Notes under the pieces: model-generated
Database searches by the model: none
Told to the model about the DNA's origin: nothing
What the model saw: the letters and a program-made list of their open reading frames with translations, nothing else
In this document: piece after piece, positions 1-64,000 of the stretch
How positions within the stretch are numbered: position 1 is the first letter of the stretch
How the letters are laid out: each line of letters starts with the position of its first letter
Position numbers and translations under genes: made by a program
Assembly: GCA_003134555.1 (NCBI GenBank)
Contig: PLBO01000054.1
Location: forward strand, 1 to 64,000
Direction: 5' to 3'
Origin: Actinomycetota bacterium
GTDB lineage: Bacteria; Actinomycetota; Acidimicrobiia; IMCC26256; PALSA-610
Length of the DNA: 64,000 nt

Positions 1-1
1 C

Positions 2-439
2 CCCCCCCCCCCCGGCGAAGGGAAGGAGGCCAACCCATTTCGCGTTCTGCGTCATCTGGTCGTCGACCAGCAGACCGCGGACGTTCGGCTCCTACAGAAC
101 GCCGCGATCATCGTGCGAAGGCGACCGCTCGCTGACGGCACTTCATCACTTGCGACTATCCGGGGCTGGGCCCGCCGCGTGCTCGGCGAGTATCCGGGGT
201 GTCGCATGGCTGCCGTACTCGACGCGCACAAGGGAACGGCGACTGCCGTCATTCGCGACCGCGTGCGAGGCTTCGTTGACGCAGAGGCATACGGCGCCAC
301 CGACGGACGCGACCCGGCTCCGCTCGTTTCCGTTCTATACGCGTGCTACCTGCGGAGTCGCCCGACCAGGCCCGCAGCGTTCGATCTACTCCTCGACGTG
401 GGTCGCGTGTCGACGCCGGTGACGGTGACCATACGCTAG
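2..439 (+). CDS. 3' part of an unrecognised gene, cut by the window edge
   Basis: One reading frame is open from the first bases to the TAG/stop region at 439, with no start forced inside it, so this is most simply the C-terminal ~145 residues of a gene that begins outside the window. I do not recognise the product. The visible part is soluble, Arg/Ala-rich and has no membrane segment or clear motif. It converges on the STAND gene, with 19 bases between the two stop codons. The run of 13 C at positions 1-13 is suspicious as a sequence-edge artefact, so the first four codons should not be trusted. An internal ATG at 113 could give a 108-residue protein, but the frame continues upstream of it. 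Confidence 0.4.
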   Translation, partial: PPPPGEGKEANPFRVLRHLVVDQQTADVRLLQNAAIIVRRRPLADGTSSLATIRGWARRVLGEYPGCRMAAVLDAHKGTATAVIRDRVRGFVDAEAYGATDGRDPAPLVSVLYACYLRSRPTRPAAFDLLLDVGRVSTPVTVTIR

Positions 440-458
440 CGAGGACGTGCGCGGAGGC

Positions 459-2810
459 TCAGCTCGACTCGGCCTCGCCGAGATCTCTGAACAACGACCT
501 CTCACGCGGGTGACCCATGTCGTGGTAGAGGCGAAACGCATCCTCACGGTGAATGCGACCGGCCTCGATGTCGCCTTCGGCGTCGGAGACCGCGCCAAGG
601 GCCTCCAAGGTCTGGGCTTTATCGAATCGAACGTCGAGTCGTTCGGCAATCTCGAGTGCCACCTCCAGAGCGCTTCGAGACTCGGCGTACCTAGCAAGGC
701 CACTCAGGGCCTCGCCACGCCGACGCGACACACGACCGAGAAGGACATCGTCTTCGAGCTCGACGAACATCGCGACGGCGCGATCGAGCGGCACGAGCGC
801 GCGCTCGTTCGCGCCCATCGCAATCAGGCACTTGCCAATCTGGTAGTCCTGAATCGCAATACCGCGCAAACTGGCGCAGCGTTCGAAAAGGGCGCGCGCT
901 CGCGTGAACCGCTCCAGCGCGTCGGCCACGTCGCCACGTTCGAACCGTACGACGGCTCCGAATTCGGCCACCGACGCCCTGAGCATCTCGTTGTCGCAGC
1001 GGGTCACCGCCGTGTCGGCGGCATGCATCTGTGTCGCCGCTTGTCCGAAGTCGCCCTGATCCGAGTACGCCCGAGCCAAACACGAACGCATCCGTGCCTC
1101 GGCCGCGTCGTCGCGAAGGCGGACTGCCGCCTCTGCGCCTGCCTCGTACGCGCTGAACCACAGCGAGTACAGCTTCCGGTTATAGCAAAGGAGCCAGAGC
1201 GCTTCTGCGAACTGCCATACTCGTTCGTCGCGGCCGACGTACACGGCCAACTGCACGACAGCCGCGATGGCTTCTCGCTCGTGATCGAACCACTCGAATG
1301 CGTCGCGCGCTGACTCGAAGGTTGGAAGTTGATGCGCGGCTCGGGTGTCAAGACGGTCAAGACGCAGCCGGTCCTCTGACACTGCCCGATCCGCCGCCTG
1401 CAACGCCGCGTAGTACCAATCCAGAAGTCTATGGATCGCGCGGTCGCGATCATCTGGTGAGTCATCACGTTCGGCGCACGCTTTAGTGTGAAGTCCAACG
1501 AGTTCGTGGAGCCGATACCCACTGTCGGATGCGACCTCAAGGAGATGTGCGTCGTGTAACACGTCGAGCGTCGACGCGGCCTCAGAGATAGGCCTTTCAA
1601 TCAGCGCGGACACGGCCGCAGGCGTGATATCGCCGCCGGGATGCAGCCCCAGACGACGATACGCCAGGCGCACATCCGTCGCGAGATCACCATACGCAAA
1701 GTCGAAGATGGCATCCATTGCATAACTGCCGGGTCCCGACAGTGCGTTCAACCGGTTCGCTGCGCTGGAGATCCCTTCGACCAGAGCAGCGATCCCACGC
1801 TCACGGCCACGTCCGACCAATCGCCCGCCGGAGATCCGCAGCGCCAGGGGCAATCCACCGCAGAGGCCGATGAGCTGATCAACCGCATCGAGATTCTCCG
1901 CAACTCTCTCGTCACCGAGCATGTCAACCAACAACCGTCTCGACGTGTTGTTATCAAGGGGTTCGAGTGGCACAAGTGCTGCACCCTCGAATAGCAATTC
2001 TTCTAGGTGGTAGTTACTCGTGACGATAACGACGCTGCCCGCGGACGCTGGCATCACGGCAGTGACTTGGGCCGCATGCTCGATACCGTCGAGCAGCATC
2101 ACTACCTTACGCGTCACCGTATGCTCGAGAAACAAGCGGCGACGATCGACCAAGGTCGGCGGAATTGCCTCCTCGGCTGCTCCGAGATCGCGGAGGAAAT
2201 CGCCAAGGATTTCGCCAACATCGGCAGGTCGGCGCTCGCGGCGCCTCGAAAAATCTCCGACCAGCTGACCGCCCTCGAAGTGTTCCCAGTTCCGCATGAT
2301 CCAGTGCGCGCCAACGGCACTCTTACCTACGCCATGCATCCCCGTGAGCACCACAACACTCGGGACAGGGGTTTGGTCCGCCTGCTCCATCACCCCGGTA
2401 ATAGCGGCAAGTTCCCGTTCACGATTGACCAACCGCGCCGGAAGCATGGGCAGATCGATAGGACGCGGCCCACGCGCCGGGACCACCTCAAGCGAACGTT
2501 TCACCCATTCCTCGTGCTCCGCCTTGATCTTACGCAATCTGATCGGCGGATAGATCAGCGGCTGATCGTCCACGATTTTGTGGTGCACTGAACACAACAA
2601 GAGCAGATTGTCGTACGAATCCCGATCTCCGACGTACGACTGACCGCCCCGCGGACCGGACCGTGACCGGCCAATGATGTGGGCTTCTTCGCCGGTCACT
2701 GACTCGCGACCGCGTCGCGCTCCGACGTCAACCAACATTCGACGGCAGATTGCGCAGCGGTTCCCTGAGCGCCCCCAGAGAATCTTGCGATCTCGATCCC
2801 GAATCGTCAT
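459..2810 (-). CDS. HNH nuclease - NB-ARC STAND ATPase - TPR protein
   Basis: A 783-residue NLR-like protein, probably an anti-phage or abortive-infection sensor and effector. Residues 1-100 form an HNH nuclease module with zinc ligands C19/C22 and C73/H77, the HNH histidine in EEAHI (H44) and N68. A STAND ATPase follows: P-loop GMHGVGKS at 157-164, Walker B VVMLLDG near 236-242 and the GLPLAL signature near 319-324. A winged-helix-like part spans about 390-460, and TPR-type helical repeats run from about 560 to the end. I chose the ATG at 2810 because the HNH fold begins at once; the frame stays open upstream to 3128, but that translation looks like non-coding sequence. In the family the repeats sense a trigger, the ATPase oligomerises and the N-terminal domain acts. 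DNA cleavage here is inferred from the HNH residues. Confidence 0.85.
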   Translation of the reverse strand: MTIRDRDRKILWGRSGNRCAICRRMLVDVGARRGRESVTGEEAHIIGRSRSGPRGGQSYVGDRDSYDNLLLLCSVHHKIVDDQPLIYPPIRLRKIKAEHEEWVKRSLEVVPARGPRPIDLPMLPARLVNRERELAAITGVMEQADQTPVPSVVVLTGMHGVGKSAVGAHWIMRNWEHFEGGQLVGDFSRRRERRPADVGEILGDFLRDLGAAEEAIPPTLVDRRRLFLEHTVTRKVVMLLDGIEHAAQVTAVMPASAGSVVIVTSNYHLEELLFEGAALVPLEPLDNNTSRRLLVDMLGDERVAENLDAVDQLIGLCGGLPLALRISGGRLVGRGRERGIAALVEGISSAANRLNALSGPGSYAMDAIFDFAYGDLATDVRLAYRRLGLHPGGDITPAAVSALIERPISEAASTLDVLHDAHLLEVASDSGYRLHELVGLHTKACAERDDSPDDRDRAIHRLLDWYYAALQAADRAVSEDRLRLDRLDTRAAHQLPTFESARDAFEWFDHEREAIAAVVQLAVYVGRDERVWQFAEALWLLCYNRKLYSLWFSAYEAGAEAAVRLRDDAAEARMRSCLARAYSDQGDFGQAATQMHAADTAVTRCDNEMLRASVAEFGAVVRFERGDVADALERFTRARALFERCASLRGIAIQDYQIGKCLIAMGANERALVPLDRAVAMFVELEDDVLLGRVSRRRGEALSGLARYAESRSALEVALEIAERLDVRFDKAQTLEALGAVSDAEGDIEAGRIHREDAFRLYHDMGHPRERSLFRDLGEAESS

Positions 2811-3433
2811 GTCACCAGTCCGCAGCCCGCGGCAACCGAACCCACCGATCCTAACGAGTCGTCCCCGACGTGAACGGGTGCCAATGCTCATCTGACCCAC
2901 GACTTGTCCAGCCGTCGCGCACTCCGACAAACACCGGCCGCGACGTCGAGCTTCGACGACAGAGGTCGAACCTCCCGCCCGACCTACGCTGCGCCCTGGC
3001 AAAGTTCGCGGCGAGCTTGCGACGATGCACCCACATGAAACCCGAGAAGTCGAGCTGACTACGGCCAACACCACGCCACTCATCGCGTGCCTCAACGACC
3101 ACGTCCAGTGCGACAGAGGCCCCGTCACCGAAGTTGAATTCGCGGCTCAGCCCCTCGCCGACCGGGACCTCCGCGACGCAGTGATGAACGTCCGCGCTGA
3201 GCTGATCACGGAGGCACTCATCACGGCCGCCTTTCCGGGCGACGAGTTGCTGGACCCGTTATTCATCCCTTCGTCACCGACGCTGCGCAACCGACCTTCG
3301 CGAGCCTCGGAGGAGACGACATCTCCCCAGGTGCCGCACTCACAACTGTCGGCTTCCTCGCGGCCGTTCTCTTCCTCCTGTGGGGTTGGAACAGATAGAT
3401 CGCGCGCCGGTAACCGAGTAGCCCGGCTTCAGT
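2811..3433. other. Intergenic; no convincing gene
   Basis: No frame here has both a credible start and protein-like composition. A plus-strand frame open from about 3201 to the TAG at 3396-3398 encodes a hydrophobic stretch (GFLAAVLFLLWGW) that looks like the membrane tail of a protein, but it has no start codon, so it may be a decayed gene. The promoter of the STAND gene must lie in the left part of this gap. Confidence 0.4.
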
Positions 3434-3784
3434 TCAGCGCCGAAAGGAGCTAGCCGCGCCTTTCTTCTTCGTCGCCGGCTTCGCAACTTTCGCCTTCGCT
3501 GCCCGTGCAGCACGCGCCTTCACCAGATTCTTCGCGAGCTTCGCGCGTGTCTCAGCCGACATCGGTCGCCGCTTCTTCGCAACCTTCTTGCCCGGCTTCT
3601 TCGCAGCTTCCGTTGCCTTGCGCGGACCGCCCGACGTCGCCGGCCGACCGACTGCTGGCACGACATTCGCAACCTCGACGCCATCACCACCAAGATCACT
3701 CGCCACGATCGCCGCCTGAAACGGATTCGCAGCCTGAACGATCTCAACGGTCGTACGTCGAAGGGTCACTCGGTAGCGCGGCAT
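3434..3784 (-). CDS. Small protein with Lys/Ala-rich tail, paralogue of the gene at 21032
   Basis: A 116-residue protein. The N-terminal ~50 residues begin MPRYRVTLRRTTVEIV; the C-terminal half is rich in Lys, Arg and Ala (KKRRPMSAETRAKLAKNL, then AKPATKKK), like the tails of actinobacterial histone-like proteins. Binding of DNA is inferred from charge. A near-identical N-terminus and the same KKRRPMS-ETRAKLA-NLVKARAARAA block recur in the protein at 21032-21370, so the element carries two copies. I took the ATG at 3784 because both paralogues begin MPRYRVTL and share an upstream TGGAAGGA-like stretch that can serve as ribosome binding site. The gene is divergent from the SIR2 operon. Confidence 0.6.
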   Translation of the reverse strand: MPRYRVTLRRTTVEIVQAANPFQAAIVASDLGGDGVEVANVVPAVGRPATSGGPRKATEAAKKPGKKVAKKRRPMSAETRAKLAKNLVKARAARAAKAKVAKPATKKKGAASSFRR

Positions 3785-4058
3785 CGTGTTGGTTCCTTCC
3801 AGGGTTGCGGACCACGACATTGTACTGCGGGTTATCCGCATCACACAGGCATCGACGATGCCGCGATCGACAATTTGCAGACGCCGTTCTCACGCGTGAG
3901 CGAGACTGGAATACCGCGAAGATCGGTGGTCTCCGTCTGTGCGAACGGTGTGCTGAAGGAGCGTGGGGCTCTCGACGTGCAACGAGGCAGTGCTCGGTGA
4001 ATCTCTGGCGGGCACGGTCCGAGCTGCGATGACCGAAGTGTGAGGTACGTTCTCCTCT
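3785..4058. promoter_or_regulatory. Divergent intergenic region before the SIR2-HerA operon
   Basis: The 274 bases separate the basic-protein gene from the SIR2 gene and must hold both promoters. I see no consensus -35/-10 pair that I would defend. Confidence 0.35.
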
Positions 4059-5195
4059 ATGTCTGCGGGGACCGATCCAGACGCGGGCGCGGTACTCGAC
4101 GACCGGCATGACGCGGCGACGGTGGCACGCGAGCTCGCCAGCAAGCTTGCGTCGCGCGCCCGCCACGTCTGTCTCCTGATTGGGGCGGGGGCGAGTTGCG
4201 CTGCAGGTCTTCCCACCCTTGAAGAACTCCAGAAGCAAGTAGTGGACGCATTGCCGAACCCAAGAAAAGCTCAAGCGACGGCGCTTCTCGCAGATCGCAA
4301 TCTGGAAGAGGGCTTGAGTCGTCTTCGCCGATTGCGGAATGTGTTGTCGGGCGATGAGAAGGTCGGTGGGCTGACCGCCGAGGATGCTGCGGAACTGGAC
4401 GCAGCAATATGTGCCGGGATCATGTCCGAGATCAAGATCGAAGGATCCAACAGCGACGCCTTCGTTCAGCTGGCGTCGTGGGCTGCGCGCATGGAGAACG
4501 AACACCCACTCGAACTGTTCACGACCAACTACGACCTTCTGATCGAGCTTGGACTCGAGCGGGTTGGTGTCCCGTACTTCGACGGCTTCATCGGGAGCGT
4601 GCGCGCGGCTTTCCTTCCGGAACTGGTTGAACCTCACGACGCACCGCCGTCTCGTGGACTCCCAGCCGGCTTTGTGAGGTTGTGGAAACTCCACGGATCA
4701 GTGAACTGGCGCTTGTCTTCGGAGGCAAGTGAGGTTCGAATGGTCCGCACTGGTCAGGAACACGTCGACGGCGTTGTCGCGATCTATCCGTCGGATGAGA
4801 AGTACGACCAGTCGAGACGCGTCCCGTTTGTGGTGTTGATGGACCGGTTCCGCCGCGCCCTGCAGGAGCCGGAGACGATCACGATCACCACCGGGTTCTC
4901 GTTTCGTGATGGACATCTGAACGAGACATTGTTCGAGGCGGCGAGCCGACACCCTCGTTCTGAGGTTCTGGCACTGTGCTACGACACGATTCCCGATGAG
5001 GTCGCCCAGTGGGCGGCGACTACGCGCAATCTGGTCGCGCTCAGTCCGGAGGACGCGATCATCGACGGCCGTCGAGCCGCCTGGCGACCCAGTGAGGACA
5101 TACCTGGCGTGTTCGAAGGGGGAAGATTCCTCCTAGGTGACTTCGCTCATCTGGCCGCCTTCCTAGCCCGCAAGGTTGCGCCAGCAGATGGCTGA
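4059..5195 (+). CDS. SIR2-family NADase (SIR2-HerA defence)
   Basis: A 378-residue SIR2-fold protein. Visible motifs are the NAD-binding GAGAS at 42-46, TTNYD at 155-159 and the catalytic LHGSVNW with H212. In defence systems this SIR2 class hydrolyses NAD+ or acts as a nuclease when activated in a complex with a HerA ATPase. The next gene encodes such a HerA and overlaps this one by 8 bases, which makes assignment to the known SIR2-HerA anti-phage family strong. There is no zinc-binding four-cysteine module of a deacetylase, in keeping with an NADase role. The start is the ATG at 4059, after a short T/C-rich stretch without a strong ribosome binding site. Confidence 0.88.
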   Translation: MSAGTDPDAGAVLDDRHDAATVARELASKLASRARHVCLLIGAGASCAAGLPTLEELQKQVVDALPNPRKAQATALLADRNLEEGLSRLRRLRNVLSGDEKVGGLTAEDAAELDAAICAGIMSEIKIEGSNSDAFVQLASWAARMENEHPLELFTTNYDLLIELGLERVGVPYFDGFIGSVRAAFLPELVEPHDAPPSRGLPAGFVRLWKLHGSVNWRLSSEASEVRMVRTGQEHVDGVVAIYPSDEKYDQSRRVPFVVLMDRFRRALQEPETITITTGFSFRDGHLNETLFEAASRHPRSEVLALCYDTIPDEVAQWAATTRNLVALSPEDAIIDGRRAAWRPSEDIPGVFEGGRFLLGDFAHLAAFLARKVAPADG

Positions 5196-6936
5196 ACGCG
5201 ACCCCACATGCATCGGTCGGGTACGGCACGTTCTCGGCGCGACCGTGACGGTTGCACTCGATCCGGATCTCGCTGGTGTCGCGCCGATCTGGCGAGGACG
5301 ACTCGTTCCCGTCGGTCAAGTCGGTTCGCTGGTTCGGTTCCCGCAAGGTCCAGTCAGCCTGGTCGGCTCGGTCGTTCTGGTCGGCATCGCCCAGCTCGCC
5401 GATCCCTTGCCTCCCTCACAAGCTCCGCAACAAGGTGATCGCTGGCTCCAGGTACAACTGCTTGGCGAAATCGACGGACTCAACGCATTTCAACGTGGGA
5501 TCAGCACCTATCCCGGTCTCGACGATCCGGTGCATTTCACCACGCCAGACGAGCTCGTCGCCATCTACCCGCCACCTGGCCCGGAACGTGTCGTCGTCGG
5601 CGGGCTCTCGGCAGCACCTGATGTACCTGTCGCACTCGACGCTGCGCGCCTCGTTACCCGTCACTCGGCCGTAGTGGGCTCGACGGGATCCGGCAAAACC
5701 AGCGCTGTCGCGTCTTTGCTGCAGAGCTTCATCTCCGGCGGCTGGGCCTCAGCCAACATCGTGCTCGTAGATCCTCACGGCGAGTATGCGAGCAGTCTCG
5801 GCGCGACCGCCGCGACTCGATCAGTACGAGGCGAGGGCGACACCCTTCTTCGCGTTCCGGCATGGGCGCTGCCGGCGTCCGACCTGTTGTTCACACTGAC
5901 TGGCCTTGACGGGAAGACCATCGTCGATCGCTTCTCCGAGCTCGTCACCGCCGAGCGCCGCGCATTTGCGGCCGATGCTGAGTGGCTTGATGTTGGTACA
6001 GAGTCAATCAATGCCGACACGCCTATTCCGTTCGATCTCCGCAGAGTCTGGCATCGCCTCGACTACGACAACCGTGCAACGGTCACGCAGAAGACGGGTG
6101 GAACCGACTGCGTTGAGGACAACGGCGATCCGAAGACGCTCACTCCGGCCCGTTTCACGCCGTACGGCCCGATGGCGGGCGAACCAGTTCAGTGTCTCAC
6201 GTACCACTATTACAGTCCGGCGCCAGAACGACTCCGACTGCGACTCTCCGACCCGCAGTTCGACTTCTTTCTCGAACCGCCAGACCCTGCCTGTCCAGAT
6301 CCTCTCGTCGCGATGGTCTCCGAATGGCTCGGAAACAAGCTCCCCGTGTCTGTCTTGGACTTCAGCGGGGTGCCAGCCGAGGTCGCCGATGTCGCGATCG
6401 GGGTCGTTCTCCAGCTCCTCTTCGAGATCGCCACCCGCAGCAACGAGGACGGCATCGGTCGTAAACGACCAGTCCTGGTGGTGCTCGAAGAGGCTCACCG
6501 CTACCTCGGTTCCGAGGCCAGCGCACACGCCGCACGGACCGCGACAAACCGCATCGCGCGCGAAGGACGAAAATACGGAGTAGGTCTGATGCTTGTCACG
6601 CAACGCCCCTCGGAACTACCGGACACCGCGCTCGCGCAATGCGGCACGATCGTGGCTCTCCGGCTCACCAACGGCTCTGACCAAGCAACAGTCCGAACAA
6701 CTCTGCCCGATGCGGTCTCAGGGCTGGCAAGTGTTCTGCCATCTTTGCGGACGGGCGAAGCGCTTATTTCCGGCGAAGCGGTGGTGCTACCGACCCGCAT
6801 CCTCATACGTCGACCCGAGCCCGAACCCCACGCCGGAGATCCGAGCCTCGCCGGATGGCGCGTCTCGCCCTCCATTGACAATGACCTAACAGCCGTGATC
6901 GCGCGATGGCGGGGACTATCCGAAGGAACATCATGA
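5188..6936 (+). CDS. herA: HerA-like hexameric ATPase (SIR2-HerA defence)
   Basis: A 582-residue FtsK/HerA-type ATPase. The N-terminal ~70 residues look like the HAS-barrel that starts HerA proteins. Walker A is VGSTGSGKT (K170), Walker B is LVVLEEAHRYL, and the REGRKYGVGLMLVTQRPSEL sensor/arginine-finger block follows. In SIR2-HerA systems the HerA hexamer holds SIR2 subunits and controls their NADase or nuclease activity. The ATG at 5188 overlaps the SIR2 stop; a TTG at 5176 would add four residues. Translational coupling with both neighbours (8-base overlap upstream, ATGA downstream) implies that the three products are made together. Confidence 0.88.
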   Translation: MAERDPTCIGRVRHVLGATVTVALDPDLAGVAPIWRGRLVPVGQVGSLVRFPQGPVSLVGSVVLVGIAQLADPLPPSQAPQQGDRWLQVQLLGEIDGLNAFQRGISTYPGLDDPVHFTTPDELVAIYPPPGPERVVVGGLSAAPDVPVALDAARLVTRHSAVVGSTGSGKTSAVASLLQSFISGGWASANIVLVDPHGEYASSLGATAATRSVRGEGDTLLRVPAWALPASDLLFTLTGLDGKTIVDRFSELVTAERRAFAADAEWLDVGTESINADTPIPFDLRRVWHRLDYDNRATVTQKTGGTDCVEDNGDPKTLTPARFTPYGPMAGEPVQCLTYHYYSPAPERLRLRLSDPQFDFFLEPPDPACPDPLVAMVSEWLGNKLPVSVLDFSGVPAEVADVAIGVVLQLLFEIATRSNEDGIGRKRPVLVVLEEAHRYLGSEASAHAARTATNRIAREGRKYGVGLMLVTQRPSELPDTALAQCGTIVALRLTNGSDQATVRTTLPDAVSGLASVLPSLRTGEALISGEAVVLPTRILIRRPEPEPHAGDPSLAGWRVSPSIDNDLTAVIARWRGLSEGTS

Positions 6937-7160
6937 CAATCGAATGGATCGAAACACCTGCGTCAACGCGTTGCAGCGCAATTGCATACGACTCCGAAGG
7001 AGAGCGGATCCTCTGTAGATTCCGAAAGGATGGTGTCGAATGGCAGTACCACGGCTGCCCGCCATCTGTGTGGCAAGAGTTCTCCAACCCAGCAACATCG
7101 AAAGGTAGCTTTATTCACGAACAGCTGAACCACCACCAGCACGGCCCATACGGCGGATAG
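6933..7160 (+). CDS. KTSC-domain protein, third gene of the SIR2-HerA operon
   Basis: A 75-residue protein that resembles the small KTSC family: a beta-rich start (IAYDSEGERILCRFRKDGVEWQY) and the terminal signature SKGSFIHEQL. KTSC domains are found alone or fused to phage and nuclease-associated proteins; their biochemical role is not established, and nucleic-acid binding has been proposed. The ATG overlaps the HerA stop codon (ATGA), so it is co-translated with the defence pair. It could be an accessory or trigger component or a passenger. I see no terminator between the genes. Confidence 0.65.
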   Translation: MTIEWIETPASTRCSAIAYDSEGERILCRFRKDGVEWQYHGCPPSVWQEFSNPATSKGSFIHEQLNHHQHGPYGG

Positions 7161-7678
7161 CGCGCGAGCCATATCGGCCCCGAGCGAGAACCACGCCCGT
7201 CGCGTCGAGTAGAGTCAACCCGGACCACGGGGTCGGTACGGACGTCGCGAGCGCGAGCTGCGTCCCGACGTCAGTAGAGTGCAGGGTCGAGACCGTCGAC
7301 GCGGATCCGCTATGAGCGAAATCGAACGGCGCCACCAAGCACGCCAAGCGTGCTCTGGACGAGGACGATTAGCGACGACACTCGAGCTGTTCGACAGCAT
7401 CAAGAATGCGGTCGACTCGAAGCGCACGTACGGACCGCGCGAAACGAACTCGCCATGCTCGTCCCGTATTGCTTCGAGGACATCAGTGTCAGATCTTTGA
7501 GTAGGCGTCGACACGCCAGTACGACCTGCGGACTCACCGCAACGTGATCGCAGTCTCTTGTCGTCTCTACCCAACCCTTCGCAACCATGGAGTGCGGTCT
7601 CCCCTCACCGCACAAGAAGCCTCTTGTGTCATCTCATAGGCGAGCTCCGCTGAACCATTGTGACGCTGACGAGCAGCC
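7161..7678. other. Gene-poor stretch after the SIR2-HerA operon
   Basis: Short frames of 60-120 codons occur on both strands, but none has a ribosome binding site, a known motif or balanced composition. The frame at 7312 breaks off after about 60 codons. Together with the transposase scrap that follows, this looks like eroded sequence. Confidence 0.4.
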
Positions 7679-7864
7679 CACGTCCCGGACCCGATCCTCG
7701 GATGTGAACGCGATCCGAGCGATCGCCGGAACGTCCATCGCTTGCGCGGACCACAACACGATCTGCGCACGCCGCCAGCGCACCACCGACCCCCGTCTCA
7801 CGATCCCGAGAAGCTTGTTGCCCTCAACGTTCGTGAGATCGCGAACCCGTACCCGCTCAGCCAT
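7679..7864 (-). pseudogene. IS630-family transposase, N-terminal fragment
   Basis: The first ~60 codons from the ATG at 7864 read like the N-terminal HTH part of actinobacterial IS630 transposases (VRVRDLTNVEGNKLL, WRRAQIVLWSAQ, VPAIARIAFTSEDRVRDV). After RVRDV the family sequence stops, and the remaining codons to 7634 are unrelated. The DDE catalytic domain is absent, so this is a dead remnant. It marks a past insertion between the defence operon and the transfer genes. Confidence 0.75.
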
Positions 7865-7933
7865 ACCAACGAGTCTGCGCGAACCCGCCCACCAAATGGT
7901 GGACGCGACCCCCAGACGTTGCCGGTCACGGCA

Positions 7934-8962
7934 CTAGTTACGTCGATTCGGTGCGCAGATTCTGCTCAGGGTCGCGTACGGATCGACTGCGGGTCCGCCT
8001 CCTGGATGGATCTCGAAGTGCAACTGCGGCGAGCCTTCCGCGTTACCCGTATCGCCGAGATACGCAATGACCTGGCCGAGAGTGACTCGCTGGCCAAGCG
8101 CGACGACGTTTGAGCTGTCGTGCGCGTAGTAGTAGTTCGTGCCGGAGTCGCCGCGCAGCCAGATGTCGATGCCGCCGAGGCCGACCGGAACATTGTCGAG
8201 CTGGACGATCACGCCGTTCTCGATCGCTACCAACGGTGTTCCGTAGGGAGCGAAGAGGTCGTTGCCCTTGTGCCTCCGTCCGCCAGAGCGAGGCGCACCA
8301 AACGAGCTGGTGAACGTCACCGGACCGGTGACGGGACACGTCATGCCGCCAACCACCGGGACAACCGCCGTGCCACCGGCGACGTACCCGTAGTCAGCGG
8401 CCTTCGCGAGTACCCAGCGGACATAGGCCTCGCTGTGGTCGTACGAAAGGATCGCCTTTTCGAGACTGCCGACGGACGGCCGTCCGCCGCATAGGTACGC
8501 GGCGGCGGAGTAGATCGCGTCCCACGCGTTCTGCGCTGACGGCGTCGCGCCGGCGGGACGGTTCGGTGCGAGTCTCCCCCATCGCCTCCAGGTAGACGGG
8601 ATGAACTGCATTGGCCCCATCGCATGCGCCCAACGATCACTGAACGACGCATCAGGAATGCGAGCGTTGCCGTTCGTGCCGTCGATCGGCGGTCCGAGTA
8701 TCGGCAGGGCAACGTCGCCCGTTGACGGGTCGACGCGTCCGTCGCCGTGTCGAGACTCGTGGAAGCCGATCGCCGCGAGCACCTGCCACGGCAAGCCTTC
8801 GCACGTTGTCGCCGCTGCGACGTAGACGGGAAGCAGATAGGGAGGAATCTCCTTCAGCGCGAGAGCAGACGGTTCAGATCCTGCGTCGGGACCCGCCACC
8901 ACGATCGCGATGCCGAGCAGCAGCGCGATGCCACCGCCGATGAGCAGTGCAAACACCTTCAC
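7934..8962 (-). CDS. Membrane-anchored lytic transglycosylase / M23 peptidase of the transfer system
   Basis: A 342-residue cell-wall-opening enzyme for conjugation. One N-terminal membrane segment (about residues 4-24) is followed by a transglycosylase-like domain (IGFHESRHGDG with the catalytic Glu, then AMGPMQFIPSTW) and a C-terminal M23/LytM domain (GNDLFAPYGTPL, then QLHFEIHPGG). The M23 domain keeps HxH but reads KGND where HxGxD-type enzymes have the first zinc ligands, so metal binding deserves a check. The GTG at 8962 has GGAGG four bases upstream; a GTG at 8956 is the alternative with better spacing. It is divergent from the T4SS operon. Two-domain proteins of this kind accompany Gram-positive type IV secretion genes. 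Confidence 0.8.
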   Translation of the reverse strand: MKVFALLIGGGIALLLGIAIVVAGPDAGSEPSALALKEIPPYLLPVYVAAATTCEGLPWQVLAAIGFHESRHGDGRVDPSTGDVALPILGPPIDGTNGNARIPDASFSDRWAHAMGPMQFIPSTWRRWGRLAPNRPAGATPSAQNAWDAIYSAAAYLCGGRPSVGSLEKAILSYDHSEAYVRWVLAKAADYGYVAGGTAVVPVVGGMTCPVTGPVTFTSSFGAPRSGGRRHKGNDLFAPYGTPLVAIENGVIVQLDNVPVGLGGIDIWLRGDSGTNYYYAHDSSNVVALGQRVTLGQVIAYLGDTGNAEGSPQLHFEIHPGGGPAVDPYATLSRICAPNRRN

Positions 8963-9115
8963 GAGACCTCCGTTGTCGCCATCTACAGAGGAATGGCGCG
9001 AACGGCGGACGGAACGCGCTGAAGAAATCTCGGATCTCGTTGTCGCGAATGCGTTGCTCGTCGCGCTTATCCGTAGTGAGACCAACCCCCCGGTCTCGTA
9101 CCAAGTACCTGCGAT

Positions 9116-9144
9116 CCCGGCCGGGTGGAGGCCACCCGGCCGGG
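9116..9144. repeat. Perfect 13-bp inverted repeat before the T4SS operon
   Basis: Arms 9116-9128 and 9132-9144 are exact reverse complements around a 3-base loop. All but two of the stem pairs are G-C. The hairpin ends directly at the AGGAGG ribosome binding site of the 9160 gene, so in mRNA it could occlude or expose that site. It has no T-run and is probably not a terminator for this operon. Confidence 0.7.
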
Positions 9145-9159
9145 AGGAGGTGTTATCGG

Positions 9160-9456
9160 ATGTTCTGGTTGCAGTCCGTTGTGTTGGCTCAGGTCACTTC
9201 GACGCCGTCGTCGAGCGGACTCCCGGGCGCGCATCTGATTCAGGAGATGATCAACTGGCTGGCGCAGATCGCGTTGTGGGGTTCGCTCGCGAGCATCTTG
9301 CTGGGAGCCGCGATCTACGGGCTCTCGCAGCAGTCGGGCAACTACGCGGGCGGGTATCGCGGCAAGCAGCTCGCGCTGGCGGGCGTGGTCGGCGCCTGTC
9401 TGGCGGGAGTCGCTCCGACCGCGATCAACCTGCTGTTCGGGGCAGCGCACGGATGA
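9160..9456 (+). CDS. Small two-TM protein, VirB2/TrbC-like position
   Basis: A 98-residue membrane protein with hydrophobic segments at about residues 32-54 and 70-94 separated by a short Gly/Tyr/Lys loop, plus a hydrophobic N-terminus. Size, topology and place as first gene of the secretion operon fit the pilin-like or channel subunit (VirB2/TrbC or DUF6112-type) of actinobacterial elements, but sequence motifs are lacking. The start is supported by AGGAGG at 9145-9150. Its stop overlaps the next start (ATGA). Confidence 0.6.
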   Translation: MFWLQSVVLAQVTSTPSSSGLPGAHLIQEMINWLAQIALWGSLASILLGAAIYGLSQQSGNYAGGYRGKQLALAGVVGACLAGVAPTAINLLFGAAHG

Positions 9457-10142
9457 TGGCGAAGCGAAGCAATCGCCCACTGGTCCTGTTCGCTGTCGTC
9501 TGCACATCCCTGGTCGCGGGTGCGGCGGTACGGGGAGTCCTCACGCGTCCGGCGACGACAAGGGTCGATCCCTCCAGCGTCTCGAATGCCAAGAACGGCC
9601 GGAGTGGTCCGGGGCCGACGACGTACCGCGACGGCATTCCGTCCGGCTTCGCGCAATCGACGGACGGGGCGCGGGCTGCGGCGGTCGGTTACGTCTTGAC
9701 CGGACAGGTCCTCATCGATCTCCCGACGACGGCCGTGAGCGAAGCCGTTCGCGCAATGTCATCGGCCGGAAGCGCCGACGTCCAGGTGACGACTACCCAG
9801 CAGCAGCTTGATCAGCTGCGCTCGGTGCTGGCGCCCGGCACGGGTTCGACGCAGTATCTGCAGGCCGCGATCGCAACTCGCGTTGACGCGTTCGCACCGG
9901 ATCGGGCGCGCGTGTCGGTGTGGAACGTCGGCGTCCTTTCGCGCATGGGGGTCGCAGCGCCGCAGGCGGGATGGACAACGTCGGTCTTCGACCTCGTGTG
10001 GGAGCGCGGCGACTGGAAGACGTGGAGCGAGACGATCACTCCGGGTCCGGCGCCCGCCCTCAACGCGGGGACGGCGCCGGCAACGAGCGGTGATCTGCAG
10101 GCGTCGCTCGACGGGTTCGCGCCATGGGAGCCGTCGAGGTGA
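9453..10142 (+). CDS. Single-TM protein, VirB8/TcpC-like position
   Basis: A 229-residue protein with one N-terminal membrane segment (about residues 8-28) and a soluble extracytoplasmic part. The organisation (short cytosolic tail, TM, Gly/Pro linker, ~170-residue alpha+beta domain ending with Trp-rich strands) matches VirB8/TcpC-like assembly factors of Gram-positive T4SSs. The family assignment is by architecture and position only. It begins ATGATG at 9453/9456, overlapping the previous stop, and its own stop overlaps the next start. Confidence 0.55.
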   Translation: MMAKRSNRPLVLFAVVCTSLVAGAAVRGVLTRPATTRVDPSSVSNAKNGRSGPGPTTYRDGIPSGFAQSTDGARAAAVGYVLTGQVLIDLPTTAVSEAVRAMSSAGSADVQVTTTQQQLDQLRSVLAPGTGSTQYLQAAIATRVDAFAPDRARVSVWNVGVLSRMGVAAPQAGWTTSVFDLVWERGDWKTWSETITPGPAPALNAGTAPATSGDLQASLDGFAPWEPSR

Positions 10143-11467
10143 TGATACTCAGCGCGCTCGCGATCGACATCCCGAATCCGATCGATGTCGTCACTCAGGT
10201 CATCAGCGCGCCCGCGGGGTGGGCTTGGGACAAGGTCGCGCAAGGGATCACGAGCTGGGTCCTCGGCGCGGTCGCGTTCTTCGTCGACGGCATCGTGAAC
10301 TTCCTTTTGACGGCGGCGCGACCGAACGTCGAAGCCGCGTGGTTTTCCGGCGCGGGTTCGCCGTACGCGACGGTACGAAACATCGCGGGTGTCCTGCTGC
10401 TCGGGTTCGTGTTCCTCGGAGTGATCCAAGGGCTGCTCGCGGGCGACTCGGCCGCGATGATGCGCCGCGTCACCGCGGACCTGCCGGCATCGGTGCTCGG
10501 GATGATCGGCACGACGGTGGTCGTCGGGAAGCTGCTCGAGCTCACCGATGCACTTTCGGCTGCCGTGCTCACCCACTCCGGCGGTCAGGCCGTGCAGTTC
10601 CTCTCCGGCTTCGGCACCACCGCGACGGGAGCGACGCAGGGCTTTGCTGCGGTTCTCCTCGGGCTGGTCGCGGTCGTTGCGGGACTGTTCCTGTGGGTCG
10701 AGCTCATGCTGCGATCTGTGCTCGTCTACATCCTCGTCGCGCTCTCGCCGCTTTCCTTCGCAGCGATGGTGTGGCCGTCGGCCCGCGGCGTTCTTCGACG
10801 CACGATCGAACTCTTGCTGTCGGTGATCCTTTCCAAACTCGTCGTATGCATCGCGATCTCCGTCGGCGTCGCTGCTCTCGCCGGTGCCGGAAGTGCGGGA
10901 GCGAATGACACGGGCGTCGGTGGTCAGGTCGCGGCGAACATGGGCACATTGTTCGTCGGCACGGCCATCCTCGTGGTTGCCGCGTTCGCGCCGTTCCTCA
11001 TACTCAAGCTGATCCCGTGGACGGAGGCCGCGCTCGTCGCGCACGGGATGTCCCGCTCGCCCGTTCGTGCTGCGAACACGACGGTCATGAGCGCCAACTC
11101 CGCGAGCTCGATCGCACGACTCGCGGGCGGCGGCGGCAAGAGCGCTCCGGCATTGCCAGCCGGCGCCGGCGGAAACGGTTGGGTTGTCGGCGCACCGCTC
11201 CAAGGGTCGGCCGCAGGAGGTTCGGTGGTCGGAGCGGCGGCAGGACCCGCGGGAGTCGCGGCCGCAGGTGGAGCGATGGTCGCGTCGGCCGGCATGAAGC
11301 ACGCGGCCCGCTCGATCGACGCTTCGAGCGACGTCATCGCAACCGGCGGCACGGCGACCTCAGCTTCGACTCGCGGATCTACGAGCGCAGACTCGCCGCG
11401 TCCGGAGAAGAACTCGCAATCAAAGCGACCGATGGACGCACCTCCTGCTGACAGAGAGTCACGATGA
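10142..11467 (+). CDS. Polytopic membrane protein, VirB6/TrbL-like
   Basis: A 441-residue protein with at least six hydrophobic segments between residues 20 and 310 and a long Gly/Ala/Ser-rich cytosolic tail of about 130 residues. This is the usual design of VirB6/TrbL inner-membrane channel proteins in actinobacterial ICEs. I prefer the ATG at 10142, which overlaps the preceding TGA and has GAGG just upstream; the ATG at 10124 in the same frame is an alternative. The stop overlaps the next gene (ATGA). Confidence 0.7.
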   Translation: MILSALAIDIPNPIDVVTQVISAPAGWAWDKVAQGITSWVLGAVAFFVDGIVNFLLTAARPNVEAAWFSGAGSPYATVRNIAGVLLLGFVFLGVIQGLLAGDSAAMMRRVTADLPASVLGMIGTTVVVGKLLELTDALSAAVLTHSGGQAVQFLSGFGTTATGATQGFAAVLLGLVAVVAGLFLWVELMLRSVLVYILVALSPLSFAAMVWPSARGVLRRTIELLLSVILSKLVVCIAISVGVAALAGAGSAGANDTGVGGQVAANMGTLFVGTAILVVAAFAPFLILKLIPWTEAALVAHGMSRSPVRAANTTVMSANSASSIARLAGGGGKSAPALPAGAGGNGWVVGAPLQGSAAGGSVVGAAAGPAGVAAAGGAMVASAGMKHAARSIDASSDVIATGGTATSASTRGSTSADSPRPEKNSQSKRPMDAPPADRESR

Positions 11468-12984
11468 CCTCGGCGCAGCCCCGCAGCTACCGGTTCGGGC
11501 CGCGCGACCGTACGGGCTGGCTGATCGGCCTGGCCGGAGCGCAATGCATTGCGATTGGTGCCGGGATACTCGTATCGGGCGTTCTGTTGAATGCGCGAGT
11601 GCCCGCGCCGGCGGTGCTCGCGCCTCTTCTTGCGAGCGCGTCGTTCGCGTTTGGTCGCTGGAATGGTCGACCGGTTCACGAGATCGCTCCCGTCGCGCTC
11701 GGATGGACTGCCGCACGCGTGACAGGCGACGCGACGTGGTTCGCCGAACTGTCGGGCCACCGCGCTGGCCGGCACCGGGACGAGAATGCACCGCAGCTTC
11801 CGCCCGTGCTTGGTGGTCTCGTGATCGACGAGGCGCGGGAGGCAGGCTGGACACGGCGGGGCCGCCCGGCGGGGGCAGGAATCGTCCGCGACAGACGTGA
11901 GGGAACACTCTCGGCGACGTTGCGCGTCCGCGGTCGAGAGTTCGCGCTTTGCGAACGCGCCGCGCAGGAGCTGCAACTGCATCTCTGGGGTGATGCACTC
12001 GCGGCGTTCTGCATGGAACGCGGTCCAGTGGCGCGGCTGCGTTGGACCGAGTGGGCGGCCCCTTCCGGACTCGACGAGTCTCTCGCGTACCTCGACGAGC
12101 ACTCGGTGCACGACGATTCGTCCGACGCGGTTACCTCCTACCGCGACCTGCTTGCGCAGGCCGGCCCGATGTCCACTGAGCACGAGGTCCTCGTGACGGT
12201 GACCGTCGATCAGCGTCGTCTACGACTTCGCCGGCGCGGGCCCACCGACCGCCGAGAGGCTGCAGAGAAGGCGTTGCTCGATGAGGTGCAACTGCTCTCG
12301 TCGCGGCTCGAGTCGGCCGGTTTGATTGTGGACCCTCCGGTCTGTCCCGGGGAGCTGGCCGAGGTGCTGCGCGCGCGGCTAGATCCTTTTGGCGCGACCC
12401 GTGTGCCGACCGGCCACCGAAGCCTTGCGCAGCTGGCCGGATTCGTGAGCGTTTCGAACGCCGGTCCGCTCGCGATGCAATGCGAGTGGGACCACGTGCG
12501 CGTCGACGGCGCATTACACGCGGCGTACGTCGTCGCCGAGTGGCCGCGGCTCGAAGTTCCACCGAACTGGATGGAACCGCTGCTACTACACGCGGGTGGT
12601 GTGCGCACCGTGGCGGTGCACTACGAGCCAGTTGCACCGTCGCGTTCACAGCGGCACGTCGACCAGGAGACGGTGAAACTGGCGTCGGACGAGGAGCAGC
12701 GCACGCGCTCGGGCTTCCGGATCGGTGCCCGCCATCGCCGAGCCCAATCCGAAGTCCTCGACCGTGAAGCGGAGCTCGTCGCCGGGTACGGCGAATTCGA
12801 GTTCGTCGGTTTCGTGATCGTCACAGCTCCTGATCTCGACGAGCTGGATCGTTCGTGCGCCGACTACGAGCAGTCAGCGGCGCAGGCGGGACTCGAGATC
12901 CGGCGCCTCGACGGGCGACACGATCTCGCGCTCGCGTGTGCACTGCCCATCGGACGCGGCATCGCACCGAGGCGACTGGCGTGA
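11464..12984 (+). CDS. SCO6880-like type IV secretion protein
   Basis: A 506-residue protein with two closely spaced N-terminal membrane segments (about 17-38 and 42-60) and a large cytosolic domain, as in the SCO6880/PrgI-containing proteins of Streptomyces and actinobacterial ICEs. The N-terminus (YRFGPRDRTGWLIGL) is typical. In this family PrgI-type TM pairs are thought to partner VirB4. It overlaps both neighbours by four bases, so stoichiometry is probably set by translational coupling. Confidence 0.75.
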   Translation: MTSAQPRSYRFGPRDRTGWLIGLAGAQCIAIGAGILVSGVLLNARVPAPAVLAPLLASASFAFGRWNGRPVHEIAPVALGWTAARVTGDATWFAELSGHRAGRHRDENAPQLPPVLGGLVIDEAREAGWTRRGRPAGAGIVRDRREGTLSATLRVRGREFALCERAAQELQLHLWGDALAAFCMERGPVARLRWTEWAAPSGLDESLAYLDEHSVHDDSSDAVTSYRDLLAQAGPMSTEHEVLVTVTVDQRRLRLRRRGPTDRREAAEKALLDEVQLLSSRLESAGLIVDPPVCPGELAEVLRARLDPFGATRVPTGHRSLAQLAGFVSVSNAGPLAMQCEWDHVRVDGALHAAYVVAEWPRLEVPPNWMEPLLLHAGGVRTVAVHYEPVAPSRSQRHVDQETVKLASDEEQRTRSGFRIGARHRRAQSEVLDREAELVAGYGEFEFVGFVIVTAPDLDELDRSCADYEQSAAQAGLEIRRLDGRHDLALACALPIGRGIAPRRLA

Positions 12985-14267
12985 CCAGCTTGTTCGCGTC
13001 GCGGCGGGTGCTCCGACTCCCCCGTCACCGCGCGACGACGGCTCACCTGTGCTCCGCGTACCCGTTCCTCGCCGAATCTGGGCTCGGACCACGAGGCGTG
13101 TACCTCGGGACCAACGTGCTCACTGGAGGCGGCGGATTCGCGTTCGACCCTTTCGAGGCGTATGCCGCCGGCACTCTCACCAATCCGAACGTGCTGCTCG
13201 CCGGAGAGGTGGGTGTCGGCAAGAGCGCGACCGCGAAGGTGTTCATCTACCGCTCGGTCGGAGTGTTCGGCCGCTGGGTTGCGATCGCCGACCCGAAGGG
13301 CGAGTACCTCCCACTCGCCGAGGCGCTCGGGCTCGACGTGATCAAACTCCATCCCGGAGGAACCGCGCGGATCAACCCGCTCGATCCCGGTCCGGCCGGG
13401 CTCGACGACGGACCCGACGAGCTCGCCCGCCGGCAAGCGACCATGGTGGGCGCGCTGCTCGGCTCGGTGCTGCACCGTGATCTCACGCCGGTGGAAGACG
13501 CCGTACTCGGCTGGGCCGTCGGCCATCTCGCTCGCACTGCGCGAACTGAGGTGACACTCGCCGACGTCGCCACGGTCATGGCGAGCCCGACTGAAGAGAT
13601 GGCACACCTCGCGCGCACGGACGCGATTGACCTCGCTCGCAGCGTCGAAGCCGCGATCTACGGACTCGGCAAGTTGCTCGACCGGTCACTGCGCGGAATG
13701 TTCGACGGTCCGACGACTGTGCACCTCGACTGGAACGGGCCCGGGATCGTGCTCGATCTCTCGGCTGTTCACAACGAGCCGGAGGCGCTCACGCTCGTGA
13801 TGATCGCGACGACGGCATGGTTGCAGGCCGTGCTGGCGCGCACTGATGGGCCGCCGAGACTGCAGGTCTTGGACGAGGCCTGGAGTCTGCTGGGTTCGGA
13901 GCGGACGACGAGGTATCTCCAAGCGTGTTGGAAGCTCTCGCGCGCGTATGGGGTCGCGAACCTCGCGATCGTCCACCGCCTCTCGGACTTGCGGGCGCAA
14001 GCCGACGACGGCACTGCCACGTCGAAGTTGTCGATGGGACTGCTCGCCGACACGCAGACACGCGTTCTGTTCCGTCAGTCGAGCGACCAAGTGCAAGACG
14101 CGACCGAGTTGCTGGGTCTGACCGAACCCGAGGCCCAGCTCCTCCCCCGGCTCACGAAGGGACGGGCGCTCTGGAAGGTGGGTGATCGTACGGCGGTCGT
14201 CGCCCATGTGATCGGCGCAGCCGAACGCGGGTTCTGTGACACCGACGCGCGCATGGCCGCCCGATGA
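12981..14267 (+). CDS. VirB4-type secretion ATPase
   Basis: A 428-residue ATPase. Walker A GEVGVGKS has K81, Walker B is in the block LQVLDEAWSLLG near 290-300, and the RQSSDQVQDATELLGL region resembles the C-terminal VirB4 core. It supplies energy for assembly and substrate transfer in the T4SS. It lacks the long N-terminal domain of full-length VirB4 (~800 residues), which may be supplied by the preceding SCO6880-like protein; together they have about VirB4 length. The GTG at 12981 overlaps the preceding TGA. Confidence 0.85.
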   Translation: MTSLFASRRVLRLPRHRATTAHLCSAYPFLAESGLGPRGVYLGTNVLTGGGGFAFDPFEAYAAGTLTNPNVLLAGEVGVGKSATAKVFIYRSVGVFGRWVAIADPKGEYLPLAEALGLDVIKLHPGGTARINPLDPGPAGLDDGPDELARRQATMVGALLGSVLHRDLTPVEDAVLGWAVGHLARTARTEVTLADVATVMASPTEEMAHLARTDAIDLARSVEAAIYGLGKLLDRSLRGMFDGPTTVHLDWNGPGIVLDLSAVHNEPEALTLVMIATTAWLQAVLARTDGPPRLQVLDEAWSLLGSERTTRYLQACWKLSRAYGVANLAIVHRLSDLRAQADDGTATSKLSMGLLADTQTRVLFRQSSDQVQDATELLGLTEPEAQLLPRLTKGRALWKVGDRTAVVAHVIGAAERGFCDTDARMAAR

Positions 14268-16249
14268 TTCCCGCGCACGCGTGGGAACGTTCGCCGACCG
14301 GCGGTTCACGTTCCGGCGACCTACTGCTCGGGCAACTCGCTCTGGCTGTGGTGCTGGTCATCGGGCTTGCGGGAATCGTCTGCTGGTGCGGTGCACAGCT
14401 CGGCGCGATCGTTACCGGACACGGTCGGATGCGGGTCGGCGCGGCGAGCGGTGGGAGTGCGCTGCTCGCGCTTCCTCATCATCTTTCGCAGCCGGCCGCC
14501 GCGTGGCCCGCGTCGGCGCGATCTGCTCTGCCCGGTCCGATCATCTACTGGATCTGCACCGGCGCCGTAGCGGTGACGGTCGCAGGCAGCGGCGCATGGA
14601 TTGCATTGTGGTGGTGGCGCCGGTCGAGCCGTCGCGGCTCCGCATTAGGAATCGCACCGCATGCCGGCTTCGCCCGAACGTCCGACCTCCGCCGTCTGAC
14701 GGTCCGTGCGCCGGAACCCGGACGACTCACGCTGGGACACTCCGGCCGCCGCCTCCTCGCCGCGGAACCGCGCGTCAGCCTGGCAGTGATCGGTCCAACC
14801 GGATGCGGGAAGACCGTTGGGTTCGCTATCCCCGCGCTGCTCGAATGGAACGGTCCAATCATCGCGACGTCGGTGAAAGCGGACCTCATTGCGGCGAGCT
14901 ATGAACATCGCAAGAAGCGGGGCAAGGTGTGGGTCTACGACCCGACCGAATCATCCGGCCGCGACCACGCGGGATGGTCCCCGCTCGATGCCTGCGGCAC
15001 GTGGCCGGGAGCGATGCGGATGGCCGCCTGGTTGTGTGAAGCAGCGCAGCCGCGCGTCGACACCGTCAACGACGGCGACTACTGGTATTCGCAAGCGCGC
15101 CGGGCGCTCGCGCCATACCTGTACGCCGCCGCGCTCTCCGGCCAGACGATGCGCGACGTCGTCCGCTGGATCGATGGGCAAGAACAAGCAGAGATCCGGA
15201 AGATCTTGGACAACCACAACCTGGTCGAGGAGACGATCCGACGTCTCGCCGCAAGCGAGGACGGACAGGAGCGACGGCGCGAACTTCACGACCGAATCTA
15301 CGAAGAGGAGCTCACACGCATGCGCCAGGTCCTCCTCGACACCGACGAGACGCCACCAGACTGGGTGATGCAGGACACGTGCGTGTGGCCGCTTGCCGGT
15401 GGCAATGAACTGGACGCGCGGGTCGAGCAGCGGCTCGACCTGGAGGTTTCCGCCTCCTATTCACCCGACGCAGTCGAGCAGTGCCGGAAGACCGGCGAGC
15501 TCGATGCTCTGGTCGTCGCCCAGTCGCTCTGGAAGAAGGAAGAGCGCTTGCGCGGCTCGATCTTCGCCACGGCCGAGAACGTCATCTCTGCGTTCGCTGA
15601 TCCTGGCGTCGGCCGACCAGCGCACTCCAAGATCGATCTCGATGCATGGCTTGCAGGCGACAACACGATCTACGTCGTCGCCGCGTCGCATGAGCAGGCG
15701 CGTCTGAGGCCGGTTCTGACCGTGCTCGTGCAGCAGGCGCTCCGCCGCGCGTACGACGTCGCGAACAAACGCGGAGGCACGCTCGAGCATCCGTGTCTCG
15801 CGCTCCTCGACGAGGCCGGCAACATCGCTCCGCTGCGCGACTTGCCCGGCTATGCGTCAACCGCGCGCAGTCACGGCATCACGCTGGTATCGATCTGGCA
15901 GGACGTCGCTCAACTGAAGACCCTGTACGGGCACCGCGCCCAGACCGTGCTCAACAATCACGGCGCCAAGCTCTTTGGAACAGGCATCGCCGACGACGGC
16001 ACTCTCGAATACGTCAGCCGCCTCATCGGCGACGAACGCCACACCGAGCTGAACGTCTCCGACGACGTCCGCGGCGGCCGACGCACCATCAGCGAGCACG
16101 TCAACTACCGACGCACCGCACCTATCGACATGCTCCGCCGCATCCGACGCAACGAGGCAGTCCTGCTCTACGGCAGTGAACTCCCCGTGCACCTCCGACT
16201 ACGGCCCTGGTTCACGAACCCTCGCCACGCCGAGCAGGGGTCTCGTTGA
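14264..16249 (+). CDS. VirD4/TraG-type coupling ATPase
   Basis: A 661-residue type IV coupling protein that brings the relaxase-DNA complex to the channel. It has two N-terminal membrane segments (about 20-42 and 94-117), Walker A IGPTGCGKT (K183), the ATSVKADL block typical of TraG, and Walker B CLALLDEAGN followed by the IWQDVAQL segment. It starts with an ATG overlapping the VirB4 stop and is the last gene of the 9160-16249 transfer operon. Confidence 0.9.
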   Translation: MIPAHAWERSPTGGSRSGDLLLGQLALAVVLVIGLAGIVCWCGAQLGAIVTGHGRMRVGAASGGSALLALPHHLSQPAAAWPASARSALPGPIIYWICTGAVAVTVAGSGAWIALWWWRRSSRRGSALGIAPHAGFARTSDLRRLTVRAPEPGRLTLGHSGRRLLAAEPRVSLAVIGPTGCGKTVGFAIPALLEWNGPIIATSVKADLIAASYEHRKKRGKVWVYDPTESSGRDHAGWSPLDACGTWPGAMRMAAWLCEAAQPRVDTVNDGDYWYSQARRALAPYLYAAALSGQTMRDVVRWIDGQEQAEIRKILDNHNLVEETIRRLAASEDGQERRRELHDRIYEEELTRMRQVLLDTDETPPDWVMQDTCVWPLAGGNELDARVEQRLDLEVSASYSPDAVEQCRKTGELDALVVAQSLWKKEERLRGSIFATAENVISAFADPGVGRPAHSKIDLDAWLAGDNTIYVVAASHEQARLRPVLTVLVQQALRRAYDVANKRGGTLEHPCLALLDEAGNIAPLRDLPGYASTARSHGITLVSIWQDVAQLKTLYGHRAQTVLNNHGAKLFGTGIADDGTLEYVSRLIGDERHTELNVSDDVRGGRRTISEHVNYRRTAPIDMLRRIRRNEAVLLYGSELPVHLRLRPWFTNPRHAEQGSR

Positions 16250-16548
16250 TCACACCCCGAGTTTCGCGTCGGATGGTGCGCGCCGGGAAGATGGACACTC
16301 AGCGCTACGTCGCCGCTCTACACACCCAAGCGCTCTGGGCTCTCGCCCGAAATCGCGCTTACTTGCAATCCGAGGAGACACCCTTCAATGCGCCACATAC
16401 GCAGGCAGCGCTGGGAGTTCGCCTCGGTGGGGCGATCCCCGAACGACGTCCATCCGCCGCGGGGGCGCCTTCTCCTCGCGCAGTCAGGCCAGCGCGGCCT
16501 CCCGAGGCAGTGCGGCCGAGTGAAACGGGCTCTCCGACCTGGAGATAC
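16250..16548. other. Gap between transfer operon and regulatory pair
   Basis: I see no gene here. The frame that continues into the next CDS is open but has no start with a ribosome binding site, and its translation is of poor quality. No clear terminator hairpin is visible. Confidence 0.4.
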
Positions 16549-16584
16549 TTGACAAGATGTGACTTTCTCGCCGATAATACCGGC
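16549..16584 (+). promoter_or_regulatory. Strong sigma-70-type promoter giving a leaderless mRNA
   Basis: TTGACA at 16549-16554 and GATAAT at 16573-16578 are separated by 18 bases. The ATG of the next gene lies six bases after the -10, where transcription should start, so the mRNA is expected to be leaderless. No Shine-Dalgarno sequence precedes this ATG. Confidence 0.75.
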
Positions 16585-17190
16585 ATGTTTTTCACACCCC
16601 AGCAACTCAAGTCATTCGTCGCCCCGGTCGCTGGCGTAGTGCGGGAGGCACTCGACGACGGTCTGGCGCTACTGCCGAAGATGTTAGGCCTAGCTCGGAT
16701 CCAGCCCGATCCCTGGTACGACGCTCACGTTGTTCGACGCATCGCTCGAGACCGAATCGAGGAAGCCGCGGCACTTGCCGAAGGTTGGTCGATCGACACG
16801 TCCGTCGCCAACTCCGGAATCCACCTTGCCGTTCCTGCCGGAAGCATTCGCGTTGCACACGGCGACGTCGCGCGCGTTCCGGGGCCCGGCCACTCGGACA
16901 CGCGCCGGCAGTTCTACAGCCAGGGATCGTTCGACCTCTTCGCAGGTTCCGAATCAACCTCGTCACTCACGCAACCGGTGAACATGCTGCTGCTCTGGAT
17001 CCCGTCCGACGAAGGCGTCGCGCTGACCGTTGCTGTGCCGTCCGGCGTGTGGAGCTTCGGAGGTACCGCGCGACTTTGCGCGGTTGCGACGCTCGACGAC
17101 GAGATCAGCGGCGAGTTTGACGCTGGCGACGACGCAGGTCTCGACCTCGTCGCCCGCGTCCATTCGGAGGCCGCTCAGGAACTCTCGTGA
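16585..17190 (+). CDS. Unknown protein co-transcribed with the XRE-ImmA regulator
   Basis: A 201-residue soluble protein that I do not recognise. The first third is helical and charged, the rest beta-rich with a Ser/Gly-rich middle. I start it at ATG 16585 because the promoter places the transcript start there; a longer reading from upstream would lie outside the transcript. Its stop overlaps the GTG of the XRE-ImmA gene, so the two are coupled. In many elements the gene beside an XRE-ImmA fusion encodes the partner it controls, such as a toxin-like or sensor protein; that is inference. Confidence 0.6.
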   Translation: MFFTPQQLKSFVAPVAGVVREALDDGLALLPKMLGLARIQPDPWYDAHVVRRIARDRIEEAAALAEGWSIDTSVANSGIHLAVPAGSIRVAHGDVARVPGPGHSDTRRQFYSQGSFDLFAGSESTSSLTQPVNMLLLWIPSDEGVALTVAVPSGVWSFGGTARLCAVATLDDEISGEFDAGDDAGLDLVARVHSEAAQELS

Positions 17191-18293
17191 CCGGCGCCCG
17201 CGTTCGACAAGTACGCGAACTGCTGGGCTGGACGCAGACGGAACTCTCTCGGCGCTCCGGAGTACGTCAGGCGCGCCTGTCCGAGATCGAGTCGGGGTTC
17301 CTGGCGCCGGCCGAAGTCGTGCAGTCGATCGCTCGAGCTACCGGCTTCCCCGAGGCGTGGTTCGAACAACCATCGCCGTCCGAATTCCCCGACGGAACGA
17401 TTCGATATCGCAAAACGTCGAAGGCCAGCAAACGGCATGATCGGTGCGCCGTCCGTCGACTCGAGCTCGCGGCAGAGCTCGTTGACCAACTGAGCGCCGG
17501 TCTCACGCTCCCCAGCGTCTCGTTGCAGTTTCTCGGCGGCACATCCGACGATGTCGAGAAGGTCGCGGCGGACACACGCGAAGTCCTCGGTCTCGCGCCG
17601 CAGGGCCCGGTCAAGAACGTGACGAGAGCGATCGAAAGAGCAGGCGCGGTAGTCGTCGGGCTCCCCGTCGACCTAGCCGGCGCGGCAAACGAGGTACGGC
17701 ACCACCACGGCGTTAGTGCGTGGCCCTCACTCGATTCTCGGCCGGTCATCGGGTTCAGTACGGCCGACCCAGGCGATCGACAACGCCACACCCTCGCACA
17801 CGAGGTCGGTCACCTGGTGCTCCACCGCGGCGACGTCGCCGACCGCGACTACGAATCGGAAGCGAGTCGCTTCGCGGGCGCCTTCTTGATGCCACGCCAA
17901 GATGCGACGGACGCCTTCGCTGGACCCGTAACGTTGCAACGTCTGGGCCAACTCAAGGCATTCTGGGGAATCTCAATCGCGGGACTCGTGGTGCGCGCCA
18001 CGCAGGTCGGCGTCATCGACCGGGAACGCCAGACCTCGCTCTTCAAGCAACTCAGTGCACGCGGGTGGCGAAAGACGGAGCCAGTCACGGTGCATCGCGA
18101 ACAGCCGGCCTTGATCTCGCGATTGATCGCGGAGCGGTTTGGACCCAAGGCTGACTGGCGCGCGGTCGGACGCAGAACGCTGCTCCCACCTCATCTTGTA
18201 CGAGAGCTCGCGTTGGCAGGAAGTCCTGATCTCGATGCCCACGCTGAACCACTCCTGTTCGAGCGCCAGCGGAACGTGCGCTCGGCGCCATGA
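17187..18293 (+). CDS. XRE-family repressor fused to ImmA/IrrE metallopeptidase
   Basis: A 368-residue two-domain regulator. Residues 1-60 are an XRE helix-turn-helix (REXLGWTQTELSRRSGVRQARLSEIESG). Residues about 140-260 are the ImmA/IrrE zinc-peptidase domain with LAHEVGHLVLH and a downstream Glu (ESEASRFAGAFLMP). In ICEBs1 the peptidase ImmA cleaves the repressor ImmR to induce transfer; here both functions are one chain. A role in controlling excision or transfer, or as an antitoxin for the preceding protein, is inferred. GTG start overlapping the previous TGA. Confidence 0.85.
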   Translation: MTGARVRQVRELLGWTQTELSRRSGVRQARLSEIESGFLAPAEVVQSIARATGFPEAWFEQPSPSEFPDGTIRYRKTSKASKRHDRCAVRRLELAAELVDQLSAGLTLPSVSLQFLGGTSDDVEKVAADTREVLGLAPQGPVKNVTRAIERAGAVVVGLPVDLAGAANEVRHHHGVSAWPSLDSRPVIGFSTADPGDRQRHTLAHEVGHLVLHRGDVADRDYESEASRFAGAFLMPRQDATDAFAGPVTLQRLGQLKAFWGISIAGLVVRATQVGVIDRERQTSLFKQLSARGWRKTEPVTVHREQPALISRLIAERFGPKADWRAVGRRTLLPPHLVRELALAGSPDLDAHAEPLLFERQRNVRSAP

Positions 18294-18588
18294 GCGAGCC
18301 AAGGTCGAGCGGAGTCCTCCGTGGACCAACCGACAGCCATGTCGCTCTCCACGAGCTCGGCCGCTGTCGGTAGGTCGTTTCGAAGTTGTCGACGCATTCC
18401 GTCCGATCGCGCCCGTCGAGATTCATAGCCCGTTCGTGGTTTGAGATCGATACGAACGAGCTACGGACCGAAACGCTCAACGAGGTCCCGGCGCGCCTCG
18501 AGCGACAGTCGAGCCGTCGACGAATTCATCCGCGAAGCGCCCAATATTTTGAGTCGCGTTTTGGCGTCCGCCCGCGCCATTCAGCGTT
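18294..18588. other. Intergenic; nothing recognised
   Basis: About 295 bases without a supportable gene. A short AT-rich patch near 18541-18565 just before the next start may contain the promoter of the SprT-like gene. Confidence 0.3.
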
Positions 18589-19959
18589 GTGGACGATCAC
18601 CAAGCACTGCCGGAGCACGCGCAGAAGACCAGCGCGCCACACGCAAGCGAACTCGTGGCTGCGTGCGAGGAGGCATGGGCCGCGATCCAACGCCGCCATC
18701 CTGAGGTTCCCGATGCCGTAATCGTGCTCGGCAGTGGTGTCGAGCGCGGGCGGCTCGTGAAGTTGGGCCATTGGTGGGGCGGGCGCTGGATCGCTGATGG
18801 TGCCGTCCGCGGCGAAGTGTTGCTCGCGGGCGAAGCACTACACCTCGCACCCGAAGCGGTATTCGAGGTGCTGTTGCACGAAGCCGCGCACGGGCTGAAT
18901 GCGGCGCGGCGGATCCAAGATTCGTCAAGAGGCGGCCGCTACCACAACATCCGGTTCAAGGCGACCGCCGAGGACCTTGGACTCATCGTCGAACAGGCGC
19001 GCCCCTTCGGGTGGGCGAGGACGTCGCTCGCGCCGGTTGCACGTTCGCGGTATGACGCGGAGATCGCTCGTCTGGGCGAAGCCATGCGCATCGCGCGCCG
19101 CATCGAGGCCGACCCACGAATCGATGAGAGCTCGACGGACCAAGGCGCTGACTCCGGCACGAACGGCGGGACGCAGCCTCGACCCGAGCCGCCGCGGCCG
19201 GCGACCTGCGGTTGTGGCCGCCGAATGCGAATGGCGCCGTCGGTACTGGCCCAGGGTCCCGTGTTGTGCGGCGTGTGCGGTCGGGAGTTCTCGACATCGC
19301 GACAGCTGGAAGGCCGCGCCTCTTCTCCACGCGACATCGAAGCCGCGCACGATCCGCTTGCCGCGCGAGACGAGCAGACCGAGCTACCAGTCGTCCAATC
19401 ACCCATCCGATCGGATCTGAACGCGACCCAGCGCGAAGGACTGTCTGTACTCGTCGAACTCGGAACCCACGGCGACGGCGCGCTGCTTCTCGCGGAGACC
19501 GGCGCCTGGTACGCGGCCCGAGGAGCTAGAACACAACGGCCTCTGCTCGGCACAACTTGGGAGGAGGTCGAAGTCGCGAACCAGGCCGCGCGGGCAATGC
19601 TGAAACTCGACGGGACGCTGCGCGGACCGTCAGTCACTGCGGCAGGTCGCGAACTGAGCGTCGGCGAACTGGTCACGATTCACGACGCCGCAGACTCTCT
19701 CGTTGACGTCCTAGGCGCCGAACTCCCGCCGTTCGCCGTGTTTGGGACGGTCGAGCAAATCGACGGCGAACGCGCCCAGATCGACGTCGACTTCGCAACC
19801 GCGGGCCGCTTCACGATCGCGCTCGACTCCGCCGCCGCGGCGGCACTGAAGTACGGCTACGCGGATCTCGCAGCCGTCGCAAGCTCGACTTCGATCGAGA
19901 GTCAGTTGGTGACGTCGTCGCGCGGACACGAACCGCCGTCCATCGAGCTCTACCCGTGA
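18589..19959 (+). CDS. SprT-like zinc-metallopeptidase-fold protein
   Basis: A 456-residue protein with the SprT-type motif LLHEAAHGLNAAR (about residues 100-112) and, near residues 206-232, a four-cysteine zinc ribbon (CGCG and CGVCG). SprT/Spartan relatives act on DNA-protein crosslinks, and genes of this type are common in actinobacterial conjugative elements next to primase genes, as here. The C-terminal ~180 residues are unrecognised. The GTG at 18589 lacks a clear ribosome binding site; the real start could differ slightly. Confidence 0.7.
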   Translation: MDDHQALPEHAQKTSAPHASELVAACEEAWAAIQRRHPEVPDAVIVLGSGVERGRLVKLGHWWGGRWIADGAVRGEVLLAGEALHLAPEAVFEVLLHEAAHGLNAARRIQDSSRGGRYHNIRFKATAEDLGLIVEQARPFGWARTSLAPVARSRYDAEIARLGEAMRIARRIEADPRIDESSTDQGADSGTNGGTQPRPEPPRPATCGCGRRMRMAPSVLAQGPVLCGVCGREFSTSRQLEGRASSPRDIEAAHDPLAARDEQTELPVVQSPIRSDLNATQREGLSVLVELGTHGDGALLLAETGAWYAARGARTQRPLLGTTWEEVEVANQAARAMLKLDGTLRGPSVTAAGRELSVGELVTIHDAADSLVDVLGAELPPFAVFGTVEQIDGERAQIDVDFATAGRFTIALDSAAAAALKYGYADLAAVASSTSIESQLVTSSRGHEPPSIELYP

Positions 19960-20915
19960 CGGACCTCAACGTCGATACACCGCGTTCGGCTGCCCTCTCC
20001 TACGCAGCGCAAGGGTGGCCGGTCTTCCCATGTCATTCGATCGGCGCGCGGGGATGTTCGTGTTGCCAGCCCGACTGCTCATCGCCCGGCAAGCACCCTC
20101 GCATCGCAAGAGGGCTGCACGCCGCGAGCACGAATCGTGAGACCGTAGAGCGTTGGTGGCGGCGATGGCCTTCCGCGAACGTCGCCGTACGCACCGGAAT
20201 CGAGAGCGGGCTCGTCGTCATCGACATCGACCCGCAGCACGGCGGCTCGGGGACAATGCGCAGCCTCATCGCGAACCACTCTCCGCTCGCGCGAGGTCCG
20301 GTCGTCCGGACCGGAGCCGGAGGATGGCATCTGCTATTCGCTCATCCCGGCGAGCCGATTCGCAACTCCGCGGGAACACGACTCGGCGCGGGCATCGACG
20401 TACGAGGCGACGGCGGCTACGTGATCGCCCCACCCAGTCGTCACGCGAGCGGCAACCTGTATCGCTGGAACACTCCGCCCGAGCACCTCCCTCGACTCCC
20501 GGGTTGGCTGCTCGGAATGTTGCGAACTCCAGAACGAAGACAATCACCCGAAATACGTGAACCCATCCGAATCGACGACGCGCTCTCCGCGTGGGCTCGC
20601 GTCGCGCTCGACGGCGAAGCCGATCGCGTTCGAGCTGCGCCAAATGGCTCGCGGAATAGCACCCTCAATCGCGCGGCGTTCAGTCTTGGCCAGATCGTCG
20701 GAGCCGGAGTTCTCGACGCCTCCACAGTCGAACACGTCCTTACCGATGGAGCGATAGCGACGGGTCTCGGCGAACGCGAGGCCTTACTGACGATCCGCTC
20801 CGGGCTTCGAGCGGGACTGCAACATCCCCGAGAGCCCCGGTCTCGGAGCAGCGCGTCCCCGTCGGCCGCTCGACGCGAGGCAACAGTCGACGTCGGACTC
20901 GACATAGCGCCGTGA
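19956..20915 (+). CDS. PrimPol-type bifunctional DNA primase/polymerase N-terminal domain protein
   Basis: A 319-residue protein with the Prim-Pol fold: AAQGWPVFPC at the start, a CSCCQPDCSSPGKHP zinc-knuckle stretch, VVIDIDPQHGG (catalytic acidic pair) and the GGYVIAPPS strand near residue 150. Such proteins prime DNA on plasmids and ICEs. No helicase domain follows, so this is a stand-alone primase, perhaps for second-strand synthesis after transfer. GTG start overlapping the SprT-like stop. Confidence 0.8.
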   Translation: MTDLNVDTPRSAALSYAAQGWPVFPCHSIGARGCSCCQPDCSSPGKHPRIARGLHAASTNRETVERWWRRWPSANVAVRTGIESGLVVIDIDPQHGGSGTMRSLIANHSPLARGPVVRTGAGGWHLLFAHPGEPIRNSAGTRLGAGIDVRGDGGYVIAPPSRHASGNLYRWNTPPEHLPRLPGWLLGMLRTPERRQSPEIREPIRIDDALSAWARVALDGEADRVRAAPNGSRNSTLNRAAFSLGQIVGAGVLDASTVEHVLTDGAIATGLGEREALLTIRSGLRAGLQHPREPRSRSSASPSAARREATVDVGLDIAP

Positions 20916-21031
20916 GATGATCTCGGCTCACGTCGTCTCGCTAACGAGCCCCTCCTGCATCGCCTCACGCTCGGCCGCGGCGATGCCGCACTACCGTGTC
21001 CGGTCGACCGCTGTTGGAAGGACCCAGGACG

Positions 21032-21370
21032 ATGCCGCGTTACCGAGTGACTCTGAGACGAACCACTGTGGAGATTGTCGAAGCCGCGAATCCCTATCAG
21101 GCAGCGATCGCAGCGAGGGATCTCGGCGGCGAGGGAGTTGAGATCGCGGACGTCGTTCCGGCGGTCGGTCGCCCGTCGACGTCGACTGTCACACGTCCAA
21201 CGAAGAAATCTGCGAAGAAGCGGCGGCCGATGTCGCCGGAGACTCGCGCCAAGCTCGCGCAGAATCTGGTCAAGGCTCGCGCCGCCCGCGCCGCGAACCA
21301 GAAGAAGACCTCAAGGGCGACGAAGACCGTGGCTGCACGTAAGAAGCGCGTAGCCACGAAGAAGCGCTGA
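21032..21370 (+). CDS. Small basic protein, paralogue of the gene at 3434
   Basis: A 112-residue protein starting MPRYRVTLRRTTVEIVE, with a globular N-terminal half and a Lys/Arg/Ala-rich tail from residue 60. It shares its N-terminus and the KKRRPMS-ETRAKLAQNL block with the 3434-3784 product; the far tails differ. DNA compaction or coating is likely from charge but not shown. It follows the primase gene after 116 bases and has GGAAGGA upstream. Confidence 0.6.
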   Translation: MPRYRVTLRRTTVEIVEAANPYQAAIAARDLGGEGVEIADVVPAVGRPSTSTVTRPTKKSAKKRRPMSPETRAKLAQNLVKARAARAANQKKTSRATKTVAARKKRVATKKR

Positions 21371-21487
21371 CTACCGCCGCACTCGTAAGCGACGTCCCGC
21401 ATGCTTAGCGGATCGAGTGGGTCGAGCTGAGCGGGCTCCGACCAGTCGCCTCATATTGTAACTGAGCCGTGCGACTAGGCTGTGCGT

Positions 21488-21826
21488 ATGGCACAAGGCC
21501 CGGGACGTCCCGCGAAGCCCACTGAGTTCGACGAGGCAACACTGAAGACAGCCCGACGCGTGCTGCTGGATGTGGCACGCGAGCTGCGACTGCCTCGCGT
21601 GCGCTACCCGGCGTCGACGCGACGTGAACCGCAACGGACCGTGGAGGCGCCGCGACATCTTGATGTCGCAATCTTGGCCCTCGAGCTCAGTCACGTGATG
21701 GAACGATTGGCGGGTGAGCACGTCGCATTGGCCCGGGAACTGGACAAGGTGACGTGGGAAGACGTAGGTGGGGCGTTCGGGATTTCGATGCAGTCGGCAC
21801 ATCATCGTTTCCGGGAACCGTCATAG
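21488..21826 (+). CDS. Small helix-turn-helix-like protein
   Basis: A 112-residue protein with a C-terminal segment (TWEDVGGAFGISMQSAHHRFR) that reads like a helix-turn-helix of the sigma-region-4 or XRE type. The first 60 residues are charged. It is convergent with traA, overlapping its 3' end by six bases, so the two messages are antisense at their ends. It may regulate transfer. The ATG at 21488 is preferred over a GTG six bases upstream because a short -10-like TAGGCT lies just before it. Confidence 0.5.
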   Translation: MAQGPGRPAKPTEFDEATLKTARRVLLDVARELRLPRVRYPASTRREPQRTVEAPRHLDVAILALELSHVMERLAGEHVALARELDKVTWEDVGGAFGISMQSAHHRFREPS

Positions 21827-24800
21827 CTCGATACTCACGTCCGCGGCACGTTGTCGCGATTTCACGTTTGTGGCGATGGCAGTGTTGATCGCCGAGATCG
21901 CGATGTCGTACTCGCGGGCTGCTTCACGCGACGCGGGTCGGACGCCCAGGAGTTCTTGGTCGGCGCCTCCGGTGGCCTCGGTGACCGCGTCGGGATTGCG
22001 AGCGCGATAAACGGCCGTCGCGGCGACGGCGTGCCGCCAGGCACGGCGGTCGCGTTGGAGCGTTGGTTCCGAACCGAGGACGTCGCGGATTGCTGCGTCG
22101 GGGTTGTTGACGGCGGCGACGCGGACTTGGGTTTCGCGCGCTCGTTCCGCGCGCCGTACGACTTGGTGTTCGGCGACGAGATCCGAGTGGGCTTCGAGCC
22201 ACTCGTACCGGAGCGCCTGTCGATCTTCACTGGCGGCGAGCCGCGCGGAGGTGTGCGTGAGCGCGCGGTCGAGCGCCCGGAGAGGGGCGCGCGCCCGGTC
22301 CGGTCCTCGCTCCCCATTGTCGCGATCGCTCGGTGTGTCGGCCTCCACCGGCTGGTCGATGTTTCGAACTTCAGCCCAGGCCTGGCGGCGAGCGCGGATG
22401 GACTCGATCGTGTGCGTGGCCTTCTCGATTGCCGGGGTCATGTCGGCGGGCGCGCGTCGCATCTGGACGTCGAGTTGCCGCCGTCTCGCGGCCAGTTCGG
22501 CGAGCGTTCGGCCAGCGAGTGTTTCGGCGACCGCGTCGAGATCGGGGGATGCGTCGGCGGCCATGTGCGCGCTGCGGCGCCGCCCCAGGGCTTGGGCGAT
22601 ATCGCTGATGCCGAACGGCTGCGACTCGGTCGGCGTGTGGGCGAGTTCGTTGCTGACGTCCGGTTGGTTACCGTCCACGATGTAGATGTGCGCGCTCTGA
22701 CGGCCGCGAGTGAGGGCGACGTAGCCCTCCTCGAACGACGACAGATCGGTCGGGTGGTAGCGGGCGACCTGGTGGGTTGCACCTTGGACCCCGTAACTGG
22801 TGCGCGCGTAACCGTGCTCGAGCCGACCCGCGGCGAGGTAGTCGTTGGGAATGCGGATCGCGCCTTCCCGGTCGAACGCGACGACGACCTCGTGGTGGTC
22901 GAGGTCGGTTGCGATGATGGTCCCGGTGCTGCCGTTCTTGACGGACTCGCGTCCCTCGACGGCTCGGAGGCGGCGTTCGTTGCGGCGGGCGACGACTTCG
23001 TCGCCGACCATGAACTCCCGGCCCGCGATCACCAGCGGTTCGCCCGAGAGCTCACCGTTCGCTTTGAGCAGAGCCCGGGCGCGGTCGTTCAACGCCCGAC
23101 GGGTGGAGTTCGGGCCCGCGATCATCGGATCGACCCGTTCGTGCAAACGGGCCGCGTACCAGTCCGCGACGATCGCGTCGAAGGACTCCCCCGCCGTGCG
23201 GGACCGGACCACTTTGCCGGCCTCGTCGTAGCGGCCGAGCGCGTCGGCGACGTGACCGTCGCGATACTCCGCGATCGCGAGGCGCTCGGTGTGGTCTTCT
23301 TGACGGTTGTTGTCGACCAGACGCACCAGCCCGTCGCCGCGCTCGGCGCAGAGGCGGCGGAACATGCCGCCGACATCGACCGAACCGTGCTGATCGGGAT
23401 CGCCGACGAGACGGATTGCCCCACCCGCGCCGCGGACATGGGCCGCGAGGCGGGCGAGGTCGCGAGTGCCGAGCATCGACGCCTCATCGACAACCACCAC
23501 CGTCCCGCGGGCCAGACCGGGCGAGCTGCGGTCGCCGAGGTCCCAGAGCAGTCGAGTGACGGTGGATGCCGAGGCGCCGGTCGAGCGGGCGAACCCGGCG
23601 GCCTGCTCGAGTTCGGACGCTGCGGCGGCGGACACGGCGCAGCCGATGATCGGAACGCCGGCATCGATGTGGGCGGCGACGACCGCCTCGAGCGCGTAGG
23701 TCTTGCCCGCGCCCGGGCGTCCGGCGACGGGCTGCACGAACTCACCCGACGAACACACCGCCCGCACCATCGCGCACTGTTCGTCCGACAACTCGCCGCG
23801 CTGCGACACGACCCCGTGGACCGTCTCAGCCGCGATGACCGTCCCCGCCCGATCGGCTGGATGCGCCCACGCGAGGAGCCGCGCTTCGATCTGGACGAGG
23901 TCGGGAACGGTGTAGAGCTTCTGGGTCACCGACCGCGGTACAGACAGCCGTGCAGACCAAGACCCGTCGACCGAACCCTCAACCGATGTCTCAACAGACG
24001 TCTGCACGGATATCTGTACCGGTTCGGCGCGGTCGACCAACTGGACTCGGTCGCTCGTCAACAGCCGGTCCGCTATGCGTTCGATCTGTGCGGCGGTTGC
24101 GGACGCGCCGACCGCGGATGCGAGTGCCTCGATCACATCGGTACGGCGGAATGTCGCGGAGCGTTCGGTCAGGCCGTGGGGACCGACCAACCCATCGAGG
24201 CAACGATCGACCAATCGGGGCTCCAGCGTGGGTGGCGCGTTGCGGTCGAAACATCCGTCCGCGTCCACCGCGCCAAAGCCAACGGCGGCAGCCTCGTCGC
24301 GCCAGCGTTGCTCCAACGTCTCGACGTCGACGCTGTAGTCCTTCGCTTGACGGGTCTGCAGGGTCGCGACCTGCGCAGCGCGTGCCGACTGGCTCCCGGA
24401 CTCGGCGAGCACTTCCTCGATCTCGGCACGGCGTTTCGAGAACACCTGGATCACCTCGGCCGGTACGCCAACGACCTCGGCGTGACCGTTCACGACCGGC
24501 GTGAACTGCACGCCGAGACGGTCGGCGAGCAGATGCCGCAAGTGCGCTTGGTACAGATAGCCGGCCGCATGCGCGTGTTCGTACAGACCGATGCCGGCAA
24601 TGGCCCGCCACCACGCGTCGGCCGAATCGTCCACCGACGTCATGTTCGCGGTGACGACATGGGTGTGCAGCAACGGATCACCGGCCCGGCTGGTGCGATG
24701 ATCGAACGCGGCCGCGACGATCCCCGCCGACGACACCAGGTGTCGGTCCTTGCCGCCCTGGCGGGCGAAGACCGCGTTGGTCTCGTAGTAGCGGACGACC

Positions 24801-25453
24801 TCATCGACCGCCTCCGCATGCACACGTCGAATCTCGCCCCGCCGGCCATCGTCGGCGAGGGCCCACAAGACGCTCACGCTCTTCGGCGGCCGCAACGTCA
24901 GGTCATAGCCGGGACGTGCCTTGACCCTCAGACGCGACGCAGCGAATCGCTCGAGCTCGGTCCGGCTCACCGTCCACGCGTCGCTGCCGGCCTGACCGTT
25001 GCCTTCCGCTTTCACGCCAAATAGGTACGACTTCGGTTCGGTGACCGCCTCACCGTCGCCGGCCTCGGCGATGCGAGTGCGATACCGATCGCCTTCGCCC
25101 AACAAGCGACGGACATACTGACCAGAGACGCCGAGGTGGGCGGCCGCGCGGAGCGAATCGACGTGCTCCGACAGCTGCTCGCTGTCGGGCGTTCGATCTC
25201 GGCGTTTGGCTGCACGTTCGGCCGAGCCTTGGGCCGTGGCGAGATGGTCGCCGGTGTGCGGATGCTGACCCCGCAACACGCGCCGGAAGTGATCGGGGTC
25301 CACCTCGCCGGTCAATCCGAGTTCCACCGCGAGTGATCCAACCCAACGGCCTGGGTGTTCCCCGCGACCGCTGTAGTAGTCCTCCGCCGAGGTCGCGACC
25401 TCACCGACGTAGTACTCGGTCGCTCCCGCGCTCAACTTCCCGATGCTCAGCAC
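21821..25453 (-). CDS. traA: TraA: MobF relaxase - RecD-like helicase
   Basis: A 1210-residue conjugative relaxase of the TrwC/TraA type. It starts LSIGKLSAG with the catalytic tyrosines in EDYYSGRGE, and the metal-binding histidines lie in DPLLHTHVV. The helicase half has Walker A GRPGAGKTY, DEASMLG and GDPDQHGSV, and a UvrD-like C-terminal motif (SSFEEGYVALTRG). It nicks oriT, stays bound to the 5' end and unwinds the strand. I start it at GTG 25453, preceded by GAGGGAG at good spacing, because relatives begin MLSIGKL; the frame remains open to 25555. A 48-base coding stretch at 23960-24007 is a 12-bp repeat also found before the ParA-like gene. Confidence 0.88.
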   Translation of the reverse strand: MLSIGKLSAGATEYYVGEVATSAEDYYSGRGEHPGRWVGSLAVELGLTGEVDPDHFRRVLRGQHPHTGDHLATAQGSAERAAKRRDRTPDSEQLSEHVDSLRAAAHLGVSGQYVRRLLGEGDRYRTRIAEAGDGEAVTEPKSYLFGVKAEGNGQAGSDAWTVSRTELERFAASRLRVKARPGYDLTLRPPKSVSVLWALADDGRRGEIRRVHAEAVDEVVRYYETNAVFARQGGKDRHLVSSAGIVAAAFDHRTSRAGDPLLHTHVVTANMTSVDDSADAWWRAIAGIGLYEHAHAAGYLYQAHLRHLLADRLGVQFTPVVNGHAEVVGVPAEVIQVFSKRRAEIEEVLAESGSQSARAAQVATLQTRQAKDYSVDVETLEQRWRDEAAAVGFGAVDADGCFDRNAPPTLEPRLVDRCLDGLVGPHGLTERSATFRRTDVIEALASAVGASATAAQIERIADRLLTSDRVQLVDRAEPVQISVQTSVETSVEGSVDGSWSARLSVPRSVTQKLYTVPDLVQIEARLLAWAHPADRAGTVIAAETVHGVVSQRGELSDEQCAMVRAVCSSGEFVQPVAGRPGAGKTYALEAVVAAHIDAGVPIIGCAVSAAAASELEQAAGFARSTGASASTVTRLLWDLGDRSSPGLARGTVVVVDEASMLGTRDLARLAAHVRGAGGAIRLVGDPDQHGSVDVGGMFRRLCAERGDGLVRLVDNNRQEDHTERLAIAEYRDGHVADALGRYDEAGKVVRSRTAGESFDAIVADWYAARLHERVDPMIAGPNSTRRALNDRARALLKANGELSGEPLVIAGREFMVGDEVVARRNERRLRAVEGRESVKNGSTGTIIATDLDHHEVVVAFDREGAIRIPNDYLAAGRLEHGYARTSYGVQGATHQVARYHPTDLSSFEEGYVALTRGRQSAHIYIVDGNQPDVSNELAHTPTESQPFGISDIAQALGRRRSAHMAADASPDLDAVAETLAGRTLAELAARRRQLDVQMRRAPADMTPAIEKATHTIESIRARRQAWAEVRNIDQPVEADTPSDRDNGERGPDRARAPLRALDRALTHTSARLAASEDRQALRYEWLEAHSDLVAEHQVVRRAERARETQVRVAAVNNPDAAIRDVLGSEPTLQRDRRAWRHAVAATAVYRARNPDAVTEATGGADQELLGVRPASREAAREYDIAISAINTAIATNVKSRQRAADVSIEL
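23960..24007 (-). repeat. Four 12-bp repeats inside traA
   Basis: On the minus strand four successive 12-mers begin GTGCAGAC, GTTGAGAC, GTTGAGGG and GTCGACGG. They encode a Ser-Val-x-x-type tetrapeptide repeat within the linker between relaxase and helicase halves. The same 12-bp pattern lies at 37066-37113. Confidence 0.65.
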
Positions 25454-25757
25454 AAGCCACTCCCTCGACATCTCTCCGGGAGGGAATGGCGCGTCCGAGT
25501 GGCCGATCGCGACAAGAACAACTCGCAGGTGGTCTCCGAAGAGCGTGTAGCTCACCTTGCCCCGTAAGGGCAGTCACGGCACGTCCGCTGAGCAGGCCCG
25601 ACTCGGTGCGCCGATCCGTCGAATCCGACGGGTAGCGGTGAGTTGTTGGGATGAAAGTAGGGATGACGCTCGCCGCCGGTCGGCAAGAGTCAACCCGGCT
25701 CGCGGTCTCGGACGGTGATCACCCACCTCGAAACTCGTCAGCGTCGTGTGGAACTCC
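25454..25757. other. Region upstream of traA, with direct repeat copy A
   Basis: No gene. It holds the traA promoter, repeat copy A (25538-25606) and possibly oriT, which often lies beside mobF genes; I cannot identify the nic site. Confidence 0.4.
25538..25606. repeat. Direct repeat copy A (left flank of the 26-33 kb island)
   Basis: These 69 bases align without gaps to 33352-33420 with 13 mismatches by my count (about 81% identity), in the same orientation. Both copies include GTGTAGCTCACCT and CGGCACGTCC-CTGAGCA. They bracket the unusual operon. Confidence 0.7.
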
Positions 25758-25943
25758 TCACCCTCGAATTCGTTCTGCGAGGGTGCGTAGAGTTGCTGGC
25801 TTCTTCAGCGCGTCAGCAATCAGCTCTCGGAGAAGCTCTGCCATCGGAACGTCGAGCTGCGCGGAACGCACCTTTAGCGCGCGGTGCGACCCGTGCGGAA
25901 GGTCCAGCGTAAGCCGCTTCATCGGCGGCGAGGACGACGGCAC
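25758..25943 (-). CDS. Ribbon-helix-helix-like small protein
   Basis: A 54-61-residue protein with the pattern of a ribbon-helix-helix DNA-binding protein: a short strand RLTLDLP, helix (GSHRALKVRSAQLDVP) and second helix (MAELLRELIADAL). Similar proteins are antitoxins, plasmid-partition partners or autorepressors. No toxin-sized gene lies directly beside it. The GTG at 25943 gives 61 residues; the ATG at 25922, right before the strand, gives 54 and is a good alternative. Neither has a strong ribosome binding site. Confidence 0.6.
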   Translation of the reverse strand: MPSSSPPMKRLTLDLPHGSHRALKVRSAQLDVPMAELLRELIADALKKPATLRTLAERIRG

Positions 25944-26061
25944 CCGAAGACATTAGCTCACTTCTCCGTGTTTCTGTATTCCCGCAAATCTGTGACTCGG
26001 TGTGCCACGATGTACTCATGTCAGCAACTCACCGTCTCAGCCCGTGTGTACGGTGACGGCC

Positions 26062-27090
26062 ATGGAAGCTGACGGGGCGCTCAAGGTACGGGTCGGCGAT
26101 CGCGTGCTACGCGCGACACCGGCGTTCCGCTCGTACTGGTACCTCGCCGCGGAGCGTCAGCGCATCTTCTTCAAACGACTTCGAGGCGAGCAGTCGCCTT
26201 GGACTGAGGATGCGGTTCTCAGCTCACACCGGTTCACGAACGCGTACCGCGCGTCAGACCGGGTCAGCCAGTACGTCATCAACGAAGTGGTGTACGGCGA
26301 GTCTGTCGACCCTCGCTCACTGGTGCTTCGAGTCTTGCTGTTCAAGATCTTCAACCGAGTCGACACGTGGAAGGCGCTTGAAGGCGCAGTCGGCAAGATC
26401 ACAGTCGACACGTTCGACGCGGCTCTGTTCGACGACGTCCTTGAAGAGCGCCGAGCGCACGGGCGACGCATCTACTCCGCTGCCTACATCATGCCGAGCC
26501 CGAAGTTTGGCGAGCTTCGAAAGCACACCAACCACCTTCGGCTCCTTGACAAGCTATTGGTCGATGGATCCGTCGATGAGATCGTGGCCGCGCCGACCCT
26601 CAAGAGGCTCTACGAAACGCTCGTGGCGGTCCCGTCATTTGGACCCTTCCTCGCATTCCAGTTCGCGATCGATCTCAACTACAGCGATCTGTACGCCTTT
26701 TCGGAGATGGACTTCGTAGTCGCCGGACCCGGCGCGCACGACGGGATTGCGAAGTGCTTCGCGGACGTTGACGACCTGCAGGCGGAAGATGTGATCCGCG
26801 CCGTGACCGAACACGCGCCCAGCTTCTTGGAGTCGTTAGGTATCCAGTTTGAAGCGCTGTGGGGCCGACCGCTCCAGTTAATCGACTGCCAGAACCTATT
26901 CTGTGAGGTAGGTAAGTACGCGCGCCTCGTGCACCCGGAGCTATTGGGTCGGAGCGGAAGGACCCAGATCAAGCAGAAGTACCAGCCATCATCGTTGCTC
27001 CCCGTGCGTCCGAAATACCCACCGAAGTGGGCGTTGCAATACGACGAAGCGATCCCAGTGGCCGCTTCTCCCCTCCGAGCCGCCGTCTAA
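26062..27090 (+). CDS. Protein like the helical domain of 5-hmdU DNA kinases / thymine hypermodification proteins
   Basis: A 342-residue all-helical protein. Blocks FTNAYRASDRVSQYVINEV, RVLLFKIFN, GPFLAFQFAIDLNYS and VAGPGAHDGIAKCF match my memory of the helical domain of phage base-hypermodification proteins (5-hmdU DNA kinase / alpha-glutamyl-putrescinyl-thymine pyrophosphorylase clade). In that family the domain acts on modified thymine in DNA. No P-loop kinase domain is present, so a kinase function is not implied. The ATG at 26062 follows GTGACGGCC with a poor ribosome binding site. It converges on the eight-gene operon and may belong to the same system, given the MazG and thymidylate-synthase-like genes there. 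Confidence 0.6.
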   Translation: MEADGALKVRVGDRVLRATPAFRSYWYLAAERQRIFFKRLRGEQSPWTEDAVLSSHRFTNAYRASDRVSQYVINEVVYGESVDPRSLVLRVLLFKIFNRVDTWKALEGAVGKITVDTFDAALFDDVLEERRAHGRRIYSAAYIMPSPKFGELRKHTNHLRLLDKLLVDGSVDEIVAAPTLKRLYETLVAVPSFGPFLAFQFAIDLNYSDLYAFSEMDFVVAGPGAHDGIAKCFADVDDLQAEDVIRAVTEHAPSFLESLGIQFEALWGRPLQLIDCQNLFCEVGKYARLVHPELLGRSGRTQIKQKYQPSSLLPVRPKYPPKWALQYDEAIPVAASPLRAAV

Positions 27091-27120
27091 GGCGCACGAG
27101 GTTCGTGACTCCGCTCCGCG

Positions 27121-27897
27121 CTAACCCAATCCGAGGCGCCGCGCCGCGCTCTCGATGGCGTTCCACAATGCAACCCAGTCGACGCGATTGAGCATCGGGT
27201 CGAGGCGGTTCGCCGCGATGTTCAACACGATGGCACCGAGCGCTGCCAGACCAATCCGCGCAGCGCCTCGCAGCTTCGAGGGTTGGCCTTGTAGATGACG
27301 GAGGTTCGCGTCCATCTCGTCGAGTTCCGTGCGCAGGTGAAGTATCGACTCCACGTGTGTGCCGAATTCACCGAGTTCCTCCGCTGCGCGTCGTAGCTCA
27401 ACCAAGAGCGGTTCAAGGATTCGGATGGTGGCGACGACGAAGGGATCTGCGGCTGACGGTGTCATGTCCAAGAGGACCTGCGCCATGAAGACATCCAGTG
27501 GGGGATGCTCTGTCGGCTCGTCGGGGAGGAACACGAACTCCATCACGTCAGCGAACGCTGGAGAGGCGTCGGTGGATCCTATGTAGGCTCCGCTACCAGA
27601 TCTCGGCTGATCGCTAGGGAAGAGCTCGGCACCAATGGGCAGAGTGAGCGCTCGGTCGTCCCAGAGCTGGACGCCGGCAAACACCCAAGGCTGGAAGTCG
27701 TATGGATCGTGCACTCTCGGAGTGCGTGTAGCACGACCCCACGCGGACCGCAGAACGAGAGGCGGCGGCGTGCTGGCGTCGGCGTCGGTTATGAGGATCC
27801 GAGATCTGGACAGGGCCACCGTGAATCCACGGCCAACAACGTGTTCCGGGTCGACCTGTGACGAGAACCACGAGTCCTCGCCCCGATGGGCAGTCAT
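27121..27897 (-). CDS. Unknown protein with coiled coil and possible C-terminal membrane helix
   Basis: A 258-residue protein, last gene of the operon. The N-terminal ~130 residues are beta-rich (VALSRSRILITDAD, QPWVFAGVQLWDD). Residues about 165-215 form a charged coiled coil (RRAAEELGEFG to DANLRHLQ), followed by a hydrophobic stretch near 218-235 (IGLAALGAIVLNIAA) that may insert in membrane. I do not recognise it. As the final gene, translated from an ATGA overlap with the MazG gene, it could be an effector or a membrane adaptor; that is speculation. Confidence 0.65.
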   Translation of the reverse strand: MTAHRGEDSWFSSQVDPEHVVGRGFTVALSRSRILITDADASTPPPLVLRSAWGRATRTPRVHDPYDFQPWVFAGVQLWDDRALTLPIGAELFPSDQPRSGSGAYIGSTDASPAFADVMEFVFLPDEPTEHPPLDVFMAQVLLDMTPSAADPFVVATIRILEPLLVELRRAAEELGEFGTHVESILHLRTELDEMDANLRHLQGQPSKLRGAARIGLAALGAIVLNIAANRLDPMLNRVDWVALWNAIESAARRLGLG

Positions 27898-28817
27898 TCG
27901 ACCTGGGCGGGGTCGCCGGCGATGGGAGGTTCAAAGGTCAGCGTGCGTGCATCTAGGTCGGCGGTAACGACGCCACCGCGATGCTCCACCACCTGGCGGA
28001 AGACCAAGTACCCCCGAAGGATTGCGAGCTGCCAGTCGGCGCGGCTGCGGCTGGAAACCTCGAGGTGGCAGGTCATCTTCCCGCACATCTTGACGATTGA
28101 CGGCGGAACGTTCGTCGCCGTCTTGAAATAGGTGTGCTCGCCTGCCTCGGAGAAGATGTACGCCGTCACTCCCTCTTCGATCGCGGCGGCTCGCCCCCCG
28201 TCTTGGACGCGGTCGGTCGCGGGCTCATCGGTTCGTTTGCAGTCAAGGAGGCGTCTCAAGACGGGCGACCAACCGAGCACGGCCATGTGCGCAAGGTGGA
28301 ACACGTCGTGGTAGCGGTAGTCATCATCGTGTTCGCTGTTGTCATCGAGTGGATCGCCGATAGTCAATTCGTCGTTGGTTCGTACACCCCGGTACATGCG
28401 AACGCGCTGCAAGGATTCGCCAGAGTTGCTGGTGTCTTGCGTCTCGACGAGGGTGACGGTGAGACGGCGGGGAAGCTGTTGGTCCGGACTGAGGTGGGCG
28501 TCGTATCTGGCAAGCGGTTGCACGGCTCGGCTCGAGTCGAAAAGATCACGGGACTTGGTCAGGTTCTTCTCGGCAATCATGCTGAGGTCGAGCTCGTTGC
28601 GTCGAGCGAGGGCCGCGGCGTACCAGAGGACGTCGCCAAGCTCCTCCTCGACTTCGTCTCGGAATGCGCGGTAGCCCTGCTTGTCGCGCTCGCGCTTCTT
28701 GTACTCGGCCATGAGCTGGCCAACCTCACCTCCGAGGCCAATGAGCGGAAGTAGCCGGTCGTCGATGGGCAGCCTGTCGGTGCCTGCAGAGAGCTCTTGA
28801 TAGTCGCTTAGATCCAT
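27894..28817 (-). CDS. MazG-like nucleotide pyrophosphohydrolase with a C-terminal domain
   Basis: A 307-residue protein. Residues 1-90 are an all-alpha NTP pyrophosphohydrolase (MazG) domain: GLGGEVGQLMAEY and DEVEEELGDVLWYAAAL give the acidic metal-binding ExxE/ExxD pattern, although the first motif reads EVGQ with Gln in place of the usual second Glu. A variable beta-containing stretch follows, then a helical C-terminal domain (YRYHDVFHLAHMAVLGWSPVLRRLL, AAIEEGVTAYIF), of the type I remember from phage MazG proteins linked to base modification. Such enzymes remove or monitor (d)NTPs. The ATG has a 16-base gap to the protease gene; the stop overlaps the next gene. Confidence 0.8.
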   Translation of the reverse strand: MDLSDYQELSAGTDRLPIDDRLLPLIGLGGEVGQLMAEYKKRERDKQGYRAFRDEVEEELGDVLWYAAALARRNELDLSMIAEKNLTKSRDLFDSSRAVQPLARYDAHLSPDQQLPRRLTVTLVETQDTSNSGESLQRVRMYRGVRTNDELTIGDPLDDNSEHDDDYRYHDVFHLAHMAVLGWSPVLRRLLDCKRTDEPATDRVQDGGRAAAIEEGVTAYIFSEAGEHTYFKTATNVPPSIVKMCGKMTCHLEVSSRSRADWQLAILRGYLVFRQVVEHRGGVVTADLDARTLTFEPPIAGDPAQVE

Positions 28818-28833
28818 CTGGCGCTTCCCGTCT

Positions 28834-29562
28834 TCAGTAGGTGAGCATCGTGCGAGGGTCGAGTACCGCGGCTTGAACTGCGAAGGCGGTCAGGTAGTCG
28901 ATGGGTATCCATCCGTAGCCACCGGCACCCCATCCGGGACCCCAGCTGTTCCGGACGAGGAGGCGTCGCGTCAGCCCATCTGCGGAAGTGGCCGCTCCGA
29001 CGACAACGACGCCGTGGTAATCGCCGAGGGCGCTCGTGATGATGGGGACTGCGATCTCCCCATCGAGGTCGGGGTTCTCGAACTCGTGCGTGAGCTCGAT
29101 GAGCAACACGACGACGAACTCCGCGGCGAGCGCAAGCTCGATGAGATCCTCGACGCCGTCGTGGGCGATTGGAACGTCGAGCACGTTGGCACAGTGCCAG
29201 TCGACGTTGGCGGTCGCTGGCGGATCTGGCTCGGTGTCTGCGCCGAGGGTGCCGTCGTAAGGCCAAGTTGCTTCGGACGGTTGGCCTCGCTCGTCCATAG
29301 CGTTCGAAGCGTCAGCGATCGTGGTTCCGTTGTGGTCGCCGCGCCCGTGGTCGACGCAGTGCTGCCACACCGGTTCGACAGCGAGCGCTTCGACTTCTGC
29401 TGTTGCACGAACGAGTGATCGGAGGGCTTCGTGCGCCGTCGTCGCGGCGAACGGAACACATAGTGGTCGTGCACCCTGTTGCCGGACGTCCGGTACGTGA
29501 TCGCGGAGGTCGACAGGTGGTCTGGCCAGGCTCGTTGCGAGCCGGGTTGCTAGCGAACGCAT
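28834..29562 (-). CDS. Papain-like (C1A) cysteine protease
   Basis: A 242-residue protease with a full papain triad. Q29 and C35 are in QGARPLC, at exactly the Q19-C25 spacing of papain; H183 is in DYHGVVVVGA; N205 is in RNSWGPGWGAGGYGW. No signal peptide or pro-domain is visible, so it should be cytosolic and needs some other restraint. The preceding gene, six bases away, encodes a protein with a chagasin-like inhibitor fold, whose family blocks C1 proteases. I infer a toxin- or effector-like protease held inactive by that partner. Substrate unknown. Confidence 0.85.
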   Translation of the reverse strand: MRSLATRLATSLARPPVDLRDHVPDVRQQGARPLCVPFAATTAHEALRSLVRATAEVEALAVEPVWQHCVDHGRGDHNGTTIADASNAMDERGQPSEATWPYDGTLGADTEPDPPATANVDWHCANVLDVPIAHDGVEDLIELALAAEFVVVLLIELTHEFENPDLDGEIAVPIITSALGDYHGVVVVGAATSADGLTRRLLVRNSWGPGWGAGGYGWIPIDYLTAFAVQAAVLDPRTMLTY

Positions 29563-29568
29563 GCGCGC

Positions 29569-30915
29569 CTACTCGTCGAGGTTTGAATCGTCGGGGTCAA
29601 GGGGCGGGGGAAGCGCGGTGAGTTGGCGCTCGTGCACTTCGGTGACCCACGTGTCATCCTCGTCGGCGCCGGCGAGCTGTTCGATAGAAAAGGCGTTGCG
29701 TCGAGTCTCGACAACGGCGTGGAGCGAGTACTCCTGGATGGTCGCGCTGGGACCGTACGGGCTCCGGTACGCCAGCCGGACGGTGTGCGCGCCAGGCTGT
29801 CCGAATCGGACACCCAAGAGCCTTCGGCCGGTCCCGCCCGCGAGCGGCCCCGGATCCCAAGTGGCCGCGTCAACGCTGCGGTCGGGGGACGCCGTAGCGA
29901 GTCGCATGGCACGCGCGTCCTTCGCGCGCGCGGCTGGAGCGCGACGGGGAACGTACTGGTCACCGACGACGTCCACTCCAGCATGCTCGGTCGAGTCGTC
30001 GCGTTGTGGTTCGGCATCCCTGGCGCGGGCTCGAAGCCGCTTGATGATCGCTTCCGGAGCACGATGGCGGCGATTTGCGTCAGCCAAATCGTTCAGAAAC
30101 CGCGCCTGGGACTCCGCTCGGTGCCGCGCGTCGATCGTTTCGGCGAACGACACAGGTGCAGGTGTGTCGATCACGCTGTGCGACTCGTCAGCAAGCATCC
30201 ACCGGTAGCCGCTGCTTCGGTTCTCTGGAAGGGAGATGACGGCTTCGTCCTCTATGCGGAGGGAAAGGACCTGGTCGTCCCATTGCTCGTCGACGGGCCA
30301 GACGTCGGCCCATCCGTTGATCGGGCGTCGGCCATGCGCCAGATCCGTCTTGATTGCGAGCGGACGCTGTCGAAGTAGTTCTTGGGCCCCGCCGCCAGCG
30401 ACCACGTTCAGATTCACCAGTTGTCGGACCGCCGCTTCGTAGCTCACACCGGCTTCGCGTGCGAGGGCGTAGCACTGCTGCGCGTTGATCGGCTCATGGG
30501 AGGACGGACGCACGCGTTGGAGGATTGACAGCACGAGGGACGGCGGCATCAGGAGGTTCCCCGCAAAGATCTGTGCAAGTCGCTCGCGTTCGGCGGGAGC
30601 CGGTCCGAAGATCTGCTCGTGACTGTCCGCTACAACGCCATGCTCAAGTCGCCAATGGCCAAGCTCGTGGCCGGCGGTGTACCGCTGAACTGTGAGAGGG
30701 CGCTGCGTAGTGATCAGAACGCCACCGCTGCCGTCCGGCACGAACGCTCCGAGAGCGTTGTCGAGCGGCATGAACGCGAGCCACAACCCGACTCGCTCGC
30801 ACAGACCAAAGACGTCAATCTGGCGACTCTGATCTACGCCTGCCTCGTCAAGGAGCGACAGCGCGGCTTCAGCAGCCTCGATGCGTTGCTGCCAGGTACG
30901 GTTCGGATTCGCCAT
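29569..30915 (-). CDS. ImmA/IrrE metallopeptidase fused to chagasin-like protease inhibitor
   Basis: A 448-residue protein. Residues 1-180 form an ImmA/IrrE zinc-peptidase domain (AGHELGHW, HELGH at 83-87, then a Glu-containing helix with FAGNLLMPP). Residues about 213-400 resemble the chagasin (I42) cysteine-protease-inhibitor fold: the L4 signature appears as ENRSSGYRW at 231-239, and the closing strands GTGRRLLGVRF and AHTVRLAYRSP fit the chagasin C-terminus, where family members have an RPW-type loop. About 90 residues, partly Arg-rich, are inserted between the two halves. I infer that it inhibits the papain-like protease made by the next gene and senses or relays a signal through its own peptidase. 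It starts with a TGATG overlap on the XRE gene. Confidence 0.75.
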   Translation of the reverse strand: MANPNRTWQQRIEAAEAALSLLDEAGVDQSRQIDVFGLCERVGLWLAFMPLDNALGAFVPDGSGGVLITTQRPLTVQRYTAGHELGHWRLEHGVVADSHEQIFGPAPAERERLAQIFAGNLLMPPSLVLSILQRVRPSSHEPINAQQCYALAREAGVSYEAAVRQLVNLNVVAGGGAQELLRQRPLAIKTDLAHGRRPINGWADVWPVDEQWDDQVLSLRIEDEAVISLPENRSSGYRWMLADESHSVIDTPAPVSFAETIDARHRAESQARFLNDLADANRRHRAPEAIIKRLRARARDAEPQRDDSTEHAGVDVVGDQYVPRRAPAARAKDARAMRLATASPDRSVDAATWDPGPLAGGTGRRLLGVRFGQPGAHTVRLAYRSPYGPSATIQEYSLHAVVETRRNAFSIEQLAGADEDDTWVTEVHERQLTALPPPLDPDDSNLDE

Positions 30916-31313
30916 CAGCTCTTCGGATTTCGCTTCCGAGGTGTGGGGCGTCGCCCTGTTCCCGCCACATCGCCGCCGCCAGGTCGGCCAGCAGCAGCGA
31001 GGAACTCAGCGAATCTGAGCACCTGTTCCTTGTCCTGATCTGAGAGTTGCGCAGTCGCGCGGAAGAGCGGCTCGACGTCGTGAAGCTCGATCTGCTCATC
31101 GCCCAGGAGCCAACCCACCGGCCGGCGATAGAGCCGAGCGAGTCTGCGGAGTTCGACCCCCGACACTTTGCGCTTCCCGGCCTCAAGCGCAGACAGACTG
31201 GTTCGCGGGATCCCTAGCGCGCTCGCGACGTCTTCCTGTAGCAGCCCGACGTACTCCCGTGCTTCGCGAAGCCGGTTGCCAATCGCGGCGTGTTCTTCAA
31301 GTTCGTCAGACAT
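30915..31313 (-). CDS. XRE-family transcriptional regulator
   Basis: A 132-residue protein with an N-terminal XRE helix-turn-helix (residues about 10-65: REYVGLLQEDVASALGIPR, SLSALEAGKRKVSG) and a basic tail. The following gene encodes an ImmA/IrrE peptidase, and in ICEBs1-type and many toxin-antitoxin loci such a peptidase cleaves its XRE partner. The likely operator is the 17-bp palindrome between the -35 and -10 of the operon promoter at 33023-33039. It is the fourth gene of the operon and lies 48 bases after the AcpS gene, the largest gap in the operon, so a second internal promoter is possible. Confidence 0.85.
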   Translation of the reverse strand: MSDELEEHAAIGNRLREAREYVGLLQEDVASALGIPRTSLSALEAGKRKVSGVELRRLARLYRRPVGWLLGDEQIELHDVEPLFRATAQLSDQDKEQVLRFAEFLAAAGRPGGGDVAGTGRRPTPRKRNPKS

Positions 31314-31361
31314 CGTTACTCCGGTCGAAGGTGACTCCTGGCGTACGCGTCAGCACAGTGC

Positions 31362-31781
31362 TCACGCCCGAACAGCGAGCGCGATCGCTGCCGCCCATGA
31401 CGACTCGTGGGTAATGGACACGTGACATGTCCTGACGTCCAGCTCCTCTGCTGCTTCGGCCGCTCGCCCTCGGAGCACAACTTCGGGAGCCCCAGATGCT
31501 CTGGCGGTGATCTCGATGTCGATGGGGTCGATCTCGCCGACGCCAGACCCGAGGCTCTTCATCACCGCTTCCTTCGCCGCCCATCGGCCAGCGAGCCGTT
31601 CGACGCGCCGCTCTGTTGCATTCTGCTCGGGAACGGTCCAGTACGCGTCAACGAAGGACTGCCCTCCCGCGTCAAGGAGAGACCGCATCAGTTCTATGTC
31701 AACGAGATCGATTCCGATCCCAGAGACATCCCCGAACATGTCCGCCGCGACGGAACGGATAAGGCGATCAGGAAGGTCCAC
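31362..31781 (-). CDS. acpS: AcpS-type 4'-phosphopantetheinyl transferase
   Basis: A 139-residue holo-acyl-carrier-protein synthase family member. It has the GIGIDLVDIE motif near residue 22, the LAGRWAAKEAVMKSLG block near 83 with the catalytic Lys/Glu pair, and the VSITHESSWAAAIA strand near the end. It should transfer phosphopantetheine from CoA to a Ser of a carrier protein. Two genes upstream lies a short protein with an ACP-like helix pattern, so the pair probably works together. GTG start at 31781 with GGAGG eight bases upstream. Finding an AcpS on a conjugative element outside a polyketide cluster is unusual. Confidence 0.88.
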   Translation of the reverse strand: MDLPDRLIRSVAADMFGDVSGIGIDLVDIELMRSLLDAGGQSFVDAYWTVPEQNATERRVERLAGRWAAKEAVMKSLGSGVGEIDPIDIEITARASGAPEVVLRGRAAEAAEELDVRTCHVSITHESSWAAAIALAVRA

Positions 31782-31784
31782 CGA

Positions 31785-32639
31785 TCACACCTCCGACGAC
31801 GCCGCTGCGACGGCTGTGAGGGCTTCGTCAACGAACTGGTCTACTACGCCGCCAAACGTGGCGGGTTGGGCATCGGCCATTGTGGCGTGGACCACAAGTT
31901 CGCCCGGAACACATCCACCTTGCTGGCACAGAAACTGCAGGAGCGCCGACAGACCCACAAGGTTTCCGTACGCCTTCTCCACGAGGTACTGGTGGCGATA
32001 CACCGCAGTGCAATGCAGTTGGCCCTCGTACAACGTCAAGTCGATGTGAGTAAGGCAGGGAAAGCTTCGGGTTCGCTGGTCCGTAACGGCGTAGACCTGT
32101 ACACCAGAGATCGGCAGGTCGGTGTCGAGCGCGTCGGCACCAAGGTCAATGTCGAGTGTGTTGTTGGTGCGTCGGCCGGCGCGCGCTTGACTCCGAAGAC
32201 GAGCGATCCTCAACTCCAGTTGGTTCGTTCCACCGGCCACCTTGCCCGGCCAGGTGATCATCCGGGAAAAATATGTGCCGGACCTGTTTGCGCCGACGGT
32301 CCGCAGCATCGGGAGCATCCCGATGTAGCTCTCGTAGAGCGAGGCTGCAGCGTCATCCAACACAGCTTCCGAATCCGTCGCGATTGAAGGGTGCCAGTCG
32401 ATACAAGGATCGCGATAAAGCGAGGAGGGAAAGATCGTCTCTGCGACCGTATCGATCGACTGCGAACCGTTATGCGCAAGAAGCTTTTCGAGCTCGTCCC
32501 GGACTCCCATGACTTCAGCGCCCGGATCGCCCACGGCAGTGACAACATGCGTGAGCCGTCCACCCGGTGCCCGCCGGACCAGTTCGAACGTGCGAAGCCA
32601 GGCCTCGCTTAGCGTCGATGCGCTCACGAGATGGCTCAT
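31785..32639 (-). CDS. Thymidylate-synthase-like protein
   Basis: A 284-residue protein with thymidylate-synthase/dCMP-hydroxymethylase features. C195 in FPCLTHIDLTLYEG aligns with the nucleophile of PPC-type synthases; R215 (LHCTAVYRH) and N226 (AYGNLVGL) follow at exactly the C-R and R-N spacings (20 and 11) of C146, R166 and N177 in E. coli ThyA as I recall them. The strand and helix GGCVPGELVVHA also fits. The RSxD motif is degenerate (RHQY) and the terminal DxHLY is not conserved, so this may not be an ordinary dTMP maker; modification at C5 of a pyrimidine nucleotide is a better guess. ATG at 32639 in a TGATG overlap with the preceding gene. Confidence 0.75.
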   Translation of the reverse strand: MSHLVSASTLSEAWLRTFELVRRAPGGRLTHVVTAVGDPGAEVMGVRDELEKLLAHNGSQSIDTVAETIFPSSLYRDPCIDWHPSIATDSEAVLDDAAASLYESYIGMLPMLRTVGANRSGTYFSRMITWPGKVAGGTNQLELRIARLRSQARAGRRTNNTLDIDLGADALDTDLPISGVQVYAVTDQRTRSFPCLTHIDLTLYEGQLHCTAVYRHQYLVEKAYGNLVGLSALLQFLCQQGGCVPGELVVHATMADAQPATFGGVVDQFVDEALTAVAAASSEV

Positions 32640-33013
32640 CAAGCGACCGCGCCGTGAGAGACCGGGTGAAGGGTCCTATGGAGCAAGCGAGCCACACCCC
32701 CGACGCTTCGAAGCTCATCGCGGTCACTGACCCGCGACAAGTTGACCGGCTTTTGGACGCCGATCGCCTTGCCGACTTCGTTGATCAGCCACACGGCGAT
32801 AAGGCTCGGGATGCCGGGCGTTCCATCGGCTGCAGAGGTCAACTCAAGCCCAGGCCGTCCCGACCGAAGAACCTGCTCGAGGTCATGTTCCAGTCCTTCG
32901 ACCGAAAGTGACCTTGCCTCGGCGAGCGGATTCGTGAGCGAAACGGCCCCACCAGCCGGACTAGCGCTCGGCGGGGGAGGGGGAGGGGCGAATGATTTCA
33001 CGTCGGACTTCAT
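32639..33013 (-). CDS. Acyl-carrier-protein-like small protein, first gene of the operon
   Basis: A 124-residue protein. A Pro/Ser/Ala-rich tail (residues 8-25, with a run of seven prolines at 10-15 and around) precedes a helical domain. Residues 66-112 read GIPSLIAVWLINEVGKAIG, then RVSDRDELRSVGGVARLL, the spacing of an acyl carrier protein around its DSL serine and final helices; here the Ser70 is in PSL rather than DSL. With an AcpS two genes downstream, Ser70 is the likely phosphopantetheine site. The loss of the conserved Asp must be tolerated. The start codon coincides with the predicted transcript start, giving a leaderless mRNA. Confidence 0.6.
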   Translation of the reverse strand: MKSDVKSFAPPPPPPSASPAGGAVSLTNPLAEARSLSVEGLEHDLEQVLRSGRPGLELTSAADGTPGIPSLIAVWLINEVGKAIGVQKPVNLSRVSDRDELRSVGGVARLLHRTLHPVSHGAVA

Positions 33014-33020
33014 GACCTAC

Positions 33021-33049
33021 AGTGTCGGATAATCCGACATCCTTGTCAA
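33021..33049 (-). promoter_or_regulatory. Operon promoter with 17-bp palindromic operator
   Basis: On the minus strand TTGACA (33049-33044) is followed after 17 bases by GACACT (33026-33021), which keeps the key A2 and T6 of a -10. The predicted start is at or next to the ATG at 33013. Between and over the elements is the perfect palindrome TGTCGGAT-A-ATCCGACA at 33023-33039, well placed for repression by the XRE protein of the operon. Confidence 0.75.
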
Positions 33050-33076
33050 GCCATAATCATCAAGACCGTCCGCCAG

Positions 33077-33115
33077 CGGACCGTTTTGGCCCAGGATGGG
33101 CTCCTGGACGGTCCG
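33077..33115. repeat. Nested inverted repeat upstream of the operon promoter
   Basis: Outer arms CGGACCGT (33077-33084) and ACGGTCCG (33108-33115) enclose inner arms CCAGGA (33091-33096) and TCCTGG (33102-33107), with a six-base bulge. The structure lies about 30 bases upstream of the -35 box and could be a terminator for something to the right or a protein site. Confidence 0.5.
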
Positions 33116-33285
33116 TTTGACCCTCGTTCGGCTTTTCACTTTCGCCGCGACCAGTGAAGGCCCGGACCCTCCCAGACTCCCGTGCTTTCTCTCGAATCGT
33201 CGCGATACGCCGATCGAGCATCAGGTTGTAAGGGATGGAGTGCAGGGATGAGTGGTCCGGACGGGGCACACTGCCCGGCCTCGGA

Positions 33286-33381
33286 CTAGGGAATGCGCAG
33301 ACCGGAGATGCTCCGGCCCACCACCAGGCGCTGGATCTCCGAGGTCCCGTCGAAGATCGTGTAGCTCACCTCGTTCCATAA
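33286..33381 (-). pseudogene. C-terminal scrap of an acyl-CoA dehydrogenase
   Basis: The minus strand reads IFDGTSEIQRLVVGRSISG and ends at a TAG (33286-33288). This is the nearly invariant C-terminal signature of acyl-CoA dehydrogenases. Upstream of about 33381 the frame no longer resembles the family. Such a 3' tail is what an element leaves or carries when it integrates in, or excises from, the end of a dehydrogenase gene. Confidence 0.75.
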
Positions 33382-33420
33382 GAGCCGTGCCGGCACGTCC
33401 CCTGAGCACGCCCGACTCTG
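33352..33420. repeat. Direct repeat copy B (right flank of the 26-33 kb island)
   Basis: This partner of 25538-25606 shares about 81% of 69 positions in the same orientation. Its left ~30 bases are also the acyl-CoA dehydrogenase tail, and it contains the perfect 12-bp palindrome CGTGCCGGCACG. The pair has the layout of degenerate attachment sites. Confidence 0.7.
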
Positions 33421-33593
33421 CGGTTTGTTTATCGAGTCGAGCGAGGAGGCGTGAGTTGCCCGAGGTTCCCGGACCGGTTGGTTGCGGTGATCATTCCGCG
33501 CTGTTGGTTTCGTCGTCGACGGGACTGCGCATCGCGAACTACGAGCGGCGCCTCCAGCCATAGGTGCCGCTCGCTCGTGCGCGCATTCTCGGG

Positions 33594-33896
33594 TTACTTC
33601 AGTGGAGGATTCACCGGCGTGTCAGGTTGAGGCATCGGTGGCGATGCTGGCGGGCTACCGTCCCCGCCCTTTAGGACGCCGTCCCCGACCAGCGGAATTG
33701 AAGCGTTAGCAAAGACCGGCGCCTTTCCGCCCCCACCGTGCCCGCCTCCCCCGCCCGGACCCGCCGGCGAGCCGCCACCGCCACCGCCGCCACCGCCACC
33801 GCCATCGCCGCCTTGGATGACTTGGTCGATCACACCTGCCCGCAGGAGCAGGAGAGTGTGGTCATCTACCAGCTCCGCTCCTTCCGAACTATTCAC
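33594..33896 (-). CDS. Gly-rich small protein, third gene of the lower-GC cassette
   Basis: A 100-residue protein. Residues 1-28 are acidic and hydrophobic (NSSEGAELVDDHTLLLLRAGVIDQV), then a run of about ten glycines followed by Gly/Pro-rich repeats (SPAGPGGGGGHGGGG), and a Pro-rich end. No function is recognisable. The GTG at 33896 overlaps the TGA of the preceding gene and has AGGAGG five bases upstream, which supports it as a true gene. The Gly run suggests a flexible or disordered protein. Confidence 0.55.
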   Translation of the reverse strand: MNSSEGAELVDDHTLLLLRAGVIDQVIQGGDGGGGGGGGGGGSPAGPGGGGGHGGGGKAPVFANASIPLVGDGVLKGGDGSPPASPPMPQPDTPVNPPLK

Positions 33897-34954
33897 GGCT
33901 GCCTCCTCTCCACGTCGTCTGCCGTCTTCCACGTTAGTACCACCCCTGACACCGGGAGCACCCAGTTCCGCGTCTGCAATCGGAAGCCGCTCTGCGAGAA
34001 CGGGCGCGCAACCTTCGTTGCATTCGTCCCCATGAAATCAAGTAATCGCAAATGTTCTAAGCCAGTGCTCTGCTCGTCAATGCTGAACTCGATCTCCACG
34101 CCATGACACGAGTTCGTAATGGGGAGATAGAGCGTGCCAGTCTCAATATTGCGTCTTATGCGAATCTCGTAGTCCAGAGCTCGCCACGCTGACTCGCCTT
34201 GCCGCCCATCTCGCCGAGGCCGGCTAACTCGAACATCTCGGCCCTCAGCATACGTTATAACCTCACGATGCCAAGGGACGTCATCTACAGTGAAATTCAG
34301 GACATCAAACTCGGTCTTTGTTATTTCAGCGTGAGGTTTCACGTCTTCATCAAACAACCAAAATAGCAGTTGCTCTTCCGGCCGGCTACCATCATCTCGA
34401 GCAAGGCCTCGCAGCAGGTAGCTATCGTAATCTAACAAACATTCGTACCTATATCTGATAACCACGTCAATATATGCCGGGTCCACCGCCCGAGACACCC
34501 TCGCGTGGACTCGATAGTCCTTAGTCGCTTTAGCGGAGTCGATGAACTCCAGGCGCTCCATGAACTCCGGTACGGCCGACTGTTCCCCGAGGCGAACCTC
34601 AAGACACGCTGCGATTAGGTCATTGATCGCCTCGGGCGCAAGGCGATCTCGAATAGCAGCGAGATTGAGCCGAAGTTCGAGTGACCGCAGGATTGCCCCA
34701 CTTATGGCTTCGGTGTTCTCGTCCAGGCGAAGTTCAGCCTTGTCACTTGATGCCAATTCGAAGACGACTGCAACGCAGCCTGCACTCAGGAGGCTTGAGA
34801 TGATCCCCTCCCAGCTCGCAGACTTCCAATGATGTGTGGACACTACCACCCAAATTCCCATCCCGACAATAAGAAATGTAAAGCCAAGACAGAGGACACG
34901 GTAACGAACTATCTTGAGACGCAGATCGTGTAGATGACTTCTATTCAGCATCAC
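33893..34954 (-). CDS. Two-TM protein with large cytosolic domain, unknown
   Basis: A 353-residue protein. The N-terminus has membrane segments at about 18-38 (VLCLGFTFLIVGMGIWVVVS) and 49-66, and the rest (80-353) is a soluble domain with charged helices and then a beta-rich part (residues about 150-330). I do not recognise the soluble domain. Base composition is near 50% GC, lower than the rest of the element, which suggests separate origin. It is translated from an ATGA overlap with the methyltransferase-like gene, and its stop overlaps the Gly-rich gene. TM-anchored proteins in such cassettes are often effectors of defence systems; here only position supports that. Confidence 0.65.
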   Translation of the reverse strand: MMLNRSHLHDLRLKIVRYRVLCLGFTFLIVGMGIWVVVSTHHWKSASWEGIISSLLSAGCVAVVFELASSDKAELRLDENTEAISGAILRSLELRLNLAAIRDRLAPEAINDLIAACLEVRLGEQSAVPEFMERLEFIDSAKATKDYRVHARVSRAVDPAYIDVVIRYRYECLLDYDSYLLRGLARDDGSRPEEQLLFWLFDEDVKPHAEITKTEFDVLNFTVDDVPWHREVITYAEGRDVRVSRPRRDGRQGESAWRALDYEIRIRRNIETGTLYLPITNSCHGVEIEFSIDEQSTGLEHLRLLDFMGTNATKVARPFSQSGFRLQTRNWVLPVSGVVLTWKTADDVERRQP

Positions 34955-35718
34955 GCATCATCCGCGTCTAGATCGGCAACGAACCGAACACCTCTTAGGA
35001 CTGACTCGCCGTCAGCGAACAGGTCCGTAGCACTGCCGAACGTAACTGGCGCTACCCAGTTTGCGTGTGTCGACAAGACATCTACTCTTGAACGGTGGAT
35101 AGCAAACGTCAAAACGACTGCGTGATCGCTTGGGGAGTCGATGCTCCAGATTGAACGGCCGTTCAAGCTAATCGCTGCTGACATCGCTTCGTCTAACAAC
35201 GGGCGCAATCGATCGATGGCCTGTACGTTCAAATCGAAGGCGTCGATGGCTGCATCGGGAGCATGCGCGCGCAGCAAACGGAGACCGTATCCCGAGCCTA
35301 CGCCGCCGAGTTGAACATGTGGTGCGGTAGTTACTGTTCGCTCCAACATCGTGGCCAGCAGCAGGGGACAAGTGGTTTGAACTTCGGCGCCGAAGGCGAA
35401 CCCGTCCAGAAGGTACAGAAGCGGCTCCAGAGTTTCCGGCATGCCCTGCTGACGATCAACACAGCGAAACAAAGCGGCTATGTCAGGAGCAATGCCAATG
35501 TGCTCTAGTAACTCCGCGAGCATCGATCGTCGGCTAGCGCTGGATTGAGCCAAGTACGCAGGCCAAGTGTCGTCGTACCCCCCGACCCGAAGCAGGCGCG
35601 CGATATTGCTCGGGTGGAGGAACGTCGCAATATGAAATGGCTGTTCGTGAAGGCGCTCCGCGACCTCATCACCTGTGAGAGGAGGAACGAGGTCCTGGTA
35701 GGTCGGGGATTGAATCAT
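34951..35718 (-). CDS. Methyltransferase-like protein, first gene of the lower-GC cassette
   Basis: A 255-residue protein. A Rossmann-like segment in the middle (GGVGSGYGLRLL, then AIDAFDLN about 20 residues later) fits motifs I and II of class I SAM-dependent methyltransferases, but motif IV is not clear and total length is short. The N-terminal ~100 residues are helical and unrecognised. The ATG at 35718 is preferred: the longer upstream frame reads like non-coding DNA. Substrate unknown; it may only bind a nucleotide. Confidence 0.55.
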   Translation of the reverse strand: MIQSPTYQDLVPPLTGDEVAERLHEQPFHIATFLHPSNIARLLRVGGYDDTWPAYLAQSSASRRSMLAELLEHIGIAPDIAALFRCVDRQQGMPETLEPLLYLLDGFAFGAEVQTTCPLLLATMLERTVTTAPHVQLGGVGSGYGLRLLRAHAPDAAIDAFDLNVQAIDRLRPLLDEAMSAAISLNGRSIWSIDSPSDHAVVLTFAIHRSRVDVLSTHANWVAPVTFGSATDLFADGESVLRGVRFVADLDADDA

Positions 35719-36036
35719 GAACCATGCGTTCCGTGTTCGATCGACAACGCTGCGGGCTCTGAGCGCAACACGCAGCCTAGATCTCTCACTCGTTGGGCCG
35801 CTGCTGCGCGGACAACACCCGCCCCTGCTTCGCCGCCCCGTGCATCGCCGAAATGGGTATTGAAGGAAGCGAAGGCATCCACGCAGGTCTGGACAGGACC
35901 TCTGCACACGAGCCTCGGCGCGCCGGGATCGATGTACACACCTGTCGACAATCGGCCCCGCTCGACGCGAGCATCGAGCCGCCGCCAGCGTCGCATCGAG
36001 CCACGCGGCTCACCTACCGATGGTCAGCTATTCGCC
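35719..36036. other. Intergenic; no gene supported
   Basis: Several short frames overlap here on both strands, none with a ribosome binding site or recognisable motif. The promoter of the lower-GC cassette should lie near 35720-35800. Confidence 0.35.
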
Positions 36037-36228
36037 ATGGCGAAGCCGGTAGAACCTCGAAGCAGAAAGATCGTGATCGAATGGATCGCCGGGAGCGATC
36101 CCAGGAACGTTGAGACCTACGCATGGCACGTGCGGTGCGATCCGCCGATCCCCGAGGAGCTCGTCAGCGACATCCTTGCCGACATCGTGACGTCCACTGA
36201 TTCGACGCAGCTACGCCGACGCCAATGA
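36037..36228 (+). CDS. Possible small protein, unknown
   Basis: A 63-residue frame from ATG 36037 with sensible codon bias and composition (KIVIEWIAGSD, CDPPIPEELVSDILADIV). No ribosome binding site is obvious. It faces the ParA-like gene convergently with 13 bases between stops. It may be a real small gene or chance. Confidence 0.35.
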   Translation: MAKPVEPRSRKIVIEWIAGSDPRNVETYAWHVRCDPPIPEELVSDILADIVTSTDSTQLRRRQ

Positions 36229-36241
36229 CGAGCGCGAGAGA

Positions 36242-37042
36242 TCACGTACGGCTCACCCCGCAACACTGCTGGTACGCGGAGGTTCGCGAGACGACTGCGA
36301 AATGACCTCGGCCGGTTGCGCTTAGCGCAACCGGCATATCTGTGCCGATCTTGGGGCGGGTTGTTCGGGTCGACGGGTCAAGGCGTGGCGAGACGGTTGA
36401 CGGACTAGGGAGCGTCGTCGGAGAGGGCTGCTGCGATCGGGCAGATGGATGTCGGCGGCGGGACAGGGCGACAGGATTGCTGACCGAGACGAGCGTGTCG
36501 ACGTACTGGCGAAGGCCGGCGAGCTCGCGCAACGCATGCGAGCGGGTGACGAGGAGGCCGGCGTCGATCGTTCGGGCGACATGCGCGCTGACGTGGACCT
36601 GAGCGACGACGTGCAGGTCGCACACGTGCTGCACGTCTCGCAGGGTGAGGCTGCGGCCGGTCTCGCTCAGCACGACGATCCCGTCTGGGCGTAGCTCGCT
36701 GTTCACGATGCTGCGCAAGCCGAGGTAACACGGGCCACGTAGGACGACGAGCAGCAGTCCCGTCGGCCGGTGATCGAGTTGGTCGAGACGCCCCGCATCG
36801 GTCACGGAAACCGGCGCGACGCCCGTAGCGGCAGAGACGAGCGTGAGGTGCTCGGCAACGTCCATCGGCGCGTCTGGGGTTCCGCTTGCGCCGAGGCCGA
36901 GCAACGCGGCCGCGCTTTCGACGTCGCGGGCTACAAGCTCGGTCGACACGACGCGCGCCGCGCACAACGCAGCCGCGGCTGCGATCGTGCTCGTGCCGGT
37001 TCCACCTCGTGCACCGACGACCGTGATGGTCTGCGCAGTCAT
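36242..37042 (-). CDS. ParA/MinD-like ATPase
   Basis: A 266-residue protein with a deviant-looking P-loop GARGGTGTST at residues 10-19, as in ParA/CpaE-type ATPases, and the DGIVVLSETGRSLTLRDV segment. Residues after about 190 are Ser/Arg/Pro-rich and probably disordered. On ICEs ParA-like proteins stabilise the excised circle or guide DNA. No ParB-like gene follows; the four 12-bp repeats just upstream (37066-37113) could be its or its partner's target. A perfect inverted repeat lies in the last codons. Confidence 0.65.
   Translation of the reverse strand: MTAQTITVVGARGGTGTSTIAAAAALCAARVVSTELVARDVESAAALLGLGASGTPDAPMDVAEHLTLVSAATGVAPVSVTDAGRLDQLDHRPTGLLLVVLRGPCYLGLRSIVNSELRPDGIVVLSETGRSLTLRDVQHVCDLHVVAQVHVSAHVARTIDAGLLVTRSHALRELAGLRQYVDTLVSVSNPVALSRRRHPSARSQQPSPTTLPSPSTVSPRLDPSTRTTRPKIGTDMPVALSATGRGHFAVVSRTSAYQQCCGVSRT
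36311..36335. repeat. Perfect 11-bp inverted repeat in the end of the ParA-like gene
   Basis: Arms GCCGGTTGCGC and GCGCAACCGGC surround TTA. It resembles a terminator stem but lies inside the reading frame and has no T-run. Confidence 0.5.
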
Positions 37043-37065
37043 CGCTGAACTCCGTTCCGTCGCGT

Positions 37066-37113
37066 GTCGACCTCAACGGAGGTCTGCACACATGTCTGCA
37101 CACTCGTCTGCAC
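37066..37113 (-). repeat. Four 12-bp repeats upstream of the ParA-like gene
   Basis: On the minus strand the 12-mers begin GTGCAGACGA, GTGCAGACAT, GTGCAGACCT and GTTGAGGTCG. The array sits 24 bases before the ParA-like ATG. The same repeat unit and order occur inside traA. Confidence 0.7.
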
Positions 37114-37208
37114 CGGCGAGAAAACGCACCGGTACAGGGCGAGCACACGGCCCGCCCCGCACCGGCCATCGGTCCGGCTGGCTTCCCCGACCAGACCGGC
37201 CCGAAAAC

Positions 37209-37661
37209 TCACCTGGACACTCCCGCGACCGTGCGATCGGCGGCGTGCGCAGCTGCGAGGTGATCGGGCAGCCGCACGATCTGGCGCGCTGACAACGGCG
37301 GGAACATCATCCGCACCGCGTACGTGTCGGAAATGTTCGCCAGGCCGAAGTCGACCAACCGCGTCAACGTCCGCACGATCGGCGCGTGACGCCCGAGCCC
37401 CGAGCCGAGACCGAGACTGGTCGCCAACGCGACCATCGAGATGTCGAACCCGCCCGGCTCGGCCTGGAGCCATGCGGCGAGTCGACGCGCAGCGAAGACG
37501 CACGACGGGCCCAGGATCGGGAGCCAGTAGGTCTCGACGTACACGCTGCGAGCATCGAACCCGCTCGAGTCGTACGTGTCGCAGAACTCGCGCACCGGAA
37601 GCGGGTTGTGCTCGACGAGCCAGCTGTTGGTGTCGAGCGAGAGGTGCGGAAGGGGATGCAT
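37209..37661 (-). CDS. Unknown ICE protein
   Basis: A 150-residue protein of no recognised family. It is mixed alpha/beta and has a helical C-terminal half resembling a winged-helix-type fold (ISMVALATSLGLG, IVRTLTRLVDFGLANI), so DNA binding is possible. The ATG at 37661 has GGAG seven bases upstream. It sits between the ParA-like gene and the recombination module and is preceded by a palindromic, AT-rich control region. Confidence 0.6.
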   Translation of the reverse strand: MHPLPHLSLDTNSWLVEHNPLPVREFCDTYDSSGFDARSVYVETYWLPILGPSCVFAARRLAAWLQAEPGGFDISMVALATSLGLGSGLGRHAPIVRTLTRLVDFGLANISDTYAVRMMFPPLSARQIVRLPDHLAAAHAADRTVAGVSR

Positions 37662-37671
37662 GAGTACTCCG

Positions 37672-37753
37672 ATCTGAACTCAGATATAATATGAGATAGC
37701 GTGGGGAGCAAGGAAAATCTCGGCCAAGCGCAGGATTGACACGTCAGTGTCAA
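37672..37753. promoter_or_regulatory. AT-rich control region with two palindromes
   Basis: ATCTGA-AC-TCAGAT (37672-37685) abuts TATAATAT, and TTGACAC-GTCA-GTGTCAA (37736-37753) provides a -35-like TTGACA on both strands. The region lies between the divergent 37209 gene and the excisionase gene. I infer operator sites for a regulator of both. Confidence 0.5.
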
Positions 37754-37865
37754 CACAACGGACGACGGTGCTCACGCGTCCGATCGGTCCGCTCCCTCGG
37801 GGAGCGGCGAATCTGTAACGATTTCGATGTCGCGTTCTGCCGGTCCGCCGCGCTTATCCGTACCG

Positions 37866-38156
37866 ATGGCAATCGATCGCGGTCACCGCGCTTCTTCACT
37901 TCCAAGCCCCGAAGAGAGGCCGACCCTCAGCGTTGAGGAAACGGCGGCCATCCTCGGCCTTGGTCGCAACACGGTCTACGACGCGCTGCGTTCGGGCGCG
38001 CTACCGTCGGTGCGAGTCGGTCGTCGCTATCTAGTGCCGACCGCTCGGCTCGCCTCGATGCTCGGGATCCGCGAGGACCCTGAGACGACGAGCTCCATCG
38101 CTGCGGATGCGCGGCCTACTCGATCGCAGCCGGCTGAGCGCGCGCTGCCTGCCTGA
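37866..38156 (+). CDS. Excisionase-like MerR/AlpA-type HTH protein
   Basis: A 96-residue DNA-binding protein with the excisionase signature LSVEETAAILGLGRNTVYDALRSGALPSVRVGRRYLVPTA split here as SVEETAAILGLG, NTVYDALRSG and RVGRRYLVP (about residues 20-60). Such proteins direct the integrase toward excision. It lies 26 bases before the integrase gene. The ATG at 37866 is chosen as the first ATG in front of the domain; an ATG at 37827 would add 13 residues. Confidence 0.8.
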   Translation: MAIDRGHRASSLPSPEERPTLSVEETAAILGLGRNTVYDALRSGALPSVRVGRRYLVPTARLASMLGIREDPETTSSIAADARPTRSQPAERALPA

Positions 38157-38182
38157 ACCCACGACGTCCAGGAGGCTACGAA

Positions 38183-39370
38183 GTGCGCGGCCGCATCGTG
38201 AAGAAGAGCAACAACTACTACGTCATCATCGAGGAGGGCATCGACGGCAGCACAGGTCTTCGCAGGCGGACGTCCCATGCCGCCGGGGTATCCCGTCGCG
38301 CCGCCGAACACCTCCTGGCGGAGCTTCTGGAACAGAAGCGGACCGACACCTACGTAGAGCCGTCGCGCCTTTCGCTGAGCGAGTATCTCATCGACGAGTG
38401 GCTGCCTGCGACGAAGCACGAGGTACGGCGCAGCACCTTCGATGCGTACCGTCGAAGCATCGAGCTCCACGTGCTACCCCGAATCGGAACGCTGAAACTG
38501 CAGAAGCTGCGGCCCGTCGACCTCACCAAGTTCTATGCGGATCTCCTGCACCAAGGGCGGATCGACTCGACGGGCGGACTCAGTCCGAAGACGGTGCACA
38601 ACATCCATCAGATTCTGCGCAAGGCGCTCGAGGATGCCGTACGTCAAAATTACGTCGTACGCAACGCTGCGGCGTCAGCCAAGGTCCCCAGAACCCGAGC
38701 GACGCGTCGGACCGAGATGCGCTATTGGAACGCGGGCGAGCTGCGGCAGTTCCTCCACGCTGCGCTCGGCTCACCTCATTTCGCGGCTTGGTATCTGTCC
38801 GCCAACACGGGGATGCGGCGAGGCGAGGTGCTCGGTCTCCGGTGGCGCGATGTGAATCTCGAAGCCGGACGGCTCGCGGTGCGGCGGGCACTTCTCTCGG
38901 TCGCCTACGAGATCGTCGAGAGTGATGCGAAGACCGACCGAAGTGAGCGTGTCGTCGATCTTGACGCGCGCACGGTCAAGGTCCTGCGTGAACATCAGGC
39001 GAGGCAGCACGACGAGCGCGATTCCATCGGCATCGGCTACAGAGATTCGGGGCTCGTGTTCGCCAAGATCGACGGCGCACCGATTCATCCGGAGAGTTTC
39101 AGCCAGGCGTTCGAACGAAAGGCTCGCGCCGCCGGCGTGCCGCGCATCCGGTTGCACGACCTTCGTCACACGCACGCAACGCTTCTCCTTCAAGCCGGCG
39201 TCCCGCCCAAGGTGGTCAGCGAACGGCTCGGGCACGCAACCGTCGCATTCACCATGCAGGTCTACGCCCACGTCATCCCAGGCATGCAGGCTGACGCCGC
39301 GTCGGCGTTCGGCAACCTCGTCTTTCTCGACGACGAGAACGGTCCTCGGTCAAGCAATGACGAAGGTTGA
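38183..39370 (+). CDS. int: Tyrosine recombinase (integrase)
   Basis: A 395-residue phage-type integrase. It has an N-terminal AP2-like/arm-binding part, a SAM-like core-binding domain (about 65-160) and the catalytic domain with R in TGMRRGEVLGLRW, HDLRHTHATLLLQAG (H and R), LGHATVAFT (H) and the nucleophile Tyr in MQVYAHV. It catalyses integration and excision of the ICE. GTG start at 38183 with AGGAGG eight bases upstream. The adjacent tRNA gene, with its 3' end facing the integrase, is the expected attachment site. Confidence 0.93.
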   Translation: MRGRIVKKSNNYYVIIEEGIDGSTGLRRRTSHAAGVSRRAAEHLLAELLEQKRTDTYVEPSRLSLSEYLIDEWLPATKHEVRRSTFDAYRRSIELHVLPRIGTLKLQKLRPVDLTKFYADLLHQGRIDSTGGLSPKTVHNIHQILRKALEDAVRQNYVVRNAAASAKVPRTRATRRTEMRYWNAGELRQFLHAALGSPHFAAWYLSANTGMRRGEVLGLRWRDVNLEAGRLAVRRALLSVAYEIVESDAKTDRSERVVDLDARTVKVLREHQARQHDERDSIGIGYRDSGLVFAKIDGAPIHPESFSQAFERKARAAGVPRIRLHDLRHTHATLLLQAGVPPKVVSERLGHATVAFTMQVYAHVIPGMQADAASAFGNLVFLDDENGPRSSNDEG

Positions 39371-39557
39371 ACACGCACGCGTGCGGTCGAACCGCGTCAC
39401 GCTCCGCGCGTATCCGCGCATGACCTTCGGGTTATGTGGCACCACGCTCACGACGCGAATTCGCGATGTCGGCACCATTTTCGGCACCACTCGGCCCGAA
39501 AACGAGGTCAGCGCCGGCTCGGTGGGGACCGGGACCGGCGCTGACCTGCATTTTCGT

Positions 39558-39634
<77 letters not shown>

Positions 39635-39682
39635 GCGGACCAACGATGGTACAGGCGTCGCCCCGTGTGACCAAGTCGTCTC

Positions 39683-41194
39683 CTACGCCTTCGGCGTCCC
39701 CAACAGATCCACGAGCTTGTACGACGCGGGGGTGCCATCCGGGTCTCTCGTCGCCGCGACTTCGTACGAGACGTCGATGTGATCCGCGCCGACCGTCACG
39801 CTCACGACCCCGTCATTGGATGGCGCACCCTCGGCACCGAGATCGGTGACCTTCCACGTTGCGCCGTCACCGCTGTGGAGGAGGTACGTGTGCGCGCCGC
39901 CTTGCCCGTTCGTTCGAACGATTACGGCGTATCCGAGTGGTCCGGCGTCGGAGGTCCCGTTGGATATCGGGCCGAAGGTTTGGAGCGCACCGCCGCTCGG
40001 GAGCAGCGCTGCGATGTTGTCCGTGGCGATCCACGTAGCGCCGCCGTCGTTCGAGACGACCACGCTCGAGGACACCGAGTCGGTCCCGACGATCCGGTCA
40101 CCCGAGATGGCCACGGCATCGAACCTCGGAACCGCACCCGCGAGACGCGACCAGGACCGGCCGTCGGACGACGACCACAGCCGTACGGTGCCGAGACCGG
40201 GCGTCAACGTTTCCTGCTCAGCCATGAGGAAGCCGTTCGACGTCGCGGTGACGTCGAGCACCGTCGTGGTGGAGTCGGTCGGAAGGCTTACGCGTTGCCA
40301 GGAACCGCCGTCGTCGCGAACGAACGCCTCTTGCTGGTGCAGTGCCGCCGGATCGGAGATACCGAAGTCACTCCACGGACGAGTCGAGACGACTCGATAG
40401 ACGCAGGTCGGCCCGTCGGTCTGCTTGCACGACGACGTGTCGAGGATCTGCACGCCGTCGACGGTGGCGTTGTAGTTCGCTTCGGAACCGAGGACACTCG
40501 ACAAATTCGGCCAGTAAGACGCCTTGGCCATGACCACTGTCGTGTGCAGTCCGCGGGCGACCATCACCCGTGTCGCCAAAGCGATGGGCACGGTCGACTC
40601 AGGAGTCTTGAACTCCACGGGCACGGATCCATCGTTCCAGTGCGCGCCGCTATCGGTTGACGTCGAGAGCCGGTAGACGGTTGCGCCCGCCTGCGCGCCG
40701 GGGCCCGTGCCCACCGCGTACAACACGCCCTTGCTCTCGGCGATGTCTGCGACCCACGGATTCGGACCGAGCGACGTGTGTGTCCACGACACGCCGTCGC
40801 GAGTCGCGTACAGCTCCTGCGGACCGGAGCCACCCGCACCACCCGCGAGCGGTCTCGTGCCCGGCGCGGTCGACAGCGCGTACGTGACGCCGTCGGAGGA
40901 CGTGAATTGCCGGCCCTGGATCAACACGGTGCCGTCGACGGTTCGCCATGCGAGGTCCGAGGTTGGCGGTGCCGGCTGCGTCGTGATCCGCGGAGCATGC
41001 CCGGAGGGGCGCGTCTCGATCACTGCGAGCGAACCACCGACGAGCCCGGCTGCGCCGATCACGACGACGCCGGATTGGATCCGCCGCTTGCGCCGAAACG
41101 CGCGCCGGCGCGCATGGTCGGGACCGCGCCCGACCGGAACGAGATCGGCGGCGTCTCGCTGAAGTGCATCGCGGAGTGTCTGTTCCAGTTGCAT
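39683..41194 (-). CDS. Membrane-anchored exported protein with beta-propeller-like repeats
   Basis: A 503-residue protein. A basic cytosolic tail of about 40 residues precedes one TM (VVVIGAAGLVGGSLAVI, residues ~43-60) and a long exported domain with Asp-box/BNR-like repeats (SSDGVTYAL, SKDG-like SDGRSWSRL, SNDGGATW, SGDGATWK). Its ATG at 41194 is directly behind the sigma factor stop at 41197. A single-pass protein coded next to an ECF/SigE-type sigma factor is often its target or regulator, but no anti-sigma domain is obvious. Confidence 0.7.
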   Translation of the reverse strand: MQLEQTLRDALQRDAADLVPVGRGPDHARRRAFRRKRRIQSGVVVIGAAGLVGGSLAVIETRPSGHAPRITTQPAPPTSDLAWRTVDGTVLIQGRQFTSSDGVTYALSTAPGTRPLAGGAGGSGPQELYATRDGVSWTHTSLGPNPWVADIAESKGVLYAVGTGPGAQAGATVYRLSTSTDSGAHWNDGSVPVEFKTPESTVPIALATRVMVARGLHTTVVMAKASYWPNLSSVLGSEANYNATVDGVQILDTSSCKQTDGPTCVYRVVSTRPWSDFGISDPAALHQQEAFVRDDGGSWQRVSLPTDSTTTVLDVTATSNGFLMAEQETLTPGLGTVRLWSSSDGRSWSRLAGAVPRFDAVAISGDRIVGTDSVSSSVVVSNDGGATWIATDNIAALLPSGGALQTFGPISNGTSDAGPLGYAVIVRTNGQGGAHTYLLHSGDGATWKVTDLGAEGAPSNDGVVSVTVGADHIDVSYEVAATRDPDGTPASYKLVDLLGTPKA

Positions 41195-41196
41195 TG

Positions 41197-41841
41197 TCAC
41201 GACCTCATGTGTGCGAGTGAACGTTCCAGAGTTGCAAGGGCGCGGTGAAGACGGCTCTTCACCGTTCCCGGCTTGATGCGCAACGCATCGGCGGTCTCGT
41301 CGACCGACCAGTCGAGCAACAGACGGCACACCACGACCGACCGCAGCTTCACGTCGAGCCGCCGCAAGGCATCGGCGATCGCGGGGTCGGAGACCGGCGG
41401 CTCGGTTGCCGCCGCGTGCTCGACGAACGGAAGCGAGCGCAGCACCCGCCGGCGCGTCGAGTACGCCCAGTTGAGACCCACGCGATAGATCCAGCCGGAC
41501 GGGCTCTCGTAGTCGCGGATCTTGGCCCACCGTGCATAGGCGCGGGCCATGGCTTCGTCGGTGGCTTCCCGGCCCAGGTCGACGTCGCCGAGCGTGTAGC
41601 TCAACGCCCGCGCGACATTGGCGTAGTGGTCCCGGTAGAACTCGGCGAAGGCCTCACCACCGTCCGGCCCCTGCGCTGCGGACGGCAGCGGGCCCTCGAC
41701 TTCGGTCAACTCCGCCAGCACCTCCGGCTCGTCGACCTCGACCTCGCCGCCGGCGATCCGGCCCGCGATTCGCACCCGACTGTCGTGCACGCGTTGCGTT
41801 CCCATCGGGCCATACACCCCCGACGCGGTCCGGGGGTTCAC
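41197..41841 (-). CDS. SigE/ECF-family RNA polymerase sigma factor
   Basis: A 214-residue sigma-70 family protein. Region 2 (FAEFYRDHYANVARAL, DEAMARAYARW) and region 4 (VCRLLLDWSVDETADALRIKPGTVKSRLHRAL) are clear. The group is of the kind whose partner is an exported single-TM protein. I take the GTG at 41841, which overlaps the TGA of the upstream O-antigen-ligase-like gene and has GGTGGAG before it; the ATG at 41805 is the alternative. Confidence 0.8.
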   Translation of the reverse strand: MNPRTASGVYGPMGTQRVHDSRVRIAGRIAGGEVEVDEPEVLAELTEVEGPLPSAAQGPDGGEAFAEFYRDHYANVARALSYTLGDVDLGREATDEAMARAYARWAKIRDYESPSGWIYRVGLNWAYSTRRRVLRSLPFVEHAAATEPPVSDPAIADALRRLDVKLRSVVVCRLLLDWSVDETADALRIKPGTVKSRLHRALATLERSLAHMRS

Positions 41842-43637
41842 GATTTCTCCACCGCGGCGGGGAGGTTGCCCGATAAACGGCCTCCCGGCTGGAGAAGGGC
41901 CGCACGATCCTCGGCCGCGCGCTCGGCGGCGCGATTGCCATCGAGGCGCGCCAGCGCCGCTCGATCGAGCCACAGCTGAGGCTCATCGGGCGCGTCGGCG
42001 AGGTACGCCGTGACGACGGCCCGGGCGCGCTCTCGGTCGTCGTCGAGACCCGACCGAACTGCGCGTTCCACCAGCAGGTCGGCGTTCAGCACACGCAGCG
42101 CGGGGTCGCGCGGCGACCTCTGCAGTCCGTGCTCGGCCCGCGCAACCGCAGCGTCGACATCAGTGATCGCAGGACCGCGCGCGGCGATGCGCGCCGCGAC
42201 GTACCAGGTCCGGATCGAATCCGAGCGCAACCGCGTCGCGTGGTCGGCGTTGCCGAGACCCTTGTTACCCGACGCGTCGGCGGCGCGCGCGAGCAAGCGA
42301 TCGGCCGACACCTCGCGCGCTCCCATCGCCGTCCCGAACAGCACACACGCGGCAATGGCCGCGGGTACGACGCGGCTCACGCGTCTGATCGGCGCGACGG
42401 CAGAAGTGCGGGTCGCGACGAGCACTCCCCCGACGACCCAAAACAGTGGATCGATCTCGCTTAACGGGAACAGGAACTGTTGCTGTACGACGTACGCGAT
42501 CACGGCACACGCGAGCGCGAGCGTCAACGGATCGCGCCCGCGCAATGATCGCCACGCGATCACACCGAGTAGGCCGAGCAGCGCGGCATAGAGCAGCCCC
42601 GCCACGACACCACCGCTAACCGCGACATCGAGAATGCCGTTGTGGGCGCGGTCGGGAATGACCGCATTGCCGTGGCGCTGCACGTAATTCACCGAGACGG
42701 CCTGCGGAAACACGACCCGGTAGCCCTCGGGCCCGACGCCGAGGACGGGGTGTCGTTCGACCACGCGCGCGCCGACCGCCCAATCGTCGAAGCGCCCACG
42801 CGTCGTGCCGTGACCGAGGTCGAAGGAGTCGGCGACGCGTCCTCCGAGCGGTGTCACCGCCAGCAACACGACGATCGCGGCGAGCGCAACCAGCCCTTCG
42901 CGCCACCGGCTCCGAACGACGGCACGGTGGCGCGCGCCGAGCAGCGCGAGCGCGACGACGACCCCGACCCACGCGCCGCGCGTCTGCGACAACAACAACG
43001 CCGTCCCGCCCGCGAGCGCACCGAACAGCCCGATCATCCTCCACGCGCGCGACCCGCTTCTGTCGAGCGCGATGCCCGCGGCCATCGGCACCAGCAGCAC
43101 CGCGGCCGCGCCGACGTACGCGGGTTGCCCGAACGGCCCACCGACGCGGTGCCCGGCAAACGACTCGTCGACCAGCGACCAGCCCGCGCGCTCGAACGCG
43201 CACCACACCCCGAGCAACGCGGCCGCGATCGCCGCGCCGCGCATCACGACGCGACGGTCGCGTTCGGTCGCGAGTGCCTGACCGCACAGGAACATCAACG
43301 GGAACGTGCACCATGCGAGCCAACCGAGCCGACGATCGGGTGTACCGATCCACGCGTGCAGTGAATCGACACCTGCGAGCGAGGCGAGGAACAACCACGA
43401 GAGGAGCGCAAGCCAGACGACGCCGGTGACCCGTTCGACGCGCACCGGCCGCAGCAGCAGCGCGCACACCGCCGCGCCCATGACGACGAGGCTCACGGTC
43501 CACCGGGTCGGACCCGATGGCACCAACCCGCTCGGATCGATCGCGACCACCGCCCCGACGAACAGTGAGGCGAGGAGGAACGCGACCGCGAGCGGACGCC
43601 GGGTCGCGCCCGTCACCGCAGGTGTTGTCGACTCCAT
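41838..43637 (-). CDS. O-antigen ligase/polymerase-family membrane protein with TPR-like tail
   Basis: A 599-residue polytopic protein. About ten hydrophobic segments occur between residues 20 and 430, including the Wzy_C region (FDDWAVGARVVERHPVLGVGPEGY), typical of O-antigen ligase/polymerase proteins that handle lipid-linked glycans. The C-terminal ~130 residues are soluble and look like a TPR-type repeat (AVARAEHGLQRSPRDPAL, LWLDRAALARLDGN). ATG at 43637 lies in front of the first TM. The next gene upstream is a GPI-mannosyltransferase-like protein, so a cell-surface glycan role is consistent. Confidence 0.7.
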   Translation of the reverse strand: MESTTPAVTGATRRPLAVAFLLASLFVGAVVAIDPSGLVPSGPTRWTVSLVVMGAAVCALLLRPVRVERVTGVVWLALLSWLFLASLAGVDSLHAWIGTPDRRLGWLAWCTFPLMFLCGQALATERDRRVVMRGAAIAAALLGVWCAFERAGWSLVDESFAGHRVGGPFGQPAYVGAAAVLLVPMAAGIALDRSGSRAWRMIGLFGALAGGTALLLSQTRGAWVGVVVALALLGARHRAVVRSRWREGLVALAAIVVLLAVTPLGGRVADSFDLGHGTTRGRFDDWAVGARVVERHPVLGVGPEGYRVVFPQAVSVNYVQRHGNAVIPDRAHNGILDVAVSGGVVAGLLYAALLGLLGVIAWRSLRGRDPLTLALACAVIAYVVQQQFLFPLSEIDPLFWVVGGVLVATRTSAVAPIRRVSRVVPAAIAACVLFGTAMGAREVSADRLLARAADASGNKGLGNADHATRLRSDSIRTWYVAARIAARGPAITDVDAAVARAEHGLQRSPRDPALRVLNADLLVERAVRSGLDDDRERARAVVTAYLADAPDEPQLWLDRAALARLDGNRAAERAAEDRAALLQPGGRLSGNLPAAVEKS

Positions 43638-43715
43638 GGTGTCCAGCACACGAGCTCCGCGTCGCGGGAAGCCGTCAGTACACCCCACACCCGCCTCGGG
43701 GGTTCCAATTTGCAC

Positions 43716-44831
43716 CTACGGCGTGTAGATCACCGAGGTCGCGGCCGCAGCCGCGACCGCGAAGAGCACGGCGCTCACGGCAATCGCCGCCGCGAAGGCA
43801 GTCCCGCGGGTGACGCGCGTGTACGCGATACCGAGCGGGAACGCCGTGAGCGCGAAGCGAAACGTCGACACGAGCTGCGACGAGCCGAGCGCGAGTACGA
43901 CAATGACCGCGGTATACGCGGTGACTGGCACCGGAGGTCGCCAACGCACGAGGAGGATCGCGCCGACCACGATCACGACGACACCCAGGAACGACATGAA
44001 GAGATTGAAGTCGCGGAACGGATGCACCACTACGCCCGCACTCTCGTGCAACGTGTTCCATCCGAAATCGAACCCTTGTCCCCAGCCGCGATGTTGCGTC
44101 TTCCAGTACGCGAGGAAGTCGCCCGTGTGGATGCGCTGGTAGATCGGCAGAACGAGGAACCCGGCCATTGCAAGAGCCGGCGCTACCAGCGCGCGCAGTC
44201 GACGTCGGTCGGCAACCAACGCCGCGCACGCGGCGGCTGCACACGCGGCAACGAGCGCGAGCCCGTTGGGTCTCGTCAGGCACGCGAGAAAGGCCAACGC
44301 ACCTGCGATCTCCCAGCGATCGTCGAGCAGCGCGAGCAGACACGATGCTGAGAGCAACAGGAACAACGGCTCGCTGTAGCTCATCGACAAGACGATCGCG
44401 CCCGGCGCGAACACGAACAGGGCGACGCTGCGATCGGCGATCTCCGGGCCGCACAAACGTTCCGCGAGCCGGCGGATCACCACCACCGCGCCGGCCGAAG
44501 CAGCAATAGCGACGAACAGACCCGCCGTGATGTACGACCACGAGGTCACCTCGACGACGCCGCGCACAACCAACGAGTACAGGGGATAGAAGCCGAGCGT
44601 CGACTGCGCGCGGGCGCCCGATCCGACGGCGAGATGACGCGGGTAGCCGTACTGCGCGAGCCGGAGGTAGATGCCGCCGTCCCATTTCACGAGGAGGTGC
44701 GCAACGGTCTGCCCGGGCGTGATCCGGATCTGCGTCCAGACCGCGAGCAGATGGGCGGCGATCGAGGCGCCGAGCAGCGCGATCGGAACGAGCACCGGAT
44801 CGACCCACCGCTGTCGTACCTGCCCGCGCAC
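43716..44831 (-). CDS. PIG-V-like polyprenyl-linked mannosyltransferase
   Basis: A 371-residue integral-membrane glycosyltransferase of the GT-C fold, related to PIG-V-type mannosyltransferases. The first extracytoplasmic loop keeps the acidic WDGGIYLRLAQYGYP motif after TM1, and STLGFYPLYSLVVRG follows. At least eight TM segments are visible. Actinobacterial homologues add mannose from a polyprenyl phosphate donor to wall glycolipids. Start ATG 44831. 78 bases separate it from the Wzy-like gene on the same strand. Confidence 0.75.
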   Translation of the reverse strand: MRGQVRQRWVDPVLVPIALLGASIAAHLLAVWTQIRITPGQTVAHLLVKWDGGIYLRLAQYGYPRHLAVGSGARAQSTLGFYPLYSLVVRGVVEVTSWSYITAGLFVAIAASAGAVVVIRRLAERLCGPEIADRSVALFVFAPGAIVLSMSYSEPLFLLLSASCLLALLDDRWEIAGALAFLACLTRPNGLALVAACAAAACAALVADRRRLRALVAPALAMAGFLVLPIYQRIHTGDFLAYWKTQHRGWGQGFDFGWNTLHESAGVVVHPFRDFNLFMSFLGVVVIVVGAILLVRWRPPVPVTAYTAVIVVLALGSSQLVSTFRFALTAFPLGIAYTRVTRGTAFAAAIAVSAVLFAVAAAAATSVIYTP

Positions 44832-44875
44832 GGGGGCACGGTATCCGCGGGCCCCGTCGGTGACGGGGACAACGG

Positions 44876-45721
44876 TCAGGGCGCGGTCGAGAAGCTCGGC
44901 GGACCCTCGGCGTGCTCACCGCGAACCGCGTCGTACGGATCGCGGAGATCGCCGTAATAGCCGAGCGCGTACGCGCCGCGCCGGTAGCCGGCGAGGCGAG
45001 CGAGATCTTCGGGCAGCTCGCGCGCGACCTCGGGCGGGCACGCCAGGTACTGGTTCTCCTCCTGGCGCAGCCACGACAACGTGTAACCGACGTTGACCCC
45101 GCGTCGCGCTCGCTCCGAACGGTTGGCGCCGCCGCCGTGATAGAGCGAACCGAGATAGAACAGCACCGAGCCCTTCGGCATCTCGGCGGGAACCGTCTCG
45201 GCGACCGTCGGTCGGAGCTTGTCCTCCCACCGGTGACTGCCGGGGATCACGCGGGTGGCGCCGTTCTCCTCGGTGAAGTCGTTCATCGCCCACATCGTGT
45301 GGCATTCGACCTCGAAGCCCGCGGGAAACGGGAAGAAGTCGAAGGCCCACTGATCGCGATGCACGAGTTGGGCGGGCTCGCCCGGGCCGATCTCGATGAC
45401 CTGGGTGAGATGCAGCTGATAGCTGGTCGCGTGATCGCCGAGCACGCGGTCGAGCGCGCCGACCACGATCGGGTGCGCCGCGAGCAGACCGAAATCGCGC
45501 GACCTCGCCAGCAACGAACCCGTGCGGCGCGTGTTGAATCCGGTGAACTCGTCGCCACCCGCGGGTGTCGCACCGAGGAAGGGCTCGAGGTCGGCCTCGA
45601 TGCGATCCACGAGCTCGACCGGCGCGAGCCGCTCGACGACGACACAACCCGATGCGCGCAGCGCCGCTTCGACCTCGTCGACGCTCGCATCGGATCCGAC
45701 CCTCGGGACCTCCATCGCCAT
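44876..45721 (-). CDS. Phytanoyl-CoA dioxygenase (PhyH) family protein
   Basis: A 281-residue Fe(II)/2-oxoglutarate oxygenase. The iron ligands are visible as HRDQWAFDF (HxD) and the distal His in GSLYHGGGANRS; an Arg-rich segment after it fits the 2-oxoglutarate site. The family hydroxylates CoA esters or small molecules. Start ATG 45721. Divergent from the acyl-CoA synthetase, with 55 bases between the starts. Confidence 0.85.
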   Translation of the reverse strand: MAMEVPRVGSDASVDEVEAALRASGCVVVERLAPVELVDRIEADLEPFLGATPAGGDEFTGFNTRRTGSLLARSRDFGLLAAHPIVVGALDRVLGDHATSYQLHLTQVIEIGPGEPAQLVHRDQWAFDFFPFPAGFEVECHTMWAMNDFTEENGATRVIPGSHRWEDKLRPTVAETVPAEMPKGSVLFYLGSLYHGGGANRSERARRGVNVGYTLSWLRQEENQYLACPPEVARELPEDLARLAGYRRGAYALGYYGDLRDPYDAVRGEHAEGPPSFSTAP

Positions 45722-45776
45722 GCGGGAACGCTACCGCGCTACCGGCCCGAACGAGCCGGGCTCGTAGCATCGGGCC

Positions 45777-47396
45777 GTGCGACCCGTCGACCATCTCACC
45801 GGCGCGGCGCGGGCGACCAAAGCGCTCCTGCGCTCGGGCGTGCTGCGTCCGGAGCGGCCCGATCGCCTGTGGCACCTCGCGCAAGCGGTTCGGCACTGGG
45901 GCCCCGGCCTCGCCGCGGTCTTCGCGATGGGCGCGGCGCGCTACGGCAGCCGGCCGGCGCTCGTCGACGAGCGAGGACCGATGAGCTTCGCCGAGCTCGA
46001 CGCGCGCAGCGACGCGATCGCGCGCGGCCTCGTCGAGACCGGCGTTCACGCGGGCGACACGGTTGCGGTCCTGTGCCGCAACCACCGCTACTTCTTCGAG
46101 ATCACCGGCGCGCTGGCCAAGCTGGGCGCGAACGCGCTGTACCTCAATACGGGATTCGCGGCGCCGCAGATCGCCGCGGTCATGCAGCGGGAGCGGGCAA
46201 TCGTGCTGGTGCACGACGACGAGTTCGGCGCGCTCGCGGATATTGCCAAAGTCGAGATGCGCCTCCTCGCGTGGACGGACGCATCGAGCTCGACCGAACC
46301 CGCGACCCGGACCCTCGACGAACTCGCCCGGCGCCACGCCGAAGGCCCGCGCTTGGATCGGCCCGCACGCGAAGGTCGCGTCATCATCTTGACCTCGGGC
46401 ACCACCGGACCACCCAAGGGTGCGTTCGTCGCCGGCACTCCGCATCCCGGCGCCGCGATCGCACTGCTCGAACGTCTCCCCTACCGCGCCCAGGAGAAGA
46501 TGGTCGTTGCGGCGCCGTGCTTCCACGCGTGGGGATTCGCCAACGCCACGACGAGTCTGTTGCTGGGCGACACGATGGTGCTCGAGCGCCAGTTCGATCC
46601 GCAACAGGCGCTCGCCCTGATCGCGCGGCATCGCGCCGAGGTCTTCGTGGCCGTGCCGGTAATGCTCCTGCGCATTCTCGAGCTGCCACCCGAGGTGCGG
46701 GCTCGATACGACATGTCGTCACTGCGGTTCGTTCCGCTCTCGGGATCGGCGTTGCCCGGCGACCTCGCGACTCGATTCATGGACGCGTTCGGCGACGTGA
46801 TCTACAACCTTTACGGCTCGACCGAGGTCGGGTCGGTGTCGGTCGCCACGCCCGCCGACCTGCGCGCCGCGCCCGCGACCGCCGGACGTCCGCCCCGCGG
46901 CACGCTCGTTCGACTGCTCGACAACGCCGGCCGCGATGTGCCGAGCGGCTCGAACGGACGCATTTTCGTTCGAGGCCCGCTGGCGTTCTCGGGCTACACC
47001 GACGGCGGATCGAAGTCCGTCATCGACGGGTTCATGCACACCGGAGACACCGGACACATCGACCGCGACGGTCGCCTGTTCGTCGACGGCCGTGACGACG
47101 AGATGATCGTGTCGGGGGGTGAGAACGTGTTCCCCCGCGAGGTCGAGGACGTGATCGCGCGCCACCCGGACGTCGTCGAAGCCGCGGTCGTCGGCGTTCC
47201 CGATCCCGAGTTCGGCTCACGGCTCAAGGCGTTCGTCGTGGCGCGACCCGCGGCCGCGCTCGACGCCGACACACTGCGCGAATACGTACGGGCGAATCTC
47301 GCGCGCTTCAAGGTGCCGCGCGACATCGAGTTCGTCGACGAACTTCCGCGCAACGGCACCGGCAAGGTCATGCGCAACGAGCTCGAGCGACGCTGA
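45777..47396 (+). CDS. Acyl-CoA synthetase (AMP-forming)
   Basis: A 539-residue ANL-superfamily ligase. The P-loop-like ILTSGTTGPPKGA is at about residue 204, YNLYGSTEVGS at about 343 and the C-terminal hinge GRLFVDGRDDEMIVSGG and KVMRNELERR end it. It activates a fatty or related acid to its CoA ester with ATP. GTG start at 45777. The N-terminal ~50 residues match long-chain acyl-CoA synthetases of Actinomycetota (FadD class). Divergently paired with the PhyH gene. Confidence 0.88.
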   Translation: MRPVDHLTGAARATKALLRSGVLRPERPDRLWHLAQAVRHWGPGLAAVFAMGAARYGSRPALVDERGPMSFAELDARSDAIARGLVETGVHAGDTVAVLCRNHRYFFEITGALAKLGANALYLNTGFAAPQIAAVMQRERAIVLVHDDEFGALADIAKVEMRLLAWTDASSSTEPATRTLDELARRHAEGPRLDRPAREGRVIILTSGTTGPPKGAFVAGTPHPGAAIALLERLPYRAQEKMVVAAPCFHAWGFANATTSLLLGDTMVLERQFDPQQALALIARHRAEVFVAVPVMLLRILELPPEVRARYDMSSLRFVPLSGSALPGDLATRFMDAFGDVIYNLYGSTEVGSVSVATPADLRAAPATAGRPPRGTLVRLLDNAGRDVPSGSNGRIFVRGPLAFSGYTDGGSKSVIDGFMHTGDTGHIDRDGRLFVDGRDDEMIVSGGENVFPREVEDVIARHPDVVEAAVVGVPDPEFGSRLKAFVVARPAAALDADTLREYVRANLARFKVPRDIEFVDELPRNGTGKVMRNELERR

Positions 47397-47411
47397 CCTC
47401 GGCGCCGCTGC

Positions 47412-48185
47412 TTACGAGGTGGGCGGCTTCATCCCCGGCGGCATACCGGGGAAGCCGTCGCGGCCCGGGAGGCCGAACCGACCGCCCTTCGGGCCCGTCG
47501 GGAAGCCGTTGTTCACCAAGTCGGTGATCCGCGTCTTGAGGTCGCTCTTGACCTTGTCGGCCTCGGCCTGGGTGAGGTGGCCGGCCTTGCGGGCCTCGTC
47601 GATGCGCGCCGACGCGTCGGCCACGAGTGCATCGATCACTTTGTTCACGTCGACCTTCTTGGCCTTCGCGATCGCAGCAATCGACTGACCCTTGGCGAGG
47701 TCGGTCTTCAGATCTTGGGTCGAGATGCCGAGCGCCTTCGCGGCCGCGTCGAGACCGACATCGGGCCGGATCCCCAAGCCACCGTTCCCTCCGAATCCGT
47801 GGCGGGCGCCCACCTTCGGCCAGGGCTTGTTGACGATGCCGCTGATGCGACCGCGATCCGCGGTCGCAATCGCGTCGATCACGGTCTTGACGTCGACGTT
47901 CTGTTGCTTGGCGACGTCGGCGATCGTCGTCTTACCGTCGCTCAGCTTGTCGGTCAGCTGCTGCGTCGTGAGCTTGAGCGCCTTGGCGGCAGCATCGAGC
48001 AAGGCCGATTGACCCCGGATGCGTCCCGCCGGCTTGGTTGCACCCGCCGCGGCGGTGGAGGTCGCGCTCTTCGGGAAGGGTTGCGCTCCCGACAGTCCCG
48101 GTACTCCGATCAGCGCCCCGCCTACGCCGCCGGCCGCGACCGCGGTCACGACGGCGACGCCCGTCAGCAAACGACCTTGCATCAT
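47412..48185 (-). CDS. Secreted protein with two repeated helical modules
   Basis: A 257-residue exported protein. A signal-peptide-like segment (RLLTGVAVVTAVAAGGVGGALIG) is followed by two homologous modules of about 45 residues (LLDAAAKALKLTTQQLTDKL... and LDAAAKALGISTQDLKTDL...), each with VNKVIDALVADA-like or VKTVIDAIATA-like ends, then a Gly/Pro-rich tail. I know no function; related actinobacterial proteins are described as hypothetical. It ends 15 bases from the acyl-CoA synthetase stop (convergent). Confidence 0.65.
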   Translation of the reverse strand: MMQGRLLTGVAVVTAVAAGGVGGALIGVPGLSGAQPFPKSATSTAAAGATKPAGRIRGQSALLDAAAKALKLTTQQLTDKLSDGKTTIADVAKQQNVDVKTVIDAIATADRGRISGIVNKPWPKVGARHGFGGNGGLGIRPDVGLDAAAKALGISTQDLKTDLAKGQSIAAIAKAKKVDVNKVIDALVADASARIDEARKAGHLTQAEADKVKSDLKTRITDLVNNGFPTGPKGGRFGLPGRDGFPGMPPGMKPPTS

Positions 48186-48330
48186 GCGGTCTCTCCTCGA
48201 ACGGCTCCGATGCCTCATCTTCGGGGCTCAGCCTGGCATCGGCCTGGGAGGGGCCAAGAAATCCGTCACCCGGCGCCCACCCTCAGGACGCGCACAGCAA
48301 TCACACAACCAACGGTGTCACCATGGAGGG

Positions 48331-49026
48331 GTGGTTGATACGCGAGTCCTCGTCGTCGACGACGAGGCGAACATCACCGACCTCGTCGCGACCGCCTTGC
48401 GCTACGAAGGCTTCGCGGTCGAGGTCGCGAGCACCGGTTCGGACGCCCTGAAAGCCGCGGCGGCGTTCCGCCCCGATCTCATGGTGCTCGACATCATGCT
48501 GCCCGACCGCGACGGCTTCGCGGTCGTCCAGCGCCTGCGCGCCGACGGTCATCACCTGCCGGTCGTGTTCCTGACCGCGCGCGATTCGACCGAGGAGAAG
48601 GTGAAGGGACTGACCGTTGGCGGTGACGACTACGTCACCAAGCCGTTCAGCCTCGAGGAACTGGTCGCGCGGGTCCGCGCGGTGTTGCGCAGAACCGGCG
48701 CGGTGAACGGCGACGGAACCGCCCGGCTCACCTTCGCCGATCTCGAGCTCGACGACGACACCCACGAGGTGTGGCGCGGCCGTACCCGCATCGAGCTCAC
48801 GCCCACCGAGTACAAGTTGCTGCGCTACCTGATGCTCAACGCGCGCCGGGCGTTGTCGAAGTCGCAGATCCTCGACCACGTGTGGGAGTACGACTTCGAC
48901 GGCGACGCGAACGTGGTCGAGACCTACATCAGCTACCTGCGGAAAAAGATCGACAAGCTCGGACCGCCGCTGATCCATACCATTCGGGGCGTTGGCTACA
49001 CGTTGCGGACCCCTCCCGAGAGCTGA
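48331..49026 (+). CDS. OmpR-family response regulator
   Basis: A 231-residue two-domain regulator. The receiver domain has the acidic pair in VVDDEAN, phospho-acceptor Asp in VLDIMLPDRDG and Lys in YVTKPF; the C-terminal winged helix ends with VETYISYLRKKID and GVGYTLR. GTG 48331 is the only plausible start in frame before the domain; an AGGG lies too close to be a normal ribosome binding site. It pairs with the kinase gene six bases downstream. Confidence 0.92.
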   Translation: MVDTRVLVVDDEANITDLVATALRYEGFAVEVASTGSDALKAAAAFRPDLMVLDIMLPDRDGFAVVQRLRADGHHLPVVFLTARDSTEEKVKGLTVGGDDYVTKPFSLEELVARVRAVLRRTGAVNGDGTARLTFADLELDDDTHEVWRGRTRIELTPTEYKLLRYLMLNARRALSKSQILDHVWEYDFDGDANVVETYISYLRKKIDKLGPPLIHTIRGVGYTLRTPPES

Positions 49027-49032
49027 GCGCTG

Positions 49033-50538
49033 ATGTCGCTGCGCGTGCGGCTGCTGCTGGGCCTGGTCGTGCTCGCCGCGATCGGACTAGCGGTAGCAGG
49101 CGGCGTCACATATCGGCAGACCCGCGGAGATCTCATCAGTCGGGTCAATGAACAGCTCGCCACGAGCTCGCAATCGCCGAACCTGTTCTTCCACGGGTTC
49201 GACCAGAACGACGAAAATCTCACCCACGCGCTCCTGCCACCCGGCACCTGGGCCCAGGTACGCGCCTCGGGAAGCGGCCAGATCCTCGACACGAACCCGG
49301 GCGTCGTCAGCGGTGCGAGTCCGACGCTGCCGCCAACCGTCAAGCCGGGCCAAGTCTTCACGGTTCACTCGCCGCACTACCGCGTCCGCGCCGCCCAGCC
49401 ACGGCTATATCTCGTCGGGCTACCGGGCGCGCAGCGCGGCGTCCAGGCGTTCATGATCGTCGCCATCCCGCTCGCCGACGTCGACCACACGCTGCACCAT
49501 CTCTTCCTCGTCGAGATCGTGGTCGTACTCGGCGTACTGCTCGCATTGGCAATTCTCGCGTGGTGGGTGGTGAAGCTCGGGCTCCGACCGCTGGAGGGCA
49601 TGCAACAGACGGCGGGCGCGATCGCCGCCGGTGACCTCTCTCGTCGGGTCGACGTCGTCGACGAGAAAACCGAGGTCGGACGGCTCGGCATCGCGCTCAA
49701 CGAGATGATGCAGCAGATCGAGACGGCCTTCGCCGCGCGCGCGGCGTCGGAAGGACGCTTGCGCCGCTTCGTCGGCGACGCGTCGCACGAGCTGCGAACG
49801 CCGCTCACGTCGATCCGCGGCTACGCCGAGCTGTTCCGCCGCGGCGCCGCCGACCGTCCTGAAGACCTCGCCAAGGCGATGCGCCGGATCGAGGAAGAGG
49901 CGAATCGCATGGGCATGCTCGTCGACGACATGCTCCTGCTCGCGCGCCTCGACCAGGGACGGCCGCTCGAGCGTCAGCCGGTCGACCTCACGCGCATCAC
50001 CCGCGACGCGGTCGACGACGCGCGCGCGGTCGCGCCGAACCGGCCGATCGACTACTCGCCGAACGGAGCGGTCCTCATCCCCGGTGACGAGGCGCGGCTT
50101 CGCCAAGTGCTCGCGAACCTGCTCCAGAACGCCAACCGCCACACGCCGCCCGGCACTCCGGTGCACGTGCGGGTCGTCAACAGCGACGACGAGGCCGTGA
50201 TCGAGGTCGCCGACGAAGGACCGGGAATGCCGAGCGACGATACGAGCCGCGTGTTCGAGCGGTTCTGGCGCTCCGACCCGTCTCGCACGCGCGCCAGCGG
50301 CGGCGCGGGCCTCGGCCTGGCGATCGTGGCCGCGATCGCCGACGCGCACGGCGGGCACGCCGAGGTGCAGAGCACGGCCGGACAGGGCTCGACCTTCCGA
50401 GTGCACCTCCCCCACACGCCGCCGATGTCGCCCGAGACACACGAGGGCGACGCCCAATACGACGCGGAGTACAACGCGCAATTCGACGCCCGACACGACG
50501 CATCGACGATCCCCGTCGCCGACCTCGAAGACTCCTGA
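49033..50538 (+). CDS. Two-component sensor histidine kinase
   Basis: A 501-residue kinase. It has TM1 at about 7-27, an extracytoplasmic sensor of ~120 residues, TM2 at about 155-180, a HAMP domain, the phospho-acceptor His in DASHELRTPLTS (about residue 256), N-box (LANLLQNANRHTPP) and GxG boxes (DEGPGMPSDD, GAGLGLAIV). The C-terminal ~35 residues are acidic. Start ATG 49033, six bases after the regulator stop. Signal unknown. Confidence 0.92.
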   Translation: MSLRVRLLLGLVVLAAIGLAVAGGVTYRQTRGDLISRVNEQLATSSQSPNLFFHGFDQNDENLTHALLPPGTWAQVRASGSGQILDTNPGVVSGASPTLPPTVKPGQVFTVHSPHYRVRAAQPRLYLVGLPGAQRGVQAFMIVAIPLADVDHTLHHLFLVEIVVVLGVLLALAILAWWVVKLGLRPLEGMQQTAGAIAAGDLSRRVDVVDEKTEVGRLGIALNEMMQQIETAFAARAASEGRLRRFVGDASHELRTPLTSIRGYAELFRRGAADRPEDLAKAMRRIEEEANRMGMLVDDMLLLARLDQGRPLERQPVDLTRITRDAVDDARAVAPNRPIDYSPNGAVLIPGDEARLRQVLANLLQNANRHTPPGTPVHVRVVNSDDEAVIEVADEGPGMPSDDTSRVFERFWRSDPSRTRASGGAGLGLAIVAAIADAHGGHAEVQSTAGQGSTFRVHLPHTPPMSPETHEGDAQYDAEYNAQFDARHDASTIPVADLEDS

Positions 50539-50548
50539 CGACGGCGAG

Positions 50549-51550
50549 CTACAGCCGGACGACGAGCTTGCCGAGGTGCTCGCCCGAGAACAGGCGCACC
50601 AGCGCCTCCGGGGCGCGATCGATGCCGTCGAGCTCGTGCACCCGGTGCTTCAGCCGTCCCGCGGCGTGCCACTCCGCCAGTTGTTCGGCAGCCGCGCCGT
50701 AGTGGTCCCAGTGATCGAGGGTGTTGAACCCCTCCATGCGCGCCCGCTTGCCCATCAGGTACCGGATGTTGTGCAGCGCCGGAGCCGGCCCGTCGAGGTT
50801 GTACGTGGAGATGTCGCCGCACAGCACGACGCGCGCGCGTAGCGCGAGGCGTCGGAGCACGGCGTCGAGCAACTCGCCGCCGACGTTGTCGAAGAAGACG
50901 TCGACGCCTTTGGGCGCGAGCTCCTTGAGTCGCGCCGCGACATCCTCACGCTTGTAGTCGATACACGCGTCGAAGCCGAGGTCGTCGATGACCCACGCGC
51001 ACTTCTCGGGCGACCCGGCGATGCCGATCACAGTGGCGCCCTGCATCTTCGCAATCTGTCCGGCGATCGACCCCACGCTGCTCGCCGCGGCCGACACGCA
51101 GAACGTCTCGTTCGGCTGCGGCCGCGCAACCTCGAGGACGCCGACGTACGCGGTGATGCCCACGTGCCCGAGCACGCCGAGCACGTCGAGCAGGTCGACG
51201 CCTTCCGGCACCATCGTGATCGGAGGGAACGGGTTCGACTGCACGACGCAGTACTGCTGCCAGCCGGTCAGGTGCATGAACGCGCGTCCGAGCGGATACT
51301 CGTCGGGGTTGTACGTCTCGACCACCACGCCGACGCCGTTCGATCGGACGGCCTCGCCGATCGCGACACCGGCCATGTAGTTGCCGCGCTCGTCGAGCCA
51401 ACCGCGGATCGTCGGATCGATGCCGAGATAACGAACCTCGAGCAACGCCTCGCCGTCGCCGAGCTGCGGGACGGAAGTCTCGGTGGTCTCGAAGCACGAC
51501 TCGGTGACCATGCCGACCGGCCGCTTCGCGAGCACCACCTGTCGATTCAC
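50549..51550 (-). CDS. Zinc-independent MDR oxidoreductase (PTGR-like)
   Basis: A 333-residue NADP-dependent medium-chain dehydrogenase/reductase of the leukotriene B4 dehydrogenase/curcumin-reductase branch. It has YLGIDPTIRGWL near the start, VSAAASSVGSIAGQIAKMQG (nucleotide-binding AxxGxxG variant), VDVFFDNVGGELLD and CGDIS near the end. It reduces activated double bonds. GTG start at 51550, since VNRQVVLAKRP begins the domain. Divergent from the kinase-like gene. Confidence 0.88.
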   Translation of the reverse strand: MNRQVVLAKRPVGMVTESCFETTETSVPQLGDGEALLEVRYLGIDPTIRGWLDERGNYMAGVAIGEAVRSNGVGVVVETYNPDEYPLGRAFMHLTGWQQYCVVQSNPFPPITMVPEGVDLLDVLGVLGHVGITAYVGVLEVARPQPNETFCVSAAASSVGSIAGQIAKMQGATVIGIAGSPEKCAWVIDDLGFDACIDYKREDVAARLKELAPKGVDVFFDNVGGELLDAVLRRLALRARVVLCGDISTYNLDGPAPALHNIRYLMGKRARMEGFNTLDHWDHYGAAAEQLAEWHAAGRLKHRVHELDGIDRAPEALVRLFSGEHLGKLVVRL

Positions 51551-51617
51551 CAACGGTCGATTCGCGCGTGACGCCGCCACGGCGCAGAAGCTAGTGGCCG
51601 CGCGTAGCCTGACGCCC

Positions 51618-52661
51618 GTGCTGCCCCTCGACGTCGCGGATCTCACCGCCGATTGGTTCGGCGCCGCGCTCGGTCGCGATGTCACGAGCGTCGAGGTGCT
51701 CGACCGGAGCTCGGGGACGACCGGACGCGCCCACGTCGCGCTCGCGGGTGATCCGAGCGTCCCGCCGACCGTGTTCGTCAAGCTGCCGCCGTTCGACGAG
51801 CGCCAGCGCGAGTTCGTCACGTCGGTCGGGATGGGTGTCGCCGAGGCCCGCTTCTACCGCGATCTCGCGCCGGAGATACCCGTGCGGATACCCGGAGTCT
51901 GGTTCGCCGATACCGAGGGCGACGGCTACGTGATGGTCCTCGAAGACCTCGTTGCAGGTGGGTGCCGCTTTCCTCACCCCAAGGACGACGACATCGCGTG
52001 GCGGGCGCGCGACATCGTCGAGCAGATGGCCGCGCTGCACGCGCGTTTCTGGGAATCGCCGCGGTTCGACGGCGACGGTGATCTCGCGTGGCTCGCGCCG
52101 AAAGGAACGGGCTCCGCCGGCGGCGGGGCGACGTTCGTGAAGATGGCCGTCGATGCGGTGGGCGACCGACTCCCCGCCGAGTTCCATCGCCTCGCCGACA
52201 TCTACATTTCCCGGAACGACGACATCGTCGCGCTGTGGAATTCCGGACCGCGCACGCTCGTGCACGGCGATCCGCACCTCGGCAACCTCTTCGTCGACCG
52301 CGTCGGCGGCGATACCACTGGCTTCCTCGACTGGGCGATGATCGGCCGCTCACCCGGACTTCGTGATGTCGCGTACGTGATGTGCAACTCGATTCCCGCC
52401 GAGGTCCGCGCCGCCGACGAGCGCGCGCTGATCGATCGCTATTGCGAGTTGCTGGGGGAAGCCGGTGTCGACCTCGACGCCGAGACCGCGTGGGAGCAGT
52501 ACCGGCTCTTCGCGGTCTATTCGTGGGTCTCCGCAACGTCGACCGCGGGCATGGGCTCGAAATGGCAACCCCTGCACATCGGCCTGGGCGGAACGAAGCG
52601 GGCGACCGCGGCGTGCGACCAACTCGGCTGCGTCGACCTACTGGAGCGCCTTCTCGGCTGA
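51618..52661 (+). CDS. Aminoglycoside-phosphotransferase-fold protein
   Basis: A 347-residue APH/choline-kinase-family protein: N-lobe TVFVKLPPF (Lys), HLBRD-like catalytic loop LVHGDPHLGNLFVD, and FLDWAMIGRSPGLRDVAYV with the DFG-like Asp. Such proteins in Actinomycetota phosphorylate small molecules, but no antibiotic specificity can be read from sequence. GTG start 51618 chosen as the first before the N-lobe; a GTG at 51594 is in frame upstream. Confidence 0.8.
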   Translation: MLPLDVADLTADWFGAALGRDVTSVEVLDRSSGTTGRAHVALAGDPSVPPTVFVKLPPFDERQREFVTSVGMGVAEARFYRDLAPEIPVRIPGVWFADTEGDGYVMVLEDLVAGGCRFPHPKDDDIAWRARDIVEQMAALHARFWESPRFDGDGDLAWLAPKGTGSAGGGATFVKMAVDAVGDRLPAEFHRLADIYISRNDDIVALWNSGPRTLVHGDPHLGNLFVDRVGGDTTGFLDWAMIGRSPGLRDVAYVMCNSIPAEVRAADERALIDRYCELLGEAGVDLDAETAWEQYRLFAVYSWVSATSTAGMGSKWQPLHIGLGGTKRATAACDQLGCVDLLERLLG

Positions 52662-52702
52662 ACGGTAGGGTGCGAGAAAGTCATTCGCGAAGGGGGCCAC
52701 CG

Positions 52703-53191
52703 ATGTCGGTGTACGACGTTCCGATCAACTCGCTCGACGGCGACGCCGGCGTGCTCGCCGAGCAGAAGGGCAAGGTCACGCTGCTCGTGAACGTCGCTTC
52801 CTTCTGCGGCCTCACCCCGCAGTACGAGGGCCTCGAAAGTCTGTACGAGCGCTTCGGCGCGCAGGGCTTCTCGGTCGTCGGCATCCCGTGCAACCAGTTC
52901 GGCGCGCAGGAACCGGGTACGGCCGACGAGATCAAGACGTTCTGCAGCACCAACTTCAACGTGACCTTCCCGCTCTCCGAGAAGATCGAAGTGAACGGCG
53001 ACGGCCGGCACCCCTTGTACCAGCAGCTCACGCCCAAGGCCGACGGCGAGGGTCACACCGGCGACATCCGTTGGAACTTCGAAAAGTTCCTCGTATCGCG
53101 CGACGGCGAGGTGCTCGAGCGTTTCTCGCCGATGGTCGAGCCCGAGAACGCGGATGTGGTCGGCGCGATCGAGAAGGCGCTCGCGAACTAG
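52703..53191 (+). CDS. Glutathione-peroxidase-family peroxidase
   Basis: A 162-residue thiol peroxidase. The peroxidatic Cys is in NVASFCGLTPQYEGL, the Gln in IPCNQFGAQEPG and the Trp in RWNFEKFL; this Cys-type enzyme likely uses thioredoxin or another thiol rather than glutathione. Start ATG 52703 with AGGGGG upstream. It precedes the SDR gene on the same strand by 26 bases. Confidence 0.92.
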   Translation: MSVYDVPINSLDGDAGVLAEQKGKVTLLVNVASFCGLTPQYEGLESLYERFGAQGFSVVGIPCNQFGAQEPGTADEIKTFCSTNFNVTFPLSEKIEVNGDGRHPLYQQLTPKADGEGHTGDIRWNFEKFLVSRDGEVLERFSPMVEPENADVVGAIEKALAN

Positions 53192-53216
53192 TTCGATCTG
53201 GTTCGGCGCAACTCAC

Positions 53217-54005
53217 GTGATTCTCGATCAATTTCGGCTCGACGGCCGCGTCGCGATCGTGACCGGCGCAGGGAAGGGCATCGGTGCAGGTTGCGCGCGG
53301 GCGTTGGCCGAGGCCGGCGCCGACGTCGTGTGCGCGGCCCGCACTCAAGCCGACATCGACGCGGTCGCCGCCGAGGTGCGAGCGATCGGACGCCGCGCGC
53401 TCGCGGTGTCGACCGACGTCACCGTGACCGAGCAACTCGAACAGCTCGTCGCGCGAGCCGTAGACGAGTTCGGCCGCATCGACATACTGCTCAACAATGC
53501 GGGTGGGTCGCTGCCGCGGGCGTTCATGGCCACCAGCGAGCGATCGTTCGAGATGGCATTGCGCTTCAACGTGACGTCCGCGTTTCTCCTGAGCAAGCTC
53601 GTCGTCCCGCACATGGTCGAAGCGGGCAGCGGCGCGATCGTCAACATCTCGTCGCGCTCCGCCAGCATGGTGCAGCCGTGCTTCACCGCGTACGCCACAG
53701 CCAAGGCCGCGCTGTCGATGATGACGCGCGCGATGGCGCCCGAGCTCGCGCCGAAAATCCGGGTCAACGCCATCGAGGTCGGAGGCATCGAGACCGACGC
53801 GCTCGCGCACGTGCTTTCCGACGACGCGGTGCGCACCCAGCTCGAGGGAAACACGCCGATGCAGCGCGTCGGCCTCCCGGCCGACATCGCCGCCGCCGTC
53901 GTCTACCTCGCGTCGCCGGCGTCGTCGTTCGTGACCGGGAAGATCTTCGAGGTCGACGGCGGGGTCGAAGCTCCCGCGTTCACGATCCCGTTCGAACGCC
54001 TCTGA
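53217..54005 (+). CDS. Short-chain dehydrogenase/reductase
   Basis: A 262-residue classical SDR with cofactor motif TGAGKGIG, NNAGG, Ser in NISSRSAS, and YATAKAA with catalytic Tyr/Lys. Substrate unknown. GTG start at 53217. It converges on the dihydrodipicolinate-reductase-like gene, with only 3 bases between the stops. Confidence 0.9.
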   Translation: MILDQFRLDGRVAIVTGAGKGIGAGCARALAEAGADVVCAARTQADIDAVAAEVRAIGRRALAVSTDVTVTEQLEQLVARAVDEFGRIDILLNNAGGSLPRAFMATSERSFEMALRFNVTSAFLLSKLVVPHMVEAGSGAIVNISSRSASMVQPCFTAYATAKAALSMMTRAMAPELAPKIRVNAIEVGGIETDALAHVLSDDAVRTQLEGNTPMQRVGLPADIAAAVVYLASPASSFVTGKIFEVDGGVEAPAFTIPFERL

Positions 54006-54008
54006 CGA

Positions 54009-55049
54009 TCAGCGCGCGGCGGCGCGCCCGGCGAGCAGGGGCAGGTCGAGGTACGTCTTGATGCCCGGCTCGGCTTCGCACACGTACGGGATCGCGTTCA
54101 CGCAGTGCATCGCCGGTGCGATGAGCCCGATCTCCGGGTGTTCGCCGACGACGGGCGGATGCAGTCCGTGGAACGTGCACGACACGGGCGGCTCGGCGTC
54201 GAGCTCGACCTCGAAGCGCTGCTCGCCGAGCGTCCAAGCCGGATCGAGCGCCTCCGATCCCATCAGCCAGTTGACGCGGACGGTCATGACCGTCTCGCCG
54301 CCGACGGTGCCCTCCCACGTGAACCGCTGCCCCGCGACCGTGCCCTCGTCGATCACACCAACCGGCGTGTCGAGCGGACGGGTCGCGACGGCCATCTCGT
54401 GCAACGAACGCTTCTCCGCGTCGAGCTTCCAGCCGAGGGCGGCCGCGACCATGTCGATCGATTGCATGAATCCGTGGCCGAGCACTTCGATCATCGGGCT
54501 CTTCGCCGCCACTTCGGGCTCCTTGCCGAAGAGCATCACCTCGCGGACGACCATGTCGGTCGGATAGTTGCGGATGTCGGAGAATTCCTCGGCGCGCACG
54601 TGGCGAATGTCGCGGCACAGGGCCGACAACATGAGCGGAAAGCGCTCGGTGATGCCACCAGGGTTGATGCCGGTGCCGTGCAGCGTCGCCTTGCCGCTGA
54701 GGCACGCGGCCTGGAGCGCGGCGACGCCGGGCGAGTCGCCGGGATAGATCCAGCCCACCGGCGTCACGATGTTCTTGCCCGACTCGAGCAGCCGAATGAC
54801 ATCGCGAGTGCTCGCCATCACCGGCGAGTACACCACCGCGTCGGCGTCGAGCGCGCAGATCTCGTCGATGCTCCCCGTCGCCCGCACTCCGATTGGGTCC
54901 AAGTCGCACAGCTCACCGGCGTCGCGCCCCACCTTGTCGGCGCTGTGCACCCAACAGCCCACGAGCTCGAGCTCGGGATGCGCGAGGACTCCTTTGATCG
55001 CCTCTTTGCCGACGAGTCCGGTTGCCCACTGAACGACGCGATAAGTCAT
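54009..55049 (-). CDS. Dihydrodipicolinate-reductase-like NAD(P)-dependent protein
   Basis: A 346-residue protein with a Rossmann start (VVQWATGLVGKEAIKGV), VTPVGWIYPGD and GTGINPGG blocks, as in the dihydrodipicolinate reductase/2,4-diaminopentanoate-dehydrogenase-like proteins common in Actinomycetota. Exact substrate unknown. Start ATG 55049, divergent from the methyltransferase-DinB gene with 16 bases between starts, so the two likely share a short promoter region. Confidence 0.75.
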   Translation of the reverse strand: MTYRVVQWATGLVGKEAIKGVLAHPELELVGCWVHSADKVGRDAGELCDLDPIGVRATGSIDEICALDADAVVYSPVMASTRDVIRLLESGKNIVTPVGWIYPGDSPGVAALQAACLSGKATLHGTGINPGGITERFPLMLSALCRDIRHVRAEEFSDIRNYPTDMVVREVMLFGKEPEVAAKSPMIEVLGHGFMQSIDMVAAALGWKLDAEKRSLHEMAVATRPLDTPVGVIDEGTVAGQRFTWEGTVGGETVMTVRVNWLMGSEALDPAWTLGEQRFEVELDAEPPVSCTFHGLHPPVVGEHPEIGLIAPAMHCVNAIPYVCEAEPGIKTYLDLPLLAGRAAAR

Positions 55050-55065
55050 GCGATGATTCTGGCCG

Positions 55066-56181
55066 ATGACTCACGACTGGCACGAGTGGCACGAGGCGTA
55101 CGACCACGAGGGCAGCCCGCTCGCGCGCCGCCTCGCGGTCGTTCAGCAATGCATCGCAACCGCACTCGACACCGCGTCTCCCGGTCCGATCCGGTTCGTG
55201 AGCATGTGCGCGGGCGAGGGCCGCGACCTCCTCGGCGTGTTGGAACATCACCCTCGCCGCGCCGATGTGCGAGGCCGGCTCGTCGAGCTCGACCCCGCGC
55301 TCGCGGCGACCGCGCGCGCACGCGCGCCGGCGGGCATCGAGGTGCAGTGCGCCGATGCGGGCGCGACGTCGTCGTATCGGGGCGCGGTTCCGGCGGATCT
55401 CGTGCTCGTATGCGGGGTTTTCGGCAACATCACCGACGTCGACATGCTGAGCATGATCGACCTGCTGCCGACGCTGTGCGCACCGAATGCAACCGTCATC
55501 TGGACGCGGCATCGGCGGCCGCCCGACGCGACGCCGGGCGTGCGGCGCCGCTTCGCGCAGAGCGGATTCGCAGAGGTGAGTTTTCACGCGCCCGAGAGCA
55601 CGATGTACGCGGTCGGCGTGCACCGACTCACGTCGCGGCCGCACCCCTTCCGTAGCGACGTGCGCCTGTTCGACTTCGTCGGCTTCCGGGCGCTCGACGA
55701 CGTGTGCTCAGAATGTGGCTTTACCTACGCGGTCGGTCGCGCGGAGATAACACCATGGCTCCGGTCCGACGCGCACGCATTCGTCGAGAAGCTCGGAAGA
55801 TTCGACGACGTCTCCGTTCGGACCAGGCCCGAGCCCGACGTCTGGTCACCACTCGAGTACGCGTGTCACGTACGCGACGTCCTTCGTATCCAGACCGAGC
55901 GTATCCTCCTCGCGCAGGAGGAAGTCGAACCGGTCTTCGTCCCGATGGGCCGCGACGAACGAGTGGTCAAGGATCGTTACAACGAGCAGGATCCCGCTCA
56001 GGTCATTGCCGAGTTTCTTTCGTTGGCCGACGTGCTCGCGTCACTGCTCGACGGCCTCGACGTCGCCGGCTGGGAACGAAAGGGCGTCTACAACTACCCC
56101 GAACCCGCGCTCCGCACGGTCGAATGGATCGCGATCCATACCACGCACGAGCTCCTGCACCACCGCGGCGACCTCAGGTGA
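55066..56181 (+). CDS. SAM-dependent methyltransferase fused to DinB-like domain
   Basis: A 371-residue fusion. The N-terminal ~200 residues hold a class I methyltransferase with FVSMCAGEGRDLLGVL (motif I) and LVELDPALAATARA. The C-terminal ~150 residues are a DinB/YfiT-type four-helix bundle (WSPLEYACHVRDVLRI, AIHTTHELLHHRGDL), with the His pattern of the thiol-dependent metal site. DinB-like enzymes in Actinomycetota use mycothiol or related thiols. The fused roles are not known to me. Its stop overlaps the P450 gene stop by 8 bases (convergent). Confidence 0.8.
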   Translation: MTHDWHEWHEAYDHEGSPLARRLAVVQQCIATALDTASPGPIRFVSMCAGEGRDLLGVLEHHPRRADVRGRLVELDPALAATARARAPAGIEVQCADAGATSSYRGAVPADLVLVCGVFGNITDVDMLSMIDLLPTLCAPNATVIWTRHRRPPDATPGVRRRFAQSGFAEVSFHAPESTMYAVGVHRLTSRPHPFRSDVRLFDFVGFRALDDVCSECGFTYAVGRAEITPWLRSDAHAFVEKLGRFDDVSVRTRPEPDVWSPLEYACHVRDVLRIQTERILLAQEEVEPVFVPMGRDERVVKDRYNEQDPAQVIAEFLSLADVLASLLDGLDVAGWERKGVYNYPEPALRTVEWIAIHTTHELLHHRGDLR

Positions 56182-57376
56182 CGATTGGAACCTTGGCGTA
56201 ACCGCGCACGGTGCTCGTGTGCACCATCTCGCAGCGATCGTGGTCGACTTCCCACGTAGGGAATCGCTTGAGCGTCTCCTCGAGCGCGATCCGACCTTCG
56301 AGCCGGGCGAGCGCGGCGCCGAGACAGAAGTGGATCCCGTATCCGAACGCGACGTGGCGCGGGATCTGGCGTTCGACGTCGATGCGGTCGGGATCCGCGA
56401 ACATCCGCTCGTCGCGGTTCGCGGCGCCCGTGAGCAGTGCGACCTTCGCAGCCTCGGGAACGACCGCGCCACTCATCTCGACGGCGCGCGTCGTCCATCG
56501 ACCTTGGATCGGCGACGGCGCTTCCCAGCGCAGGATCTCCTCGACCGCGTTCGGGATCAGGCCGGGATCGTCGACCAGCTTGCGGCGTTGGTCGGGGAAT
56601 CGGTCGAGTCCGACGGCCGACCAACCGAGGAACCGGGCGACCGTCTCGTTGCCCGCGGCCGAGAGCAACCCCGAGAACGCGTGGATCTCGTCGTCGCTGA
56701 GGTACCGGGTCGAGCCGTCGTCGTCCTCGAGCTCGGCCGTCATCAGCTCGCTCATGATGTCGGCGCGCGGGTGGCGCCGACGCTCGTCGATGTGGGCCTG
56801 CCAGTAGTCGTGCGAGGCCCGCTGGATGGCCATGGCGTGCGAACCCAACATCTCGCCCGGATCGATGTGCAACATGTCGTCGGTCCATTGGCGGAGCTGC
56901 GGCTCGTCCTCCTCGGGCGCGCCGAGCAGCGCGGAGATGACCATGACCGGCAGCCGGGCGCCGAAGTCGTCGACGTAGTCGAACGCACCCCGACCCGCGC
57001 CCGCGAACTCGTCGAGGAACCGTCCGGCGAGCGCGCGGATGCGCGGTTCGAGTGTCGCCATGTGCCGCGGGGTGAAGGCACGGCTCACGAGCTTGCGGTA
57101 GCGCGTGTGCACGGGCGGGTCCATGAAGATCATGAGTGAGCGCTCGAACTCGCTCGGCTCCGGTTGCATCATCTCGAGAACCGTCGTGTGCGCGGAGCTG
57201 AAGGTCGCGGGGTCGAGATGCGCGCGCAGCACGTCGTCGAAGCGGCTCAGCGCGTAGAAGTCGAGCCGCTCGTTGTAGTACACGGGCGCTTCGTCGCGCA
57301 GGCGTTTCCACACCGGATGCGGATCGGCGTCGATCGCATAGTCGTAGGGGTCGTACACGAGTGGAGTCGCAACCAT
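56174..57376 (-). CDS. Cytochrome P450
   Basis: A 400-residue P450. The heme-thiolate loop is FGYGIHFCLGAALARLE, the ExxR motif is in EEILRW, and the I-helix has AAGNETVARF. It hydroxylates a hydrophobic substrate, unknown here; needs ferredoxin and reductase not seen in the window. Start ATG 57376. Confidence 0.92.
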   Translation of the reverse strand: MVATPLVYDPYDYAIDADPHPVWKRLRDEAPVYYNERLDFYALSRFDDVLRAHLDPATFSSAHTTVLEMMQPEPSEFERSLMIFMDPPVHTRYRKLVSRAFTPRHMATLEPRIRALAGRFLDEFAGAGRGAFDYVDDFGARLPVMVISALLGAPEEDEPQLRQWTDDMLHIDPGEMLGSHAMAIQRASHDYWQAHIDERRRHPRADIMSELMTAELEDDDGSTRYLSDDEIHAFSGLLSAAGNETVARFLGWSAVGLDRFPDQRRKLVDDPGLIPNAVEEILRWEAPSPIQGRWTTRAVEMSGAVVPEAAKVALLTGAANRDERMFADPDRIDVERQIPRHVAFGYGIHFCLGAALARLEGRIALEETLKRFPTWEVDHDRCEMVHTSTVRGYAKVPIVT

Positions 57377-57411
57377 GGCGCGAACCGTATCCCGCGAACC
57401 GGGTGGCGTGT

Positions 57412-59217
57412 CTACGCCACTTCGGGAGTTGCCTGGTGCGTCGACCAGGCGCGGTACAGCTCGGCGTAATGCGCGTCGCGGGCCACGAGCTCGTCGTGGG
57501 TTCCGAGCTCCGCGAGCCGGCCATCGAACACGACCCCGATGCGATCGGCGCGCGCCGCCGTGGAGAGGCGGTGTGCCACGACGACGACCGTCCGGCCGTG
57601 CATCAGATGCTCGAGCGCGCGTTCCACCGCGTGCTCGGTGCCGGGGTCGAGGTTCGACGTGGCCTCGTCGAGAATGAGAACCGACGGATCGGCGAGTGCG
57701 GCCCGGGCGAGCGACACGAGCTGGCGCTCCCCCGCCGACAGCCGTGAGCCTCGCTCGCGCACCTCGGTCTCGAGGCCCTCGGGAAAGGCGGCGAACCGTT
57801 CCAGGAGCCCGAGGACGCGCAGCGCCTCCTCGACATCGGCGTCGGTGGCCTCCGGTCGGCCGACGCGCACGTTGTCGCGCAGCGATCCGGCAAACAGGAA
57901 ACCCTCCTGCGGCACGACGATGACGCGCCGGCGCAACGAGACGAATTCGACGTCACGCAGATCGACGCCACCGACGCGTACCGATCCGTCCACCGGGTCG
58001 TAGAAGCGCGCGATCAGCTTCGCGAGCGTCGACTTGCCCGCTCCGGTCGGGCCCACAAGCGCGAGCCGCTCGCCGTCACCGATGTGGAGAGAGACGTCGT
58101 GCAGAACCGGCTCGTTCGGACCGTAGGCGAACGTGACGTGCTCGACATCGACGGCTCCCGACTTCGGGAGGTCGAACGCACCTTGGCGCTGTCGAACCGT
58201 CGGGCGCGTGTCGAGCACGCCGAAGATCTTCGCGAGCGCGGCCGCGGACGACTGCACGGTGTTGTAGAGCTGGCTGAGCTGGTTGATGGGCTCGAAGAGG
58301 TTGTTGAGCCACAACACGAACGCCGCGACCGTGCCGACCGTGACGACACCACGCGTCGTGAGCCAGCCGCCGTAGCCGATGATCACGGCGGTGCCGGCCA
58401 CGCCTGCGTACTCGATTACCGGGAAGTACTTGGACGAGATGCGAACCGTGTGCATGTTCGCGTGGTACTGATCCTCGTTCGTGCGGTTGAACTTGCGCGT
58501 GAACGCGTCTTCCCGCCCGAACGCCTGCACGACCCGGACACCTTCGAGGCTCTCCTGCAGCGTGCTCAGGTTCGTCGAGATGCGGTCGCGCACTTCGAGG
58601 TACGCCTTGTTCGACACCCGGCGGAACCAGCGGCTGCCGAAATAGACGGGCGGCACGATCACGAGGATGCCGAGGGCGAGCTGCCACGAGATCACGAGCA
58701 CGATCACGACCGCACCGACGAACACGAACGCGTTCTGCACGAACAGCACGAGGCCCTGGGAGACGAGCTCCTGCATCGCGTCTATGTCAGAGGTCATGCG
58801 CGCGACGATCTTGCCGGTCTTCTCGGTTTCGAAATAGTCGAGCGAGAGGCTCATCATGTGCCCGAACAGACGGTTGCGGAGCTCCTTCAGGAAGCCCTCA
58901 CCGATGCGGGCGACGAGAATGATCGCGAATCGTCCGAGCACGAGCCCGACGAGCGCGAGGACGAGATAGATCACGACCGCGAGATCGAGCGCGCCGGCAT
59001 CGCCGCCATGCTTCGCGTTGGGCAGTCCGGCGTCGATGCCGTGCCGCACCAGCAGCGGCCCGGCCAACAACACGGCCGCTTGCGCCATCAACACGAACGT
59101 CGCGACAACTATCCGCGCCCGCTGTGGACGCAACATGCGGAACAGACGGCGAACCACGCGCGACGCTTCGTCGCGCGACAGGGTCTCCTCGGGAACGTTG
59201 TCACCCCACCAGCCCAC
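57412..59217 (-). CDS. ABC exporter half-transporter (first of two)
   Basis: A 601-residue type IV ABC exporter with six TMs in the first ~340 residues and an ATPase: Walker A GPTGAGKST, Q-loop, signature LSAGERQLVSLARAALAD, Walker B VLILDEATSNLD and H-loop. It probably pairs as a heterodimer with the next gene, whose stop codon overlaps its start by one base. Substrate unknown; such pairs export lipids, peptides or drugs. Confidence 0.9.
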   Translation of the reverse strand: MGWWGDNVPEETLSRDEASRVVRRLFRMLRPQRARIVVATFVLMAQAAVLLAGPLLVRHGIDAGLPNAKHGGDAGALDLAVVIYLVLALVGLVLGRFAIILVARIGEGFLKELRNRLFGHMMSLSLDYFETEKTGKIVARMTSDIDAMQELVSQGLVLFVQNAFVFVGAVVIVLVISWQLALGILVIVPPVYFGSRWFRRVSNKAYLEVRDRISTNLSTLQESLEGVRVVQAFGREDAFTRKFNRTNEDQYHANMHTVRISSKYFPVIEYAGVAGTAVIIGYGGWLTTRGVVTVGTVAAFVLWLNNLFEPINQLSQLYNTVQSSAAALAKIFGVLDTRPTVRQRQGAFDLPKSGAVDVEHVTFAYGPNEPVLHDVSLHIGDGERLALVGPTGAGKSTLAKLIARFYDPVDGSVRVGGVDLRDVEFVSLRRRVIVVPQEGFLFAGSLRDNVRVGRPEATDADVEEALRVLGLLERFAAFPEGLETEVRERGSRLSAGERQLVSLARAALADPSVLILDEATSNLDPGTEHAVERALEHLMHGRTVVVVAHRLSTAARADRIGVVFDGRLAELGTHDELVARDAHYAELYRAWSTHQATPEVA

Positions 59218-61070
59218 TAGTCCCCCACCCCCGGCAGATCGAGCAACTCCTCGTCATCGACGACGCCCGCCTGAGTCTCGACCGCCGCACGCGCGAGCAC
59301 CTCGCGGTAGCGCGGAGAAGTGGCGAGGAGTCGCTCGTGCGTCCCGTCGGCCACGACCTTGCCCTCGTCGATCAGCACCACTCGATCCGCCAGGGCGATG
59401 GTGGCGGGACGGTGAGCGATGATGATTGTCGTACGGCCCTGCATCACTTCCGCGAGCGCCGCGCGGATCTCGTGCTCCTTCGTCGGGTCGACCGACGAGG
59501 TCGCGTCGTCGAGGATCAAGATGCGCGGGTCGGCGAGCACCGCGCGCGCGATGGCGATGCGCTGACGCTGACCGCCGGAGAGCGAGTATCCGTGCTCACC
59601 GATGATCGTGTCGTAACCCTCGGGAAGGTCGCGCACGAACTCGTCGGCGCCTGCGAGCTTGGCGGCGCGGACGACGGCCTCGGTGGGCGCTTCGGGATCG
59701 GCGAATGCAATGTTGTTGCGCACGCTGTCGGAGAACAAGAACGTGTCTTCGAACACGAGACCGACGGAACGACGCACTTCGTTCAGTCGCACCCCGCGCA
59801 CATCGGCGCCGTCGATCCGCACGTGACCGGCGTGCACGTCGTAGAAGCGAGGGAGGAGTCGCGCAACCGTGGTCTTGCCCGAAGCCGTCGCGCCGACGAG
59901 CGCGACCGCCTCGCCGCCTTCGATGACGAGGTCGAGACCGTCGAGCACCGCCGGCCCGCGGCCGTAACCGAAGGTCACGCGCTCGAAGCGGACCGCGCCC
60001 GGACCGTCGGGCAGCGCGTGGGCGTTGGGCGCATCGTCGATGGCGGGATCAGTCGCAAGGATCGAATTGATACGACCGGCAGCCGCGGCCGAGCGGGGAA
60101 GCTGACCGACGAGCATCCCGATCATGCGCAGCGGCCAGATGAGCATGAGGACGAAGAGGTTGGCGGAGACGATGTCGCCGACGGTCAGGTGGTGTTGCAG
60201 CACTTGATGCCCGCCGTACCACAGGATGCCGACGAGCCCGAGGGTCGGCAGCAGGTCGATGAGGGGCATGAAGTTCGCGCGCAGTCGCGCCTGGTCCATC
60301 GAGCGGTCGTAGACGCTGTCGGCCTCCGACGAGAGGCGGGCACGCTGCATGCGCTCGACCCCGAAGCCCTTGACGACGCGCACGCCCGTGACACTTTCCT
60401 CGACGACTCCGGAGACGTCCGACAGCTCCTGTTGGAGCTTCATGCCCACCGGGTACATGCGGTGGTTGAACCGGGCGGCGGAGAAGTTGAGCAAGGGCAG
60501 GAGACCGAGCGCGAACAACGCGAGGCCCGGACTGCGCAACAACAGGATCACCGCGACCGCGATCATCTGGATCGTGCTCGCGATCGTCAACGGGACGAGC
60601 AGCACGACGTTGTTGATCTGTTGGATGTCGGTGTTCGCGTAGGCCATCAACTGGCCGGTCTGCGCCTGGTCGTGGAAGGCGAAGTGCAGCCGCTGGAGGT
60701 GCGCGACGAGCTTCATGCGGATGTCGGTCTCGACGCGCCAGGCGAGGCCGAAGGCCGCGTAGCGGCGCAGCCCGGTACCGATGGCTTGGACTGCGCCCAC
60801 CGCCACGATCGCGGCGGTCAAGGTGAGGGTGAGTCCGGTGCGGCCCTTGGCGATCCCGTGGTCGATCGCCGCGCCCGCGAGCAGCGGCACCGAGACGCGC
60901 GCGATGGCCCACACGAGTCCGGCGAGAATGCCGAGAATCATGAGATGGGGGTGCGCGCCGACCGCCTCTCGCATCAGACGCCAGCCCTGTTTGCGGGTCT
61001 GTGCACCCTCTAGCTGTTCAGCTTCCTTGCGCGCGGTCTTTTGTTGTTTCGTCTCGGCTTCGTCGTCCAC
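59217..61070 (-). CDS. ABC exporter half-transporter (second of two)
   Basis: A 617-residue ABC exporter. Walker A is GATASGKTTVARLL, signature LSGGQRQRIAIARAVLAD, and Walker B ILILDDATSSVD with Asp in place of the usual catalytic Glu. That degenerate catalytic residue is typical of the inactive half of a heterodimeric exporter, which fits pairing with the preceding gene. Start ATG 61070. Confidence 0.9.
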   Translation of the reverse strand: MDDEAETKQQKTARKEAEQLEGAQTRKQGWRLMREAVGAHPHLMILGILAGLVWAIARVSVPLLAGAAIDHGIAKGRTGLTLTLTAAIVAVGAVQAIGTGLRRYAAFGLAWRVETDIRMKLVAHLQRLHFAFHDQAQTGQLMAYANTDIQQINNVVLLVPLTIASTIQMIAVAVILLLRSPGLALFALGLLPLLNFSAARFNHRMYPVGMKLQQELSDVSGVVEESVTGVRVVKGFGVERMQRARLSSEADSVYDRSMDQARLRANFMPLIDLLPTLGLVGILWYGGHQVLQHHLTVGDIVSANLFVLMLIWPLRMIGMLVGQLPRSAAAAGRINSILATDPAIDDAPNAHALPDGPGAVRFERVTFGYGRGPAVLDGLDLVIEGGEAVALVGATASGKTTVARLLPRFYDVHAGHVRIDGADVRGVRLNEVRRSVGLVFEDTFLFSDSVRNNIAFADPEAPTEAVVRAAKLAGADEFVRDLPEGYDTIIGEHGYSLSGGQRQRIAIARAVLADPRILILDDATSSVDPTKEHEIRAALAEVMQGRTTIIIAHRPATIALADRVVLIDEGKVVADGTHERLLATSPRYREVLARAAVETQAGVVDDEELLDLPGVGD

Positions 61071-61133
61071 CTCGATCGAGACTATCAGCGCGACCCTGAC
61101 GCCCCCGTCAGGTTTACGCGATGCAGCCCGTGA

Positions 61134-63038
61134 TCATCGGCGCGGCTCTCGCTTCGGCATCCCGACGTCGTCGAGCGGCTTGCGTGCCTCCGCTTCGCGC
61201 AGCACGTCGACGATCTCGTCGCCGACCAGCTCCGACTTCTCGAGCAACTCGTCGCGCAACGCGATCACGAGATGGCGGTGATCGTCGAGCAGGACCTGCA
61301 CGTCGGCTTTGGCCTGCGCGAGCAGCTTTTCGACCGCAGCGCGCGCGTCCTCGTTGCCGAGCACCTTGCCCACGATGCCTTGCGAGATCGGGCCACTTTC
61401 GATGGCGTCGTACGACACCAACGATCCGGCCATGCCGTAGGAGCCGACCATTTGGGCCGCGATCTTCGTCGCGAGCACCAAGTCGCCCGAGGGACCGGTA
61501 CCGGACTCACCGAAGAAGAGCTCCTCCGCGCTCATACCACCGAACGCGATCTTCATCATGCCGAGCAGCTCGGACCGGGTGCGGGTGAAACGTTCCTCGC
61601 CGTCGCTGTGCGAGAGCAGACCGAGCGCGTCACGGCGCTTGATGATCGAGAGCACCTCGAGCTTGCGATTCTGGCCGACGAGATAGGCCACGGTCGCGTG
61701 ACCGGACTCGTGGGTCGCGATCGTGCGCCGCTCGTCGTCGGTGTATTCGACGGGCTGCTTCAGACCGATCTCCTCGGTCATCTTCGCCTGCTGCACGTCG
61801 GACCAGTCCATCGCCATCCGACCGTCGCGCAGCGCCCACACGAGACCCTCGTCGAAGATGTGCTCGATCATCACCGGCGTGTACGCGAACGTCATCGCGG
61901 CGAGCGCTTCGCGGCGCTCCTCCTTGTCGAGCTCGGGTACATGCGCCTTGCGGTCGAGGTAGTAGTCGATGATCTCGCGGCGGCCCGTTCGGCTCGGGAG
62001 GTCGAAGTGGATCGAACGATCGAAGCGACCCGGACGCAGGAGGGCGGGATCGAGATCGGCCGCACGGTTGGTCGCGGCGATGATGAGGACGTTCGACGGC
62101 TCGGGCGCGCGCTTGGAAATGCGCCGATGCGCGGGCAGGAACCGGTTCAACGAATCGATCCACCAGCCCGCGAACTTGTGACCGCCGGTGGGCGTGTCGA
62201 ACGACTGCATCTGGATCAGCAACTCGTTGACAACGCCCGAGATCCCTTCGCTCGAATTGCGGTAGACGTGGCGCCCGTACGAGTCGGAGGCGAGCACGTC
62301 CGACTGAGGCGTAGAACGCATGCCGCTGCGCGCACCGGCGATCGCGTCGATCTCCTCGATGAAACCGATCGCGCCACCCTCTTCGGCCGCGGCCTTGCGC
62401 AATTCCTTGAAGAAGTTGCGGATCTTGCGACCCGTCGCGCCGTAGTACTGCGACTGAAAGGCCGTGGAGGACACGAACAGGAACGGGACGCCGGCCTCGT
62501 GCGCCATCGCCTTGGCCATGTAGGTCTTACCGGTTCCGGGCGGGCCCTCGAACAACACACCCTTGCGCGGATTGCCGCCCATGACTCGCCGGAACGTCTG
62601 GTAGCCGAGGAACAGGTTGAGCGTCTTGACGACCTCGTCCTTCACCGGGCCGAGACCGACCACGTCGTCGAGGGTCGTGGAGATCTCGCTCGCGTCGTAA
62701 CGCACGTGCGGCGACTTGCCCATCGCCATCATCGGCACCACGAGCACGATGCACAGCACCGCGATCAGCCCGAGGGGAAGAAGGATTTGCAGCGACGTCG
62801 GAGTGAGATGCGGGAGGCCCGGATGGATGAACTGGCCACTGAAGATGCGGTAGTACAGATAGCTGGTGACGGGCACCAGGAAGAAAAGTGTGCGCCAGAG
62901 GCGCCCTTGGCGGGTCGACTCCCGGATCCGGCTCACGTCGAGCGTGCCGGCGAGAACTTGCGAACCGCCCATGCCCGCGAGGTCGGTGACGCTGGTCGCG
63001 GCCGTGGCCCGGACCCGTTCTGAGTGTCGACGACGCAC
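61134..63038 (-). CDS. FtsH-like AAA metalloprotease
   Basis: A 634-residue AAA protease anchored by two membrane segments (about 47-65 and 84-105). Walker A FEGPPGTGKTYMA, a Walker B that reads FIEEIDAIAG rather than the usual FIDEIDA, the SRH/arginine finger ATNRAADLDPALLRPGRFDRS and the zinc site HESGHATVAY are visible. A stretch of roughly 50-60 residues between Walker B and the SRH is longer than in typical FtsH. I start at GTG 63038 with GGAGGA upstream. Likely membrane-protein quality control. Confidence 0.85.
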   Translation of the reverse strand: MRRRHSERVRATAATSVTDLAGMGGSQVLAGTLDVSRIRESTRQGRLWRTLFFLVPVTSYLYYRIFSGQFIHPGLPHLTPTSLQILLPLGLIAVLCIVLVVPMMAMGKSPHVRYDASEISTTLDDVVGLGPVKDEVVKTLNLFLGYQTFRRVMGGNPRKGVLFEGPPGTGKTYMAKAMAHEAGVPFLFVSSTAFQSQYYGATGRKIRNFFKELRKAAAEEGGAIGFIEEIDAIAGARSGMRSTPQSDVLASDSYGRHVYRNSSEGISGVVNELLIQMQSFDTPTGGHKFAGWWIDSLNRFLPAHRRISKRAPEPSNVLIIAATNRAADLDPALLRPGRFDRSIHFDLPSRTGRREIIDYYLDRKAHVPELDKEERREALAAMTFAYTPVMIEHIFDEGLVWALRDGRMAMDWSDVQQAKMTEEIGLKQPVEYTDDERRTIATHESGHATVAYLVGQNRKLEVLSIIKRRDALGLLSHSDGEERFTRTRSELLGMMKIAFGGMSAEELFFGESGTGPSGDLVLATKIAAQMVGSYGMAGSLVSYDAIESGPISQGIVGKVLGNEDARAAVEKLLAQAKADVQVLLDDHRHLVIALRDELLEKSELVGDEIVDVLREAEARKPLDDVGMPKREPRR

Positions 63039-63180
63039 GCTCACTCCTCCCAAGCCCGCTCCGAACGCTCAGCGTAGCGAATCGAGTGCGTTTCGGGAAG
63101 TGCGAGCCGGGGCCCGTGGGACTCGTGTTCGTAGGTGATCCGAAGTGAGCCGAAAGAAAATCGGGCTATAGGGTGCGGCG

Positions 63181-63603
63181 GTGAATCAGCCGGTCGAAGG
63201 CGTCGACGCCCGAACCGACCGCGTCGCGCAAGGGACCGTCGGCGTCGCGCTCCTCGCCGCATTCGTCTTCCGGATCCCGTGGCTCGTTCCGGGACTTTCA
63301 CTACTCCTCGCAGTCGGTGCGCTCGCCGGTCCGCCCGCCAACGGGCTCCACCTGGCGATCGAACGTTGGGTCAGCCCTCGCTTGCCGGCGCCGCGGAGTA
63401 CGTCGCCGGAGGGCAAGGTTCCCGAGCCGACCGTGCGGGCGCAGGACGCGCTCGCGGCCGTGATCCTCGCCGTCGCGAGTTTCGCGTTCCTCCTCGGCAT
63501 CGCCGTCGTCGGCTGGGCGCTGGCGATCGCCGAAGCGGTCATTGCGATCATCGCCGCGACGACGCGGATCCACGTCGGCGAGCAGCTGCGCCGCTCGCTC
63601 TAG
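63181..63603 (+). CDS. DUF4395-type membrane protein
   Basis: A 140-residue protein with hydrophobic segments at about 19-48 and 84-125 separated by an Arg/Pro-rich loop, the architecture of DUF4395 proteins, which often accompany thioredoxin-like or redox genes. Function unknown. GTG 63181 is the start; GGTGCGGCG lies upstream without a clear ribosome binding site. Confidence 0.7.
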   Translation: MNQPVEGVDARTDRVAQGTVGVALLAAFVFRIPWLVPGLSLLLAVGALAGPPANGLHLAIERWVSPRLPAPRSTSPEGKVPEPTVRAQDALAAVILAVASFAFLLGIAVVGWALAIAEAVIAIIAATTRIHVGEQLRRSL

Positions 63604-63620
63604 CCTTCGAACCGTCTCGA

Positions 63621-63652
63621 CCTCGATGCGCCTAAACCTCGATGCGCCTAAA
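63621..63652. repeat. 16-bp tandem duplication at the flavin-reductase stop
   Basis: Two copies of a CCTCGATGCGCCTAAA unit sit end to end, and a third partial copy continues into the gene. The stop codon of the flavin-reductase gene is inside the second copy, so the duplication left the protein end intact. Confidence 0.6.
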
Positions 63653-64000
63653 CCTCGAAGCGCCCGTAGCCGCCGCGGTAGAAGAGCAGCGGCTTGCCCT
63701 CGGGCGCGTACCCGAGCTCGAGCACACGCCCGACCACGATGACGTGGTCGCCGGCGTCGTGCTCCGCGAGCGTCTCGCAGTCGACGAACGCGATCGCGGC
63801 CTCGAGAACGGGCGCACCGCTGCGACCGGCCGAGTACGCGATGTGAGCAAAGCGATCGGCGCCTTTTTCCGCGAAGAGCCGGCAGGTCTGCTCGGCGTCT
63901 TCGGCCAGGATGTTCGCGGCCCACTTCCGAGCCGCTTGGATGCGCGGCCACGTCGTCGACGACTTCGCGGCGCAGAACAGGACCAGCTGCGGGTCGAGCG
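63648..64000 (-). CDS. Flavin-reductase-domain protein, 3' part
   Basis: The frame is open from the right edge to the TAG at 63648-63650 and encodes the last ~117 residues of a flavin reductase-like domain (LVLFCAAKSSTTWPRI, FAANILAE-type, and the end LLFYRGGYGRFEV with HDAGDHVIVVGRV before it). Such proteins reduce FMN/FAD for a monooxygenase. The 5' part is outside the window. Confidence 0.85.
   Translation of the reverse strand, partial: LDPQLVLFCAAKSSTTWPRIQAARKWAANILAEDAEQTCRLFAEKGADRFAHIAYSAGRSGAPVLEAAIAFVDCETLAEHDAGDHVIVVGRVLELGYAPEGKPLLFYRGGYGRFEV

Follow-up and report, generated by a model that had tools for sequence, protein, structure and literature searches.

A thymidylate-synthase-like protein is encoded with an acyl carrier protein and a CapP/CapH-type regulator pair in a mobile operon of putative conflict function

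The window, by which we mean the whole 64,000-nucleotide stretch of contig PLBO01000054.1 from an Actinomycetota bacterium, carries at positions 26002-33013 a module encoding an acyl carrier protein (ACP), a thymidylate-synthase-like (TS-like) protein, an AcpS, a CapH-type repressor, an ImmA/IrrE-chagasin protein, a papain-type protease and a MazG-MazG_C protein, together with a convergent HMUDK_hel protein. The original prediction, whose coordinates covered the first three of these genes only, had described ACP-like, TS-like and AcpS open reading frames, and all three were recovered there on the minus strand. The operon opens with the gene for the 124-residue ACP, with its predicted attachment site at Ser70 (32639..33013, minus strand), followed by the TS-like gene (31785..32642, minus), which probably starts not at the TTG at 32642 but at the ATG at 32639, where start and ACP stop share the sequence TGATG. 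Downstream on the same strand lie the genes for an AcpS-type phosphopantetheinyl transferase (31362..31781), an XRE/CapH-type helix-turn-helix repressor (30915..31313; HTH_3, 3e-11; PADLOC capH, 5.8e-15), an ImmA/IrrE (M78) metallopeptidase with an HELGH motif and a fused chagasin-type I42 cysteine-protease inhibitor domain (29569..30915; PF06114, 2e-12; PF09394, 7.2e-8; PADLOC capP, 3.1e-17), a papain-family (C1) cysteine protease with assignable triad residues Cys, His and Asn (28834..29562; PF00112, 1.6e-8) and a MazG nucleotide pyrophosphohydrolase domain joined to MazG_C (27894..28817; PF18722, 3.7e-68; PF03819, 1.2e-4). By their families, the repressor and the adjoining HExxH protease form a CapP/CapH-type pair.

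A further minus-strand gene (27121..27897), which shares 4 nt with the MazG gene, encodes a 258-residue protein without assigned function; profile searches gave no confident family and the other loci no match, and its membership of the module is uncertain. Convergent to the operon is the gene for the HMUDK_hel protein, named for the 5-hmdU DNA kinase helical domain (26002..27090, plus; PF18723, 6.8e-98), which may start at the ATG at 26062. Profile searches found neither a P-loop kinase domain nor an adjoining kinase gene in the window module; in other loci a thymidylate kinase is fused to HMUDK_hel or adjoins it. Homologues of HMUDK_hel occur in many phage genomes, including that of the thymidine-hypermodifying phage M6. 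No enzyme that could load the ACP (ligase, acyltransferase or ketosynthase) was found in the module or in any of its homologous loci.

Upstream of the ACP gene we identified a -35-like box TTGACA (33044..33049, minus), followed after 4 nt by the perfect palindrome TGTCGGATTATCCGACA with 8-bp arms and a 1-nt centre (33023..33039, minus) and, after a further 10 nt, by the start codon. The TGTCGGATTATCCGACA motif occurs once per locus, at the start of the operon, in many actinobacterial loci, in the locus of a Chloroflexota MAG and on a Sphingomonas plasmid, and the box and its distance from the operator are kept in most of the aligned actinobacterial and Chloroflexota loci. When these loci were searched as reversed sequence (765 kb), the palindrome had no match at two or fewer mismatches. 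Several predicted open reading frames begin with MSEYPTL, which is no more than an in-frame translation of the operator.

On one side of the operon is a gene for a TrwC relaxase (21821-25555), on the other an integrase gene (38183-39370) near a tRNA-Met (39558-39634). With a T4SS coupling protein (14264-16249), a Prim-Pol (19956-20915), the relaxase, the integrase and the tRNA-Met, the element that bears the module is an integrative conjugative element (ICE; 14264-39634) with defence cargo; within the window, no convincing second copy of an att repeat was found for its insertion at tRNA-Met. The same element carries a SIR2 and HerA pair, a known anti-phage system (4059-6936, plus; PADLOC, 1.7e-107 and 2.9e-131), and RmrT-like and RmrA-like proteins (16246-18293, plus; RmrA, 5.3e-97), the latter an HTH and ImmA/IrrE fusion and as such a second CapP-like regulator on the element. 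A 68-nt direct repeat (25537-25604 and 33351-33418, 84% identical), the right copy of which lies within the apparent 3' end of an acyl-CoA dehydrogenase gene on the minus strand, flanks the whole module and is possibly a footprint of its insertion. An 889-residue open reading frame at 462-3128 (minus) resembles HNH-type CBASS effector models over residues 107-211 (2.5e-25); outside this segment the frame is perhaps not a single gene.

The small first protein had been proposed to be an ACP from the helix spacing around Ser70, and the family analysis bears this out. In an alignment of 19 sequences of the ACP family Ser70 is the only invariant column, and the family profile matches ACPs of the PDB first (E 6e-4) with this serine aligned on the DS motif. 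The AF2 model, of moderate confidence (pLDDT 71), places helices at residues 38-52, 70-84, beginning at Ser70, and 98-115, and most of its Foldseek matches, the top ones included, are ACPs, though all are weak (E 0.28 or worse). Among the ACPs of homologous loci in other phyla (n=8) the DS motif is invariant, four of the eight match Pfam PP-binding (PF00550; best 1.2e-7) and two are already annotated as acyl carrier proteins in their records; hhalign superposed the window-type, actinobacterial profile on these proteins from end to end, serine on serine (E 7.7e-12). Because of this homology we rejected the view that the protein is not a true ACP, despite the silence of Pfam and NCBIfam on the window protein taken alone.

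The AcpS expected two genes away is present as well, with a PF01648 match of 7.7e-14 (52 bits against a cut-off of 25) and the AcpS motifs; the one other PF01648 match in the genome is an Sfp-type phosphopantetheinyl transferase. The replacement of DSL by PSL was also correctly read at the outset; the relatives carry P, A, S, K or T before the serine, or else D-S. A residue other than Asp or Glu at this position was found only in ACPs of loci with their own AcpS, and the loci that have no AcpS keep an Asp there (Glu in L042). PSL might thus be explained by an ACP family with its own AcpS in the locus, and the pattern, which largely follows one clade, is suggestive of a dedicated ACP-AcpS pair.

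For the TS-like protein the original prediction needs one correction. C195, R215 and N226, counted from the ATG (Cys196, Arg216 and Asn227 from the TTG), do stand at the ThyA spacings of 20 and 11, and across 24 relatives the Cys and the Asn are invariant; the Arg is not, being Ala in the deltaproteobacterial members. The Asp of the RSxD motif is lost as predicted, with Tyr in its place, and compared with canonical TSs, including the TS-family protein of phage M6 and the second TSs of some loci, the family shows the same change from Asp to Tyr together with loss of THxY. The position of the catalytic Glu is Glu or Gly. TIGR03283 is matched by the window protein at 4e-10 with 39.5 bits, far under the cut-off of 174.6, and all 24 members of the TS-like family match it individually, likewise below the cut-off. 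The AF2 model (pLDDT 88.5) gave 395 Foldseek matches in the PDB at E<=0.001, and those listed are all TS-fold enzymes, among them the CMP hydroxymethylase MilA and a phage dCMP hydroxylase. Judged from these comparisons, the protein has the TS fold, the Cys and the pyrimidine-binding Asn, but not the full catalytic and folate set, and we do not file it as a thymidylate synthase. In TS, the RSxD Asp contacts the pterin of folate. Because this residue is lost, the usual donor site appears altered, while the nucleophile and the recognition of the pyrimidine appear retained. A role as the housekeeping TS of the host is not supported, since the folate-site residues are lost and the protein occurs in only 8 of the 395 genomes of the class; a search of the host genome that covered the ThyA family only gave no match.

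These 8 genomes keep the order ACP, TS, AcpS, HTH, ImmA, C1 and MazG, and their HMUDK_hel gene is either convergent or lies upstream. Among 84,980 species genomes a scan recovered 31 loci, including those of Kribbella, Saccharothrix, Frankia, Arthrobacter, a Chloroflexi MAG, Pseudomonas and deltaproteobacteria, and further loci came from plasmid and viral records. The loci are spread over Actinomycetota, Chloroflexota, Pseudomonadota, Cyanobacteriota, plasmids and one phage. A chance neighbourhood was rejected, as the gene order recurs in unrelated genomes at 50-60% protein identity. The census comprised 39 non-redundant loci chosen by the TS-like protein, so that its presence is by construction and the other counts are results. 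Every untruncated locus (38 of 38) has the ACP, the repressor and the ImmA/IrrE protein beside the TS-like protein, and all three, with MazG, recur in two loci found later on viral contigs by TS-like alignment alone (L061 and L062). A functional linkage of ACP and TS-like protein is thereby strongly supported. The remaining genes are more variable (out of 39: HMUDK_hel 31, C1 28, AcpS 25, MazG 24, thymidylate kinase 14, radical SAM 6, dCTP-deaminase-like 5, UDG 4 and a second TS 4), and some of the 11 loci from which the C1 gene is missing are truncated. In all actinobacterial-type loci the ACP gene stands directly before the TS-like gene; in the non-actinobacterial loci it stands immediately before the repressor and ImmA/IrrE genes, not the TS gene. 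Apparent ACP-TS and AcpS-HTH fusions were rejected, the long reading frames in L011 and L016 being overlapping frames or a frameshift.

Single loci add several observations. In L042, L046, L053 and L054 (Pseudomonas, Sulfitobacter and Sphingomonas) a UDG-family protein beside MazG replaces HMUDK_hel. In L062 (4475-7703) the genes for ACP, HTH, ImmA/IrrE, TS-like protein and MazG are flanked by what we read by eye as genes for a phage terminase and a portal protein. In Candidatus Frankia californiensis (L031:2111-3461) the ImmA/IrrE gene is broken into three open reading frames, and this copy is probably decaying.

Because the palindromic operator recurs at operon starts, control of the operon by the co-encoded repressor and ImmA/IrrE protease is likely, by analogy with CapP/CapH and PprI/DdrO; PprI is reported to sense single-stranded DNA (PMC10904395). 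The accessory genes all act on dU or dT nucleotides or on uracil-type DNA bases (thymidylate kinase, dCTP-deaminase-like protein, MazG, HMUDK_hel, UDG and the second, canonical TS). The rest of the operon, namely the repressor, the ImmA/IrrE-chagasin protein, the C1 protease, MazG and HMUDK_hel, points to modification of a DNA base and to a role in defence or conflict.

Starting from gene content and order, homology, the operator and the taxonomic spread, we infer the following chemical and biological steps. The CapH-type repressor would bind the palindrome where it separates the -35 from the -10 box and would be cleaved by the CapP-type ImmA/IrrE protein upon DNA damage or infection, as the protein families and the conserved operator suggest. 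AcpS would place phosphopantetheine on Ser70 of the ACP, the residues concerned being conserved. The Cys of the TS-like protein would attack C6 of dUMP, with the ACP-bound group as donor instead of methylene-folate, and the donor might be delivered either through attack of C5 on an acyl thioester or through trapping of a C5-methylene intermediate by the phosphopantetheine thiol. Supply and activation of the nucleotide would fall to MazG-MazG_C in the window and to thymidylate kinase or dCTP-deaminase-like proteins elsewhere, and the modified base, once in DNA, would be acted on by the HMUDK_hel protein or by the UDG-family protein that stands in its place in some loci. The papain-like protease, which the chagasin domain fused to ImmA/IrrE would restrain, may be a regulator or a cell-killing effector. 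Taken as a whole, the reading of the operon as an inducible, horizontally moving and probably anti-phage conflict system whose product or substrate is a C5-modified deoxyuridine nucleotide, with use of an ACP-carried group, stands, in our judgement, about evenly balanced between right and wrong. The missing loading enzyme, the silence of Pfam on the window ACP and its moderate model, and the variable Arg of the TS-like protein weigh against it, and the partners in the operon may act in separate branches. The narrower proposal, that a folate-independent TS homologue takes its C5 substituent from the phosphopantetheine arm and so yields an unknown deoxyuridine derivative for phage defence, is tentative, and we lean somewhat against it. 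There is a real chance that the chemistry of the module is categorically new.

The main rival to the ACP as carrier is an ACP with a regulatory or structural role, which through its arm (phosphopantetheine or acyl) would report the metabolic state and stabilise or gate the TS-like or the ImmA/IrrE protein. Regulatory and structural interactions of ACPs are known from ACP-SpoT and from mitochondrial ACP-LYR. Such a role would agree with the absence of a loading enzyme from every locus and with the non-actinobacterial gene order, in which the ACP adjoins the regulators; it fits less well with the position of the ACP gene directly before the TS-like gene in all actinobacterial-type loci, and it leaves the donor to be explained, given the lost folate donor site. 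On balance we regard it as unlikely, but worth keeping in view.

Defence by way of the ACP-carried group, the reading that we prefer, also has to be weighed against hypermodification of the mobile element's own DNA, which would serve anti-restriction in the manner of phages M6 and ViI and not an attack on phages. An ICE, plasmids and the late region of a phage do harbour modules, and HMUDK_hel and TS relatives work in the thymidine hypermodification of phages (PMC6449724). A damage-inducible control of the CapP/CapH type and a protease-inhibitor pair would, however, be unusual for constitutive DNA marking, and systems of E. coli with TS, dNMP kinase and 5-hmdU DNA kinase domains block phages (DefensePredictor, 2026 study, PMC13092281). 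Self-modification is consequently a minority reading, to which we give limited weight. The sporadic distribution, the ICE with its SIR2-HerA pair, the capP and capH matches and these phage-blocking systems of E. coli would, by analogy, rather suggest a defence role.

It appears improbable that the papain-like protease is the effector and that the TS-like protein, ACP and HMUDK serve as a sensor of foreign, phage-type nucleotides that frees the protease from chagasin. Inhibitor and protease genes adjoin in many loci and the loss of several catalytic TS residues could leave a binding-only protein, but 11 of the 39 loci, truncated ones among them, lack the C1 gene, and the TS Cys, needless in a mere sensor, is invariant. 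That the small protein merely resembles an ACP and is unmodified, next to an unrelated housekeeping AcpS, is very hard to credit: the PSL motif, the missing Pfam match of the window protein and the finding of only an Sfp-type enzyme as a further phosphopantetheinyl transferase in the genome would fit, but they are set against profile homology to true ACPs, the invariant Ser and an AcpS in mid-operon in 25 loci.

If the preferred reading of an ACP-borne donor is true, a TS relative tied genomically across phyla to an ACP, with a dedicated AcpS in many cases, would bring carrier chemistry of the fatty-acid and polyketide style into the modification of nucleotides or DNA. Should the narrower proposal hold, the nucleotide chemistry would form a class of its own and the immune pathway would be new in kind. 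The module is a testable candidate source of unknown modified bases in bacterial or phage DNA, and likewise a candidate explanation for what TS and 5-hmdU-kinase domains do in the anti-phage systems validated of late; its conserved operator offers a simple handle for induction.

Compared with known systems, the module shares with the ACP/AcpS pairs of fatty-acid and secondary metabolism a probable ACP-like helix layout, the predicted phosphopantetheine Ser and the AcpS partner; it differs in that its locus has no acyl-chain enzymes, the DSL motif has degenerated in the actinobacterial branch and the partner is TS-like. The TS-like protein has the fold, the catalytic Cys and the uracil-side Asn in common with methanogen-type TSs and dCMP-CMP hydroxymethylases (TIGR03283, MilA), but lacks the folate-contacting RSxD Asp and the THxY residues. 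TSs and their hydroxymethylase relatives are known to take the one-carbon unit from folate. With the CapP/CapH (PprI/DdrO) immune operons the module shares a repressor that fits the capH model of PADLOC and an ImmA/IrrE protein that fits the capP model, whereas its ImmA/IrrE protein has an extra chagasin domain beside a papain-like protease and the regulated genes are not those of CBASS.

The thymidine hypermodification of phages M6, ViI and phiW-14 likewise combines a TS-family enzyme with HMUDK_hel, which in phage M6 is the stand-alone gp55 beside the TS gene; these phages, however, use a canonical hydroxymethylase of the TS type to make free 5-hmdUMP, neither an ACP nor regulation by CapP/CapH was seen in them, and the TS-like protein of the module forms a separate, divergent branch. 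Phage SP-15 has an 'acyl carrier protein reductase', which was dropped as a precedent, since the TS of that phage is ThyX-like and, according to the title of the work cited for it, ribose label enters the side chain. Our literature search did not find an ACP described in such a system, and an earlier mention in older surveys (Iyer 2013, Burroughs 2015, Lee 2022) is possible. The main text of the DefensePredictor study (PMC13092281) does not mention ACP, AcpS, phosphopantetheine, papain, chagasin or IrrE, and its systems are likened to the module by their domains; distant DNA searches for the validated E. coli system with L041 and L046 gave no match. In these systems, as in the module, TS is combined with 5-hmdU-kinase domains, there with phage validation, and thymidylate kinase, HMUDK_hel, MazG_C and UDG occur both in the relatives of the operon and in the validated or predicted systems of that study (PMC13092281).
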